64,000 bases of DNA from Anadara kagoshimensis (taxonomy: Eukaryota > Mollusca > Bivalvia > Arcoida > Arcidae), in the NCBI GenBank assembly GCA_021292105.1, contig CM037863.1, positions 5,591,298 through 5,655,297 of the forward strand, written 5' to 3'. Position numbers and translations under genes: made by a program. Below, one piece after another: positions 1 through 64,000 of this stretch. The notes under the pieces are model-generated. The model searched no databases. It saw only the letters and a list, made by a program, of their open reading frames with translations, and was not told the origin of the DNA. Numbering within the stretch: the first letter of the stretch is position 1; every line of letters starts with the position of its first letter.

Positions 1-141
1 AATTCAGTTTTTTCTTCAGTAGTCTGAAAATATAAAAGTTATCTATGAATGTCAAAATTTACATCTGACTAGCAGTGCAACGATTGGGTGTACAACATTA
101 CTAATCCACTCTGCCATTTCAGAACTGACCAGTTAGATATA

Positions 142-3100
142 CAGTAAAACCTTGATTCATCGCCACCATTTGTTCAGTCAAAATTTGGCGTTATAAAGGG
201 GTTTGGCGATAAAATGAGAGAGGCTCATAAAGAAAAACATAAAAAATGGATTTTGGGACTTCAAAATAGTGTGGCGATAAGAGAGGTCGCAAAGTTATTG
301 AGGGGTATTATAATGAGGTTTTACTGTGGTGATAAGAGAGGTGGCAAAGTTATTGAGGGGTATTATAACGAGGTTTTACTGTGGCGATAAGAGAGGTGGC
401 AAAGTTATTGAGGGGTATTATAACGAGGTTTTACTGTGGCGATAAGAGAGGTGGCAAAGTTATTGAGGGGCATTATAACGAGGTTTTACTGTGGCGATAA
501 GAGAGGTGGCAAAGTTATTGAGGGGTATTATAACGAGGTTTTACTGTGGCGATAAGAGAGGTGGCAAAGTTATTGAGGGGTATTATAACGAGGTTTTACT
601 GTGGCGATAAGAGAGGTGGCAAAGTTATTGAGGGGCATTATAACGAGATTTTACTGTGGCGATAAGAGAGGTGGCAAAGTTATTGAGGGGCATTATAACG
701 AGGTTTTACTGTGGCGATAAGAGAGGTGGCAAAGTTATTGAGGGGTATTATAACGAGGTTTTACTGTGGTGATAAGAGAGGTGGCAAAGTTATTGAGGGG
801 TATTATAACGAGGTTTTACTGTGGCGATAAGGGAGGTGGCAAAGTTATTGAGGGGTATTATAACGAGGTTTTACTGTGGCGATAAGAGAGGTGGCAAAGT
901 TATTGAGGGGTATTATAACGAGGTTTTACTGTGGCGATAAGAGAGGTGGCAAAGTTATTGAGGGGTATTATAACGAGGTTTTACTGTGGCGATAAGGGAG
1001 GTGGCAAAGTTATTGAGGGGTATTATAACGAGGTTTTACTGTGGCGATAAGAGAGGTGGCAAAGTTATTGAGGGGTATTATAACGAGGTTTTACTGTGGT
1101 GATAAGAGAGGTGGCAAAGTTATTGAGGGGTATTATAACGAGGTTTTACTGTGGCGATAAGAGAGGTGGCAAAGTTATTGAGGGGCATTATAACAAGGTT
1201 TTACTGTGGCAATAAGAGAGGTGGCAAAGTTATTGAGGGTATTATAACGAGGTTTTACTGTGGCGATAAGAGAGGTGGCAAAGTTATTGAGGGGCATTAT
1301 AATGAGGTTTTACTGTGGCGATAAGAGAGGTGGCAAAGTTATTGAGGGGCATTATAACGAGGTTTTACTGTGGCGATAAGAGAGGTGGCAAAGTTATTGA
1401 GGGGTATTATAACGAGGTTTTACTGTGGCGATAAGAGAGGTGGCAAAGTTATTGAGGGTATTATAACGAGGTTTTACTGTGGCGATAAGAGAGGTGGCAA
1501 AGTTATTGAGGGGCATTATAACGAGGTTTTACTGTGGTGATAAGAGAGGTGGCAAAGTTATTTAGGGGCATTATAACAAGGTTTTACTGTGGCGATAAGA
1601 GAGGTGGCAAAGTTATTGAGGGGCATTATAACGAGGTTTTACTGTGGTGATAAGCGAGGTGGCAAAGTTATTGAGGGGCATTATAACAATGTTTACTGTG
1701 GCGATAAGAGAGGTGGCAAAGTTATTGAGGGGTATTATAACGAGGTTTTACTGTGGCGATAAGAGAGGTGGCAAAGTTATTGAGGGGCATTATAATGAGG
1801 TTTTACTGTGGCGATAAGAGAGGTGGCAAAGTTATTGAGGGGTATTATAACGAGGTTTTACTGTGGTGTTAAGAGAGGTGGCAAAGTTATTGAGGGGCAT
1901 TATAACGAGGTTTTACTGTGGCGATAAGAGAGGTGGCAAAGTTATTGAGGGGTATTATAACGAGGTTTTACTGTGGTGATAAGAGAGGTGGCAAAGTTAT
2001 TGAGGGGCATTATAACGAGGTTTTACTGTGGCGATAAGAGAGGTGGCAAAGTTATTGAGGGGCATTATAACGAGGTTTTACTGTGGCGATAAGAGAGGTG
2101 GCAAAGTTATTGAGGGGTATTGTAACGAGGTTTTACTGTGGTGATAAGAGAGGTGGCAAAGTTATTGAGGGGTATTATAACGAGGTTTTACTGTGGCGAT
2201 AAGAGAGGTGGCAAAGTTATTGAGGGGTATTATAACGAGGTTTTACTGTGGCGATAAGAGAGGTGGCAAAGTTATTGAGGGGTATTATAACGAGGTTTTA
2301 CTGTGGCGATAAGAGAGGTGGCAAAGTTATTGAGGGGTATTATAATGAGGTTTTACTGTGGTGATAAGAGAGGTGGCAAAGTTATTTAGGGGTATTATAA
2401 CGAGGTTTTACTGTGGCGATAAGAGAGGTGGCAAAGTTATTGAGGGGCATTATAACAAGGTTTTACTGTGGCGATAAGAGAGGTGGCAAAGTTATTGAGG
2501 GGTATTATAACGAGGTTTTACTGTGGCGATAAGAGAGGTGGCAAAGTTATTGAGGGGCATTATAATGAGGTTTTACTGTGGCGATAAGAGAGGTGGCAAA
2601 GTTATTGAGGGGTATTATAACGAGGTTTTACTGTGGTGATAAGAGAGGTGGCAAAGTTATTGAGGGGTATTATAACGAGGTTTTACTGTGGCGATAAGAG
2701 AGGTGGCAAAGTTATTGAGGGGTATTATAACGAGGTTTTACTGTGGCGATAAGAGGTGGCAAAGTTATTGAGGGGTATTATAACGAGGTTTTACTGTGGC
2801 GATAAGAGAGGTGGCAAAGTTATTGAGGGGTATTATAACGAGGTTTTACTGTGGCGATAAGAGAGGTGGCAAAGTTATTGAGGGGTATTATAACGAGGTT
2901 TTACTGTGGCGATAAGAGAGGTGGCAAAGTTATTGAGGGGCATTATAACGAGGTTTTACTGTGGTGATAAGAGAGGTGGCAAAGTTATTTAGGGGCATTA
3001 TAACGAGGTTTTACTGTGGCGATAAGAGAGGTGGCAAAGTTATTGAGGGGCATTATAACGAGGTTTTACTGTGGTGATAAGCGAGGTGGCAAAGTTATTG

Positions 3101-3181
3101 AGGGGCATTATAACGAGGTTTTACTGTGGCGATAAGAGAGGTGGCAAAGTTATTGAGGGGTATTATAACGAGGTTTTACTG
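142..3181. mobile_element. TA-flanked inverted-repeat element swollen by a minisatellite
   Basis: The left end reads TA|CAGTAAAACCT and the right end is its exact complement, AGGTTTTACTG|TA. This is an 11-bp terminal inverted repeat with a TA target duplication, as in Tc1/mariner-type MITEs. The unique part (about 142-270) shares motifs such as 'gtggcgataa' with the array that fills the rest. No transposase is present. Inference: a short MITE whose right end has been amplified in place. It lies to the left of two minus-strand exons, so possibly in an intron of that gene. Confidence 0.75.
271..3181. repeat. 55-bp minisatellite, about 53 copies
   Basis: Head-to-tail unit starting 'gtggcgataagagaggtggc' and ending 'aacgaggttttact'. 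Copies are nearly identical. They differ mainly at recurring sites (ggcga/ggtga, gggta/gggca, aacga/aacaa), and a few have 1-4 bp deletions (near 1238, 1458 and 2753). Copies are contiguous with no spacers, so this is not CRISPR-like. The last unit ends on the element's own terminal inverted repeat. Confidence 0.97.
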
Positions 3182-3183
3182 TA

Positions 3184-3437
3184 AAGGAAGAAATCTTGAC
3201 TAGCGAGAGTGCTTAGTGAATAGTTTGCTTAGCAAGACAATGGAAGTTATGGCACTATAAAGGCCATTTCTAGAGAGTTCAATGGTTATAAATTTACACT
3301 TCACATTTTTTAAAATCTGATTTTGGTTTTTCAATGCTGAAGTTAATATATTAATTTAAAACACTATCATGTATGACATATATTTCCAATCTCTGGAATA
3401 GCCTATCAATGACATCACGAGCATAGGCATATCAAAG
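3184..3437. other. Unassigned AT-rich spacer
   Basis: I see no open exon, repeat or recognisable element between the end of the 55-bp array and the SINE. Confidence 0.5.
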
Positions 3438-3775
3438 AGTTGAGTTGAATAATGGTGTTTAACTTCAAGAATATTTCACTTATATTGAGATGTTGCCAGC
3501 TATAGGCGAAGGTGCAGAAATTTTGCCTGTGCATTACGCTGATGGCATTATACAGAAGGGTTCTTTAGCGTGCCAAGCCTACCGTGAAACGAGACCTTGT
3601 TTATTTTAAGTTCCCATCTGAAAGAACCGTGACTTTCATTTCATAATGCCGAGTGCTTGGCGAATGAACAGTCACTACCCACTTTTAAGTGTTGGGTCAG
3701 ACCCCGGCCGAGGTTCGAACCCACGACCTTCCACTTTCGGAGCGAGCACTCTACCAACTGAGCTACCGCAGTGGT
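3438..3775 (-). mobile_element. tRNA-derived SINE, near full length
   Basis: Read on the minus strand, the head has tRNA promoter boxes: box A 'tagctcagttgg' and box B 'gggttcgaacct'. A body of about 250 bp follows, ending in 'tatagctgg...gatataagtgaaat-like' sequence and a tail close to 'gttaaacaccattactcaac'. The same head, body and tail recur at 4706, 27470, 31935 and 56373. This layout fits the molluscan tRNA-headed SINEs. It is not a functional tRNA gene. Confidence 0.85.
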
Positions 3776-3907
3776 GCATACACAAGAGATGAGTGGTGCC
3801 ACATAAGCAGTGGTGATAATAGAACTATAACTACATAGTACGTCTGGTCTCAAACAGAGTTTGATACAATCGAACATCACAAATGTAAATATATTGTGTC
3901 AACTTAC

Positions 3908-3987
3908 CGTCACCGTGGTAACAACTTTATCCTCACCAGTTGTGGCATCTTGTGGTTCCTCTGCCACATTTGGTGGCTGACTCTCAC
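3908..3987 (-). CDS. Exon of an acidic protein, possible Y-box protein N-terminus (gene A, second coding exon)
   Basis: On the minus strand an 80-nt stretch lies between an acceptor (…aatattag|GTGAGAG) and a strong donor (|gtaagttg). Only one frame is open. It joins in phase (one base carried over) to the exon at 5178-5263. The peptide is Glu/Pro/Thr-rich and ends EDKVVTTVT. The combination of an acidic disordered N-terminus and K-V-V-x-T-x-V-T resembles the lead-in to the cold-shock domain of Y-box proteins (KVIATKV-GTVKWFN). The domain itself would lie in the next exon, beyond the left edge, so the identity is inference. The exon ends in phase 0. Confidence 0.5.
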
Positions 3988-4102
3988 CTAATATTATACA
4001 AATAACAGTTAAATGTCCATACTACACAATAATCGCCCCATCATGCATTATTCAGCTTGTCGTGAAAAGGTTTGGCATTCATATTGACTATGAACGCCAT
4101 AT

Positions 4103-4679
4103 CAGTGCTCCAAGCAGGTTTTGAAAACTGGTAGCCACATGGCTAATTATTTAAAATTTTCAGTAGCCATTTCAAGATTTTTGTTGCCAGGTAAATTTCT
4201 TGGTAGCCAAACCTTATAAATATTCTTTCTAATCACACCGCCCATCGCTACTACCGATTGAATGGTTTAGTGAGATCCTCGGATTGGTCCCGCCACGGGA
4301 GGCAACTTTCGAGGCGGAGCGATGAGAAGACAATCAAACTTGATCATTTAGAGGAAGTAAAAGTCTTAACAAAACCCAAATCAAAAAGTGATTTTTGCAG
4401 TTTGGCTGTCTTTATGCAAAATTAGATTACGGTCAGTTATGCGCTTCAAACTATAAAGTCACTTGCTTTGATTCAAGCGCTTTTAAGTTATTATTGATGA
4501 CGAGACCATTTGTCAGGTTGGGTGATGGGTCATGAACAAAATTTCCGGATTTCCCGATTTTTAGTGGCCAAACTCAAAAAAATTATTTGACATAATGGCG
4601 ATCGTCTGACAATTTGTAGTCGCAAAATCCGATTTTTGGTCGCAAATTTCGACTATTTACTAGGCTACTTGCAGCACTG
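4103..4679. mobile_element. 577-bp TIR element carrying an 18S rRNA fragment
   Basis: Left end CAGTGCTCCAAGCAGG, right end (reversed) CAGTGCTGCAAGTAGC: imperfect terminal inverted repeats of about 16 bp. The element is flanked on both sides by CATAT (4098-4102 and 4680-4684). The CAGTGCT start is hAT-like, but the duplication I can see is 5 bp rather than the 8 bp usual for hAT, so the superfamily is open. There is no transposase reading frame. The interior holds the rRNA segment at 4234-4372. Confidence 0.65.
4234..4372 (+). pseudogene. Degenerate 3' end of 18S rRNA
   Basis: Contains landmarks of the SSU rRNA 3' minor domain in order: 'acaccgccc', 'tcgctactaccgattg', 'atggtttagtgag', 'gcggagcg', 'gagaagac', 'tagaggaagtaaaagtc' and 'taacaa'. 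Known from eukaryotic 18S: this is the decoding-centre helix 44 region up to just before the 3' end. Scattered changes and the loss of the terminal stem sequence show it is a fossil fragment. It is not part of an rDNA unit. Confidence 0.85.
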
Positions 4680-4705
4680 CATATCAAAACAGTTCAATTG
4701 TTAAA

Positions 4706-5053
4706 TGAGTTGAGTTGAGTAATGGTGTTTAACGTCCCAGTCAAGAAAATTTCACTTATGTTGAGACATTACCAGCTATAGGCCAAGGGGCGCAGAAATT
4801 TTGCCTGTCCATTGTGCTGATGGCATTTTACAGCAGGGTTCTTATTGTGGCATGCCTACCATAACATGGAACCTCATTTATTTAAGTTCCCTTCCAGAAA
4901 GTATTCTAACTTTCATTTCATAAAATGCTGAGTGCTTGATAAAAGAATAGCCACTACCCACTTTCAAGTCTTGGGTCAGAACCTGTCTGGGTTTGAACCC
5001 ACGATCTTCCATTTACAGAGCAAGCACTCTATCAATTGAGTTACTGCAGTGGT
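4706..5053 (-). mobile_element. tRNA-derived SINE, near full length
   Basis: Same family and orientation as 3438-3775. The tail 'gttgagtaatggtgtttaac' is on the left, and the tRNA head, with a degenerate 'gggtttgaaccc' box B, is on the right. Confidence 0.8.
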
Positions 5054-5177
5054 CTTATTATAATATGAGAAATAAAGAAACTTGAAGCCCCTAATGCTTA
5101 AAAAAGATATTGGTAATCTTTAACCATTTTTAAGTAAGTTGTGTTAGAGTTGAAAGGTATAAGTTAAGGAAACTCAC

Positions 5178-5263
5178 CATTTTCTGATAATTGTTCTGGA
5201 TCCATTTTTTCAGGCTTTGTCTCAGCTTCGTTGGCTTCAGTGAAGCTTTTCTAGGTTTTTTAC
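5178..5263 (-). CDS. Exon with probable start codon of gene A (acidic protein)
   Basis: Minus-strand exon with acceptor ctttttttcag| and donor |gtgagtttc. The frame that joins the next exon (3908-3987) has in-frame TAA and TAG upstream, then ATG at 5205-5203 in a good context (A at -3, G at +4). The simplest model is a 5' UTR exon containing the start, giving MDPEQLSEN followed by GESQPPN. A start further upstream would need a downstream acceptor at 5251 (cctag|). A promoter-like stretch on the same strand is at about 7640-7740. See the 3908 entry for the possible Y-box identity. Confidence 0.45.
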
Positions 5264-5666
5264 CTGAAAAAAAGATTAAATTAGTATCTTTAGAATTATT
5301 TTGTTATGTTATAATTAAAACAGAAATAAAATACATGTACTGAGTATATCAAAGTTTTAATCCCCCTAAATTTTTAAGCAGCATTACTTTGGGAATTTTT
5401 ACCTACATACAAAAAATGGGAAATATGTGTGCTTTTTGGCATTGGAAATGGTTCTGTACCCTGTCACTGAGAGTGACCAGAAATATTCTGTTCAAACACT
5501 ATAGATGAGGGCAGCCTCAAACTACTCTGCCAGTTGACAGTGATATTGTTACATTTTTCAAAAACTATCTTCTGTCTTTTAGATTGGGAACATTTTTATT
5601 CTGAGATTTAGCAAACCGTATTATGACATGCTGGTAATAGCTAGTAACATCATTGCAAAAACACTA

Positions 5667-5844
5667 CACTTCAACCTGCCTTAAAGGCCACCTCTATATA
5701 AGGGTCACCTGCTTATAAAGGCCAGTAGAATTGTATCCCAATTGTTCTTTATTCATATTATTTGAACCTGTGCATTAAAGCCACCTACCATAAAGGCCAC
5801 TTTTACTGGTACCCATCAGTGGCCTTTATAGACAGGTTTGACTG
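5667..5844 (+). mobile_element. 178-bp MITE, 'ggcctttata' family, copy 1
   Basis: Right end 'caggtttgactg' followed by TA; the left end is a degenerate inverse. The interior repeats the module 'ggcc(t/a)tttata..caggt' in direct and inverted form. Fuller copies are at 9954-10132 and 27265-27444, with fragments near 13990, 14155 and 16965. Confidence 0.7.
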
Positions 5845-6030
5845 TATATCTTTGCTATCTGATATTTTGGATACTAAGGATAGCTAGATTTAATTTTTCA
5901 GTATATCAATTGTTTTAGGGAATTTTTGTGGACAAATTGAGAAATTAAAGTAATTTTTCCTTAGGGGAAACTACCTTTATTCATTGGTAATTTTAAGCAA
6001 GCAAATTAAAATAACTGAATGAGGGCTCTA

Positions 6031-6140
6031 TAATTATAATAATAATAATAATAACTTTATTTCTCATAAACTCTCGCACTTCTCTTGTCAACTTTGCTAC
6101 CCAGAATTGATGATAAATACCTTTATCTATAGGTGCCGGT
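6031..6140. repeat. (AAT)n with LINE-like tail
   Basis: An AAT microsatellite is followed by 'aactttatttctcataaa'. The same join of (AAT)n to 'actttattt' occurs at 16197-16325 and looks like the 3' end of a retroelement. Confidence 0.5.
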
Positions 6141-6356
6141 GAATCAGCCATAACTGTGTGGTTGTTTATTTGTTTGTACTGGTCCTATGTATTCATAAAT
6201 GCTAGGCCTACAAATATAAAAGTTTATACATGTACATAAAAAAATGACAAAAATATTGAATTTTTTCAAAAGCTTTAAAAACCTACAAATTATGAGAGAA
6301 AAAAAAGCACCATTGATGACAAAATAAATACTTAAATACTAGGTTAATGGTTATTA

Positions 6357-6747
6357 CTGTACGAGCCAGTCTGTTTGTGACAGTAAAGTTATGTTTTTTC
6401 CATAGAAAATCAAATAAATCTGAATAAGTCTTGATAATATTCACTTACTTGTACTTAGTTGTAACAGAACATCTGTATGCACATTCGTGATTGTCATACA
6501 TATTTCTGAACGTTATGTGTGCAACAGGGTCTGCTATATGCCTGATTTTTCAACATGATAAATCCCCATAGCACCAACGTTTTGCTCCGTGCAGAAATAT
6601 TCTATGCTAATCAAGGATGCACATATGTAGATTTACTGTTACAACTAGGTACAAGTAAGTGAATAATATCGATTTTTATTCAGATTTTATTTGATTTTCT
6701 ATGGAAATAGCATAACTTCACTGTCACAAACAGAACAGCTCTGACAG
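6357..6747. mobile_element. 391-bp MITE with about 110-bp inverted arms
   Basis: Arms 6357-6470 and 6640-6747 are inverted copies (for example 'ctgtttgtgacagtaaagtt' against 'aacttcactgtcacaaacag', and 'cacttacttgtac' against 'gtacaagtaagtg'). A TA precedes the left end. The centre contains 'ccatagcaccaacgtttt'. A half copy with the same centre is at 18365-18555. Confidence 0.7.
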
Positions 6748-6749
6748 TT

Positions 6750-7640
6750 AGTCTCAAAGTAGTTTGTGTTCCAGATTGATTTCTAACATGAATTTATTTG
6801 TATTTAATTTTTTTTTTACTATCTTTTAGTCAACATTTTCATCAGGGATGAGGATTAGCAGGGGCCCGGGTCAGTAGCCCATGGATACTAACAATCAGTC
6901 TGGGCCCCTTAATGTTCACACATTTTAGCTATTTATTACTATTACTGCTTCTTTTCTGAAGTCAGCTGGGCCCCTAACTCAAAATAGTTAAACTTCATCC
7001 TTGTATATTATTATATTTTTAAAGTATGATAGTTAGCTTGGTGATTGTGAAAAAAGACCATCTGATTTAAAACTGTGAATAGGGGCCAATATTTGCCCTA
7101 AATATGGGTCATCGAGAGCCCTTCATGCAGTCTCTATACAGAACATATATGTGTCTTGACTATAAGGCCCATGAATTACAAGTACATAAACTTGTTGACT
7201 GGGACCAAGAGAATCTCTTATCAAATCAAAATAATTTCTTAACAATGTTATTTTCTTTTTTGGAGAAATGCCAAATTGAACAATTTTGCTGACAATTGCA
7301 AATGAAAACACTAATTACATGATTAAAATTTACTGAACTTATCATCATCAAAGTTCCAAACATAATTACCGGTGATTGATTCAAAAATAAAACAATTACT
7401 TTGTATGTATATATGTATATGAAATAAAATGAACTAAGAAAGTCGATGTTGACAAGAACCGATCGGGAAAGTTTATGACACTGTCCTGGCGGGTGTGTTT
7501 TCAAATTTAAACGAGACAACGATGTTTTTTAGTTGTGAAATTACTCATTTAACATAATAAAATAATCCTGACTTAATTGGATAAGAATATGACGACAAAT
7601 ATACGTATTACAGAAGTAAATAAACATTGAGCGCACCTGT
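6750..7640. other. Intergenic or intronic sequence, nothing assigned
   Basis: Short open frames here overlap on both strands and have no splice-site, domain or codon support. I see no repeat shared with the rest of the window. Confidence 0.4.
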
Positions 7641-7745
7641 CAATATCCGAGCCTGGTTAATTGAAGTCGGCCATTTTCAAACGTCACTACAGAAACGGGA
7701 CCATACGTCATCAAGGGGAGATAATAGACAAGGCATAACGAAAAA
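7640..7745 (-). promoter_or_regulatory. Possible promoter of gene A
   Basis: A locally CpG-richer block contains, on the minus strand, a CRE-like 'tgatgacgta' and 'gaaaatggccgac', an ATGGC motif of the kind found at YY1-type start sites. The ATG there runs into a stop after five codons, so it would be untranslated leader. It lies about 2.4 kb upstream of the first recognisable exon of gene A. This is inference only. Confidence 0.25.
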
Positions 7746-8062
7746 TAATCAAAGTACTGAAAGTGTCTTTGTCGGACCTTGACTGGATTATGTTGGCTTT
7801 ATGTAATATACCCGTTACCTGTCTGCAGAAACCTATATAGGCTTTGCGCCTCTCTGACCCGTTTTAATATGGTTCTTCGAATTGATTACTGTTTTGTCTG
7901 GTTCCGGTTCATAATTGGTCGGCTGGAATTTTAAATCTAAGTTTGACCAATGTTTGTTGATGGCACTTTTAAAACAATTTAAAGATGGCTTGTTCACTAA
8001 TTCTGTTGGTAAGGAATTCTACGTATTCTAATTCATGTTAGAATTGAAATGATCAACATTTA

Positions 8063-8165
8063 CCAGTGGTATATCGTCGAATAATACACGGGTCGTCGTT
8101 AACATGCGGATGAATTCGCCGCATGTTAACGACGACCCGTGTATTATTCGACGATATACCACGGG
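8063..8165. mobile_element. 103-bp near-perfect hairpin MITE
   Basis: Arms 8066-8109 and 8119-8162 are perfect 44-bp inverted copies around a 9-base centre (atgaattcg). The match extends outwards with one mismatch to a TA on each side (8061-8062, 8166-8167). The arms contain the CpG-rich words 'acgggtcgtcgttaac' and 'tatcgtcgaataatac'. The near-perfect arms suggest a young insertion. Confidence 0.8.
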
Positions 8166-8204
8166 TAGATATTGATTATTTCTTAAATATATCTTCTGAA
8201 CGTT

Positions 8205-8228
8205 TTAAATTATTATTATAATTTATTA

Positions 8229-8276
<48 letters not shown>

Positions 8277-8300
8277 TATTATTATTATTATTATTATCGT
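8205..8300. repeat. (ATT)n microsatellite
   Basis: About 30 ATT repeats with a few one-base slips, followed by a short CGT/TTG-rich tail. Confidence 0.95.
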
Positions 8301-8596
8301 CGATGTCGTCGTAGTAGTTGTTGTTGTAAAACGAAGCTAGTCAAAGAACATTTTTGATAAACATAATCCATGCAGCTGTATAATCAGATCCTAACTACAT
8401 CAGTAGCCCTAGGACACAGATCCAAGGACCCCTCTTTATTCAGTCTGTCCATGATATTATGTATATTTGTACACTTGCTCAGATTGCAGTTAATTATTAA
8501 TTGCAGGATTCAAGATCATGCTACATTTAAAACTTTTTTAGGGGAAAGATTACCCCCTGCACCACTCCGGCCTAACTCGTTCTTCCGCAAAAATAC

Positions 8597-8620
8597 ATAA
8601 TAATAATAATAATAATAATA

Positions 8621-8656
<36 letters not shown>
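8597..8656. repeat. (AAT)n microsatellite
   Basis: Roughly 19 AAT repeats with one 1-base slip near 8623. Confidence 0.95.
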
Positions 8657-8659
<3 letters not shown>

Positions 8660-8843
8660 CATAAATAGATAAATAAATAATTAGATAATATGAATTTAAA
8701 TAAAATAAGAAAGTATCTATTAAAAAAATTCCTGGGTCCGCCACTGTACCTCCATTAAGCCTTGTTGGACCCTGCCGTGAGTGTTCTCGATAAGTAAACC
8801 AGGAACATCAGTGCTACTGTAGCTTAGATTCCTTCAACCATAG

Positions 8844-9050
8844 ACCACTGAGCAGCTAAAATGGTAAAGTGTTCGCTCCGTATTAGGTAAGACGTGGGTA
8901 TAAACCCTGGTCAGGGTCATACCAAGACCAGGTAGTGACTGTATTTCTCCAAATGAAATAAAAGTCACAGGGTCCTTCGAAAGAGACCTTAAAAGCGATA
9001 CGCGTGTCATGACGGACGTGCGGCCCTTGTATGCATATTGCCCTGAGCCC
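8844..9050 (+). mobile_element. Degenerate, 3'-truncated tRNA-SINE
   Basis: Box-A-like 'agctaaaatggtaaagtg' and box-B-like 'gggtataaaccctgg' are followed by the SINE body ('tagtgactg', 'aaagtcacagggtcctt'). Minus-strand remnants of two further heads follow at 9059-9097 ('ccaactgagctattgcag') and 9168-9210 ('aggattcgaacacg'). Confidence 0.6.
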
Positions 9051-9383
9051 ACCTATAGCTTGTGAGCGAGTACTCAACCAACTGAGCTATTGCAGGTATG
9101 GTATCTAATCAAGAGATTAACTTGTATCAAATCAATTGTCTTGTATCTTCATTACCAACTTCGATGACAGGATTCGAACACGTGACATCCCACTTACGGA
9201 GACAAGCAAAGGTTCTCCAAAACGAACTGCTGAATGAACAACGAAGACTTTCTATCCTAATCATTATATTTTTATTTTTATACAATGACATAATAGTTTC
9301 TAGCATCTTGGCGAACATCTCTGTTCCCGACGAATAGGTCGTACATTTTGGGTGGTAATCCACATAACTGAATGGCTGCCTAT

Positions 9384-9398
9384 AAATAAATAAATGAA

Positions 9399-9469
<71 letters not shown>

Positions 9470-9535
9470 ACAAATAAATAAATGAATGAATGAATGGATT
9501 AAATAAAATAAAATAAAAAATAAATAAATAAATAC
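9384..9535. repeat. (AAAT)n microsatellite
   Basis: An AAAT/AATG tetranucleotide run, directly followed by a SINE head. Confidence 0.95.
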
Positions 9536-9893
9536 GAGGCCGCGATGGCCCAATGGATCACTCGTCAGTGCACAAATCTCACTGCTGTGAGCTCGAGTCC
9601 CGCCAAGACCACATATGGGAAAGTAATTTTTCCTTGTCGTTGGCCTTTACTGGTTCACTTGGTGTCAGTATAATGTGACTGGGTTAGTGGTATGCTTGTC
9701 TGTGGCGTACCGACTCGGTGAGATAGCACTTTAAAGTCTACCTGAGTGCGTGCTAGTTTAAGGCAGACCATACAACACAATCGCACTTCGCATGCATACA
9801 CGAACTTGTTCATAAATTAAATAATTATAAACAAAGTAGTTCTCATCGGAAATAGCTGAAAAATTGCTGATGCGACGTTAAGCAACATTCATT

Positions 9894-9932
<39 letters not shown>
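9535..9932 (+). mobile_element. Second SINE family, full copy with (AAC)n tail
   Basis: tRNA-like head with box A 'tggcccaatggatc' and box B 'gagctcgagtccc'. The body contains 'cacatatggga' and 'gtgcgtgctagtttaagg'. It ends 'gcgacgttaagcaacattc' followed by (AAC)n. A full minus-strand copy is at 56735-57105 and a 5' fragment at 52785-52962. Confidence 0.75.
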
Positions 9933-9953
9933 AAATAAATAAATACATAAATA

Positions 9954-10132
9954 CAGTCCAACCTGCCTTAAAAGCCACCTCTATATAAGGGCCACCTGCT
10001 TATAAAGGCCAGTAAAACTGTATCACAATTGTTCTTTATTCATATTACTTGAACCTGTATATAAGGGTCACCTGCCCATAAAGGCCACTTTTACTGGTTC
10101 CCTTGGGTGGCCTTTATAGACAGGTTTGACTG
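9954..10132 (+). mobile_element. 179-bp MITE, 'ggcctttata' family, copy 2
   Basis: Complete: TA|CAGTCCAACCTG at the left, CAGGTTTGACTG|TA at the right, inserted in an AAAT microsatellite. Internal modules (ggccacctg.ttataaaggcc) make the element internally repetitive. Confidence 0.85.
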
Positions 10133-10225
10133 TAAATAAATAAATAAATACTGTGTGTACTTCACTGTATCATCTGGTTGAGCTATTAAAAGCTCCTCAA
10201 TGAATAAAACGAGTGAACTACAGTA

Positions 10226-10945
10226 CAGTCTTGTCGAAAGTTTAACACTAAGCTAACGAATTAGTGTTAGATCATACCGGTTCCTCGTTAGCTGTATCTC
10301 TTGTTTACCGTTACTATCTATCCCTTGACAGGTTTTTCGCCACTACTGTATTTCCATAAATTGAATGCACATGGTTTTTATTCTTTATTTCTTTTAATTG
10401 AACATGTTTCCATTAAACTCTCATAAAATGCATTTAAAATGCACTGACCTTTAATTAAAAACATTATTGTTCATTCTCGTGTACATAGAGAAATTTTGTG
10501 AAAATTGTAGAAATTTGATCAAGCTTATACACCGGTAGGTCATTGTTGCTTTGGTTTTTTCCATGTGTGATTATCATGAATATTCAAATTATGACATAAC
10601 GTTTATAGTTGTTCCAAGTAAGAAGGTACAGAAGGGATAATTTTGACATAGCCATATTTGTTGTTTTATTTAAAAAGTCAAAAAATTGATCTATGTACAG
10701 AATTAAGTTCACCTTTTCATGAATGAAAAATATTTTTCTCTATTAGGTCAGTATATATGTATTTTGTATTAAGTTTTGACAATTTTTTGTGGGTTTGTTG
10801 GAAAATACGACTTTAATCTTGCATTTTCAATGTGCACTGAATTTATGGAAATACACTAGCTATCTATATACATGTATCTGCCGCTCAACAACCAAGCTTC
10901 GACTCATTTTCTTTATAGCTCAGTGTTAAACTTTCGACCGGTCTG
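10226..10945. mobile_element. 720-bp TIR element ('gtcgaaagtttaac' family) with a nested element
   Basis: Left TA|CAGTCTTGTCGAAAGTTTAA and right 'ttaaactttcgaccggtctg'|TA form inverted repeats of about 33 bp. Without the nested element (10346-10856) the remainder lines up end to end with the 34881-39947 element. It holds about one unit (cctcgttagctgtatctc…ttttcgccacta) of the 55-bp repeat amplified there. Other copies are at 12581, 34089 and 34881. Confidence 0.8.
10346..10856. mobile_element. 511-bp nested TIR element, copy A
   Basis: Left TA|CTGTATTTCCATAAATTGAA; right 'aatttatggaaatacac'|TA. The interior is AT-rich with no open frame of note. An inverted relative with the same ends and interior words ('ataacgtttatagttgttcca') is at 61809-62354. 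It sits inside 10226-10945 at a 'cacTAgct' site. Confidence 0.8.
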
Positions 10946-11225
10946 TATTGTAGCTGTCCATCTCTCGGTCACTCGGTAGCCGCACTTTGACGCCTTTTTA
11001 TTAGCTCACTGTTAAACTTTCGACCGGTCTGTATTGTAGCCATCCAGTATTTTCTAATAAATTATGATCGGTTACCTCTCGGTACAGACTGCGAGAATGT
11101 TTGTTAGTTCGCTTCCTGAAGGTTGGTGGTTTCCTCCGGTTTTCTCATCCATACCGGAGCTATTTCACCTACATATAACTTTAAATATCTAGACTGCATG
11201 GGACGTTAAACCCTACTTCACTTGT
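10946..11225. repeat. Duplicated TIR end plus SINE/LINE tail fragments
   Basis: 10980-11040 repeats the right end of the preceding element ('actgttaaactttcgaccgg'), a local duplication of about 93 bp. 11100-11220 contains 'ggtggtttcctccgg' and the SINE-type tail 'gggacgttaaaccc'. Confidence 0.6.
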
Positions 11226-11287
11226 CTTTCAGCTTTAACTGACTCTACTTTTTCCCATTTACATCATTTTTCAAAAATTCAAAATTT

Positions 11288-11289
<2 letters not shown>

Positions 11290-11319
<30 letters not shown>
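11290..11319. repeat. Poly(A) tract
   Basis: An uninterrupted run of about 29 A. Confidence 0.95.
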
Positions 11320-11323
<4 letters not shown>

Positions 11324-11601
11324 TTATTTATAAAAATATTTTCCGATTGAAAAATCGGGAACTAAAAATGACGCATAAAATTGTTTCCAATAACAAGAGA
11401 CATTATCATCCTACAAGAATCAACTTCAAGACATTTTGGCCTCGTTTACTTGGATTTTAGTGCAGGAGTAATAAACTAAACCGTCAAAATATTACACCAA
11501 CTATGAAAAAATCCAGAATGAAAAATTAATCATAAAAACCCATGGTTTTTTTTTTATTTCTGGTCGGGCAATTTGTATAACTCACTTATCTCGAAATTTA
11601 C

Positions 11602-11727
11602 CTTAAAACCAACATCGGTACATTCCATAAATACAGCAGACATTATATTGCTGTCTATCGGGTATTTTCCAAATAAAAACATGGCGACTGGAGTATCCTT
11701 AGGAATATCGAGACAGTTGGAAACAAC
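11602..11727 (-). CDS. Orphan 42-codon exon, unknown protein
   Basis: The acceptor 'gttttcaag|' and donor '|gtaaattt' enclose 126 nt open in phase 0 on the minus strand. Residues include VVSNCLDIPKDTPVAMFLFG at the start and MECTDVGFK at the end, with two cysteines. I do not recognise the family. Its phase (0 to 0) does not continue directly from the phase-1 exons at 14320-19894, so either exons are missing between them or it belongs to another gene. Both splice sites and a fully open frame support a real exon. Confidence 0.45.
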
Positions 11728-11892
11728 CTTGAAAACATAAATAATAAAACGTAAGTTAGGAAGTGAACGAGTGATCAGAAGCGCTGACGTACGACCAACA
11801 TCAATCGATTTTCACTAAAAATAATGTAAATGGAAAATAAAGAACAAACACAAAGACCGTGACAAACATATTTTGGTGCTGAACACACAGAT

Positions 11893-11899
11893 ACAGAGG

Positions 11900-11930
<31 letters not shown>

Positions 11931-12011
11931 TGAAAAATCATGTTCATGAAGAAATTAAGAAAGAAACATGAAAACACATTCAACCTATTTTGGTGCTTAA
12001 AACAAAATAAA

Positions 12012-12045
<34 letters not shown>

Positions 12046-12050
12046 CACAC
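11893..12050. repeat. (GA)n and (CA)n microsatellites
   Basis: GA-rich run at about 11897-11930 and CA run at about 12013-12045, with unassigned sequence between. Confidence 0.9.
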
Positions 12051-12345
12051 ATTTTAGAACTAGAAAGTTAGGCCATTCAAAGTATTTTCAAAATTTAGCG
12101 TCTCCTGGTGGGTTTTTTTCACACTAAAATAAAAAATATAATAATAAACGACATGTTTTTTAGATTTAACATTTGTAGTATAAACATTTAATTTTTGATA
12201 ATTTTTGATAATTTTAGTCAGGCATCTTTCATTTTGTATGACATCATTAATAGAACATTCTTTACAGAGCACAGTATGTTGATTTTGCAAGAAAATATCA
12301 AAGTTAACATGTTTATCTAATACCTAGCTAGCTACAATACAGACC

Positions 12346-12580
12346 CCGGTTTCCATTGATTCTCAACTTTAATTTGGTAAATTTGATATTGTAATACTTT
12401 TGTTAATTGTTAAGATATTGAGCCTTTTAAGGTGTCAATTTGAAGATCATATCAAGCTTGTAATATTTGTATTTAGTTTTTGTCAATGTTAATTTGTAGT
12501 TCAGAAAATATGACCAAAATTAGCTTAATATAAGTAAGTTAAGGAAAATCTTAGTTAAGGAATGATTGTAAAACCGGGGC
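12346..12580. mobile_element. TIR element related to 19345-19608
   Basis: The right end 'agttaaggaatgattgtaaa' is inverted relative to the left end of the 19.3-kb copy. The left end here ('gaccccggttt') pairs with 'aaaccggggcc'. The middle is AT-rich and the left arm is degraded. Confidence 0.5.
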
Positions 12581-12698
12581 CAGACATGTCGGAAGTTTAA
12601 CACTGATCTAACAAAAACGGAGTCGAGGTTTATATACCGAATGGCCGAAATTTCTAAAGCTAGTGGCCAAAATGCTACTAAAATATAGATGGCAACTA

Positions 12699-12746
<48 letters not shown>

Positions 12747-12812
12747 GTGTTCGAGGAAAGTTACTGATTCGGCACTAATTCGTTACCTCAGTATTAAACT
12801 TCAACATGTTTG
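12581..12812. mobile_element. 232-bp TIR element, 'gtcgaaagtttaac' family, degenerate
   Basis: Left CAGACATGTCGGAAGTTTAA, right 'attaaacttcaacatgtttg'|TA. It contains 'ggagtcgagg' and a 44-base poly(A) at about 12699-12744. Confidence 0.65.
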
Positions 12813-12814
12813 TA

Positions 12815-13400
12815 CCGTATGTAAGTTTTTATAGCCCCGCAAACTAGTTCGAGGGAGTATATATAGGAATCGCCATGTCTGTTTGTCCGTTCGTCTGGCT
12901 GTCTGTGTAACATCGTGTCCGGGCAATATATCAAAAATGCTTTAGTCGACTGTCATAAAACTTGACATGAATAATCTTCATGGGCCAAAGGTGTGTCATG
13001 ACCTTGAAACAAGGTCATATAAGAAAAACCAATGTCGCATTAAACCCTTGTAAATGTTGGGGTATTTGGCTTTCAAGAGACAATTCTAGTTGTTACTTAA
13101 ATGATTGCAAGAAAAGAAAAAAAACTTGGTCTAATGGGAAGAAATGCAATGTAATACATTCATTCCTTGTTTCCATTGTGACGTTTCGGGTACGTTACAC
13201 ACTCTTCGGACAAAAGCTTCAGATCTTGTATGAGTGCCGTCAGCACAAAGGCCGGCTTGACCATCGGTTGATGTGGTGTTGTGTACAATCTCCGTCAGGA
13301 ATTCCAAACGATTGCAGGAATAATCTAGATATAAATTATCATTATTAGCTTTATGTTTTACCAAGTCTTATATCTGTGTGGTAATTAACACGTTTGATCG
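12815..13400. other. Unassigned sequence with a LINE-like segment
   Basis: 12829-12975 contains 'tatagccccgcaaactagtt…gggagtatatatag' and 'tgtctgtttgtccgttcg', words typical of a dispersed molluscan repeat (also near 41640-41720). The 122-codon open frame at 12980-13348 has overlapping opposite-strand frames and no domain, so I do not call it a gene. Confidence 0.35.
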
Positions 13401-13406
13401 ATTGAT

Positions 13407-13442
<36 letters not shown>

Positions 13443-13605
13443 TAAGTCAGGCGTGACACGTTAAAGAACCCTCTCTGTAAATTGCCATAAGCGCACTGCA
13501 TAGGTCAAAATTTTAGATGCAACTTCACATATAGCTGGCGAGGCCTCGATTTATGTGAAATATTCTTGACTATGACGTAAAATCCCATTTATTCAATCAA
13601 AGGGG
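13400..13605 (+). mobile_element. (GATT)n and SINE 3' half
   Basis: A GATT tetranucleotide run (13405-13441) is followed by the SINE body and tail ('acacgttaaagaaccc', 'atagctggcgaggcctcgat', 'gtgaaatattcttgac'). Confidence 0.7.
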
Positions 13606-13759
13606 GTGTTGATCACACCGTATGTTGTGGTTTTGATAATGACTGTGCTTCAGAACATAATCAATTTGGTTATATCACAGAAAAACCAAAACAATTACGA
13701 CCAGTCATAACACTAACTGGCATTTCACTTAATACTAATATAACAAAAACTAAAATATT

Positions 13760-14280
13760 GATATAGCCGCATAATTTTGATAACTCAGACTGGCATCGAA
13801 CATGTAACCTTCCACAGTCGAAGCGAACAGCACTCTACCAGGTTTGACTAGTATTTTCAAAATATAAAAATGGTGAAAAAACAGTCACTTCATATTTTCA
13901 AATCTTGTGTACAGAATCGGCTGGGGTTTGAACCCACGACCTCCCACATACGAAGCGAATACTCTATCAACTGAGCCACCATAATGTTATATAGACAGGC
14001 TTGACTGTAGTATTTTCAAAATATAAAAATGACGAAAAAACAGTCACTTCATATTTTCAAATCTTTTGTGCAGATTCGGCTGGGGTTTGAACCCACAATC
14101 TCCCACATACGAAGCGAGCACTCTACCAACTGAGCTGCCACAGTGGTATATAGACAGGTTTGATTGTATTTCAATATAAATGACGAAAAACGGCCACTTC
14201 CTATTTTCAAGTCTTATTCAGCCGGAGTTTGAACCCATGACCTCCCACGTACTTTACCAACTAAGCTACCGTAGTAGTAT
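13760..14280 (-). repeat. Tandem SINE-head/MITE-end chimera, about 3-4 units
   Basis: A unit of about 155-165 bp is repeated head to tail. It consists of a minus-strand tRNA-SINE head ('ggtttgaacccac…cttcg', box A 'aactgagc') joined to the end of the 'ggcctttata' MITE ('tatagacaggcttgactgta') and an AT-rich 'gtattttcaaaatataaaaa'. Units begin near 13760, 13850, 14010 and 14165. The repetition of the same junction shows that the fusion came first and was then amplified. Confidence 0.75.
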
Positions 14281-14319
14281 GTGTACATGTATTTTAATAG
14301 TTTTGATCAGACTACGTAC

Positions 14320-14499
14320 GAACAGATGTATCGGGGGTCGTTATGATAACATGTCTAGTTGTTGGGTTAGGTGTTGGTGCTGTTGTAAATGTTGTTTTTC
14401 TTGGCGTTGGTGTTGTTGTTGCTGCTGTTGTTGTTGCTGTTGATGTTGGTGGTGATGGAGTGTTTTTTGGTGTAGATGCCGCCGGATAATGTAGGTAGT
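14320..14499 (-). CDS. Gene B exon 5: Thr/Pro-rich segment
   Basis: Minus-strand 180-nt exon between 'tatttttcag|' and '|gtacgt'. It is open in the one frame that continues exon 4 (phase 1 in, phase 1 out) and codes DYLHYPAAS, then about 40 residues rich in Thr and Pro (TATTTAATTTPTP), ending in TTPDTSVR. This looks like an O-glycosylated linker of an extracellular or surface protein (inference). It overlaps GTT/GTG-rich simple sequence on the plus strand, which may have helped the Thr tract to expand. Confidence 0.5.
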
Positions 14500-14654
14500 C
14501 TGAAAAATAGAGTGAAGTTTTCGCGTTCGTTATATTTTCGCGTTAGTTTGCGGGGGCAATAAAACGCAAAATTACATATACAAACATTCGTCAATGTTTA
14601 TTTTAATATTATTCATTTGCAATTTTACTGACCGCCACCCAACAACGGTTGAAT

Positions 14655-15470
14655 GATTATCGCGACAAAAAAACTGACGCGAAAATTAACTGACGCAAAA
14701 AAAAATAATAATAATAACTGACGCGAAAAATAAACTGACGCAAAAAATGAACTGACGCGAAGTTAGACAGATACGGAAAATAAACTGACGCAAAAAATAA
14801 CTGATCCGAAAATGAACTGGCGCGAGAGTAACTGACGCAAAATGAACTTACGCGAAAAATAACTGACGCAAAAATGAACTGACACAAAAAATAACACACG
14901 AAATGAACTGTCGCAAAAAATAACTGACGCTAAAATGAACTGTCGCAAAAAATAACTGACGCGAAAAATAACTGACGCAAAATAACTGACACAAAATGAA
15001 CTGACGTGAAAATTAACTGACGCGAAAATGAATTGACACAAAAAATAACACACGAAAATGAACTGTCGCAAAAAATAACTGACGCTAAAATGAACTGTCG
15101 CAAAAAATAACTGACGCGAAAAATAACTGACACAAAATGAACTGACGTGAAAATTAACTGAAGCGAAAATGAATTGACCCCAAAAATAACTGACGCGAAA
15201 TAACTGACACAAAATGAACGGACGCGAAAATGAACTGACGTGAAAAATAACTGACGTGAAAAATAACTGACGCGATAAAAACAGACGCGAAAATGAATTG
15301 ACACAAAAAATAACTGACGCAAAAATGAACCGAAGCGAAAATAAATTGACCAAAAAAAAAAAAAAATAATAGACGCGAAAAATAACCGACACGAATAATA
15401 ACTGACGCAAAAAATAACCGACACGAAAAATAACTGGCGCGAAAAATAACTGACGCACGCGAAAATTAGC
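14655..15470. repeat. About 16-bp variable minisatellite, 'aactgacgcgaaaaat'
   Basis: Around 45-50 loosely conserved units of 14-18 bp built on 'aactgacgcgaaaa(t)', some with cgc changed to cac, cgt or agc. The GC-poor/CpG alternation leaves long open frames on the minus strand. These are low-complexity artefacts. It lies in an intron of gene B. Confidence 0.9.
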
Positions 15471-15502
15471 AAATTAACAGTTAGACATAACAACATACAT
15501 AC

Positions 15503-15577
15503 CATCGATGTCATTCACGATTTCTCTAATACACTGTATATTTAGATGTTCTGCTGCTTTATGTATAACAAAACTAT
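15503..15577 (-). CDS. Gene B exon 4
   Basis: 75-nt minus-strand exon with acceptor 'attaatttcag|' and donor '|gtatgtatg'. Only one frame is open, phase 1 in and out, reading SFVIHKAAEHLN…IREIVNDID. It joins in frame to both neighbouring predicted exons (16856-16927 and 14320-14499). The family is not recognised. Confidence 0.55.
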
Positions 15578-16032
15578 CTGAAATTAATTGTAATTAAAAA
15601 ATCTGATTTTTTTTGTATTAATGTATTTAGTACATCACATGACAATTTAATGCATAGTGCATTCTAACCATTGGTCAATGACCTTTAAATTTACAGACAG
15701 ACATTTAGACATAAGGCAATTCCAATTGTGTAGTGTACAATCTGGTCAGAAATGATTTTGTCTGGGTCCTCGTCCCCGAATCTTGAAGCCATGTTTGTTT
15801 ACGATATTGCGTTCTCGTTCCCAAGGTGGCGCATGCAGAAAGTATAGTATCCGTCTGGAAAAACAATAGTACCTTGCTCTCGACGGTACTATACTCGTTG
15901 CTAAGCACAAACAGAAACTATACAAAATAGAGTACATGTACATATCCAATCAATTTCCTACAATTTATCATGTGATGTATTAAATTATTATAATACCCCG
16001 AATAACAACTTCTGGATCCCTGTCAAAGGTCA

Positions 16033-16195
16033 ATGGAATGGGGTTCGCCGCTGTACCACGTGGTCAATACCTCTGAACGTTTGTGCAGAACATTTTGGAA
16101 AACGTCAACGTCACAATTTCCCGGAATAACGTCGTTTTTACGGGAAAACGTCATATTGTGCGATTCCATGTCCATTGGAAACAAGCGTTTCGCAG
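16033..16195 (+). mobile_element. Partial 'ggggttcgccgctgt' MITE
   Basis: Matches the left 165 bp of the complete element at 41730-41938 ('cgtttgtgc.gaacattttgg', 'cgtttttacgggaaaacgtc'). It is cut off where an AAT microsatellite begins. Confidence 0.7.
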
Positions 16196-16241
<46 letters not shown>

Positions 16242-16330
16242 CTTTATTTTTCGAGGGTTGCTTATTTGGACTGAGCCAATCTTACATAAGGCCCTCCAAT
16301 ATGAGTATTTACATACCATTAATACAAAAT
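16196..16330. repeat. (AAT)n with retroelement-like tail
   Basis: About 15 AAT repeats, then 'gactttatttttcgagggtt'. Compare 6031-6140. Confidence 0.6.
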
Positions 16331-16374
16331 AACATTTCTTTACATGTAGTTATTAAAAATAATTAAAATTTTTC

Positions 16375-16445
16375 GGAACATTGTGGGCGTGGCCGGCTAT
16401 CTGTTAATTCTTTTAGCGCTCCGGATTATCCCACAACTGTACAGT
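16375..16445 (+). repeat. Fragment of the 'gggcgtggccg' interspersed repeat
   Basis: 'ggaacattgtgggcgtggcc' matches the 3' part of copies at 19062-19265 and 55915-56130. Confidence 0.6.
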
Positions 16446-16544
16446 TCGATAAAAAGTAAATCTTGAATATGGTAAAATATAACTTAGGGCCCGATGTCAT
16501 GTGCCATGAAAAAATATCATCTGTAAGGGCAGAACACTGTCTTA

Positions 16545-16770
16545 CAACCATGACATGTTAACGTCAGTATGACAGACTAACGTTAACATGTAACGATATA
16601 CTGACGTTAATGTGTCATGACAGACTGACGTTAACATGTCACAACATATTGACGTTAATATGTCACGCATAAAGGACGTATACATGTCACGACAGACTGA
16701 CGTTAACATGTCATGACAGACTGACGTTAACATGTCACTGATGACTGATGTCATGTGTTAAGACAGACTG
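16545..16770. repeat. About 24-bp minisatellite, 'gacgttaacatgtcatgaca'
   Basis: About nine diverged units of 'cagactgacgttaacatgtca'-type sequence, itself partly palindromic (gttaac). Confidence 0.9.
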
Positions 16771-16784
16771 ACAAACTTATTTTT

Positions 16785-16788
<4 letters not shown>

Positions 16789-16842
<54 letters not shown>
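16789..16842. repeat. (CA)n microsatellite
   Basis: About 26 CA repeats immediately beside the donor site of gene B exon 3. Confidence 0.97.
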
Positions 16843-16845
<3 letters not shown>

Positions 16846-16855
16846 GTGTACTTAC

Positions 16856-16927
16856 AATCAGGTGTAGCTTTATTTTTGTATGCCTGATCGTGGATAGAAA
16901 TCGCATTGTAATTTATGTCAACGTAGT
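16856..16927 (-). CDS. Gene B exon 3
   Basis: 72-nt minus-strand exon, acceptor 'ttatcttcag|', donor '|gtaagtac'. It is open in phase 1 and reads YVDINYNAISIHDQ…KATPD. It joins exon 2 (18728) upstream and exon 4 (15503) downstream without breaking frame. No cysteines. Family not recognised. Confidence 0.6.
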
Positions 16928-16961
16928 CTGAAGATAAACAATCAAGTAAATAAACACATAT

Positions 16962-17078
16962 ATACAGTATACAAGGGTACAACCAAAACTTGCCACCCAA
17001 AGGAACAAGTAAAAGTGGCTTTCATGGACCGGTGGCACTTATATACAGGTTCAAATAATATATATAAAGAACAAGGTC
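16962..17078 (-). mobile_element. Degenerate fragment of the 'ggcctttata' MITE
   Basis: 'acagtatacaaggg', 'ccacccaaaggaac', 'tatatacaggttcaaataat' and 'aaagaacaa' appear in the order seen at 27265-27444. The 3' part is missing. Confidence 0.6.
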
Positions 17079-17094
17079 TAAGCACGGCTCAAGA

Positions 17095-17450
17095 CATGAA
17101 TTTCTTGCACCCCAGATAGAAAAATCCATAAAAAGACAGGTGCAAGATATCTCCATCTTGTACCCCCTGTGCAAGATAGCCTACACGCCTTTTTTCCCGC
17201 AAAATTTTATCAACAAAATCGAAGGAAATTGATTTTAAATTGAAAAATTGTACTTTTTGATTCAAGAAATAGAATCAATCCCTACTTGTAGTGCAAGATA
17301 AGGAAATCTCAACCCTCTTTCTAATATATTTCGTCCATAACTCGGCAAGCCTCGTTCTGGACCAAATATATTAGAACTCGGGTTGAGATTTCCCTATCTG
17401 GCACCACAAGTTGTGATAGATTCTATTAATCTAGTGACCGAAATTCTACG
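17095..17450 (+). repeat. About 350-bp interspersed repeat with a palindromic core, copy 1
   Basis: Inverted copy of 46967-47312. The core holds an inverted pair: 'aatctcaaccctctttctaa' facing 'ttagaactcgggttgagatt'. It also contains 'tcttgcacccca' and 'gcaaaattttatcaac'. Confidence 0.75.
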
Positions 17451-17488
17451 GAGATATACATGTAAAACTATTGTTGAAATATATAGAC

Positions 17489-17755
17489 TGACCATTCTAA
17501 CCTGCTAACGAGGTGCCGAGATCAGCTGACCATTCTAACCTGCTAACGAGGTGCCGAGATCAGCTGTCCATTCTAACCTGCTAACGAGGTGCCGAGATCA
17601 GCTGTCCATTCTAACCTGCTAACGAGGTGCCGAGATCAGCTGACCATTCTAACCTGCTAACGAGGTGCCGAGATCAGCTGTCCATTCTAACCTGCTAACG
17701 AGGTGCCGAGATCAGCTGTCCATTCTAACCTGCTAACGAGGTGCCGAGATCAGCT
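17489..17755. repeat. 38-bp minisatellite, 7 copies
   Basis: Unit 'ccattctaacctgctaacga' followed by 'ggtgccgagatcagctg'. Copies are identical except for g-a-cc/g-t-cc at the junction, so the amplification is very recent. Confidence 0.97.
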
Positions 17756-18000
17756 GCACTAATTTGTTATATTTCCTATTGCAATACATTTGCTTCAATA
17801 AAGTATTTGACATCGACTATACTTTGCAACTACATATATAGCGACATTGCTCCACGTGATGTCTTGATGACGTCAGATGTCACTGACAAGAGAAGACCCA
17901 CTTTTATGAAAAGGTGTACCAAGCGCATTTCAAATTGTTTTCAAATTAACATGGAAAACGTGAGACGACAATAAAAATATTTTTTACAAATATTGTAAAT

Positions 18001-18108
18001 ATAAGAAGAAAGGTAATTTTCCATTATACTTGGCCAGTTCATAAAGCCATTGGAAAATTACCTTTTTCTTATAGCTTAGTGCTTAACTTTCGACAGATCT
18101 GTACTGTT
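18001..18108. repeat. Short hairpin and TIR-end fragment
   Basis: 18003-18024 'aagaagaaaggtaattttcc' is inverted at 18048-18067. It is followed by 'cttagtgcttaactttcgac', the right end of the 'gtcgaaagtttaac' family. Confidence 0.55.
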
Positions 18109-18364
18109 ATATGGACTTTATACTAAAATTGACTTTAGTGTTCACCTTTATATAAAGACCACCTGTCTATATAGTAAAACTTGTTGATAGTATTTTAATA
18201 AAAATATGAAAATTTACATGTAAGTTAGCGACGACTATCCTTTAAAAACATTAAAAAGAAATGTGTATATCGTTACTTCTACGTTTAAGGAAGTCTGTCA
18301 GTTCAGTTGCCGAAGGTCGGCGGTTTCCTCAAGGTACTCCAGTTTCCTCTTCTATCAGATATAG

Positions 18365-18555
18365 TAGCAAGTGAAAAAATCTTGTCTACTGTTAAAGTAA
18401 TTTCCTTTATGACAGTGAATTACCTTTAATTTGAATATAGATTGATATTTTTCACTTACGTGTAACAGGAAATCTGTATGCGCATCGACGATATCGATAA
18501 TCCTAAAATATCTCTGCACATAGTAAAACGTTGGCGCTATGGAGATTTAACTGCT
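18365..18555. mobile_element. Half copy of the 6357-6747 MITE
   Basis: Shares 'cacttac.tgtaacag.a.atctgtatgc' and the centre 'aaaacgttggcgctatgg', then stops where a composite-repeat fragment begins. Confidence 0.6.
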
Positions 18556-18700
18556 GGGAGCGGAGCACCCGACTCACATCGCTGGTATACGTTCAAGTGT
18601 TTAACTTATATTAGTGCATTGCCAGTTTCAAAGTTTTACTTTGCTTTGGTATTGTGATTTGGACATGGACTGGTATTTTTGTTTCAATTTTAATCGAACA
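18553..18700 (+). repeat. Fragment of the composite repeat with one 49-bp unit
   Basis: 'gcggagcacccgactcac' and 'cagtttcaaagttttacttt' are followed by one 'gattgtgatttggacatgga' unit. It is the same element as at 43-55 kb. Confidence 0.65.
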
Positions 18701-18727
18701 CTGTAATATTCATGTTATCTGATATAC

Positions 18728-18796
18728 CTGTATTTACATGATTGTAAAGTCCGCCATTAAGAGCTATAATCAAGTCACCATGTAATTTTTTAACCA
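18728..18796 (-). CDS. Gene B exon 2
   Basis: 69-nt minus-strand exon, acceptor 'tcttttttcag|', donor '|gtatatcag'. It is open only in phase 1 and reads VKKLHGDLIIALNGGLYNHV then NT. It continues in frame from exon 1 (19847) and into exon 3 (16856). Family not recognised. Confidence 0.6.
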
Positions 18797-18886
18797 CTGA
18801 AAAAAGATAAAAAACAACCAAAAGTAATCAAATCAGAACTAGTCCATAATAAGATTCGGATTTCAAGCTGAAATACAAGCAATATT

Positions 18887-18990
18887 GTACTGACTTGCTA
18901 AAATTTTTGCACTTTCGCCTAATGCTGGCGACGTCTCGATATAAGTGAAATATTCTTGACTTGGACGTTAAACATTACTCAACTCTTACT
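18887..18990 (+). mobile_element. SINE 3' tail
   Basis: 'gctggcgacgtctcgatata' and 'gtgaaatattcttgac…gacgttaaac…actcaactc' are the conserved tail of the first SINE family. Confidence 0.75.
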
Positions 18991-19061
18991 CTTACTAAAA
19001 AAATCTGTTGCAATAATTTTGAGATAAAATAGGAAATTCACTGGAAAACAATTGATGTATC

Positions 19062-19265
19062 GCCAGCCACGCTTTTATGTTCCGGCACTGGCGTCATCAC
19101 GGTAACAAAGCAGCGTCACGGCAACTAATGACGTTCTAGTGTAAGTGACGTCATTAAATAACACAGTTCAGGCCGAGTTTTCATTCTTTTTGTGTGTAAT
19201 TCAAGCATGTTGAGCCTTTGTTGGACATTGTGGGCGTGGCCGTCGATCCGTCAATTATCCTTCCT
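19062..19265 (+). repeat. About 200-bp interspersed repeat, copy 1
   Basis: Shares 'ccatcacggtaacaaagcag-like', 'cggcaactaatgacgt', 'gtgacgtcat' and 'gggcgtggccg' with 55915-56130. It contains a palindromic TGACGTCA site. Confidence 0.75.
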
Positions 19266-19344
19266 TGCTTCTTGGAAGAAAGGTTGTTTATTGGGGTGGG
19301 GGGGTGGGGTGGGGTGGATCGATTATTGCCAGGTCACGAAAAAA

Positions 19345-19608
19345 TAATTGTTTCACAATCAGTCCTTAGCTAAGATTTTCCTAAACTTAAATTTAACAAA
19401 TATTGGTAATCTGTTTTTAGAACTTTCTATGCTAATAAATATTTTTGTCAAAATTTAATGCAAATGTTATAAGGTAGAATAGATCTTCAAAATAAGACCT
19501 TCAATTCCTGAATATCTTAAAACTTGACACAATTATAAAGATTTGAAATTTTGCTATATTTAAGTTAAGGGAAAGCTTAGCTAAGGAATGATTGTGAAAA
19601 TGGAGCCT
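19345..19608. mobile_element. About 260-bp TIR element
   Basis: Left 'ttcacaatcagtccttagct' is inverted at the right as 'agctaaggaatgattgtgaa', giving arms of about 40 bp around an AT-rich centre. Its right end overlaps the start of the 59-bp array. Confidence 0.7.
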
Positions 19609-19834
19609 GCTGTGTCAAAAGACAAGGATTTACAAAGATACAAACAGGATAAACGAAAATGGAGCCTGCTGTGTCACAAGACAAGGATTTACAAAGATAC
19701 AAACAGGATAAACGAAAATGGAGCCTGCTGTGTCACAAGACAAGGATTTACAAAGATACAAACAGGATAAACGAAAATGGAGCCTGCTGTGTCACAAGAC
19801 AAGGATTTACAAAGATACAGACAGGATAAACGAA
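19599..19834. repeat. 59-bp minisatellite, 4 copies
   Basis: Unit 'acaaggatttacaaagatac' … 'gaaaatggagcctgctgtgt'. The motif 'gaaaatggagcctg' continues from the end of the TIR element at 19345-19608. Confidence 0.95.
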
Positions 19835-19846
19835 GTAATAAATTAC

Positions 19847-19894
19847 CATCAAAGTCACCATGGTGATACCAATCCTGCCATAAGCGATTGACAT
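19847..19894 (-). CDS. Gene B exon 1 (first recognised)
   Basis: 48-nt minus-strand exon, acceptor 'tatcttttttag|', donor '|gtaattta', open in phase 1, reading VNRLWQDWYHHGDFD. The spliced order of the five predicted exons (48, 69, 72, 75 and 180 nt) stays open throughout, and every boundary is phase 1. This is the pattern of exon-shuffled extracellular proteins. No start codon, signal peptide or known domain was found, so the gene continues at least upstream, and downstream past 14320. Confidence 0.55.
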
Positions 19895-19904
19895 CTAAAA
19901 AAGA

Positions 19905-20007
19905 TAAAAATAAATAAATAACATAGAAATAAATAAAATTAAAATAAATAAATAAATCTAATTAAAATAAATACAAAAATAATAAATAAAATAAATAAAT
20001 AAATGAA

Positions 20008-20038
<31 letters not shown>

Positions 20039-20190
20039 AAAATGAATAAAAATTAAAAATAAAAATAAATAACAAAATAATAAAATAAAATAAAATAGAT
20101 AAATAGCAAAATAATAATAAAATGATACTAATACTAATAATAAATAAATGTAAATAAATAAAAAATTAAAAAAAAAAAAAAGAAAGATAA
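19905..20190. repeat. (AAAT)n-rich low-complexity tract
   Basis: Degenerate AAAT/AAATA repeats. Nothing else was recognised from here to 20640. Confidence 0.9.
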
Positions 20191-20694
20191 AATTTAAGAT
20201 CTTGGGTCTATTACTTTTATGGAACACATGCTGTAAAATGCCGTAAGTGGGTGGTACCAATACATGGGCATTTGTCTATCTGTTCTTTTCCTTTTATTTT
20301 CTGTGTATTGTTGTCGGTTGCACGGCCGGTTGCTAATTCTCTCTCCAGTACATTTTTAAAAGCTATATTTTTTTCATTTTCATTATAAGTGGTCCCGCCA
20401 TTTTTTGCATTATTTGTCAGCTTTTAGTATTAAGTGTTAATTATTGTAGTACGCTAGATGTATTTTTATTCGCTGTGTACCAACTTTCGATTTCTTCGTC
20501 GACAATTATTTTCCGCTTTGATGTTATAATCTATTTCATTAATTAATCCGAGGATATAACATGCCGTAAAAATGTCGGGAACTACACAACCACGAAAATT
20601 AGAACCCGTCAAATAAAGTACATTAACAGTATTTGGGTTTTTTTTTGACTGTTGCCAAGTACAAGTGTTTGTTGTTTTGAGTACTTTGTTTTTA

Positions 20695-22115
20695 TTTGTG
20701 AGCATTTGTTGGTCGGATTACTTTGTTGTATTGGCTGTAATCAAGTACATGTTTTACATTTGTTGGTTGGATTACTTTGTTGTATTGGCTGTAATCAAGT
20801 ACCTGTTTTACATTTGTTGGTTGGCATACTTTGTTGTATTGGCTGTAATCAAGTACCTGTTTTACATTTGTTGGTTGGATTACTTTGTTGTATTGGCTGT
20901 AATCAAGTACCTGTTTTACATTTGTTGGTTGGATTACTTTGTTGTATTGGCTGTAATCAAGTACCTGTTTTACATTTGTTGGTCGGATTACTTTGTTGTA
21001 TTGGCTGTAATCAAGTACCTGTTTTACATTTGTTGGTTGGATTACTTTGTTGTATTGGCTGTAATCAAGTACCTGTTTTACATTTGTTGGTTGGATTACT
21101 TGGTTGTATTGGCTGTAATCAAGTACCTGTTTTACATTTGTTGGTCGGATTACTTTGTTGTATTGGCTGTAATCAAGTACCTGTTTTACATTTGTTGGTT
21201 GGATTACTTTGTTGTATTGGCTGTAATCAAGTACCTGTTTTACATTTGTTGGTTGGATTACTTTGTTGTATTGGCTGTAATCAAGTACCTGTTTTACATT
21301 TGTTGGTTGGATTACTTTGTTGTATTGGCTGTAATCAAGTACCTGTTTTACATTTGTTGGTTGGATTACTTTGTTGTATTGGCTGTAATCAAGTACCTGT
21401 TTTACATTTGTTGGTCGGATTACTTTGTTGTATTGGCTGTAATCAAGTACCTGTTTTACATTTGTTGGTTGGATTACTTTGTTGTATTGGCTGTAATCAA
21501 GTACCTGTTTTACATTTGTTGGTTGGATTACTTTGTTGTATTGGCTGTAATCAAGTACCTGTTTTACATTTGTTGGTTGGATTACTTTGTTGTATTGGCT
21601 GTAATCAAGTACCTGTTTTACATTTGTTGGTTGGATTACTTTGTTGTATTGGCTGTAATCAAGTACCTGTTTTACATTTGTTGGTTGGATTACTTTGTTG
21701 TATTGGCTGTAATCAAGTACCTGTTTTACATTTGTTGGTTGGATTACTTGGTTGTATTGGCTGTAATCAAGTACCTGTTTTACATTTGTTGGTTGGATTA
21801 CTTTGTTGTATTGGCTGTAATCAAGTACCTGTTTTACATTTGTTGGTTGGCATACTTTGTTGTATTGGCTGTAATCAAGTACCTGTTTTACATTTGTTGG
21901 TTGGATTACTTTGTTGTATTGGCTGTAATCAAGTACCTGTTTTACATTTGTTGGTTGGATTACTTGGTTGTATTGGCTGTAATCAAGTACCTGTTTTACA
22001 TTTGTTGGTTGACATACTTTGTTGTATTGGCTGTAATTAAGTACCTGTTTTACATTTGTTGGTTGGATTACTTGGTTGTATTGGCTGTAATCAAGTACCT
22101 GTTTTACTTTGGTTC
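20695..22115. repeat. 54-bp minisatellite, about 26 copies
   Basis: Unit 'ttggttggattactttgttg' 'tattggctgtaatcaagtac' 'ctgttttacatttg'. Because 54 is divisible by three, three frames stay open for 460-500 codons, two on plus and one on minus. The minus frame repeats VKQVLDYSQYNKVIQPTN. The variant positions (ttggt/ttggc, ggat/ggca, tttg/ttgg) change the amino acid in that frame, and there is no start context or splice support. I read the frames as a by-product of the array. Confidence 0.95.
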
Positions 22116-22205
22116 TAGTTTTTGGAGAAAAAATGTTGCTTTTTATCATAGAAAAATTCCGTTAAGTTAATATATTAAGATGAACCCATACATACATGTT
22201 TTGTA

Positions 22206-23498
22206 GTATTCATTATTACATAGTTGATCTCCATGGTTATGTTCTGAAATGGAAGGAAGTGACGTATTCATTATTACATAGTTGATCTCCATGGTTATGT
22301 TCTGAAATGGAAGGAAGTGACGTATTCATTATTACATAGTTGATCTCCATGGTTATGTTCTGAAATGGAAGGAAGTGACGTATTCATTATTACATATTTG
22401 ATCTCCATGGTTCTGTTCTGAAATTCAAGGAAGTGACGTATTCATTATTACATAGTTGATCTCCATGGTTATGTTCTGAAATGGAAGGAGGAAGTGAAGT
22501 ATTCATTATTACATAGTTGATCTCCATGGTTATGTTCTGAAATGGAAGGAAGTGACGTATTCATTATTATATAGTTGATCTCCATGGTTATGTTCTGAAA
22601 TGGAAGGAGGAAGTGAAGTATTCATTATTACATAGTTGATCTCCATGGTTATGTTCTGAAATGGAAGGAAGTGACGTATTCATTATTACATAGTTGATCT
22701 CCATGGTTATGTTCTGAAATGGAAGGAAGTGACGTATTCATTATTACATAGGTGATCTCCATGGTTATGTTCTGAAATGGAAGGAAGTGACGTATTCATT
22801 ATTACATATTTGATCGCCATCTTTATGTTCTGAAATGGAAGGAAGTGACGTATTCATTATTACATAGTTGATCTCCATGGTTATGCTCTGGAATAGAAGG
22901 AAGTGACGTATTCATTATTACATAGTTGATCTCCATGGTTATGATATGAAATGAAAGGAAGTGACGTTTTCATTATTACATAGTTGATCGCCATCTTCAT
23001 GTTCTGAAATGGAAGGAAGTGACGTATTCATTATTACATAGTTGATCTCCATGGTTATGCTCTGAAATAGAAGGAAGTGACGTATTCATTATTACATAGG
23101 TGATCGCAATGGTTATGTTCTGAAATGGAAGGAAGTGACGTATTCATTATTACATATTTGATCGCCATCTTTATGTTCTGAAATGGAAGGAAGTGACGTA
23201 TTCATTATTACATAGTTGATCTCCATGGTTATGTTCTGAAATGGAAGGAAGTGACGTATTCATTATTACATAGGTGATCGCAATGGTTATGTTCTGAAAC
23301 GGAAGAAAGTGACGTATTCATTATTACATAGTTAATCTCCATGGTTATGTTCTGAAATGGACGTAAGTGACGTATTCATTATTACAAAGTTGATCACCAT
23401 GGTTATGTTATGAAATGAAAGGAAGTGACGTATTCATTAATATGAAAATAGGCATTGCCTATCCCGGGAAATGTCCAAATTTATTATCGGGTTCTTGT

Positions 23499-23548
<50 letters not shown>

Positions 23549-23708
23549 GGGATGGCACAAATTGTTTTGTCTCACCAAATACTAGTGGGACTGACTATAG
23601 TTAACTATCGCCATGGTTATGTTATGAAATGAAAGGAAGTGACGTATTCATTATTACATAGGTGATCGCAATGGTTATGTTCTGAAATGGAAGGAAGTGA
23701 CGTATTTA
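22206..23708. repeat. 58-bp minisatellite, about 24 copies, interrupted
   Basis: Unit 'gacgtattcattattacata' 'gttgatctccatggttatgt' 'tctgaaatggaaggaagt'. Two units carry an extra 'gga'. Variant units (gatcgccatcttt, gatcgcaatgg) recur in blocks, which points to higher-order copying. It is interrupted at 23439-23604. Confidence 0.95.
23439..23604 (+). repeat. Segment inserted in the 58-bp array, shared with 24005-24152
   Basis: 'tatgaaaataggcattgcct', 'gggaaatgtccaaatttatt', a long (CA)n and 'gtgggactgactatagttaa' match the 24-kb copy closely. The CA run is expanded here (about 50 bp) and short there. Confidence 0.85.
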
Positions 23709-23860
23709 TTTACAATTGAACTGTTTTGAAATGGCGTTCATAGTCAATATGAATGCAAAATCTTTGCACGACAAACTAAGTGATGCGCGATGCATGATCG
23801 GTTTGTCGTGCAAAGGTATGACATTCATATTGACTACGAAATACCATCGTAAGATCATAC
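23708..23860. repeat. Palindromic repeat, intact copy
   Basis: 'catagtcaatatgaatgcaa' … 'tttgcacgacaaac' on the left is inverted on the right as 'gtttgtcgtgcaaag' … 'cattcatattgactacg'. The arms are about 40 bp around a centre of about 24 bp (gatgcgcgatgcatgatc). A half copy is at 4030-4710. Confidence 0.8.
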
Positions 23861-24004
23861 ACCCTCCTGATAAATGATATCGTAAGGCAATGCTGGGATT
23901 GAATTGCTGCACGGGGGTTGGGGGCGTAAATGAGTTTTCCTAAATAGACTGTTTAACAACGACTAAAATACGACTAAAGCTGTTTGAAGATCATTTCAAG
24001 CTTA

Positions 24005-24152
24005 ATATGAAAATAGGCATTGCCTATCCCGGGAAATGTCCAAATTTATTATCAAGTTATTGTGTGTACACACACCCACCCAAAAAAGGAATGGCACACA
24101 TTGTTTTGTCTCACCAAATACTAGTGGGACTGACTATAGTTAACTACCGCCG
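24005..24152 (+). repeat. Second copy of the segment found inside the 58-bp array
   Basis: See 23439-23604. The surrounding 95-codon open frame (24007-24294) has no recognisable domain, and part of it is this repeat. Confidence 0.75.
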
Positions 24153-24439
24153 AGTTCTTGCGTCATCTTTCAATCATGTTCTGTCACACAGAGCTGAGTT
24201 TTGGTATGATCTTTCCAGGGACACAAAAGGCTATTCAATTACCCAATATAGTGAATATACTAATCCATACCACAACAACATTCTCACGTTGTAATGTCTT
24301 CTAATCTTGAGTCACCTTTTACCATACCATTTGAATAATTTAATCTACTGATTTATGCATTGCATAAATAACTACTCCTGTTTCTTAAAACAAGATGTGT
24401 ATCATAGCACAGTTCAAGATTGTCCCATTCAATTTATGA

Positions 24440-24830
24440 AGCAGTTATACCAATGAAAAGCAAACATACTAATCCATGTCCAAATCACAATCCAGGAGTA
24501 AAGTAAAAAAAAAAACTTTGAAACTGACAAGTTAGGCTAAACACGCGAACTTCCACCCGGGAAGTAAGACCGAGTTTTCTGAAAGGGTAAGCACCTTCTG
24601 TTAGCTAGCTACACCGACCGTCGTGTGTAATTAATATTAAGTGAAGGGAACATGGAACTAAAACATCCAGGTCAATATTGGACACAGAGACATCAAACTT
24701 GTCAACAATACAGTGATGATGGTCATAAAACTTTTTGCCGAAGGCCCTGATAAGCCTAGGCTTGCAATATCCCTTGGTCAACAATCTATTCTGTTTGTGA
24801 CCGCCTTGGTTGCTCAATGGTATAGCATCC
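24440..24830 (-). repeat. Composite repeat, minus orientation
   Basis: Starts with one 49-bp unit ('catactaatccatgtccaaa') and 'gaaactgacaagttaggcta', then 'cgaacttccacccgggaag', 'gtaagcaccttctgttagct' and 'aagcctaggcttgcaatat'. Related copies lie at 41950, 44200, 46780, 47505, 50200 and 60424 in this orientation, and at 43410, 43925, 46040, 49410, 51478 and 53775 in the other. Confidence 0.75.
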
Positions 24831-25485
24831 TCCTGGAGAGTGGAAGGTTTTTGGTTCCAACTTGACTTGTGTTATACATGACAATACTTCAAAATTTGAG
24901 TTACTGCTTTCTCATTTTGCAAGCCACATTTGGCTTAGAGGATAGATTATCGACTGGTTATAGAATTATATTAATTGGAAGTGAATGCTTGTCTGTGACT
25001 CTGTTAGGCAGCACCTTTAACCCACAACCCGATATGAATACAGTGGTATGAGGGTAAGCTCTCTTACACCTTCAACATTCACAGGCATATAGTACCATGA
25101 TAAGAATTTTGTAAAGCACAGACCACTGCAAGTAACAAATGATATGATTAAAACTTGACAGGCTTGTACTGAGATAATGTTAATTTTAGCCCAGCCCATT
25201 TAAGTTTCACTGCATGAAGAGCCCCAGCCCCGTAGAGTTGAAAATGCTTTTTCACTTATATCGAGACGGTTAATTCTAGGATGGTGGGTTTGAGTTTTTT
25301 TTACCCCAGTCAAGATTATTCATTATTCACCTAAATTGAAATGAAACATTCTGGGATGATATACTAGAAAGATGGTGCTTTAAGATTTATATTGAAATGG
25401 TCACTTATGTGAATGATGGAGTGGAAATTGGCATTTATTCACTTATACCAACTTTTTTCGAGAACCAAGTCTGGGATATTGAAGA

Positions 25486-25655
25486 AGGTAGGTAATGTTG
25501 ATTTTACCCTAGTTAAAATTTTTATATTCATTCCGAGAACTGTAAATTATTGGAATCCCCTGCCAGCATCAGTAGTCCAGTCGCCATCCCTGGAGGTTTT
25601 CAAGGGGTCAATTCAGACCTTACCTAAGTGGATCTCAACTACAGTCAGCTGCTAA
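25486..25655 (+). pseudogene. C-terminal remnant of a non-LTR retrotransposon ORF2
   Basis: The plus-strand frame reads IFIPRTVNYWNPLPASVV then PSLEVFKGSI. It matches the very C-terminal signature of Jockey/CR1/L2-type reverse-transcriptase proteins (F-F-P-R-T-x-x-x-W-N-x-L-P…A-P-S-x-x-x-F-K). The upstream RT domain is absent, so this is a 5'-truncated insertion. Confidence 0.7.
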
Positions 25656-25989
25656 ACTCAACATGAATGTTTTATTATTGTTATTTTCATCACAACTTTT
25701 TGGGACAGCGGTCCATCTCATTGCACAACATGTACAGTTTCCTCATCAGTAATGTCCAAGTTAGATTTTTGATGAGTGCAGTCACTGTAATTGAAGTCAG
25801 TTCTAGTCAGCACCTTAAAGTCAAACTGGTCACGCTCGATCAGCTGATCATGATATCCACACATGTAAACAAACACAGGATTTGTCAATATTTACATTAA
25901 ATTTTATCTTTATTTTCATAAAAATGATTATTGGAACGAACTGTTAATTAATTCTTTCGAAAAACGCATTTTATTATTTTTCTTAAAAA

Positions 25990-26400
25990 TCGATCGTTTG
26001 TGAAAACGTCTTTCCCGTCCTGACGAACGCCATTTTTGTTTACACTGCATTCAGCGAGGGTCACAGATGCACTCTAAATTTTGATTCAATTAAGTAATAA
26101 TATGTGAAAAAGAGTTACCGTAGAAGTCGTATGTACTGTGGTTATGCTAACCTCGTGAATAGTTTTGTGTCAGGTAACTATGGTTATCGATTTATCTAAC
26201 TTGAAATCGGCAAATTTTGTATCTTCCCGCATTGTATACTGTGTGATCATGGTTGATGCACGTGGGAAGGTCGGTCGCTGATTGGCTTGCAGTGGTTATC
26301 GATCTGAATTGAACTTTGACCCAATCAAAAAAAATCACGTCATCGCGAATCTTGAAACGCTACACTTGGAGATCAGCCAGAATGGCGAAAGAAACGTAAA
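25990..26400. promoter_or_regulatory. CpG-richer block, possible divergent promoter
   Basis: Minus strand: 'caaaaatggcgttcgtcagg' at about 26037-26018. Plus strand: 'ccagaatggcgaaagaaac|gtaaat' at 26378-26396, an ATG followed after 14 nt by a donor-like GT. Both are ATGGCG start-like contexts facing away from each other about 340 bp apart. I could not find following exons, so this is tentative. Confidence 0.25.
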
Positions 26401-26670
26401 TATTTGGTACTCGATCAACCTATTTAAATTATTACTTGTTTCAATGAATAATTTTCACGATAATCGTTTCTTGGTTTCATTTCTGATGTACGAGACGGGC
26501 GAGATTTCCCCCCATATGGAGCTCACTTCCTGTCGATTTGACCCCTTCAATGGCCTTGAGAAAAAAAGTGAAAAGTGGTGCACGCGCGGCGTCAAATGAT
26601 TTGGACGTACGGTCTATAGAATTTTTTCACAATTTTCTATGACGTCATAATACATACGTGTTACCTATAG

Positions 26671-26712
26671 ACGGGAAATTCCCGGCGCTTCGCGCCGGGA
26701 CATTTCCCGTAT
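26671..26712. repeat. GC-rich stem-loop
   Basis: 'acgggaaattcccggcgc' ttc 'gcgccgggacatttcccgt': an 18-19 bp stem with one bulged base and a 3-base loop, in an otherwise AT-rich region. It could be the core of a hairpin MITE. Confidence 0.6.
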
Positions 26713-26869
26713 AACATTTGTATTAATTTTTCTTGTCAAAAATGTTTGTTTTTGATTATCATCCCCGGAGTACTAAGAAATGAAATTTAAACAAGACAAA
26801 CTGATATGAATAGAATAGTTTAGCAATAGCGTATCTGTATCGGTACGTTGCAGTAACTAAAGTGTGGCG

Positions 26870-27050
26870 CATGCCAGGAAGGAAGGGGGTTGGGAGGTTT
26901 TCACCCAGGGCTTGCCTGAAGCTTTCGACGCTGTCAATGCGCACTATTCTCTCCTCGAGATGTTTCCAGTCTGTAACAGATCTTATGAATAAGGAGTGTT
27001 TTGTTTTGCTAGTATTGATTTGATTGATAGCAAAATATCTGGTGTGTGAG
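26870..27050 (-). pseudogene. Second LINE ORF2 C-terminal remnant
   Basis: The minus-strand frame contains HSLFIRSVTDWKHLEERIV and SVESFRQAL, the C-terminal signature of a non-LTR reverse-transcriptase protein from a different lineage than the one at 25486. It is truncated at both ends. Confidence 0.7.
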
Positions 27051-27089
27051 GCGCTTGTTAAGAATATTTCCGTTAAGTCGATGCTTTTA

Positions 27090-27200
27090 GTTTTGGAATG
27101 GTGGAGGAAACCAGAGTACCCGGAAAAAACCCACCAAAATTCGGCAATATAACTGACAAATTTTCTAATTTTTGGATGAGACAGATAAAACTATACAAAC
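27090..27200 (-). repeat. Dispersed 'ggaggaaaccagagtacccg' motif
   Basis: The word 'tggaggaaaccagagtaccc' followed by 'aactgacaaattttc' recurs in degraded form at 11120-11165, 18300-18345 and 52488-52580. It is a conserved block of an unclassified retroelement. Confidence 0.5.
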
Positions 27201-27264
27201 CTGTAGTAGTTTGAAAAAGCCATCCTTTACAGCACAGAATACCTAATGAAATTACAAAATAATA

Positions 27265-27444
27265 CAATCAAACCTGTCTATAAAGGCCGCCCAAGGGAAC
27301 CAGTAAACGTGGCCTTTAAGGGCAGGTGGCCTTTATATACATGTTCAAATAATATGAATAAAGAACAATTGGGATACAAGTCCACTGGCCTTTTTAAGCA
27401 GGTGGTCTTTTTATAGAGGTGGCTGGTTAAGGCAGGATTGACTG
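27265..27444 (-). mobile_element. 180-bp MITE, 'ggcctttata' family, copy 3
   Basis: Inverted relative to 9954-10132. Left 'caatcaaacctgtctataaa', right 'ggcaggattgactg'. Confidence 0.8.
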
Positions 27445-27469
27445 TTTATTTATATTGATTAATTGACTA

Positions 27470-27740
27470 AATGGGGTTTTATGTTCCAGTCCAGAATATT
27501 TTACTTATATCGAAACGACACCAGCTATAGGTGAACTTTTTACCTTTGTATTGCGCTTTAGGCAATGTGCATGAAGGATTCATTACTATGCCACGCCTGC
27601 TGTGACACGGGACATGGGTTTAAAGGTCTCTTCCGAAGGACCCAGTGACTTTCATATCTGAATGCCGAGTGTTTGGTGAAAGAACAGGCACTGCCGATTC
27701 TCAAGTCTTGGTAAGACCCCTGCCGCGGTTCGAATCCACA
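27470..27740 (-). mobile_element. tRNA-derived SINE lacking the end of its head
   Basis: Tail and body as in the first SINE family. The minus-strand head is preserved only to box B ('cggttcgaatcc') and then runs into the AC-rich array. Confidence 0.7.
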
Positions 27741-27764
27741 ACATGCAACATGCTAATACATGCA

Positions 27765-30700
27765 TAAATCTCAATACTATAGATAATAACCAATAAACAA
27801 ATAAACACTTCAACCAGAAAACTAAACACTTCAACTATACAACCAAACACTTCTACTATACAACTAAACACTTGAATTATACAACTTAACATCTCTACTT
27901 TCCTACTAAACACTTCATTCATACAACTAAACACTTGAACTATACAACTAAACATTTCTTATATCCTACTAAACACTTCAACCATACAACTAAATACTTT
28001 TTTCCATACAACTAAACACTTCAACTATACAACTAAACATTTCTTATATCCTACTAAACACTTCAACCATACAACTACATACTTTTTTTCCATACAACTA
28101 AACACTTCAACTATACAGCTAAACATTTCTTATATCCTACTAAACACTTCTACCAAACAACTAAACACTTTTTTCCACACAACTAAACACTTTTTCTACA
28201 CAACTAAACATTTCAATTATACAACTAAACCTTCAACCATGCAACCTATCACTTCAACCCTACAACTAAACAATTGAACCATACAAATAAACACTTTAAA
28301 CATACAACCGATCACATCAACGAAACCAAAACCTATAAATTAAATCGTGGTCATGATTTGTAGCACAATACAAAGTACTAACCTTGCTGGTGCGGACTTA
28401 AACTGTTACAACTAAACACTTCAAGCATACAACTGAATATTTTAGCAATACAATTAAACGCTTCAACCATACAACTAAACACTTAACTAAGCACTAACCA
28501 CACCTAATATCTTGACATTTCAACCAATAACTAAACACTTCAACTTTATTTCTAATCACTAAACACTTAAACTATATAACTAAACACTTCCATCACACTA
28601 CTAATCATTAAACACTTCAGCCATAAAACTAAACACTTGAATTCTACCACTAATCACTAAACACTTTGAACAACTATGCAACTGAACACTTCAACCATAC
28701 AACTAAACACTTCAACTCTAAAACTATCACTTAACACTTCAACCATACAACTAAACACTTCAACCATACAACTAACTTCAACTCTAAAACTTTCACTTAA
28801 CACTTCAAACATACAACTAAACACTTCAACTCTAAAACTAATCACTTAACAATTCAACCATACAACTAACATTCAACTCTAAAACTATCACTTAACACTT
28901 CAACCATACAACTAAACACTTCAACTTTAAAACTAATCACTAAACACTTCAACCATACAACTCAACACTTCAACTCTAAAACTATCACTTAACACTTCAA
29001 CCATACAGCTAAACACTTCAACTTTAAAACTAATCACTAAACACTTCAACCATACAACTAAACATTTCAACCATACAACTTAACACTTCAACCATACAAC
29101 TAAACACTTCAACCATACAACTAAACACTTCAACTCTAAAACTTATCACTAAACACTTCAACCATACAACTAAACACGTCAACTCTAAAACTAATCACTT
29201 AACACTTCAACCATACAACTAAACACTTCAACTCTAAAACTATCACTTAACACTTCAACCATACAACTAAACACTTCAACCATACAACTAAACACTTCAA
29301 TTTTAAAACTTATTACTAAACACTTCAACCATACAACTTAACTCTTCAACCATACAACTAAACACTTCAACTCTAAAACTTATCACTAAACACTTCAACC
29401 ATACAACTAAACACTTCAACTCTAAAACTAATCACTAAACTTCAACCATACAACTTAACACTTCAACTCTAAAACTATCACTTAACACTTCAACCATACA
29501 ACTAAACACTTCAACTTTAAAACTAATCACTAAACACTTCAACCATACAACTAAACACTTCAACTCTAAAACTAATCACTAAACACTTCAACCATACAAC
29601 TTAACACTTCAACTCTAAAACTATCACTTAACACTTCAACCATACAACTAAACACTTCAACCATACAACTAAACACTTCAACTCTAAAACTTATCACTAA
29701 ACACTTCAAACATACAACTAAACACTTCAACTCTAAAACTAATCACTTAACACTTCAACCATACAACTAAACACTTCAACTTTAAAACTAATCACTATAC
29801 ACTTCAACCATACAACTAAACACTTCAACTCTAAAACTAATCACTAAACACTTCAACCATACAACTTAACACTTCAACTCTAAAACTATCACTTAACACT
29901 TCAACCATACAACTAAACACTTCAACCATACAACTAAACACTTCAACTCTAAAACTTATCACTAAACACTTCAAACATACAACTAAACACTTCAACTCTA
30001 AAACTAATCACTTAACAATTCAACCATAGAACTACACACTTCAACTTTAAAACTAATCACTAAACACTTCAACCATACAACTCAACACTTCAACTCTAAA
30101 ACTATCACTTAACACTTCAACCATACAACTAAACACTTCAACTTTAAAACTAATCACTAAATACTTCAACCATACAACTAAACATTTCAACCATACAACT
30201 AAACACTTCAACCATACAACTAAACACTTCAACTCTAAAACTTATCACTAAACACTTCAACCATACAACTAAACACTTCAACTTTAAAACTTATCACTTA
30301 ACACTTCAACCATACAACTTAACACTTCAACTCTAAAACTTATTACTAAACACTTCAACCATACAACTAAACACTTCAACTCTAAAACTAATCACTAAAC
30401 ACTTGAACCATACAACTTAACACTTCAACTCTAAAACTAATCACTTAACATTTCAACCATACAACTAAACACTTCAACCATACAACTTAACACTTCAACT
30501 CAAAAAACTAATCACTTAACACTTCAACCATACAACTAAACACTTCAACTTTAAAAGTTATCACTTAACACTTCAACCATACAACTAAACACTTCAACTC
30601 TAAAACTAATCACTTAACAATTCAACCATACAACTCAACACTTCAACTCTAAAACTATCACTTAACACTTCAACCATACAACTAAACACTTCAACTTTAA

Positions 30701-31535
30701 AACTAATCACTAAACACTTCAACCATACAACTAAACACTTCAACTCTAAAACTATCACTTAACACTTCAACCATACAACTAAACACTTCAACCATACAAC
30801 TAAACACTTCAACTCTAAAACTATCACTTAACACTTCAACAATACAACTAAACACTTCAACTCTAAAACTTATTACTAAACACTTCAACCATACAACTAA
30901 ACACTTCAACTCTAAAACTTATCACTAAACACTTCAAACATACAACTAAACACTTCAACTCTAAAACTAATCACTTAACAATTCAACCATACAACTAAAC
31001 ACTTCAACTTTAAAACTAATCACTAAACACTTCAACCATACAACTTAACACTTCAACTCTAAAACTATCAATTAACACTTCAACTATACAACTAAACACT
31101 TCAACCATACAACTAAACACTTCAACTCTAAAACTATCACTTAACACTTCAACAATACAACTAAACACTTCAACTCTAAAACTTATTACTAAACACTTCA
31201 ACCAACCATACAACTAAACACTTCAACTCTAAAACTTATCACTAAACACTTCAAACATACAACTAAACACTTCAACTCTAAAACTAATCACTTAACACTT
31301 CAACCATACAACTAAACACTTCAACTTTAAAACTAATCACTAAACACTTCAACCATACAACTCAACACTTCAACTCTAAAACTATCACTTAACACTTCAA
31401 CCATACAACTAAACACTTCAACTCTAAAACTTATCACTAAACACTTCAACCATACAACTAAACACTTCAACTCTAAAACTAATCACTAAACACTTCAACC
31501 ATACAACTAAACACTTCAACCATACAACTTAACAC
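27765..31535. repeat. AC-rich higher-order minisatellite
   Basis: Built from two alternating submonomers, 'acttcaaccatacaactaaac' and 'acttcaactctaaaactaatc' + 'actaaac', giving a unit of about 48-50 bp in perhaps 75 copies. The left 600 bp is more divergent. A non-repetitive spacer ('gtagcacaatacaaagtact') at 28320-28410 recurs at 31545-31610 and 31735-31790. Minus-strand frames (VEVFSCMVEV) are artefacts. Confidence 0.93.
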
Positions 31536-31800
31536 AAAGCCTATTAACTAAACCATGGTTATGAAAATTGTAACACAGTACAAAATATTAATCTTGTAAT
31601 ACTAGAGCAGTTGTTTTTGTGTTTCACATTACAACTAAACATAAATACTTCAAGCATACATTTGAACACTTTAAACAGTTTACTAAACACTTCAACCATG
31701 CTACTAAACACTTAACCAAAATCTATACACTAAGTAAACTAAACTATAGTTATTAAAATTGTAGTACATTTTTAAGTACTTACATTCTAACAATACTAGG
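31536..31800. repeat. Degenerate continuation of the AC-rich array
   Basis: Two spacer copies ('ggttatgaaaattgtaacac', 'agttattaaaattgtagtac') are separated by a few decayed 'aaacacttcaaccatg' units. Confidence 0.8.
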
Positions 31801-31934
31801 ACAACCATATACATGTACATTTTGAATGTACCGATTTTTACGATGCACAAGAGATAAGAATAAAACTGTCATTTTACTTCACATTTTACAGATAACAAGA
31901 TAAGAAATCGTACTGGCCCTATCTGCTTGTGAAC

Positions 31935-32270
31935 CACTGCGGTAGCTCAGATGGTAGAGTGATGGCTCCATAAGTGGGAGGTCGTGGGTTTGAGTCCCGA
32001 CCGGGTCTGACCCAAGACTTGAAAGTGGGTAGTGACTGTTCTTTCGCCAAGCACTCGGCATCAAATGAAAGTCACGGTTCTCTCGGAAGGGAACTTAAAA
32101 AAAACAAGGTCCCGTGTCACGGTAGGCTTGGCACGATAAAGAACCTTGCTGTGTAATGCCATCAGCGCAACGCACAGGCAAAATTTCTGCACCTTCACCA
32201 ATAGCTGGCGACGTCTCGATATAATTGAAATATTCTTGAATGGGACCATTACTCAACTCAACTCCTATCT
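31935..32270 (+). mobile_element. tRNA-derived SINE, full length
   Basis: Best copy of family 1: 'ctgcggtagctcagatggta' (box A), 'gtgggtttgagtccc' (box B), and the body with 'gaaagtcacggttctct'. It ends 'gcgacgtctcgatataattg' and 'attactcaactcaactcc'. Confidence 0.9.
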
Positions 32271-33185
32271 AGTTGTGGCCAGGGTGCCAAAACTTAACCC
32301 ATCATGAAATTAAATAAGATAATGTTTTGAGATAGTTTGTGAACCTAGTCCGTGATTCCAGAGTCCGCAATTTTATAGAAAAATCCGCCAGCCAGAAAAA
32401 AAATATTTAAGACAAATTTAAACGTATTATTAATTTTAAGTTTTTTTTTTTAAAATAAAGAAAGCTTCACATGTTATATCTAAATAGTATTATTCTACAA
32501 TGACAAACTTTGCTTCAAGTCTCATAGATAACGGATATATTGTAAAATAACGCAATTTTACCTATAGCTGGTGACATGTTTATATATAGTCGCGGTTTTA
32601 TGACGTGCACCAAACAGTTTTATCTATGACACCATAGATAGAAACAAAACATACAGCCATTCCTTAAATGTTCTTGTATTAAAGAGAATCAATAACAAGA
32701 TTCAGACCGAGATAAGCGAGAAATTCCAGTCCAGTGGTCAGATATTTACATCTCAAACGAGGCTCCGCCGAGATTGGAATTTCCTTATTTCTGTCTAAAA
32801 CAAGTAATTGATTATTTTTTTTGCATATAGATTCTAATTAAGCCTTTAGTCATTGGAATTTCCTTTTACAAAGCAAAAATTTGCTGGCGGATGAATAAGT
32901 GTATGACGTAATGCTGTTACGTCATCAATAACGTGTAGCTCAAAACAAATATGAACCAGTGCGATAATAAAAACAACAAAATACATTTTCTTTTTTCTAT
33001 AATTATTGGTCAATATTGTTTTTATAACAAATGATAATAATAAAATAGAACTTAGAATTATAAAATCAGTTTTTAGGGGAATAACTATAATATGTCATAA
33101 TTTCCCTCGTATCATGAATTACGTCTCTTACTATTATTGGAAAAGTAGTCCCCGTTATACTGAGATAACCTACACATGCTCACAC
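32271..33185. other. AT-rich sequence with a weak palindrome
   Basis: At 32685-32815 'aatcaataacaagattcaga' and 'agcgagaaattccag' face an inverted, diverged copy ('ttggaatttccttatttctg'). This may be an old hairpin element. I see nothing else. Confidence 0.4.
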
Positions 33186-33935
33186 ATCCTGTTAGTTTCA
33201 AAGTTTTTACTTTGCTTTGGGATTGTGATTTGGACATGGGTTGGTATGTTTGTTTTTACTTTGCTTTGGGATTGTGATATGGACATGGATTGATATGTTT
33301 TTTTTTACTTTGTTTTGGGATTGTGATATGGACATGGATTGATATGTTTGTTTTTACTTTGCTATGGGATTGTGATATGGACATGGATTGGTATGTTTGT
33401 TTTTACTTTGTTTTGGGATTGTGATATGGACATGGATTGATATGTTTGTTTTTACTTTGTTTTGGGATTGTGATATGGACATGGATTGGTATGTTTGTTT
33501 TTACTTTGTTTTGGATTGTGATATGGACATGGGTTGGTATGTTTGTTTTTACTTTGCTTTGGGATTGTGACTTGGACATGGATTGGTATGTTTGTTTTTA
33601 CTTGTTTTGGATTGTGATATGGACATGGATTGATATGTTTGTTTTTACTTTGCTTTGGGATTGTGATTTGGACATGGATTGATATGTTTGTTTTTACTTT
33701 GCTTTGGGATTGTGATATGGACATGGATTGTATGTTTGTTTTTACTTTGCTTTGGGATGGTGATTTGGACATGGATTGGTATGTTGTTTTTACTTGTTTT
33801 GGGATTGTGATATGGACATGGATTGATATGTTTGTTTTTACTTTGCTTTGGGATTGTGATATGACATGGATTGTTATGTTTGTTTTTACTTTGCTTTGGG
33901 ATTGTGATATGGACATGGATTGGTATGTTTTTTTT
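33186..33935. repeat. 49-bp minisatellite, about 15 copies
   Basis: Unit 'attgtgatatggacatggat' 'tggtatgtttgtttttactt' 'tgctttggg'. It is preceded by the composite-repeat words 'gttagtttcaaagtttttac', so it is an expansion of the end of that element. Confidence 0.95.
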
Positions 33936-34088
33936 GATTTCATTATCAGTCTGCCGAGAAAGTTTTAAGGCATATTTCATAATATAGATTACCTTTTTAA
34001 GCAAGAGAACAAATTTTAAAAATTTAACACCTCGGGGAACATAAAACATTAGAAAAATCACTACAAAAGCTGTTAGCACATTACTGTA

Positions 34089-34284
34089 CAGGCCTGTCGA
34101 AAGTGTAACACTGAACTAGAGAAAAGGAGTCTAAGTTAGGCTGTGGGGTGGACGAAATATGGATAAGGTGACCGAATATTTGATAGAGATAAATTCTGAC
34201 AACAAGCTGCTGAGATCTAGGATATCAAGGAACCGATATTAATCACTTATTTGGTGGCTTAGTGTTAAACTTTCGACAGGTTTG
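34089..34284. mobile_element. 196-bp TIR element, 'gtcgaaagtttaac' family
   Basis: TA|CAGGCCTGTCGAAAGTGTAA left and 'ttaaactttcgacaggtttg'|TA right. Unexpanded copy without the 55-bp unit. Confidence 0.8.
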
Positions 34285-34289
34285 TAAGT

Positions 34290-34870
34290 AAAAAGGCTAG
34301 GCGAGGTTGTTTAAAAGGCATTAATGGACCGTAAAGAATGGCTAAAAATAAAGTGAAATACAGAACATACTAATTTCTGTTGAAATTGAAACATTCTTCA
34401 ATTATACATTTTAAGACCATTTCGAAATTTTAATTTTTAAATTTCTAACTGATTATATTCTATAGCTATTCTTACTTTACGTAAAATTGAAGTGTCATAT
34501 TACAATTTTACCATTGCCTAATGGTGTTCATTATCAATAATTCAGGATCTTTTGAAGTTAGCATCATTATTTTTCTTTTTAATTTCACATTATTTGTTTT
34601 TTATCAGAACCTTTGTAAAAATAACACAAACAAAATTTAAATATTGACTTTTAACTTTCAATAAATTTTAAATTTAAAATGTTGTAAATTTTCCTTTTTT
34701 CTCTGTAGTAAAAAAATATTCTCCAACTCTAAACACAGTACCGATCCGTCCAATGTTTTACGCTGGCCTAGCAAACTGGAGTAGAAGCTCGGATGCCAAG
34801 ATGTTAATAGCTGATAACCGAATAACTAGGGGGCGACAAGCGTCATGACAACGTGATACATTATTAAGAC
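34290..34870. other. AT-rich spacer, nothing assigned
   Basis: No exon-like open frame or shared repeat was recognised. Confidence 0.45.
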
Positions 34871-34880
34871 TAGTACACTA

Positions 34881-37800
34881 CAGGCTTGTCGAAAGTTCAA
34901 CACTAAGCTTACGAGTTAGTGCCGAATATGTACCTCATCTCGACTCCTCGTTAGCTGTATCTCGGAATCTTTTCGACCAATAGCTGCCTATATCTCGACT
35001 CCTCGTTAGCTGTATCTCGGAAGCTTTTCGACCACTATCTGTCTATATCTCGACTCCTCGTTAACTGTATCTCGGAAGATTTTCGACCACTATCTGTCTA
35101 TATCTCGACTCCTCGTTAGCTGTATGGCGGAAGCTTCTCGATCACCAGCTGCCTATATCTCGACTCCTCGTTAGCAGTATCTCGGAATCTTTTCGATCAC
35201 TACCTGCCTATATCTCGACTCCTCGTTAGTTGTATCTCGGAATCTTTTCTATCACTGGCTGTCTATATCTCGACTCCTCGTTAGTTGTACATCGGAAACT
35301 TTTCGATCACTAGCTGCCTATATCTCGACTCCTCGTTAGTTGTACATCGGAAACTTTTCGATCACTAGCTGCCTATATCTCGACTCCTCGTTAGTTGTAC
35401 ATCGGAAACTTTTCTATCACTACCTGCCTATATCTTGACTCCTCGTTAGTTGTACATCGGAAACTTTTCTATCACTACCTGCCTATATCTTGACTCCTCG
35501 TTAGTTGTATCTCGGAAACTTTTCTATCATTAGCTGCCTATATCTCGACTCCTCGTTAGTTGTACATCGGAAACTTTTCTATCACTACCTGCCTATATCT
35601 TGACTCCTCGTTAGTTGTATCTCGGAAGCTTTTCTATCACTAGCTGTCTATATCTCGACTCCTTGTTAGCTGTATCTCGGAAGCTTTTCGATCACTAGCT
35701 GTCTATATCTCGACTCCTTGTTAGCTGTATCTCGGAAGCTTTTCGACCACTATCTGTCTATATCTCGACTCCTCGTTAACTGTATCTCGGAAGCTTTTCG
35801 ATCACTAGCTGTCTATATCTCGACTCCTCGTTAGCTGTATCTCGGAAGCTTTTCGACCACTGGCTGTCTATATCTCGACTCCTCGTTAACTGTATCTCGG
35901 AAGCTTTTCGACCACTGGCTGTCTATATCTCGACTCCTCGTTAGCTGTATTGCGGAATCTTTTCGACCAATAGCTGTCTATATCTCGACTCCTCGTTAGC
36001 TGTATCTCGGAATCTTTTCGACCAATAGCTGTCTATATCTCGACTCCTCGTTAGCTGTATCTCGAAATCTTTTCGACCACTAGCTGCCTATATCTCGACT
36101 CCTCGTTAGCTGTATCTCGGAAGCTTTTCGACCACTATCTGCCTATATCTCGACTCCTCGTTAGCTGTATCTCGGAAGCTTTTCTATCACTATCTGCCTA
36201 TATCTCGACTCCTCGTTAGCTGTATCTCGGAAGCTTTTCTATCACTAGCTGCCTATATCTCGACTCCTCGTTAGCGGTATCTCGGAATCTTTTCTATCAC
36301 TAGCTGTATATATCTCGACTCCTCGTTAGCTGTATCTCGGAATCTTTTCTATCACTATCTGCCTATATCTCGACTCCTCGTTAGCTGTATCTCGGAAGCT
36401 TTTCTATCACTATCTGCCTATATCTCGACTCCTCGTTAGCTGTATCTCGGAAGCTTTTCTATCACTAGCTGCCTATATCTCGACTCCTCGTTAGCAGTAT
36501 CTCGGAATCTTTTCTATCACTAGCTGTATATATCTCGACTCCTCGTTAGCTGTATCTCGGAATCTTTTCTATCACTAGCTGTATATATCTCGACTCCTCG
36601 TTAGCAGTATCTCGGAATCTTTTCGATCACTATCTGCTATATCTCGACTCCTCGTTAGCTGTATCTCGGAAGCTTTTTTATCACTAGTTGCCTATATCTC
36701 GACTCCTCGTTCGCTGTATCTCGGAAGCTTTTCGATCACTAGCTGCCTATATCTCGACTCCTCGCTAGCTGTATCTCAAAGGTTTTCTATCACTAACTGT
36801 CTATATCTCGACCCCTCGTTAGCAGTATCTTGGAATCTTTTCCATCACCAGCTGTCTATATCTCGACTCCTCGTTAGCTGTATCTCGGAAGCTTTTCGAT
36901 CACTACCTGCCTATATCTCGACTCCTCGTTAGCTGTATCTCGGAAGCTTTTCGATCACTAGCTGCCTATATTTCGACTCCCCGTTAGCTGTATGGCGGAA
37001 GCTTCTCGATCACCAGCTGCCTATATCTCGACTCCTCGTTAGCAGTATCTCGGAATCTTTTCGATCACTACCTGCCTATATCTCGACTCCTCGTTAGCAG
37101 TATCTCGGAATCTTTTCGATCACTAGCTGCCTATATCTCGACTCCTCGTTAGCAGTATCTCGGAAGCTTTTCGATCACTAGCTGTCTATATCTCGACTCC
37201 TCGTTAGCTGTACCTCGGAAGCTTCTCGATCACTAGCTGCCTATATCTCGACTCCTTGTTAGCTGTATCTCAGAAGCTTTTCGACCACTAGCTGTCTATA
37301 TCTCGACTCCTCGTTAGCTGTATCTCGGAAGCTTTTCTATCACTAGCTGTCTATATCTCGACTTCCGTTAGCTGTATCTCGGAAGCTTTTCGATCACTAC
37401 CTGCCTATATCTCGACTCCTCGTTAGCTGTACCTCGGAAGCTTTTCTATAACTAGCTGTCTATATCTCGACTCCTCGTTAGCTGTACCTCGGAAGCTTTT
37501 CTATAACTAGCTGTCTATATCTCGACTCCTCGTTAGCTGTACCTCGGAAGCTTTCTATAACTAGCTGTCTATATCTCGACTCCTCGTTAGCTGTACCTCG
37601 GAAGCTTTTCTTATAACTAGCTGTCTATATCTCGACTCCTCGTTAGCTGTACCTCGGAAGCTTTTCTATCAACTAGCTGTCTATATCTCGACTCCTCGTT
37701 AGCTGTATTCAAAGGTTTTCTATCACTAGCTGTCTATATCTCGACTCCTCGTTCGCTGTACCTCGGAAGCTTTCGACCACTGGCTGTCTATATCTCGACT

Positions 37801-39947
37801 CCTCGTTAACTGTATCTCGGAAGCTTTTCGACCACTATCTGTCTATATCTCGACTCCTCGTTAACTGTATCTCGGAAGCTTTTCGATCACTAGCTGTCTA
37901 TATCTCGACTCCTCGTTAGCTGTATCTCGGAAGCTTTTCGACCACTATCTGTCTATATCTCGACTCCTCGTTAACTGTATCTCGGAAGCTTTACGATCAC
38001 TAGCTGTCTATATCTCGACTCCTCGTTAACTGTATCTCGAAGCTTTACGATCACTAGCTGTCTATATCTCGACTCCTCGTTAACTGTATCTCGGAAGCTT
38101 TTCTATCACTAGCTGTCTATATCTCGACTCCTCGTTAACTGTATCTCGGAAGCTTTACGATCACTAGCTGTCTATATCTCGACTCCTCGTTAACTGTATC
38201 TCGGAAGCTTTTCGACCACTGGCTGTCTATATCTCGACTCCTCGTTAACTGTATCTCGGAAGCTTTTCTATCACTAGCTGTCTATATCTCGACTCCTCGT
38301 TAACTGTATCTCGGAAGCTTTACGATCACTAGCTGTCTATATCTCGACTCCTCGTTAACTGTATCTCGGAAGCTTTACGATCACTAGCTGTCTATATCTC
38401 GACTCCTCGTTAACTGTATCTCGGAAGCTTTTCTATCACTAGCTGTCTATATCTCGACTCCTCGTTAGCTGTATCTCGGAAGCTTTTCTATCACTAGCTG
38501 TCTATATCTCGACTCCTCGTTAGCTGTATCTCAAAGGTTTTCTATCACTAGCTGTCTATATCTCGACTCCTCGTTAGCTGTACCTCGGAAGCTTTTCGAC
38601 CACTGGCTGTCTATATCTCGACTCCTCGTTAACTGTATCTCGGAAGCTTTTCGACCACTATCTGTCTATATCTCGACTCCTCGTTAACTGTATCTCGGAA
38701 GCTTTTCGATCACTAGCTGTCTATATCTCGACTCCTCGTTAGCTGTATCTCGGAAGCTTTTCGACCACTGGCTGTCTATATCTCGACTCCTCGTTAACTG
38801 TATCTCGGAAGCTTTTCTATCACTAGCTGTCTATATCTCGACTCCTCGTTAACTGTATCTCGGAAGCTTTTCGACCACTATCTGTCTATATCTCGACTCC
38901 TCGTTAACTGTATCTCGGAAGCTTTTCGATCACTAGCTGTCTATATCTCGACTCCTCGTTAGCTGTATCGCGGAATCTTTTCGATCGCTAGCTGTCTATA
39001 TCTCGACTCCTCGTTAGCTGTATCTCGGAAGCTTTTCTATCACTAGCTGCCTGTATCTCGACTCCTCGTTAGCTGTACTTTGGAATCTTTTCGATCACTA
39101 TCTGTCTATATCTCGACTCCTCGTTAGCTGTACCTCGGAATCTTTTCTATCACTAGCTGTCTATATCTCGACTCCTCGTTAGCTGTATCTCAGAAGCTTT
39201 TCGATCACTAGCTGTCTATATCTCGACTACTCGTTCTCTGTATCTCGGAAGCTTTTCTATCACTAGCTGCCTGTATCTCGACTCCTCGTTAGCTGTACTT
39301 TGGAATCTTTTCGATCACTATCTGTCTATATCTCGACTCCTCGTTAGCTGTACTCGGAATCTTTTCTATCACTAGCTGTCTATACTCGACTCCTCGTTAG
39401 CTGTATCTCAGAAGCTTTTCGACCACTAGCTGTCTATATCTCGACTCCTCGTTAACTGTACCTCGGAAGCTTTTCTATCACTAGCTGTCTATATCTCGAC
39501 TCCTCGTTAACTGTATCTCAGAAGCTTTTCGACCACTAGCTACCTATATCTCGACTCCTCGTTAGCTGTACCTCGGAAGCTTTTCTATCACTAGCTGCCT
39601 GTATCTCGACTCCTCGTTAGCTGTACTTTGGAATCTTTTCGATCACTAGCTGTCTATATCTCGACTCCTCGTTAGCTGTACTTTGGAATCTTTTCTATCA
39701 CTACCTGTCTATATCTCGACTCCTCCTTAGCTGTATCTCGGAAGCTTTTCGATCACTAGCTGTCTATATCTCGACTACTCGTTCTCTGTATCGCGAAAGC
39801 TTCTTGATCACTAGCTACCTATAAATCGACTCCTCGTTCTCTGTATCGCGGAAGCTTCTCGATCACTAGCTGTCTGTATCTCGGCCACGCGGCACCCAAA
39901 CTTCGACTTCTTTTCGTTAGCTCAGTGTTAAACTTTCGACAGGTCTG
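34881..39947. mobile_element. 5-kb TIR element filled by a 55-bp minisatellite
   Basis: Left TA|CAGGCTTGTCGAAAGTTCAA…, right 'ttaaactttcgacaggtctg'|TA: imperfect terminal inverted repeats of about 33 bp and a TA duplication. Left and right flanks inside the TIRs ('agttagtgccgaat…', 'cacccaaacttcgacttctt') align with the ends of the 720-bp sibling at 10226-10945, which holds about one unit of the internal repeat. No coding capacity. Confidence 0.8.
34937..39880. repeat. 55-bp minisatellite, about 89 copies
   Basis: Unit 'ctcgactcctcgttagctgt' 'atctcggaagcttttcgatc' 'actagctgtctatat'. Variants occur in runs: gttagttgtacatcgg at 35.2-35.6 kb, gttaactgtatctcgg at 37.8-38.9 kb, and 'agctgtactttggaatc' repeated near 39.1, 39.3 and 39.6 kb. 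This indicates multi-unit duplication. Each unit carries several CpG and an AAGCTT site. Confidence 0.97.
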
Positions 39948-40076
39948 TATATTTCTATGAATATAGTTTTTAGTTCTTACTTATTCATTTTGTACAGAAC
40001 TAGTGGATTGTATAAAGGTTTGTAGGATTAGGAAGACACTGACAGTATAGATAGGCCAAGCCAGTCCTATACCAAA

Positions 40077-40427
40077 ATGAGGATTGTTAACTTTATCATT
40101 GCAGTGATGATAAGTTATCCTCGATGTTTAAACTGCGCTGTAACCAAGGCAAATATTTACCGTCGTGACCCAAGTTTGGACGGTCAGAGACCAGATCAAG
40201 ATATATTATTGTTGTAAATTCACAGTCACGGCTTCAATGTATGGCGCTCTGCAGTGTAGAATCAACGTGTACAGTTGCGGTATTTAACGGCATAATGAAA
40301 GTTTGCGCATTGTATGAATTCTTTGGTAGTCTTAATGTAACAGAGTTAGGGTGTGAAGGGTTTGACAAAATGGTATATGGGTGGATTGATGAAATGGTGA
40401 GCATGGATTATACAGAAATCAACACAG
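40077..40427 (+). pseudogene. PAN/apple-type exon with signal peptide, frameshifted
   Basis: The ATG at 40077 starts a hydrophobic N-terminus (MRIVNFIIAVMIS) in frame 1, and a second frame then carries LQCMALCSVESTCTVAVFNG and VCALYEF. The Cys pattern C-x3-C-x5-C…C is that of PAN/apple domains. The exon ends 'ATCAACACAG|gtaata', the same position and phase as exon 1 of the intact gene at 49072. One base appears to be missing around 40170-40210, which breaks the reading frame. With the decayed lectin exons at 44.4-45.6 kb this looks like a dead paralogue of the intact gene. A sequencing error is possible. Confidence 0.6.
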
Positions 40428-40594
40428 GTAATAATTAATTGTTATTAAAAAGTTTTATGGACGTCATCACAGTAATGTTGATAAGTATAATGTGTCTTTT
40501 ACTTTGGGATGATTCAACACCATGTTGGTGACCAAAACAAAAATAGCAGTTGATATATTTTACTTCACCAAAGATCTTTCCTTTGAAGTTTCAC

Positions 40595-40661
40595 AAAGAT
40601 CTGAACACACGGTTCTCCTTCGATGGACCCGTGGCTTTCAATTCTTAATGCCGAGTGCTAT

Positions 40662-40694
<33 letters not shown>

Positions 40695-40804
40695 CAGTAA
40701 CTACCTATTTTCAAGTCTTGGTCAGACCCGACCGGCGTTTGAACGCACGACTTTCCATATACGGAACGAACGAACACTCTACCAACTGAGCTACTCTAGT
40801 GGTC
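40595..40804 (-). mobile_element. SINE head and partial body with internal poly(A)
   Basis: Minus strand: box A 'gtagctcagttggtagagtg', box B 'cgttcaaacgcc', and body words 'tcaatgccgagtgc'-type. It is interrupted by about 29 A at 40664-40692. Confidence 0.75.
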
Positions 40805-40864
40805 TGAATACTATATGTCCCCTACTTCGTTTCAATCCAAATATTTTTAAGATTTTGAAATGAG

Positions 40865-41725
40865 AAAAAAGGACTAAATCTTAGTTTACCAAATCCACTT
40901 AAGTCAACAATTCGAACGATTAAGCATAGCTTAGTTTTTCAGGAATTTACCCTCTTGCTGCCATTTAATTTTCAATGCAACGTTGACAGTGCCTAATTGA
41001 AGTTCAAATGCGAAATGATATGACGTCAACAATAGATTATGACGTCAGACGCGCTTGTAGTCATATGACATCATTAGTTAATAGTCAACATTTTGCATTT
41101 TTGCTTATACTTTTCAAGAGGTTATGACACCTCTTGGTCTTTAAACCTAGAGTTGTTAATTCCATTGAAAGGACATAGGTGTCCGTATGGCAGGCTGTCA
41201 ATATAGTACACATATGTCCGTTTGATGGTTAAAATTTACGAAGCAGATAATTTTCATTAACAATATTTATCTGACAATACAATGTTTTGTCTCCTTTGTT
41301 AACGATTTCCTCAGGGGTGCTTTGTTCACCATCAGAGATACCAGCCCAGTAATTACAATTATTACTATATCTGTTTTAATTTTGCAGCACTAGACGACCT
41401 ATACAGTATTTAGATCCTTATCTGTAGTGTTCTGGAAATCCAAATATTTTCAAGATGCTCAAATGAGCAATAATCAAAAACAAATTCATGTCCAAATCAC
41501 AATCCCAAAGCATAGTAAACTAGAACTGTCTCTTGAGAGCCAAATACCCCCGCCCCTACATTAAAAATTTTCCTGCGACCTTGACCTTTTCGATATGACT
41601 TGGTTCAAAGTCACGACACATCTTTGGGCCTGTGAAGTGTCATGAGAGTCCTCCAAAGCATTGATGAGATATGGCCCGGACAGACGGACAGACAGACATG
41701 GTGATTCCTATATACCCCACTCCAA
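40865..41725. other. Non-coding sequence with repeat fragments
   Basis: TGACGTCA-type sites cluster at 41022-41070. One inverted 49-bp unit is at 41485-41520 ('catgtccaaatcacaatccc'). 41570-41720 resembles the segment at 12860-13010 in reverse ('gacggacagacagacatggt'). Confidence 0.4.
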
Positions 41726-41729
41726 CTAA

Positions 41730-41938
41730 TGGAGTTCGCCGCCGTTCCACGTGATCAATACCTCTTAACGTTTGTGCGGAACATTTTGGAAAACGTCAAC
41801 GTTACAAATTCCTGGAATAACGTCGTTTTTACGGGAAAACGTCATATTATGCGATTCTATGTCCATTGGAAACATGCGTTTCACAGACACATTAGAAGGT
41901 ATCACGTGGTACAGCGGCGAACTCCATTTGCGGGAGGT
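41730..41938. mobile_element. About 209-bp MITE, complete
   Basis: Left 'atggagttcgccgccgttcc' + 'acgtgat', right 'atcacgtggtacagcggcga' + 'actccat', giving arms of about 30 bp. The 72-codon open frame across it is incidental. Partial copies are at 16033-16195 and 42025-42150. Confidence 0.8.
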
Positions 41939-41949
41939 ATAAAATAAAG

Positions 41950-42370
41950 TTAAAACATGAAGTGAGGCTGGTTGCTCCGGAAGGGTAAGAACCTTCTGTT
42001 TAATTAGCTACGTCCACCACGTGTGTAATTCCCGGAATAACGTCACTTTTACGGGAAACGTCGTCTTATGCGATTTGATATCCATTGAAAATAAATGTTC
42101 CGCACAAACGTGAGAGGATATCAAGTGGATCAGCGGCAAACCCCATCAAGTGTAAAAGGAACATGGAACTATCAGATTTTAAAAATATTCAGGGTAATCC
42201 TTGAAAGAAATACACCATTCTTATCAACTATACTGAAATGACGGCCATAAATCTGTTCGAGGTCTATGATAAGCTCAGGATTGCAATATCCCTGAGTTAA
42301 CAAGTTATTGCTTTGTTGTATAAAGTTCCCTAATGCGAACAAGCTCTACCATAGCGTATGAATTGTGAAT
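41950..42370 (-). repeat. Composite repeat with a MITE fragment inserted
   Basis: 'ggttgctccggaagggtaag' … 'gtgtgtaatt' is interrupted at 42029-42150 by part of the 41730-type MITE ('acgtcacttttacgggaaac' … 'agcggcaaacccca'). It then resumes with 'aagtgtaaaaggaacatgga' to 'gaccaagctctaccatagcg-like' sequence. Confidence 0.7.
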
Positions 42371-42842
42371 CAAAAACGTCATTCGAGGAGAAGCAGGTAT
42401 ATTGCTGTGGTAAGTAAATTTAAAAATACCATTGACAGAACATGTCAATTGTTTTATACTTTAGCAGTTACAATTTATATATTTAAAGGGATTCGCCGAC
42501 GTTTCGGGCTTCAACTGTTCAAATTTACAAATATTTACAATCTTTCAGCTCTAGAAATGCCATAGAGACCAAAATGGGTCCAAATACAGCGACGTTCAGC
42601 GCCAATTGGCCTATTCATTCCTCTCAAAGTTTCAAGTTTATGATTTTAATGACGTCAAATGAAATCCCACTCATTAATCAACGCCAAAGGAAACAAAAAT
42701 ATGACGTCAAATAAGAAATGTCGCACATGACATACCAAAGTTATTGGTAAATATCTTCAGCTGCTATCAAAAGGTTTATTGAAGAGAATTCAGTCCGATT
42801 GCAAATATAAGAAAATAAATTCTACTTTGTTATATTTTTCAG

Positions 42843-42873
42843 ATACTCCAGTTTCTACACCACTTTAGGTCAG
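42843..42873 (+). pseudogene. Decayed linker exon of the lectin paralogue
   Basis: 'tatttttcag|ATACTCCAGTTTCTACACCA…CAG|gtaagtaac' has good splice sites and, in the phase set by the PAN exon, codes DTPVSTPL and then a stop. It matches in position and Thr/Pro composition the linker exon at 51317. Confidence 0.35.
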
Positions 42874-42879
42874 GTAAGT

Positions 42880-43400
42880 AACAAATCAGTGAATTTCATA
42901 CAAAATGAAACTAAAGCAATCATAAGAACATGTCAAATATGCTTAATAACCTGAGTTCTTATTTCTATGTTTTAAATTTCAACAAAAATCGGTACATAAA
43001 CAAGGCTGGAATGACCTTTCATAGGTTTTTACTATTTATAGTAATGGCGGTCATCTTTGATATGTTTTAAAGCTGTCGAGCAAACCACAATCCCCCCAAT
43101 TAATCAACTGACCAAGTTTCAGCTCAATCAGATGTACGTTTTTCTTTTTAATGCAAGGGAACAAAATTATTTACACACTGTATTAGCCACATCAATTGTA
43201 TATTTCGCATGGTTTGGCCATGGATTGGTACGATTGTTTTTATTCTTGCCTTCGCACATGTTAATTTTCTAGGTTAATCAGCTATGATTCTAAAAAAGTT
43301 AAAGCTAAAATGTACCCTTCAGTCGCCAAATCGGGTTGTATACCTTATTTAGTACTATAAATCACTGTTCATATTTTATACGAATGTATCCAATAATCTC
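42880..43400. other. No feature recognised
   Basis: AT-rich, with no shared repeat or supported exon. Confidence 0.4.
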
Positions 43401-43409
43401 CAAGACATA

Positions 43410-44340
43410 AACTGTTATATCTCTGTGACCAAGAGTGCCCTGGATATATTTTATGTTCCACAGTTCCTTTCACACAAGTTGATTACACGTGGCGGTTGTA
43501 GCTAGCTGCACAGGAGGTGTTTACCCTTCCAGAGCACCGGTCTCGCTTACCTAGTGGAAGTTCACGTGTCTAACCTCAGTTCCAAAGTTTTCACTTGGAT
43601 TGTGATTCGGACATTTGTTGTTGATGATGTGTTGTTATTTGCTGTGTATTATTGTCAGAAATATATTATTGCCTAAATTTGCTGCTGGTTAAAATTTGAA
43701 ATTTCTCAAAAACGAAATGTATTTCCTAAGCTATCTTTAGTAAAAAATATTTTGGTCCTTTGGTAATCTTTAAACATCTTGGAAAAAATAATTTTGGTTC
43801 TTTAGCTTTGGCCCAAGCACTACTGATGAGGAATTATATTCCTTCAAAATTAAAACTGGTATAATATGTAAAATATTATAGTTTAGAGATCCGTATGTTT
43901 GTTTTCAATAGTTCATATTCATTCTTAATTAAGATTTTTAGCTAGGTAAAATGAAGGTGCTTACACTTCAGGAGCACCCGCCATCACTTCGCTGGTGAGT
44001 ATTAACACTTTTGATCTAATTTGTCTGTTTTCAAAGTCTTTGCTTTGCTTTTGGCATTATTTGTTTGATTTGAAAGCGCAAGTTTCAATGTGTTTAATCT
44101 GTGCCTTGCTGTCCTAACATGTCGGTGTATGTTTTGTCCAACATAACCTAAATGTTCCAGCCATATATTTTTCTATCCGAGTTTAAATCAAAAACAAAAA
44201 ATTTAATCCATTCTAAAGTTATAATCGAAAGCAAAGCAAAAACAAATTAGTGTACTTCGGATGCCGGATTTGAGGTAGGATGCTTCATAAGGGTAAGCGC
44301 CTTCTGCTTAGCTAGCTACATTCGCCACGTGTGTAAAGCT
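43410..44340. repeat. Three composite-repeat fragments, mixed orientation
   Basis: Plus-oriented pieces lie at 43410-43640 ('cacacgtggcggttgtagctagct'-type, 'ggaagttcacgtgtctaacc') and 43945-44060 ('ggtgcttacacttcaggagc'). A minus-oriented piece is at 44225-44340 ('agcgccttctgcttagctag'). Confidence 0.65.
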
Positions 44341-44390
44341 TCTTTGAAAGAACTATATTATGTGTATAGGATATATTTTCATTTTTACAG

Positions 44391-44462
44391 AGAAAGATAT
44401 GTTATCGAGTGAACATTTTTGGATTGGGTTGGATAGTGTCAGTGATGGACAATAAATAGATG
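44391..44462 (+). pseudogene. C-type-lectin exon fragment, copy 1 of 3
   Basis: After 'atttttacag|' the frame (phase 1, as in the intact gene) reads KDMLSSEHFWIGLDSVSDGQ and then a stop. FWIGL is the WIGL core motif of C-type-lectin domains, and the stop falls where the intact gene has QWVWF. Confidence 0.65.
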
Positions 44463-44599
44463 TACTTGGTTCACCCAGTTGTTATTACATTAAATAAACT
44501 TGTATATGAAAACAAAATCGATACGTATATTCTAGAGGGTCTCCAATACTAAAGTCTTACTTGAAAATACTAAGTTATATAAATATATTCATTTTATAG

Positions 44600-44677
44600 G
44601 CAAAGACATTTTATCAATTGAACATTTTTGGATTGGGTTGGAACAAGACCCAGAGATGGACAATGGATGGGTGTAGT
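44600..44677 (+). pseudogene. C-type-lectin exon fragment, copy 2 of 3
   Basis: Acceptor 'attttatag|', frame KDILSIEHFWIGLEQDPEM then NGWV and a stop. The flanking intron sequence also matches copies 1 and 3, so the duplicated unit is about 210-230 bp. The following spacer contains the MITE 44713-45460. Confidence 0.65.
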
Positions 44678-44712
44678 CTATAACAGTCTTAGTTCATACA
44701 GGAGTTATCCTA

Positions 44713-45460
44713 CTGTTTAATTCATGTCCGGCGTAGCACATGTTTTTCAAGCTTTTGGATATGAAAATCAATGAATTTTCTATCATGTCATATACCGTTG
44801 TGACATATGCATTTTGCCGTAATAAATAAGCACCAATGTACATACCATCTCAGTCAGAAAATAAAATGCAAAACTTTTTAAAATCCTTACAGGGATTTAC
44901 TTTGCACTGGAGCCATTCAGACGACAGGAAGTATAAAACATATGGCTCAGAAGAATTGAACTGCGCATGTACGACGATTCCATTTTTCACACTGGTAAGA
45001 TCGCCTGACTAAAGGGAGACTACCCAAACAAAAAAGAAGCTGTAAACAAACAAATTGTAGGAGTTGTTTCCCCTTGTTAAGCGATCATACCCACGATGAA
45101 TGGGCAAAACCAGGATAAACTTAGTACTGCCCGGATGATTGCGACTTCCGTTCGTCTGGTCCAAAAGTAAACAATGGCAAATTCCCGTAACAATTTTAAA
45201 AAGTTTTGCGTTTAATTTTCTGACTGAGATGGTATGCACCTTGGTGCACATTTATTACGACAAAATGCATACTTCAAAACGGTAATACCAAATGAAAAAA
45301 TTATATTATGTTTATTGTGTTATAGTGCAAATAAAAACGCGAAATAATAACTACGCAGCTATTTCTAAATATTCTGCAAAAATAAATACACGCAAAATTA
45401 AATACGTTCACAGTATCTAAAAGCTTGAAAAACGTGCTACGCCGTACATGAATTAAACAG
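44713..45460. mobile_element. 748-bp TIR element with an exon-like interior
   Basis: TA|CTGTTTAATTCATGTCCGGC left and 'gccgtacatgaattaaacag'|TA right, with outer arms of about 42 bp. A second inverted pair lies inside (44811-44892 against 45183-45285, sharing 'cataccatctcagtcagaaa'). It sits precisely in the spacer after lectin fragment 2. With it removed, spacers 2 and 3 align. Confidence 0.75.
44893..44994 (+). other. Exon-like open segment inside the TIR element
   Basis: 'ccttacag|' and '|gtaagatc' enclose 102 nt open in phase 0 (GFTLHWSHSDDRKYKTYG … LNCACTTIPFFTL). No confident homology. It could be a captured exon or chance. It lies in the loop between the inner inverted arms. Confidence 0.35.
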
Positions 45461-45578
45461 TAGTAACTATAGATGTTGTATTGTTTATGGAAATCGATGA
45501 TACGTATATACTAAAGGGTGCCAATATCAAAGCCTTTCTTCAAGTTACAAAATATATCTGGTTTTTTTAATTTTATAG

Positions 45579-45647
45579 AGAAAGGCATTTTATCAAGTGG
45601 ACATTTTTGGATTGTGTTGGAAGACAGACCCGAAGACAGACAATGAA
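45579..45647 (+). pseudogene. C-type-lectin exon fragment, copy 3 of 3
   Basis: Acceptor 'aattttatag|', frame KGILSSGHFWIVLEDRPEDR then Q and a stop. The WIGL core is changed to WIVL. Confidence 0.6.
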
Positions 45648-46039
45648 TTGATTTAGTTTATAACAGTCTTTATTAATACTGGAGTTATCCCGATGACAAT
45701 GCGTGTTTTATTGTGTATAAGAATGGATACGTGTATGCTAGAGAGCGTTGAACACATGTGAAGTTATATGTCTATATCGATAACAAACCAAATGCACGTA
45801 CATACTGCAAATTGACGACATTCGTCCAAATTTGGCGCCAGTTAATTTTTGCAAGAATCATCATTTAAAAAAATTCGCATAACTTTATTTTTTCGTCCTC
45901 AGATGATGTTAATAAAATTACAAATGCTAGTAAATTAATTCAAAATAAAAAATTGGAGATTTTAATTTTGCATCTTCTTGACGTCACAATTTCGCTCGAA
46001 AATATAATTAATGCGAATAATTTCCTAATTTACATGAGA

Positions 46040-46425
46040 GTTTTGTGTCTGTACAAAGGAACATATTGGTTGCATGTGTTTCCCAATTAATACTCTATGG
46101 TAGAGCTTGTTACCTCTATAGGGACTTTGTAAAGCGAAGCAGGCTACTTACAAATAAATTGTTGACCCAGGAATATTGCAAGTTTATGCTTATCAATGTT
46201 TTAATGGCCGTCATTAAGTTTAAAGTCTCTATGTTCAGAGGTGCCCTAGATATATTTGACATTCCATAGTTCCATGTTCCTTTCATACAATTTTTATTAC
46301 ACACGTGGCGAGTATAGTAAACTAAACAGGAGGGGCTTACCCGTGTCTAACCTAACTTATCAGTTCCAAAGATTTTACTTTGCTTCAGAGTTGTGATTCG
46401 GACATGGATTGGTATGATTGTTGTT
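46040..46425 (+). repeat. Composite repeat, plus orientation
   Basis: 'tatggtagagcttgttacct', 'aagcgaagcaggctacttac', 'atatttgacattccatagtt' and 'tcagttccaaagattttact' are followed by a single 49-bp-type unit. Confidence 0.75.
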
Positions 46426-46779
46426 AAATAAATGTTGAATGATTTTTTTGTATTTGATTACAATATATTTTGTGTCTGTCCATACAAAGGAACATATTAA
46501 TTGTAATATTTTTTTGACGAATTGTAACACTTAATCTTACAACATGCATTTCTATTTTGTTCTAAAAAAGGATATGTTTCCATGGTACTGATAACATTAG
46601 ATGTAAATCCAATAAACACACATTTTGAAAGAGAAAATTTGAGCAATATCTTAGTTTCTATATATTGGCGATATTAGTCAACATTTCTAATAAGGCAAAC
46701 CTATGATTTTGTCATATTTCCGGAGGACGGGACATTCAAAGTCATTCACAAACATATCGGATCATGTTTAATCTTGATA

Positions 46780-46960
46780 CCAAAACAAAAATCGAACACA
46801 AACATATGTTTAAATGTTTAAATCATCATACCAAAAGTAAAAATTAAACAAACCTATCCATGTTCAAATCACAAACTAAAAAGCAAAAACCTGACAAATT
46901 AAGTAAAACACGAAAACTTCCATCAGGTATGTGAGGCCGAGTGTTCGGAATTAATAGAAT
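46780..46960 (-). repeat. Composite repeat fragment, minus orientation
   Basis: 'aaacctatccatgttcaaat', 'ctgacaaattaagtaaaaca' and 'gaggccgagtgttcgg'. Confidence 0.6.
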
Positions 46961-46964
46961 CTAT

Positions 46965-47315
46965 CACAACTTGTGGTGCCAGATAGGGAAATCTCAACCC
47001 AAGTTCTAATATATTTGGTCCAAAACGAGGCTTGCCGAGTTCTGGACAAAATATATTAGAACGAGGGTTGGGATTTCTTTATCTGGCAGTACAAGTATTG
47101 ATTGATTCTATTTCTTGCACCAGAAACTATAATTTTTCAATTTAAAATCAATTACAACTTTCGAAACACCTCTGGCTTTGTTGATAAAATTTTGCGGGAA
47201 AAACGGCGTGTAGGCTAACCTGCACAGGGAGGGGGGTACAAGATGGAAAAATCTTGCACCTCTTTTTTATGGATTTTTCCATCTGGGGTGCAAGAAATGT
47301 ATCTCTTGTCTAGCT
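46965..47315 (-). repeat. About 350-bp interspersed repeat, copy 2
   Basis: Inverted relative to 17095-17450. It begins 'tagaatctatcacaacttgt' and ends 'ggatttttccatctggggtg'. The same internal palindrome (ggaaatctcaaccc…ggttgggatttc) is present. Confidence 0.8.
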
Positions 47316-47504
47316 AAATACATTTTAAAATCATCACCAAAACTAACTGGTTTGGATCCATTAACTATTCTTAGAATTTTTTTCTACCAGTATTTTATTT
47401 GTAGTTGTTCCTATGGGATTTCCATCAGAACAAATATCTGTATTGCGAGTTTTTGCTGCAGTTAATCCAAAAATTTCATTCCATCGCAATATTGATTCAG
47501 TAAA

Positions 47505-48060
47505 GGTTAAACTAAAAAAAACAAACATACCAATTCATTCCCCAACTACAATTCCAAAGCAAAGTAAACTGTTGAAAACTGAAAAATTGAATTAAACAAG
47601 CGAGCATTCGCAAGAAAAGTAAGTAAATATGATATTAAGCTTCAATTTCAGCACACCATAAACCGAGCCTTGTGTGTCAAAAAAGTTAAAATCCCTGTCT
47701 AAATTAAATTCGCAAAAAGCAAGTTCAAAACTTTGAAAACTGACAAAATAAGTTAACACGTGAACTTGCAACAGGAAAATGAGGTAACCTTAAAGGGTAA
47801 GCAACATCCTTGGTAAACAAGCTACACCCACCACGTGTATTATCAACAATGAGAATGCACCGGACATGGACCTCAGTGACGTTAAAATATACAGATTAAT
47901 TTTGGATACAGAAACCTCTTACTTATTAACAATATTTTGATGACGGTCAAAATTATTTTAAAAACTTTGATAAACTTAGCCTTGCTACATCCCTGTGCTA
48001 ACAACATATTTACAAGCAGCCCGCTTCGTAGCTCTACCATAGTAAATTATTTGTGAGACA
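47505..48060 (-). repeat. Composite repeat, minus orientation, two joined pieces
   Basis: 47515-47600 carries one unit and the start of the head. 47690-48050 carries 'actgacaaaataagttaaca', 'ctacacccaccacgtgta' and 'gataaacttagccttgctac'. Confidence 0.65.
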
Positions 48061-48064
48061 AATA

Positions 48065-48430
48065 TACCTTAAGCAGAAGAAGCAGATTTTATGATGCATA
48101 GAAATGGAAATTTATATTTAAATTAAACCGCATCATCATTTTTGTTTCTTGGGTGTCATTATTACGTTATGAATCCATATCTGAAGCAGAACTTGAAGAA
48201 TCAATAATAATACAAATGGAGGTCCCTCAACTATGTTTTTATTTCGCAATAATTAATAATACATGTAGAGCTTTCTCAGTAAAAAGTAACTTGTAGATAA
48301 ATGAAGACGTCTACTTGTTATTAATCGATGCAACAAAAAACGCTCCTGAAGAGATTTTCCATCAAATTACTCTTTTATTGTTTATCGTCTGCTAAATAGA
48401 ACTATTTGTACCGATGTTCATATAAAGGGC
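48065..48430. other. AT-rich spacer, nothing assigned
   Basis: No supported exon or repeat. Confidence 0.4.
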
Positions 48431-48434
48431 AAAG

Positions 48435-48627
48435 GACATTGGCCTGTCAGCTTGACCTTTAATTTAAAACTTTATTATTGACCAGTATATTCATTTATAG
48501 AAAACACGTGTTCATTTCGTCTACTGTACATATTGTGAAATATTGTTTATGTCTTAACACTATTCATGTATTGGGTGGATCGTCGTATATGAATATTCTT
48601 ATTAAAGGTCAAGTAGACAGGTCAATG
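48435..48627. mobile_element. About 193-bp TIR element related to the 62.5-kb array
   Basis: Left 'acattggcctgtcagcttga' + 'cctttaat' is inverted at the right as 'attaaaggtcaagtagacag' + 'gtcaatgt'. The arm matches the core of the 65-bp unit at 62.5-64 kb ('acattgacctgtccgcttga'). Confidence 0.65.
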
Positions 48628-49013
48628 TTGTTAACCTATACAAGAATACAGACATCATTTTAGATAATTGTTGTATTTTTTGTCTTGCTGTTCTAATAAA
48701 ATTGTTATACTACCGTGATAAATTAAATTTGCCACCCCAGCGCTTAAAATAATTACCTCGACTCAACCATAAACCATAAATAAAGACGTATTGAAGTTTA
48801 ATACGTTTTTAATGAATAGATTATTGGTGTTTTCTAAAATATGTGAATAAAGTATTCTCACTTATTTTCATTTCATTTTCATCTGACGAACCAATAGTTT
48901 TTTTTCGTAAATTTATCAATTAAGTTGTTTGCTTATTTTAAGAACATGTTTCAGTTTTATACTGAATACTGAGTAAAACGGCTCAACTGCATATATTCAA
49001 AATTTGGATGAGA

Positions 49014-49020
49014 TATATAA
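49014..49020 (+). promoter_or_regulatory. Candidate TATA box of the lectin gene
   Basis: TATATAA 52 bp upstream of the ATG at 49072, leaving room for a short leader starting near 49045. AT-rich surroundings lower its weight. Confidence 0.4.
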
Positions 49021-49071
49021 TATTTTAGAACTTTTGTACAAAAATTTGAACAAGTAAGGATAAATGTCGAA

Positions 49072-49390
49072 ATGAAGGAAAAATTCCTCCGAAGTTTATA
49101 TTTTTCTATTATATTTGGTACCTTTCATTGTTATGAATCAGATTTTTATACGCTAAAAGCGGAGTACCAAAATAAGACATACCAAGAGACACCAACGTTT
49201 GATAAAATAAGCTTTTCTTTAATTGAATGTTCGGCATTTTGTAGCGGAACACCAGGGTGTAATATTATATTTTTCAATAAAATTTCCGGGAAATGCGAGG
49301 CGTTTCAGAAGATAACAGACGTAAATAACTTTGCATACTCGGACAATACAGATGTTTTTGAAAAAGCAGGAGACCAAACAGTAACCACAG
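49072..49390 (+). CDS. Lectin gene exon 1: signal peptide and PAN-like domain
   Basis: ATG to 'ACCACAG|gtaaac', 106 codons plus one base. The start is the first ATG after in-frame stops, and the hydrophobic stretch follows at once. Confidence 0.85.
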
Positions 49391-52300
49391 GTAAACAAAT
49401 TCATATTAATAGGATTGCCCTGAATATATTTGACATTCCATGTTTCATTCACATAATTCTGTTTACACACGTGGCGGTTGTAGCTAGCTAAAGAGGAGAT
49501 GCTTACCATTCCGGAGCACCCAGCCTCACTTCCCGTGTCTAACCTGACTTGTCAATTCCAAAGTTTTTACTTTGCTTCTGGATTGTGATTCGGACATGGA
49601 TTAGTATGTTTGTTTTTACTTTGCTTCTGGTTTATGATTCGGACATGGATTAGTATGTTTGTTTTTTACTTCTGGATTGTGATTCGGACATGGATTAGTA
49701 TGTTTGTTTTTGACTTCAGATTGTGATTCGGACATGGATTTGTATGTTTGTTTTTGTCTTCTGGATTGTGATTTGGACATGGATTAGTATGTTTGTTTTT
49801 GATTTCTGGATTGTGATTTGGACATGGATTAGTATGTTTGTTTTTACTTTGCTTCTGGTTTATGATTCGGACATGGATTAGTATGTTTGTTTTTTACTTC
49901 TGGATTGTGATTTGGACATGGATTAGTATGTTTGTTTGTGACTTCAGATTGTGATTCGGACATGGATTTGTATGTTTGTTTTTGTCTTCTGGATTGTGGT
50001 TCGGACATGAATTTGTATGTTTGTTTTTGACTTCTGGATTGTGATTCGGACATGGATTAGTATGTTTGTTTTTGATTAAGAGATACTGTAATATAAAATT
50101 TTAATAAATTTAAGATTATGCATCAAGTGACTTGATAAAATGTCTGAGAAAAAGAAATTTGCAACTAAAATAGGTACTTACACTCGCATTAATAGATATA
50201 AAAAATATTTATTATCAAAATCAAACATATTAATCCATGCCTAAACCACTATCGAAATAGCAAATTAGTCTGGCAAATTAGACTAAACACGTCAATTTCC
50301 ATAAAGGAAATGAGGAAGTGAGGTCGGGTGCTCCGGAAGGGTACGTACCTCCTGTTTATATAGCTTTTACCGCCAAGTATGTGAAGAAACGGAATAAAAG
50401 GAGTACGGAACTATCAGATGTCAAATATATCCAGGGTAATTATGGATACAGAAATATATGTCTTTTAAACAATGTTGTGATGAGAACCATAAAACGTTAT
50501 AATGCCTTTATAAGCCTAGGCCTGCAAAATTCTTGCGTCAAAAATTTATTTGCTTCGTTATATAAAGTTTCCATAGCGTGTAAACTGTGAAATAAATACA
50601 CTATAAGCATGAGAATCAGGTATAATGTTGCACGAAAAAGAAAAGTAGCAATAGAAAAATTAAAGTTGATGTGAACCGAAGATTTTGTTGTTGGAATCTT
50701 TATCATCTGACACGAAACATGTACTTTTTATATATGAATGGGAGGATTACAGGGCCTTGATTATTGAAAATAGTTAAGTACTTATAAATCCTATAAATCT
50801 GCTAGTACTTGTTTTATTTTATAAAAAACAACAAAACTATCTGTATCCAGCCTGATAAGACATTACGATCCATATGATCTAATTTGGTCCAATGTGTAGC
50901 ATACTCTTAAACAGAATCCGTAATAATCTTTAAATTCTGTTCTTGAATTTTACAAGTTTGTTCTGGTGGCAGAGTGACTAACACTAAGACCAATCACCAA
51001 TGTCAACCGGTGTCCATCACATGCGTCGCATTATGGAATTAATATTCCCCTACTTCACCACGTAGGGTTTTTCACAAGATCCGTCGATTGCAGAAATATA
51101 GACATTTGATATTCCCTTGCTTTAACACGTAGGGTTTTCCACGGGGCCTTTTAGTTGAGTTCCGTAGTTTGCAGAAATACGGACAAATAAGCTAAATAGA
51201 TATATAGATAATTGCTATAACTCGTTGTAAAATAAATATAATATATTTTATGCACTGATCTATCTTTGCAACATTTCTATCAATATGTTAAAAAGCTTAA
51301 TTTGATACTTTTACAGAAGCTCCGATTGCCACGACTAGATGTCCGCCGTATACCACGTCAGGTTAGTAACTTAACATACTCATTCAAAATTGAAAGAAAG
51401 GTTAAGGTCATCCCTGATTTGAGCAAAAGCATAAGTATCTTTCATAATTAATTAACACATATCAGTCGTAAAATAAAAACAAGAGGCGCTAACAATTCCG
51501 GAACATACGGCCTCACTTCCTTGGCATTTAACAAAATTTGTCAGTTTCAAAGTTTTTTCATTGCTTTCGGGTTGTGATTTGGATATTAATTAGCATGTGC
51601 TTTGACATTGTGGTTGCAACAAGAATTAGTATGTTTGTTTTCACTTTGCTTTGGATTGTGATTTGGACATGGATTGGTATGTTTATTTTCACTTTGCTTT
51701 GGGATTGTGATTTGGACATGGATTGGTATGTTTATTTTTACTTTGCTTTGGGATTGTGATTTGGACATGGATTGGTATGTTTATTTTTACTTTGCTTTGG
51801 GATTGTGATTTGGACATGGATTGGTATGTTTATTTTTACTTTGCTTTGAGATTGTGACTTGGACATGGATTGGTATGTTTATTTTTACTTTGCTTTGAGA
51901 TTGCGGTTTGGACATAATTATTTTTACTTTGCTTTGGAATTTTAATTTTGACATGGATTGGTATGTTTGATTTTACTTTGCTTTTGGATTGTGATTTTGA
52001 CATGAATTGGTATGTTTGATTTAACTTTGGTTTAGGATTGTGATTTGGGCACGGATTGTTATGTTTGGATTTCTACCATTTAGTCCGCGCGTTGTTGCTA
52101 GGAGTCTTTTTCCAAAATGGTTGTCTAATGCTGCAGAATTAAACAGATTAAGTAATAATATACATATTGTTATTTAACAGAATGTGGAATATCTGGTTAT
52201 ATAAAGATTGATACAACAACAAACATCAGTCCGTGTTTTAAAGTTTATACCCTAAATGACAGAAAATCACATCCACTGGCCAAAGCTGTCTGCCAATCAG

Positions 52301-55208
52301 AAAACTCGAGGCTAATCGTGTTAAGCGACAGTAACTTGTTACAGCTTATTGGCGACTACATCTCCTGTGTTTGTAAGTATGACATAAATCTAAATCATAA
52401 TATCCCAGATGAGTGGTAGACGAGGGATGCATTTGATTGGCCAGTAGTGGTGTAATGTAGTGGGGCAATGTGGTTTTTTCGTCCCAGTCATTTTTTTCCT
52501 CTTGGTTCCTAAATGAAGAAAAACAGAGTGCCCGGGGAAATGAAAGACATTCGACAAGCGAACTGACAAACTTCCTGACAGAAAGATCAGACGTAAAATG
52601 CAAAATTGTTTGGTTAAATGCTGTTTACATGAGTATTTTTTTAATTAATCGTGATAAGACCAATTTATTTATAAATATCACGGTTTAATCTGAACTTAAG
52701 TTCATGTGGTGCGTGAGTTTGTGCAAGTACTTCTTGATATGATTTGTATTAGTGTACACTAATGGTGACATTTCGACTGCTAGTACATTGGCCGGTAATG
52801 TCACAGATAAACTGGGTAGGCCACTTACATTATAATGATGTAGAGCTAATCAGTAAAGGCCTACGAGAAGTAACAATCTCTTCTCTCGGGATCGAACACA
52901 CGGCGATGAGATGGCTTTAGATTTAAGGGTAACATCATAACCGCCGAGTCATCGCGACCCCTTCTAAGTGCAATGGGGCTAATTTATGTATCAGTGTTTC
53001 GTCAAACTGATTAACAGGACGATTTTTGCCATCTACAACAATTTTGTTATTATCTCCAGGGGACATAATTTTTTTCATTTTGTCCAGGGCGATATCATGT
53101 TTCCATTATGTCCAGGGCGACATAATTTTTTCATTATGTCCAGGGCCATATTATGTTTCAATATGTCCAGGGCGACATATTTTTTTTAATTATGTCCAGG
53201 GCGATATCATGTTTTTATTATGTCCAGGGCCATATAATGTTTTCATAATGTCCAGGCGATATCATATTTTCATTATAACTGGGGCGCTGTCCTGTTTTCA
53301 TTTTGTCCAAGACGACTTAATTTTTTTTATTATGTCCAGGGCGATATCATGTTTCATTATATCTAGGGCGACATAATTTTCATATTATGTCCAGGGCGAT
53401 ATTGTGTTTTCATTATGTCCAGGGCGACATCATGTTTTCATTATGTACAGGGCCATATAATGTTTTCATTATATCTAGAGGGACATAATTTTTATATTAT
53501 GTCCAGGGCGATATCATGTTTTCATTATGTCCAGGGTGACATCATGTTTTCGTTATTTTCAGGGCGACATCATGTTTTCATTATGTCCAGGGTGACATAA
53601 TGTTTTCATTATGTCCAGGGCGACATAATTTTGTTTATTATGTCCAGGGCGATATCATGTTTTTATTATGTCCAGGGCCATATCATGTTTTCATTATGTC
53701 CAGGGCGACATCATGTTTTCATTATGTCCAGGGCGACATCATGTTTATAATTATGTTTATTCTTACTTTTGTTTCACAAATAATAAGTTATGGTAGAGGT
53801 TGTTCCAACTACGGAAACTTAAAACAACGAAGCAAGCTGCTTACAAATAATTCGATGACGCAAGGATAATGCACGCATAGGCTTATCAAGGCCCTCAAAA
53901 AGATTTATGACCGTCATCACAAAATTGCTGTTGTCTCTGTTTCCAAAATAGTTGTTCCATGATTCTTTGATTTCCAATTTCATTACACACGTGGCGGATG
54001 GAAGGTATTACACCCAATCTCACATCCCTGCTGGAAGTTCACGTGTTTAACCTAAATTTTCAGTTTCAAAGTTTGTACTTCTCTTTTCTGATTGCAATTT
54101 AGACAGGGATTAGTTCATTTGTTATTATTTTGCTTTTTGATTTGTGATTTAGACATGGATTAGTATATTTGTTTTTACTTTGCTTTTTGATTTAGACATG
54201 GATTTGTATATTTGTTTTTACTTTTGCTTTTTGATTTGTGATTTAGACATGGATTAGTATATTTGTTTTTACTTTGCGTTTTGATTTGTGATTTTTGAAT
54301 GCATTAGTATATTTGTATTTTTGCTTTTTGATTTGCCACTTCCGGGGCACACAATCTCACTTCCCTGATGGAATTTCACGTGTTTAACCTAATTTTCAGT
54401 TTCAAAGTTGTCACTTTGCTTTTTGATTTGTGATTTAGGCATGGATTAGTATATTTGTTTTTACTTGCTTTGTGATTTGTGATTTAGACATGGATTAGTA
54501 TACTTTTTGATTTGTGATTTAGACATTGATTAGTATATTTGTTTTTACTTGCTTTTTGATTTGTGATTTAGACATGGATTAGTATATTTGCTTTTACTTT
54601 GCTTTTTGATTTGTGATTTAGACATGGATTAGTATATTTGTTGTTACTTTGCTTTTTGAGTTGTGATTTAGACATGGATTAGTATATTTGTTGTTACTTT
54701 GCTTTTTGATTTGTGATTTAGACATGGATTAGTATATTTGTATTTTTGCTTTTTGATTTGCCACTTCCGGGGCACCCAACCTCACTTCCCTCGTGGAACT
54801 TCACGTGTTTAATCTTATTTGCCAGGTTCAAAGTTTTACCTTACTTTTTGATTTGTGAATTAGACATGGATTAGTATATTTGTTTTTACTTTGCTATTTA
54901 AATTGTGATTTAGACCGGAATAGTATATTTGTTTTTACTTTCCCTTTTGATTTGTGATTTAGACATGAATTAGTATATTTGTTTTTGATCTTTTAGATGA
55001 TGATATTACACAGAGCACACATTTTTGGCTTGGATTAGAATACAGTTTCGATAATGGACAGTGGGTGTGGTTTAATAACAATACCCATTTGTCATGGAGT
55101 TACACATCTGATCGCGAGTGTGGAATGATGTTTAAAAGTGGAGATATGTATCCAGGATACTGTCAGGCTCATGAAAACTTCATTTGTGAATCCCTCGCTG
55201 GCGCGTAG
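49072..55208 (+). CDS. Secreted PAN/apple plus C-type-lectin-domain protein (spliced)
   Basis: The exons 49072-49390, 51317-51361 (short linker), 52181-52372 and 54997-55208 join without a stop, all at phase-1 boundaries. The product is 255 residues (240 if the linker is skipped). Residues 1-20 are a signal peptide (MKEKFLRSLYFSIIFGTFHC). A PAN-like region follows with CSAFCSGTPGC and KCEAF, and then a Thr-rich linker. The C-terminal C-type-lectin fold has AVCQSENSRLIVL, FWLGLEYS (WIGL motif), QWVWF and CGMMF…YCQ…FICE. The EPN/QPD and WND sugar-binding motifs are not visible, so calcium-dependent sugar binding is doubtful. By family, such proteins are secreted recognition or adhesion molecules, often in large, fast-evolving molluscan sets. 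Dead relatives lie upstream at 40.1-45.7 kb. Function is inferred from the fold. Confidence 0.85.
49410..50085 (+). repeat. Composite repeat with 44-49-bp array, about 11 units (intron 1)
   Basis: Head words 'atatttgacattccatgttt' and 'cacgtggcggttgtagctag' are followed by units of 'ggattgtgattcggacatgg' 'attagtatgtttgttttt'. Some units lack 'actttgc', which gives mixed lengths. Confidence 0.9.
50200..50590 (-). repeat. Composite repeat, minus orientation (intron 1)
   Basis: One unit, then 'gaggtcgggtgctccggaag', 'gaactatcagatgtcaaata' and 'taagcctaggcctgcaaaat'. The 90-codon open frame across it is incidental. Confidence 0.75.
51317..51361 (+). CDS. Lectin gene short linker exon
   Basis: 'cttttacag|AAGCTCCGAT…ACGTCAG|gttagtaac': 45 nt, phase 1 in and out, coding EAPIATTRCPPYTTS. 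It may be a cassette exon, since skipping it keeps the frame. A decayed counterpart is at 42843. Confidence 0.6.
51478..52065 (+). repeat. Composite repeat end with 49-bp array, about 10 units (intron)
   Basis: 'caattccggaacatacggcc' and 'cagtttcaaagttttttcat' precede units of 'gattgtgatttggacatgga' 'ttggtatgtttatttttact' 'ttgctttgg'. Confidence 0.9.
52181..52372 (+). CDS. Lectin gene exon: N-terminal half of the C-type-lectin domain
   Basis: 'tatttaacag|AATGTGG…TGTGTTT|gtaagtat', 63 codons plus split codons. It contains CGISGYIKID, CFKVYTLND and AVCQSENSRLIVLSD. Confidence 0.85.
52435..52620 (-). repeat. Degraded retroelement block
   Basis: 'aacagagtgcccggggaaat' and 'actgacaaacttcctgac' match the dispersed block at 27090-27200. 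Confidence 0.5.
52785..52962 (-). mobile_element. 5' fragment of the second SINE family
   Basis: 'tctcgggatcgaacacac' (box B reversed) and 'ccgccgagtcatcgcgaccc' (head start). It is truncated at its 3' side near 'ttggccggtaatgtcac'. Confidence 0.6.
53055..53760. repeat. 28-bp minisatellite, about 25 copies (intron)
   Basis: Unit 'attatgtccagggcgacatc' 'atgttttc', with gcgaca/gcgata/gccata variants and 27-30 bp lengths. Confidence 0.95.
53770..54990 (+). repeat. Composite repeat with reiterated 49-bp array (intron)
   Basis: Head at 53775-54080 ('agcaagctgcttacaaataa', 'cacacgtggcggatgg'), then units of 'tttgatttgtgatttagaca' 'tggattagtatatttgtttt'. The stretch 'gccacttccggggcac…cacgtgtttaa' recurs at about 54343 and 54760, so head-plus-array blocks were duplicated together. 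The array runs to within about 15 bp of the last exon's acceptor. Confidence 0.88.
54997..55208 (+). CDS. Lectin gene last exon: C-terminal half of the C-type-lectin domain
   Basis: Acceptor 'tgatcttttag|', then 70 codons to TAG. WIGL-type HFWLGLEYSFDNGQWVWF and the closing cysteines CGMMF, YCQ and FICE. Confidence 0.88.
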
Positions 55209-55304
55209 CTCCCTATACGCCAGTACGCCAAGGCGTCTAAATAATGTCTATTATTATATACTTTTTAATATATTATCATTTATGCTCATGGTAATACAAA
55301 GTAC

Positions 55305-55310
55305 AATAAA
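55305..55310 (+). terminator. Poly(A) signal of the lectin gene
   Basis: AATAAA 97 bp downstream of the stop codon, the first good hexamer in the 3' flank. Confidence 0.6.
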
Positions 55311-55319
55311 ATAGTTTGT

Positions 55320-55900
55320 CCCACCAGTGTCCTTTTAATGACCTTCAGAAAAATCACTCCTAGTACCTCGCCTTCATCTGTTCATATTTCACAAATTCAA
55401 AATTGCCACCAGATTGCACTATTTGACATCAATATTTAAAGTTTTTATTTGAATCCGTGTTACTTTCACCTAGCTACGCGCCTGTCTTGCTGTGTGATGT
55501 TTCGTCTGAACACAAAACAAAAGTCGTTGAGGACAGAATATTGCTGCGAACGTTTGTGAAAACTTTCTCTTACAAAGGACCACTTGAATTATTCGTAATG
55601 TACCGATGCAGGACATTACTTGGTTTAACCAAGTTCCATTTTAACCAAACATTGTTGAAGGTTTCACGTGTCTTTTATTTCAGAGTAGAATACACGGTTC
55701 TCTCAAGGGCGATATCAAAATATTAACAAAAGTAATGCGGCATATATTATATTATTGTCTAAACCTGAAAATGTTTTCGGTGGACTAAAATCTTCATATA
55801 TAAGTCTTACCTGTGGTTTCTTTAGATAGTATGCCGGACTGTAACAGTGATTGGTAATAAATGGAGAACTTTAACTGTGGATGTCTTTAAGAAGCCTCTT
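55320..55900. other. 3' flank, nothing assigned
   Basis: An 89-codon open frame (55457-55726) has no domain or splice support. Confidence 0.4.
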
Positions 55901-55914
55901 GTTTGCGTGTTTTA

Positions 55915-56130
55915 TTGACGGTTCGGCGGTCACGCCTTTTATGTTCCGACACGGACCGCCATCACGGTACCAAAGCAGCCTCGCGGCAACTAATGACGTA
56001 CTTGTGTCAGTGACGTCATCAAATGGCACAATTCAGGGCGAGATTTTCATTCTTTTTGTGTGTAGTTCAACATGCCGGGACTTTGTCGGAACATTTAGGG
56101 CGTGGCCGGCGATTCGTCAATTTTTGTCTG
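55915..56130 (+). repeat. About 200-bp interspersed repeat, copy 2
   Basis: Matches 19062-19265: 'cgccttttatgttccgacac', 'cggcaactaatgacgtactt', 'gtgacgtcatcaaatggcac' and 'gggcgtggccggcgattcgt'. Confidence 0.75.
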
Positions 56131-56372
56131 AATCACTTGAATTATATACTGTAGGTCTACGTATTTTATTTTTTCATTTCTGACATTTATTCGGAATGTA
56201 ATATTTGTGAATTTATGAAGCTGACTATAAAAACGGACTTTGCAGTGTATCGCGCTTGGTTCTGTCTTTAGACAATTTCTATGTTTACTATGTACTTTAA
56301 ATTATGTATAATTATATACAAACACTGATTGTGTCATAAGTGTGTTGTGTTAAGTTTTTTCTTGTTTCGTAC

Positions 56373-56665
56373 CATTTCGATAGCCCAGTTGGTAGACTAC
56401 TCGAATAGTATCTGGGAGGTCGTGGCTTAGAACCACGGTCGGATTTGACTTTAAAATAGGTAGTGACTTATCTTTCTAGATGGAAGTCAAGGGGTCGACA
56501 TTCGGGAAATACCTCAAAAGCCGATGTCCAGTGTCCGCGTGGCAAGTTGCATTAAGCCCACTGCAGAGGTCAACATTTCTACCACTTCAAATATAGCTGG
56601 TGTCGTCTCGATATACAAGTAAGTAAAATATTCTTGTATGGGACGTTAAACCCCACTCACTTAAC
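56373..56665 (+). mobile_element. tRNA-derived SINE, family 1
   Basis: Head 'tcgatagcccagttggtaga', degenerate box B 'gtggcttagaaccac', body, and tail 'tgggacgttaaaccccactc'. Confidence 0.8.
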
Positions 56666-56734
56666 CAAATGAATTTTTATTGCATCGTGTTCATGGCAAC
56701 ATAATTATTGCCTGTTCGTCTTTTCCTTTCTTGG

Positions 56735-57105
56735 TCAGGTTGGTTGGTTGAATGTTGCTTAACGTTGCATCATCAATATTGTTTTAGCTATTCGCGACGA
56801 GAAATATTTTTATTAATCTCTACGGATTTATCTATGAACAAGTTCGTGTTTGGATGTGAAGTGCGAGTGTGTTGTATGATCTGCCTCAGGGGTACTTTAA
56901 GGTGCTAGCCCACAGAGGCAGTACGCTGCAAACAAGCGTTCTATCCTCCCAGTCACATTTTACTGATACCAGGTGAACCAGTAAAGGCGAACGACAAGGA
57001 AAATTCACTTTTCCACATGTGGTCTGAGCGGGAATCGAACTTACATCGGTAAGAGGCACTGGATTTGTAGACTAACGTCTTATCCATAAGGCCTCCGCGA
57101 CCTCT
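56735..57105 (-). mobile_element. Second SINE family, full copy
   Basis: Reverse of 9535-9895: tail 'gttgaatgttgcttaacgtt' on the left, box B 'gcgggaatcgaac' and head start 'aggcctccgcgacctc' on the right. Confidence 0.75.
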
Positions 57106-57417
57106 TTTGTTAATTAGGGGTTAAATCGCTAACACATCGGCAACAGATATCTTTCTTCTGTTGCATGATGGATTTTTGTTACTTTCATGTGTCCTTGGGA
57201 ACAGTCATGTATTATTTCTATAATTTAATTTTACGAACGAATGAAGCGAAATAAAATTATGAAATTCCCCTTGATAAACATCTAAATCATTAATAAAACT
57301 ATAATTGTCATTGAGTTGTAAATTTACAACATATTGATTGAAACATGAAGTCTTTAGTCTGATCAGGTTTACGTAACCAGGTAATTAATTTATACAGTTA
57401 TATTCGATCACAGTTTC

Positions 57418-57803
57418 AGTGATGAAAAACACGTTTAAAATGGGTGGTAATTAAACAATATTTTATTCAAAGATTTTGAAAGAGATTGGACAGCAGGCAT
57501 TGTCTGTTTAAGTCCTCTCCTTAGTCAGAGTACATACGGTAATATATATAATATTCATTCCAAAAAAACAAGTATCGCAAAAATAACATTAATAACAATA
57601 ATAATAATAATACTACACAATGTAATCATAATAAGTGATGAAAAACGTTTAAAATGGGTAGTAATTTAATTTAAATAATTTTTATTCAAAGATTTTGAAT
57701 AAGATTGGACAACAGGCATTGCCTATATAAGTCCTCTCCTTTCAGAGTACATATGATAATTTATAGAATATTAATTCCTAAAAAACAAGTATCGCAAAAA
57801 ATA

Positions 57804-57843
<40 letters not shown>

Positions 57844-57850
57844 TACACAA
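57418..57850. repeat. Tandem duplication of a retroelement-like 3' end
   Basis: Two units of about 217 bp each run from 'gtgatgaaaaac' and 'tttattcaaagattttgaa' through 'gcattg.ct.t.taagtcctctcc' to 'acaagtatcgcaaaaa' and (AAT)n. Confidence 0.8.
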
Positions 57851-57854
57851 TGTA

Positions 57855-58940
57855 ATAATAATAATACACAATGTAATAATAATGATAATAATAACCAGTG
57901 TTGCACCAATTCTAATGATGATATGATTGGAACTGTACTACTAAAAATTGAAAAGGTCATATCTGTTAGAATACTGAAAAATAAATGTAAAAAAGGAAAA
58001 GAAGAGAGAGAAAAAACCCAAAATAAAAGGGGTCGTGTAATTCAAACTAAGATATACTTCTTGCTATAACTTCAATAGACTTGAAATTTTACATGTATTT
58101 GTTTTATTTTTTTTTTTAAATATTCTCAGATTTTATAATTCTTTGCTTTTAATTTATATGAATAAATTTTAATAAACTTTTTCGATAAAAGTTTGTTGAG
58201 AAATTCATACTTGTTCGTTTGAAATCTCGTTTTAAAGGTATTTAAAATACTATACTTTTATCTATATGGTTAAATTTTTAACATTCACTGTAGTTTTTGA
58301 GAGTTAAAATTTATTTAGCAATTAATTAAAAGGTAGCTGCTGTTCCTCTGATATGTTGATATACAGTCATTCTCAGCTAAGTTTATCAACTCGGGCTCAG
58401 AATTTAGGAAAAAATAAAGTTCTTTTCCCCAAGTCTTTGTTTAAATATTCTGAAAGGCATGTATGTTCAGTGAATAATTTGAAAGTTTTGTCAACATATA
58501 AAAACCAAAGTCATAAGCAAAGGCACACACAATCTGGTCTTTTCCTTCACTTGTTTCCTACGTTACATTGCTTGTCTATGAAATAATATTTACAATACCT
58601 ATTGAATTCCTATTATGAACTAATAGTAGAAAATCTGGGATATTCGGCAATGACATACGCTTTTTCACATGCATTGTGCGTATGAATACACCTAAATTAA
58701 ATATGGGATTCCCATGAACTACTTTTATTAATCTATTTTTAACATTAAAGCCATCGCATTTTATATTGTGTTTTTTTTTTAAATTAAATTCGACATTTAA
58801 CAGTTGTAATTTGACAATTTGTAACTTTGTTTGTCAATTCGAATAAAAGTTAATGAAATGTTCTTTTGTTTTTAGCGTACTATTTTTTAAGCCGCCTATT
58901 ACGTTAAATCATTATAAAAAATTCCCCAGATTTGAAAACT
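57855..58940. other. AT-rich sequence, nothing assigned
   Basis: No shared repeat or supported exon. The short open frames are unsupported. Confidence 0.4.
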
Positions 58941-58943
58941 AGC

Positions 58944-59322
<379 letters not shown>

Positions 59323-59348
59323 TTTTTTAATTCCTCTACATTAGAGGT

Positions 59349-59499
59349 TTATAGAAATATAGTTAAATTTTCTTTTTGTTATGGAAGTATAAAAGAATTG
59401 GACATTTTGCACATTCAATAATTCGCTACGCGAATTATGTTACGTGTGCAATTCTTTCATACTTCCATTACAAAAAAAATTTAACTTCATTTCTTATAA
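59349..59499. mobile_element. 151-bp hairpin MITE
   Basis: Arms of about 70 bp: 'agttaaattttctttttgtt' 'atggaagta' on the left is inverted at the right as 'tacttccattacaaaaaaaa'. The centre is the palindrome 'aattcgctacgcgaatt'. Outer ends read TTATAG and TTATAA. Confidence 0.75.
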
Positions 59500-60252
59500 T
59501 TCAATTTATAATTTAAAAAAAAACAACAAATAAGTATATGTGATACTTAAACAACTTATGTGTAATGTGTAAACAATGTAAACATTGGGATGTAGGTCAG
59601 AAAAGTAGTTTCGGCAATGAAAGTTGAAGAGGAGCCAATTTTGTCATGGAAAAATAACACAAAAGATCTGACCAATCAAAATGCTTGAAACAAACGAAAA
59701 TTGAATTATAAAGATATAACTAAATATTAACTATTTTAACTATAACAGTATACATATGTTATATACATATGTACAGGATAGTACGATTAGTTATACAGGT
59801 GTCATATCACAAAATATAGTGTCTAGTTAAAGTTGGTGATAGGTCGATGCTCGATGCTACCTAGCAGTTAATTATAACGTCGAATGCACAGTATATCCAG
59901 AATATTAAAATATGTTTATCAAGATGTAGTTGTTCTAATTGTCCACCGAGAAGTGTTTAAATTAGTTCTGTTTTACTGTAGTTTGATATCTCACAATATT
60001 TAATTCTTAACATGGAACGGCAAAATTTGGGTTTGATCAGAACAAACAGAGGCAATGTTAGTTTTCTCTATCTTAAATAATTCATTCATTTTCTTTAAAC
60101 AATATGTCACATTTTATTTATCGTAAAAGCAACTAAACACAAGTTATTTAAACGTACTCTTGTTTTTACCTTGGTTTTTATTTCTTGTATATAAAGAAAT
60201 TCAAATAAAATATGTGTGAACACTTATAGTTAAAGTTAAAACTGTTAGTAAT

Positions 60253-60821
60253 GTTTAAGGGTAATCTAAGTAGGGAAATTCAAGTGCAAACCATTTGGTT
60301 GAAAAACGTGAATAAAAAAAAGCAAGAATCTATAATTTAAGAATTTTAAAAATATTTGTTGCATTTTTTATGGAAATTGTGCAAAATTACACGTTTTGGA
60401 GAAAAATAGTTTTCACCTTGTATAATCAAAAACAAACATACTAATCCATGTCCGAAGCACAATCCAGAAGCAAAGTAAAAACTTTGGAACTGACAAGTTA
60501 GGTTAGACACGTGAACTTCCACCAGGGAATGAGGCCGGGTGCTCCGGAAGTGTAAGCACTTCCTGCTTAGCTAGCTACATATATAACGAATTAATTTAAA
60601 AAAATGAAAAGATATTAATATATTCAACGTCATAGTGCAGTGCATAGGGTCCAGAGTTTGTTAAAGAAATACGTTTTTTTAAAAACTCGACAATTTACGG
60701 TTTAGGTTTCTACAATTTATTTTCCTTTTAAAAATGCACCTTTTTCATAATTGTACCCCTCTTTCACGTTTTTCAACCAAATGGTTATCACTTGAATTTT
60801 CCTACTAAGATGGCCCTTAAA
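60253..60821. mobile_element. About 570-bp TIR element containing a composite repeat
   Basis: Left 'caaaccatttggttgaaaaa' 'cgtgaa' is inverted at the right as 'ttcacgtttttcaaccaaat' 'ggtt'. The arms are about 60 bp with outer 'tttaaggg' and 'cccttaaa'. The composite-repeat head with one 49-bp unit is nested at 60424-60590. Confidence 0.7.
60424..60590 (-). repeat. Composite-repeat head, nested
   Basis: 'catactaatccatgtccgaa', 'ggaactgacaagttaggtta' and 'gtgctccggaagtgtaagca'. The cleanest single-unit copy in the window. Confidence 0.75.
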
Positions 60822-61178
60822 ATAGACACATAAAAATGTGTAGGAAACCATTTTACACAGAAACTTCTTGATCATGTAGCCAAACAATGCTTTCTAATAT
60901 AAATATATAATGTCTGCATTGAGATATTTCCAAAAATGCAAAAAATAATAAATTCGATTCGGTTTTACGAAAGTTTCACGAAATCTTACGCAATTTAAAC
61001 GCATAACCCGTTTTCCGGCTTATTTCAAGTTCACTAAATAAAAAAAAAACTATATATATAACAACCAAATAATCACGTCAGATTCGGAGTAGAAATTTAG
61101 GCGTTTTTACACACCCAGAAACGGTTTGACATACGTATGGTAACAAGGGCAACACTATGGGCATATCTGAATTGTACC

Positions 61179-61188
61179 ATATATATAT

Positions 61189-61242
<54 letters not shown>
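61179..61242. repeat. (TA)n microsatellite
   Basis: About 30 TA repeats with one slip. Confidence 0.97.
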
Positions 61243-61245
<3 letters not shown>

Positions 61246-61424
61246 GTTTTGAAATGAAAAAGTATTGAAATTAAGAATTTATCATTTATTATTTTCTAAA
61301 AAACTCGCATTCCAAGATACTCTTGTTGGCATTTCAAAAGCACATTTTTCTACGCCTTAATTCATTTAAGGGATGATTGTATTTTTTTTTAAATTAAAAC
61401 TTTGTAAAACTAATGTGTAATATT

Positions 61425-61565
61425 CAGACGTGAAACGTTAAAAAGAATCGGCAATGAACTAAGCGCACTGCAAAAATATAAATTTATGTTTAAAGCTGGC
61501 GATCCGAAGTCTCAATCTGAAAAAATAATATCGCTCGGGACATTTAACTTCTTTTATTGAATCAA
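61425..61565 (+). mobile_element. Degraded SINE 3' half
   Basis: 'gacgtgaaacgttaaaaaga', 'taagcgcactgcaaaaat' and 'aaagctggcgat' appear in SINE family 1 order. Confidence 0.6.
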
Positions 61566-61808
61566 ACTAGGAACTCCAGAAAAGGATATTTTTCTGGATT
61601 CCTGTTATGAATAGGATTTGGTGTAGCCTTAAAGATGTTTAAATCACACACTTATGAATCATATCTCCTCTCACTGCCTACGTTTAAATCTGAATAGTGG
61701 TGATATGTAACAAAAAATACCCGAAAAACCCATCTGATTTGACGTATTTGCGAGTCACACGGGCTAACGATTCTAACGCGGCAAGGGCTGTACACAGTGG
61801 TTTTACTA

Positions 61809-62354
61809 CTCTATTTCCACAAATTCAGTGCACATGGAAAATGCAAGAATAAAGTCGTATTTTCCAACAAACCCAACAAACATTTGTCAAAACTTAAAAC
61901 AAAATATAATGACCTAATAGGCAAAAATATTTTTCATTCATAAAAAAGTGAACTTAATTCTGCAATTTTTGACCTTTTTAACAAAACAACCAATATGACT
62001 GTGTTAAAACTATCCCTTCTGTACCTTCTTATTTGGAACAACTATAAACGTTATGTCATAATTGGAATATCCATTATGATCACACCTGAAAAAAACTCGA
62101 ACAACAATGACCTACCTGACCCTAAATGCCCTGATGTAACTTTGAATGAGGCCCAATTGGTGTATAAAGGAAGTTTCCGAAACTTTCGCAAAATTTCTCT
62201 ATGTACAGGAGAACTGAACAATATTGTTTCTAAATAAAAATATAATTTGGTTAGGTCAGTGCATTTTAAATACATTTAATTGAAAGTTGGAAATATTTTC
62301 AATTAAAAGTAATAGATAATAAAAATCATATGCACTCAATTTATGGAAATACAG
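61809..62354. mobile_element. 546-bp TIR element, copy B of the 10346 element
   Basis: TA|CTCTATTTCCACAAATTCAG left and 'aatttatggaaatacag'|TA right. Interior words ('aacaactataaacgttatgt', 'gtgaacttaattctg') match copy A in reverse. The 80-codon frame at 61995-62237 is incidental. Confidence 0.78.
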
Positions 62355-62539
62355 TAGGTGTTACACATCGTCTGGCTTCAGATGATGTTTTGACTTAATT
62401 AAAAAATTTTACTACTTTTTTCAACAGTATGTTATGAAAATAACAGACGTTATAACATTAATGAAATTTGAGATCTTTTAAAGCCACATCGGTATTCCTC
62501 ACTGAATAAGTGATCGACTCTGACTATAGATGCTGACAG

Positions 62540-64000
62540 AAGGTATAGGCAAACAACATTGACCTGACAACTTGACCTTTTGATAGGAATAAAAAAACAT
62601 ACATGTATAGGTAAACAACATTGACCTGACAACTTGACCTTTTGATAGGATTCAAAACAAAACATACATGTATAGGTAAACAACATTGACCTGACAACTT
62701 GACCTTTTGATAGGAATCAAAACAAAACATAGATGTATAGGTAAACAACATTGACCTGACAACTTGACCTTTTGATAGGAATCAAAACAAAACATACATG
62801 TATAGGTAAACAACATTGACCTGACAACTTGACCTTTTGATAGGAATCAAAACAAAACATAGATGTATAGGTAAACAACATTGACCTGACAACTTGACCT
62901 TTTGATAGGAATCAAAACAAAACATAGATGTATAGGTAAACAACATTGACCTGACAACTTGACCTTTTGATAGGAATCAAAACAAAACATACATGTATAG
63001 GTAAACAACATTGACCTGTCCGCTTGACCTTTTGATAGGAATCAAAACAAAACATACATGTATAGGTAAACAACATTGACCTGTCCGCTTGACCTTTTGA
63101 TAGGAATCAAAACAAAACATACATGTATAGGTAAACAACATTGACCTGACAACTTGACCTTTTGATAGGAATCAAAACAAAACATACATGTATAGGTAAA
63201 CAACATTGACCTGACAACTTGACCTTTTGATAGGAATCAAAACAAAACATAGATGTATAGGTAAACAACATTGACCTGACAACTTGACCTTTTGATAGGA
63301 ATCAAAACAAAACATACATGTATAGGTAAACAACATTGACCTGACAACTTGACCTTTTGATAGGAATCAAAACAAAACATAGATGTATAGGTAAACAACA
63401 TTGACCTGACAACTTGACCTTTTGATAGGAATCAAAACAAATCATAGATGTATAGGTAAACAACATTGACCTGACAACTTGACCTTTTGATAGGAATCAA
63501 AACAAAACATACATGTATAGGTAAACAACATTGACCTGTCCGCTTGACCTTTTGATAGGAATCAAAACAAAACATACATGTATAGGTAAACAACATTGAC
63601 CTGTCCGCTTGACCTTTTGATAGGAATCAAAACAAAACATAGATGTATAGGTAAACAACATTGACCTGACAACTTGACCTTTTGATAGGAATCAAAACAA
63701 AACATACATGTATAGGTAAACAACATTGACCTGACAACTTGACCTTTTGATAGGAATCAAAACAAAACATACATGTATAGGTAAACAACTTTGACCTGAC
63801 AACTTGACCTTTTGATAGGAATCAAAACAAAACATAGATGTATAGGTAAACAACATTGACCTGACAACTTGACCTTTTGATAGGAATCAAAACAAAACAT
63901 AGATGTATAGGTAAACAACATTGACCTGACAACTTGACCTTTTGATAGGAATCAAAACAAACATACATGTATAGGTAAACAACATTGACCTGACAACTTG
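62540..64000. repeat. 65-bp minisatellite, at least 22 copies, runs off the window
   Basis: Unit 'ataggtaaacaacattgacc' 'tgacaacttgaccttttgat' 'aggaatcaaaacaaaacata' 'catgt'. Main variants are cctgacaac/cctgtccgc and atacatg/atagatg. The core 'acattgacctgtc.gcttgacctt' equals the inverted-repeat arm of the 48435-48627 element. Confidence 0.96.

Follow-up and report, generated by a model that had tools for sequence, protein, structure and literature searches.

The window analysed here, by which we mean the whole 64-kb stretch of DNA (C7:5591298-5655297, in a 1.1-Gb genome of 36 contigs), contains an element, E1, whose ends are 34-bp inverted repeats with TA outside both; with the TA included, the arms (34879-34914 and 39914-39949) are 36 nt long and 86% complementary. 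Nearly everything between these ends is one tandem array. TRF gives a period of 55 bp at 90.1 copies over 34937-39883, and an alignment-based decomposition gives 90 units plus 6 bases, confirming an earlier note on this DNA that had described TA-flanked inverted ends around some 89 copies of a 55-bp unit. E1 owes its length of 5067 bp to the array, and its only stop-to-stop ORF of at least 110 aa (117 aa) is located inside it. Rfam and ARAGORN searches returned 0 matches, and exact patterns had 0 matches in each of viral_contigs and genome_contigs, collections that say little about an animal-like genome.

Table 1. Positions in the window of E1, its relatives and their parts.
Feature	Position	Strand	Remarks
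E2, one-unit sibling	10226..10945	+	TA both sides; 720 bp
E2 unit, 5' part	10282..10300	+	19/19 identical to array consensus
Unrelated nested element in 3' part of E2 unit	10346..10856	.	511 bp; inverted arms
Additional right-end half copy beside E2	10951..11033	+	family profile E 4.6e-16
E4, reversed sibling, about one diverged unit	12581..12812	-	45-base A run inside; 232 bp
Solitary family end	18071..18103	-	profile E 2.2e-06
E3, reversed sibling, about one diverged unit	34089..34284	-	TA both sides; 196 bp
Decayed family fragment between E3 and E1	34741..34831	-	profile E 4.2e-07
E1, expanded TIR element	34881..39947	+	TA at 34879-34880 and 39948-39949; inverted arms
E1 left terminal inverted repeat	34881..34914	+	TIR profile E 6.5e-11 (profile partly built from E1 left end)
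E1 left flank, between end and array	34915..34936	+	alignable with siblings
E1 array, 90 units of 55 bp	34937..39883	+	TRF and own decomposition
E1 right flank, between array and end	39884..39913	+	alignment with siblings
E1 right terminal inverted repeat	39914..39947	-	TIR profile E 1.2e-12 (profile partly built from E1 right end)

The units are not uniform: 67 of the 90 are distinct, and their mean pairwise identity is 89.8% (inserted bases ignored). Adjacent units differ at 4.17 sites, against 5.58 when their order is permuted (permuted minimum 5.02, n=2000); there are five runs of at least three like units (permuted mean 0.1, maximum 3, n=500) and 21 exact repeats of at least 90 bp (mean 5.4, maximum 12, n=200). 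The longest run of like units, at 4, is not exceptional since the permutations reach 5, and the longest exact repeat is 185 against 168 in the control. This likeness of neighbours and the long exact repeats support the multi-unit duplication that had been suggested from runs of shared variants, and which is plain in a duplicate of E1 (L009, see below). The blocks at the two edges are the most diverged, with 4.8 and 4.5 differences from the consensus, against 2.2 to 3.9 in the inner blocks.

Two candidate properties of the unit were rejected. A hairpin-prone unit found no support in the DNA fold (z -0.28 for the 55-bp unit, and -1.42 for the 49-bp unit of a second family described below). Derivation of the unit from the element's own ends was unconvincing: its same-strand scores against six ends were reached by 22, 19, 297, 47, 626 and 37 of 1000 shuffles.

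An 18-base end pattern, with up to 3 mismatches allowed, has 9 matches in the window, where 100 shuffles average 0.12, and three siblings of E1 have both ends (Table 1). E2 does carry one unit, as had been proposed, but that unit is split, and much of the length of E2 is a nested 511-bp element (inverted arms 10343-10372 and 10830-10859). This intruder has a second copy at 61806-62357 (-; 76.6%), both copies being readable as TA-flanked. With it skipped, E2 reads as one unit plus a 27-bp insert, and the unit aligns with a score of 56.8 (z 8.5) that 0 of 2000 shuffles reached (null maximum 46.2). The earlier note took E3 and E4 to be free of the unit, which was wrong; each holds about one diverged unit, in reversed orientation. 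When the sibling cores were aligned globally to a one-unit E1, with 500 shuffles each, z was 6.4 for E2, 7.0 for E3 and 8.5 for E4, and no shuffle reached the score in any of the three. Left unturned, E3 and E4 gave global scores reached by 4 and 128 of the 500 shuffles; in local alignment the unturned E3 was matched by 8 of 500, and the unturned E4 also beat 500 of 500, with a score of 30 against 63 when turned. The unit by itself is a weaker match than the core in E3 and E4, because 5 and 3 of 2000 shuffles reach its score (7 and 0 of 500 in a separate test). A search of the window minus E1 with the unit gave best E values of 0.041 (in 12581-12812), 0.097 (10950-10998) and 0.26 (10276-10300), with no further match below E 1. 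As to flanks, TA stands on both sides of E2 and E3, but E4 has it at one end only, the other being GC; the arm search reports the arms of E4 without their outermost bases, which the end profile recovers. The same ends, with about one unit in all three siblings, support the birth of the minisatellite in place within a TIR element.

The family extends far beyond the window. A 41-base left-end pattern, allowing up to 3 mismatches, has at least 2778 matches in the genome (1437+1341), and the reversed control has 0. Our first sample comprised 39 stretches holding 52 end pairs, and is biased towards arrays because the stretches were chosen for likeness to the first 220 bp of E1. TA is present on both sides in 32 of the 52 pairs, and five pairs enclose arrays of period at least 20: 55 bp x 121.1 (L009), 22 bp x 47.9 (L013), 22 bp x 109.9 (L014), 35 bp x 23.9 (L017) and 22 bp x 4.4 (L024). 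One further pair encloses only 16- and 19-bp arrays of fewer than 3 copies. Beside one end only lie arrays of 22 bp (L010), 30 bp (L029) and 105 bp (L039), and left ends are themselves in tandem at L021 (86 bp) and L032 (63 bp).

The second sample comprised 60 insertions chosen by the left end alone, with about 495 bp seen of each; to obtain them, the initial 62 places of the listing were taken, and one that had been retrieved before and one adjoining another were dropped. Arrays of period at least 20 occur in 8 of the 60, several running off the stretch: 71 bp x 4.2 (L064), 80 bp x 5.8 (L071), 37 bp x 11.9 (L083 and L084), 81 bp x 2.6 and 2.4 with tandem left ends (L088 and L089), 23 bp x 18.2 (L098) and 21 bp x 9.5 (L101); two arrays of 16-17 bp were left out of this count. 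Judging by their sequences, L083 and L084 may be copies of one event, and likewise L088 and L089. The right end was located in 28 insertions, 20 of them with TA on both sides, and was not found within about 490 bp in the other 32, which means that many copies are not a simple short element. Both samples are small against 2778 left ends, and the ends of arrays often lie beyond the stretch seen. In these samples of the genome, the test proposed in the earlier note came out in its favour, insertions with these ends being numerous and their unit counts variable. Among the matches listed, however, the 55-bp array is found at one insertion (E1) and its duplicate only, because other insertions amplified other internal segments.

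These samples also bear on the direction of change. Tandem arrays contract as well as grow, which is established knowledge, and the one-unit copies could on that basis have lost units by recombination from an ancestral array. We regard this as very improbable: no array of period at least 20 is present in 52 of the 60 end-sampled copies (first 500 bp only), nor in 47 of the 52 end pairs, and the units differ between insertions, which one ancestral array would not yield.

A change in unit number at a fixed place is visible at L009, about 140 kb from E1; the two insertions lie in C7:5766510-5773320 (L009) and C7:5626178-5631250 (E1). Its left flank and end align to those of E1 with 351 matches, 3 mismatches and 3 gap columns, and the right 2117 bp with 1978 matches, 43 mismatches and 192 gap columns; a copy of E3, 100% identical, lies beside L009 also, and the outer dinucleotide of the left end is CA in L009 and TA in E1. 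The duplicate has 121.1 units against 90.1 in E1. Within it, stretches of 665 and 644 bp recur exactly at an offset of 1885 bp (34.3 units), with a self-identity at this offset of 0.988 to 1.000 over about 1250 bp; L009 therefore holds an additional 1.9-kb block duplication relative to E1. The two counts, together with the block repeats, indicate that unit number changed at a fixed insertion, with a large block among the steps. Long arrays can be mis-sized in assemblies, and the difference between 90 and 121 could partly be such an error. That assembly error accounts for array length in general we think highly unlikely, with 67 of 90 units distinct and the flanks intact, and it does not explain the arrays themselves.

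Very probably, then, an array in this family starts in place, when short repeats already present in the interior slip or are misaligned in repair, and is extended by block duplication. E1 would belong to a large family of MITEs, putatively non-autonomous TIR elements flanked by TA, and in their interior, some 150 bp long, a short motif (ATCTCG and its neighbours) would be present in several diverged copies. If two motif copies were misaligned, by slippage or during repair, the intervening segment would be duplicated, or deleted, in situ, and the new array would then enlarge by unequal exchange and block duplication. A segment of 22+33 bp would have been amplified in this way to 90 copies in E1, and different segments in other insertions.

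The motif copies as seed and the molecular step were inferred from unexpanded copies. Across 52 of these, 185-230 bp long, of which the first sample supplied 30 and the second 22, self-matching is strongest at offsets of 22, 21, 33, 32, 25 and 35 bp; offset 54 ranks 10th of 80 and exactly 55 ranks 38th. The motif [TC]ATCTCG, with at most one change, is at position 59 in 26 copies and at position 81 in 20, its commonest spacings being 22 (19 pairs), 54 (6) and 32 (6). Nine unit lengths (21, 22, 23, 30, 35, 37, 55, 71 and 80; the test excluded the tandem-left-end periods 63, 81 and 86 and the 105-bp array) fall on higher offsets than random sets do (p 0.012 within 1 bp, 0.034 exact), in a test that is partly redundant with 21, 22 and 23 on one peak. 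The lengths 30, 37, 71 and 80, at percentiles 0.35, 0.31, 0.51 and 0.29, give no support. Unit lengths match the internal repeat spacing moderately.

For the E1 unit itself, the score as an internal 22+33 duplication was reached by 67 of 1000 shuffles, so that such an origin is not shown by that shuffle test. We accept it as likely because there are 22-bp arrays of the first part in the genome and because 22 is the strongest offset. By eye, we read the unit as a first segment of 22 bp fused to one of about 33 bp from further on, with the intervening segment deleted; the 27-bp insert of E2 would be the segment so deleted.

Ready-made minisatellites might instead have been taken up into the elements from elsewhere, as has been reported, in an excerpt, for the repeat of Xenopus miDNA4 (PMC12628747). 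Consistent with uptake, L010 has one end only, and two further 22-bp arrays (L011 and L012) have no family end in the fetched stretch, which cuts into the array. We consider it distinctly improbable nonetheless: the E1 unit matches the unexpanded interior at the corresponding place, and by eye the 22-bp units do so too.

A second family in the window suggests that arrays are born in more than one type of element. Its element, unrelated and dispersed, is about 220 bp long, and the 3' end carries a segment of 49 bp; among 12 loci hand-picked for unit count, eight have 1.0-1.2 units (two of them low-scoring, 41 and 45) and four have 15.0, 10.4, 9.6 and 18.7. At three of the four expanded loci no inverted pair beyond shuffle level flanks the array, so that inverted ends are seemingly not needed for array birth here; the fourth array has a copy of this element on each side, the two being inverted to each other. 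The ends of E1 would be bystanders of array growth. When the arrays of the window were searched for flanking inverted pairs within 500 bp, 3 of 15 intervals beat all 100 shuffles (E1, 27797-31720 and 49571-50075); the pairs of the last two are dispersed repeats, and inverted pairs as a feature of the other window arrays were rejected.

The passage from single-copy DNA to a tandem array has mostly been inferred from finished satellites. In E1 there are about 90 copies, in its relatives about one, and in others different inner pieces were amplified, so that the family displays the birth of repeat arrays, and the duplicated insertion displays an array that gained a large block where it stood. One starting sequence is common to thousands of insertions, arrays have grown in a minority of the examined ones and the units differ, which makes the trigger testable by counting. 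We see roughly an even chance that minisatellites are seeded throughout the genome by this one MITE family, each copy offering the same series of motifs and the misaligned motif pair setting the unit length. If so, its insertions are natural replicates, in which one could measure how often arrays are born, what triggers them and how they grow.

Terminal inverted repeats in E1 to E4 and in 52 end pairs elsewhere, TA on both sides as a target site duplication (not in E4) and dispersal in thousands of copies are the features of a MITE. Excerpts of one paper give MITEs a length range of 50-1000 bp (PMC4596501). E2, E3 and E4 are inside that range, and the expanded E1 is outside it. The TA target site (E1, E2, E3, the end pairs and the sampled copies) is also that of Tc1/mariner elements. 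A Tc1/mariner MITE of Xenopus tropicalis is reportedly miDNA4 (Scalvenzi and Pollet 2014), and the Xstir and Xmix MITE repeats of Xenopus are said to have been described by Hikosaka and Kawahara (2004).

Our comparisons with these and other systems draw on excerpts of the papers cited. The miDNA4 satellite comes there either as one monomer or in arrays whose copy number varies, with short direct repeats suggested as the trigger (PMC12628747, PMC9659126), and its origin is disputed, the repeat being either captured (PMC12628747) or born inside the element (PMC9659126). It thus resembles the E1 family as a TIR MITE with an internal repeat present as one monomer or a variable array; however, one satellite type is described in those excerpts, whereas the E1 family has arrays of many unit lengths. 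Xstir and Xmix exist in MITE, array and composite forms, with repeats from MITE-internal sequence (PMC12628747, PMC9659126), and are like the E1 family in this derivation, but the joining of two adjacent elements was proposed for them and E1 has one end pair around one array. Among the papers listed in our literature search, none is on one MITE family with many array unit lengths, which is not proof of absence.

Among bivalves, pearl-family elements (CvA, DTC84) are modular with internal tandem repeats, said to reach up to six monomers (PMC5139131); compared by description rather than sequence they are like E1 in having such repeats and unlike it in array size, E1 having 90 units. The CMITE arrays of corals, attributed to replication slippage and with TTAA target sites (PMC2872659), are tandem as in E1 but repeat whole elements rather than an inner unit, and our tandem left ends (L021, L032, L088 and L089) are closer to them than E1 is. 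The BrickBuilt MITE of Porphyromonas gingivalis has a minisatellite within a leader and tail (PMC4596501), as E1 has one within its ends; it is bacterial with a 23-bp unit, and no kinship is claimed. Minisatellites inside MITEs are already known, and the many different units arising from one family are a variant of them.

The region holding E1 (34881-39947), a TA-flanked element with terminal inverted repeats, together with its sibling E3 (34089-34284), is duplicated about 140 kb away (L009, C7:5766210-5775900), and the array there is longer. The array within E1 (34937-39883) has a GC content of 44% and a CpG observed/expected ratio of 1.38, as against 0.77 in the rest of the window. Elsewhere in the genome, left ends of the E1 family are themselves tandemly repeated, with periods of 86 bp (L021:1-365), 63 bp (L032:2-347) and 81 bp (L088 and L089).

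Tandem arrays, multi-unit loci of the second dispersed family and copies of the nested element
Feature	Position	Unit (bp)	Copies
Long array	270-3182	55	53.1
Long array	20703-22111	54	26.1
Long array	22206-23439	58	21.2
Array continuing past the window end	62543-64000	65	22.5
Second family, multi-unit	33203-33935	49	
Second family, multi-unit	49563-50073	49	
Second family, multi-unit	51598-52067	49	
Second family, multi-unit	54071-54986	49	
~510-bp element with inverted ends, copy one	10346-10856		
~510-bp element with inverted ends, copy two	61806-62357		

Around the three long arrays, no flanking inverted pair above shuffles was found within at most 500 bp (269 bp to the left of the first). 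A further array (27797-31720) is bracketed by inverted copies of one dispersed repeat (27589-27719 and 32003-32133). Some 48 bp of the 65-bp unit of the array at 62543-64000 correspond, at 87.8%, to a solitary copy at 48595-48642. The two copies of the ~510-bp element, one of them nested in the E1 sibling E2, agree at 76.6%, and a TA-flanked reading is possible for both.

A Pfam scan covering six of the 23 listed reading frames gave a PAN domain match in the frame at 49021-49488 (21.4 bits, E 0.00023), exactly at Pfam's cut-off.

A second dispersed family in the window, unrelated to E1, ends in a segment of 49 bp, which is present in about one unit at eight of the 12 loci counted and in 9.6 to 18.7 units at the other four; at 54071-54986, a 425-bp period covers some of the element sequence that lies upstream of the 49-bp unit.
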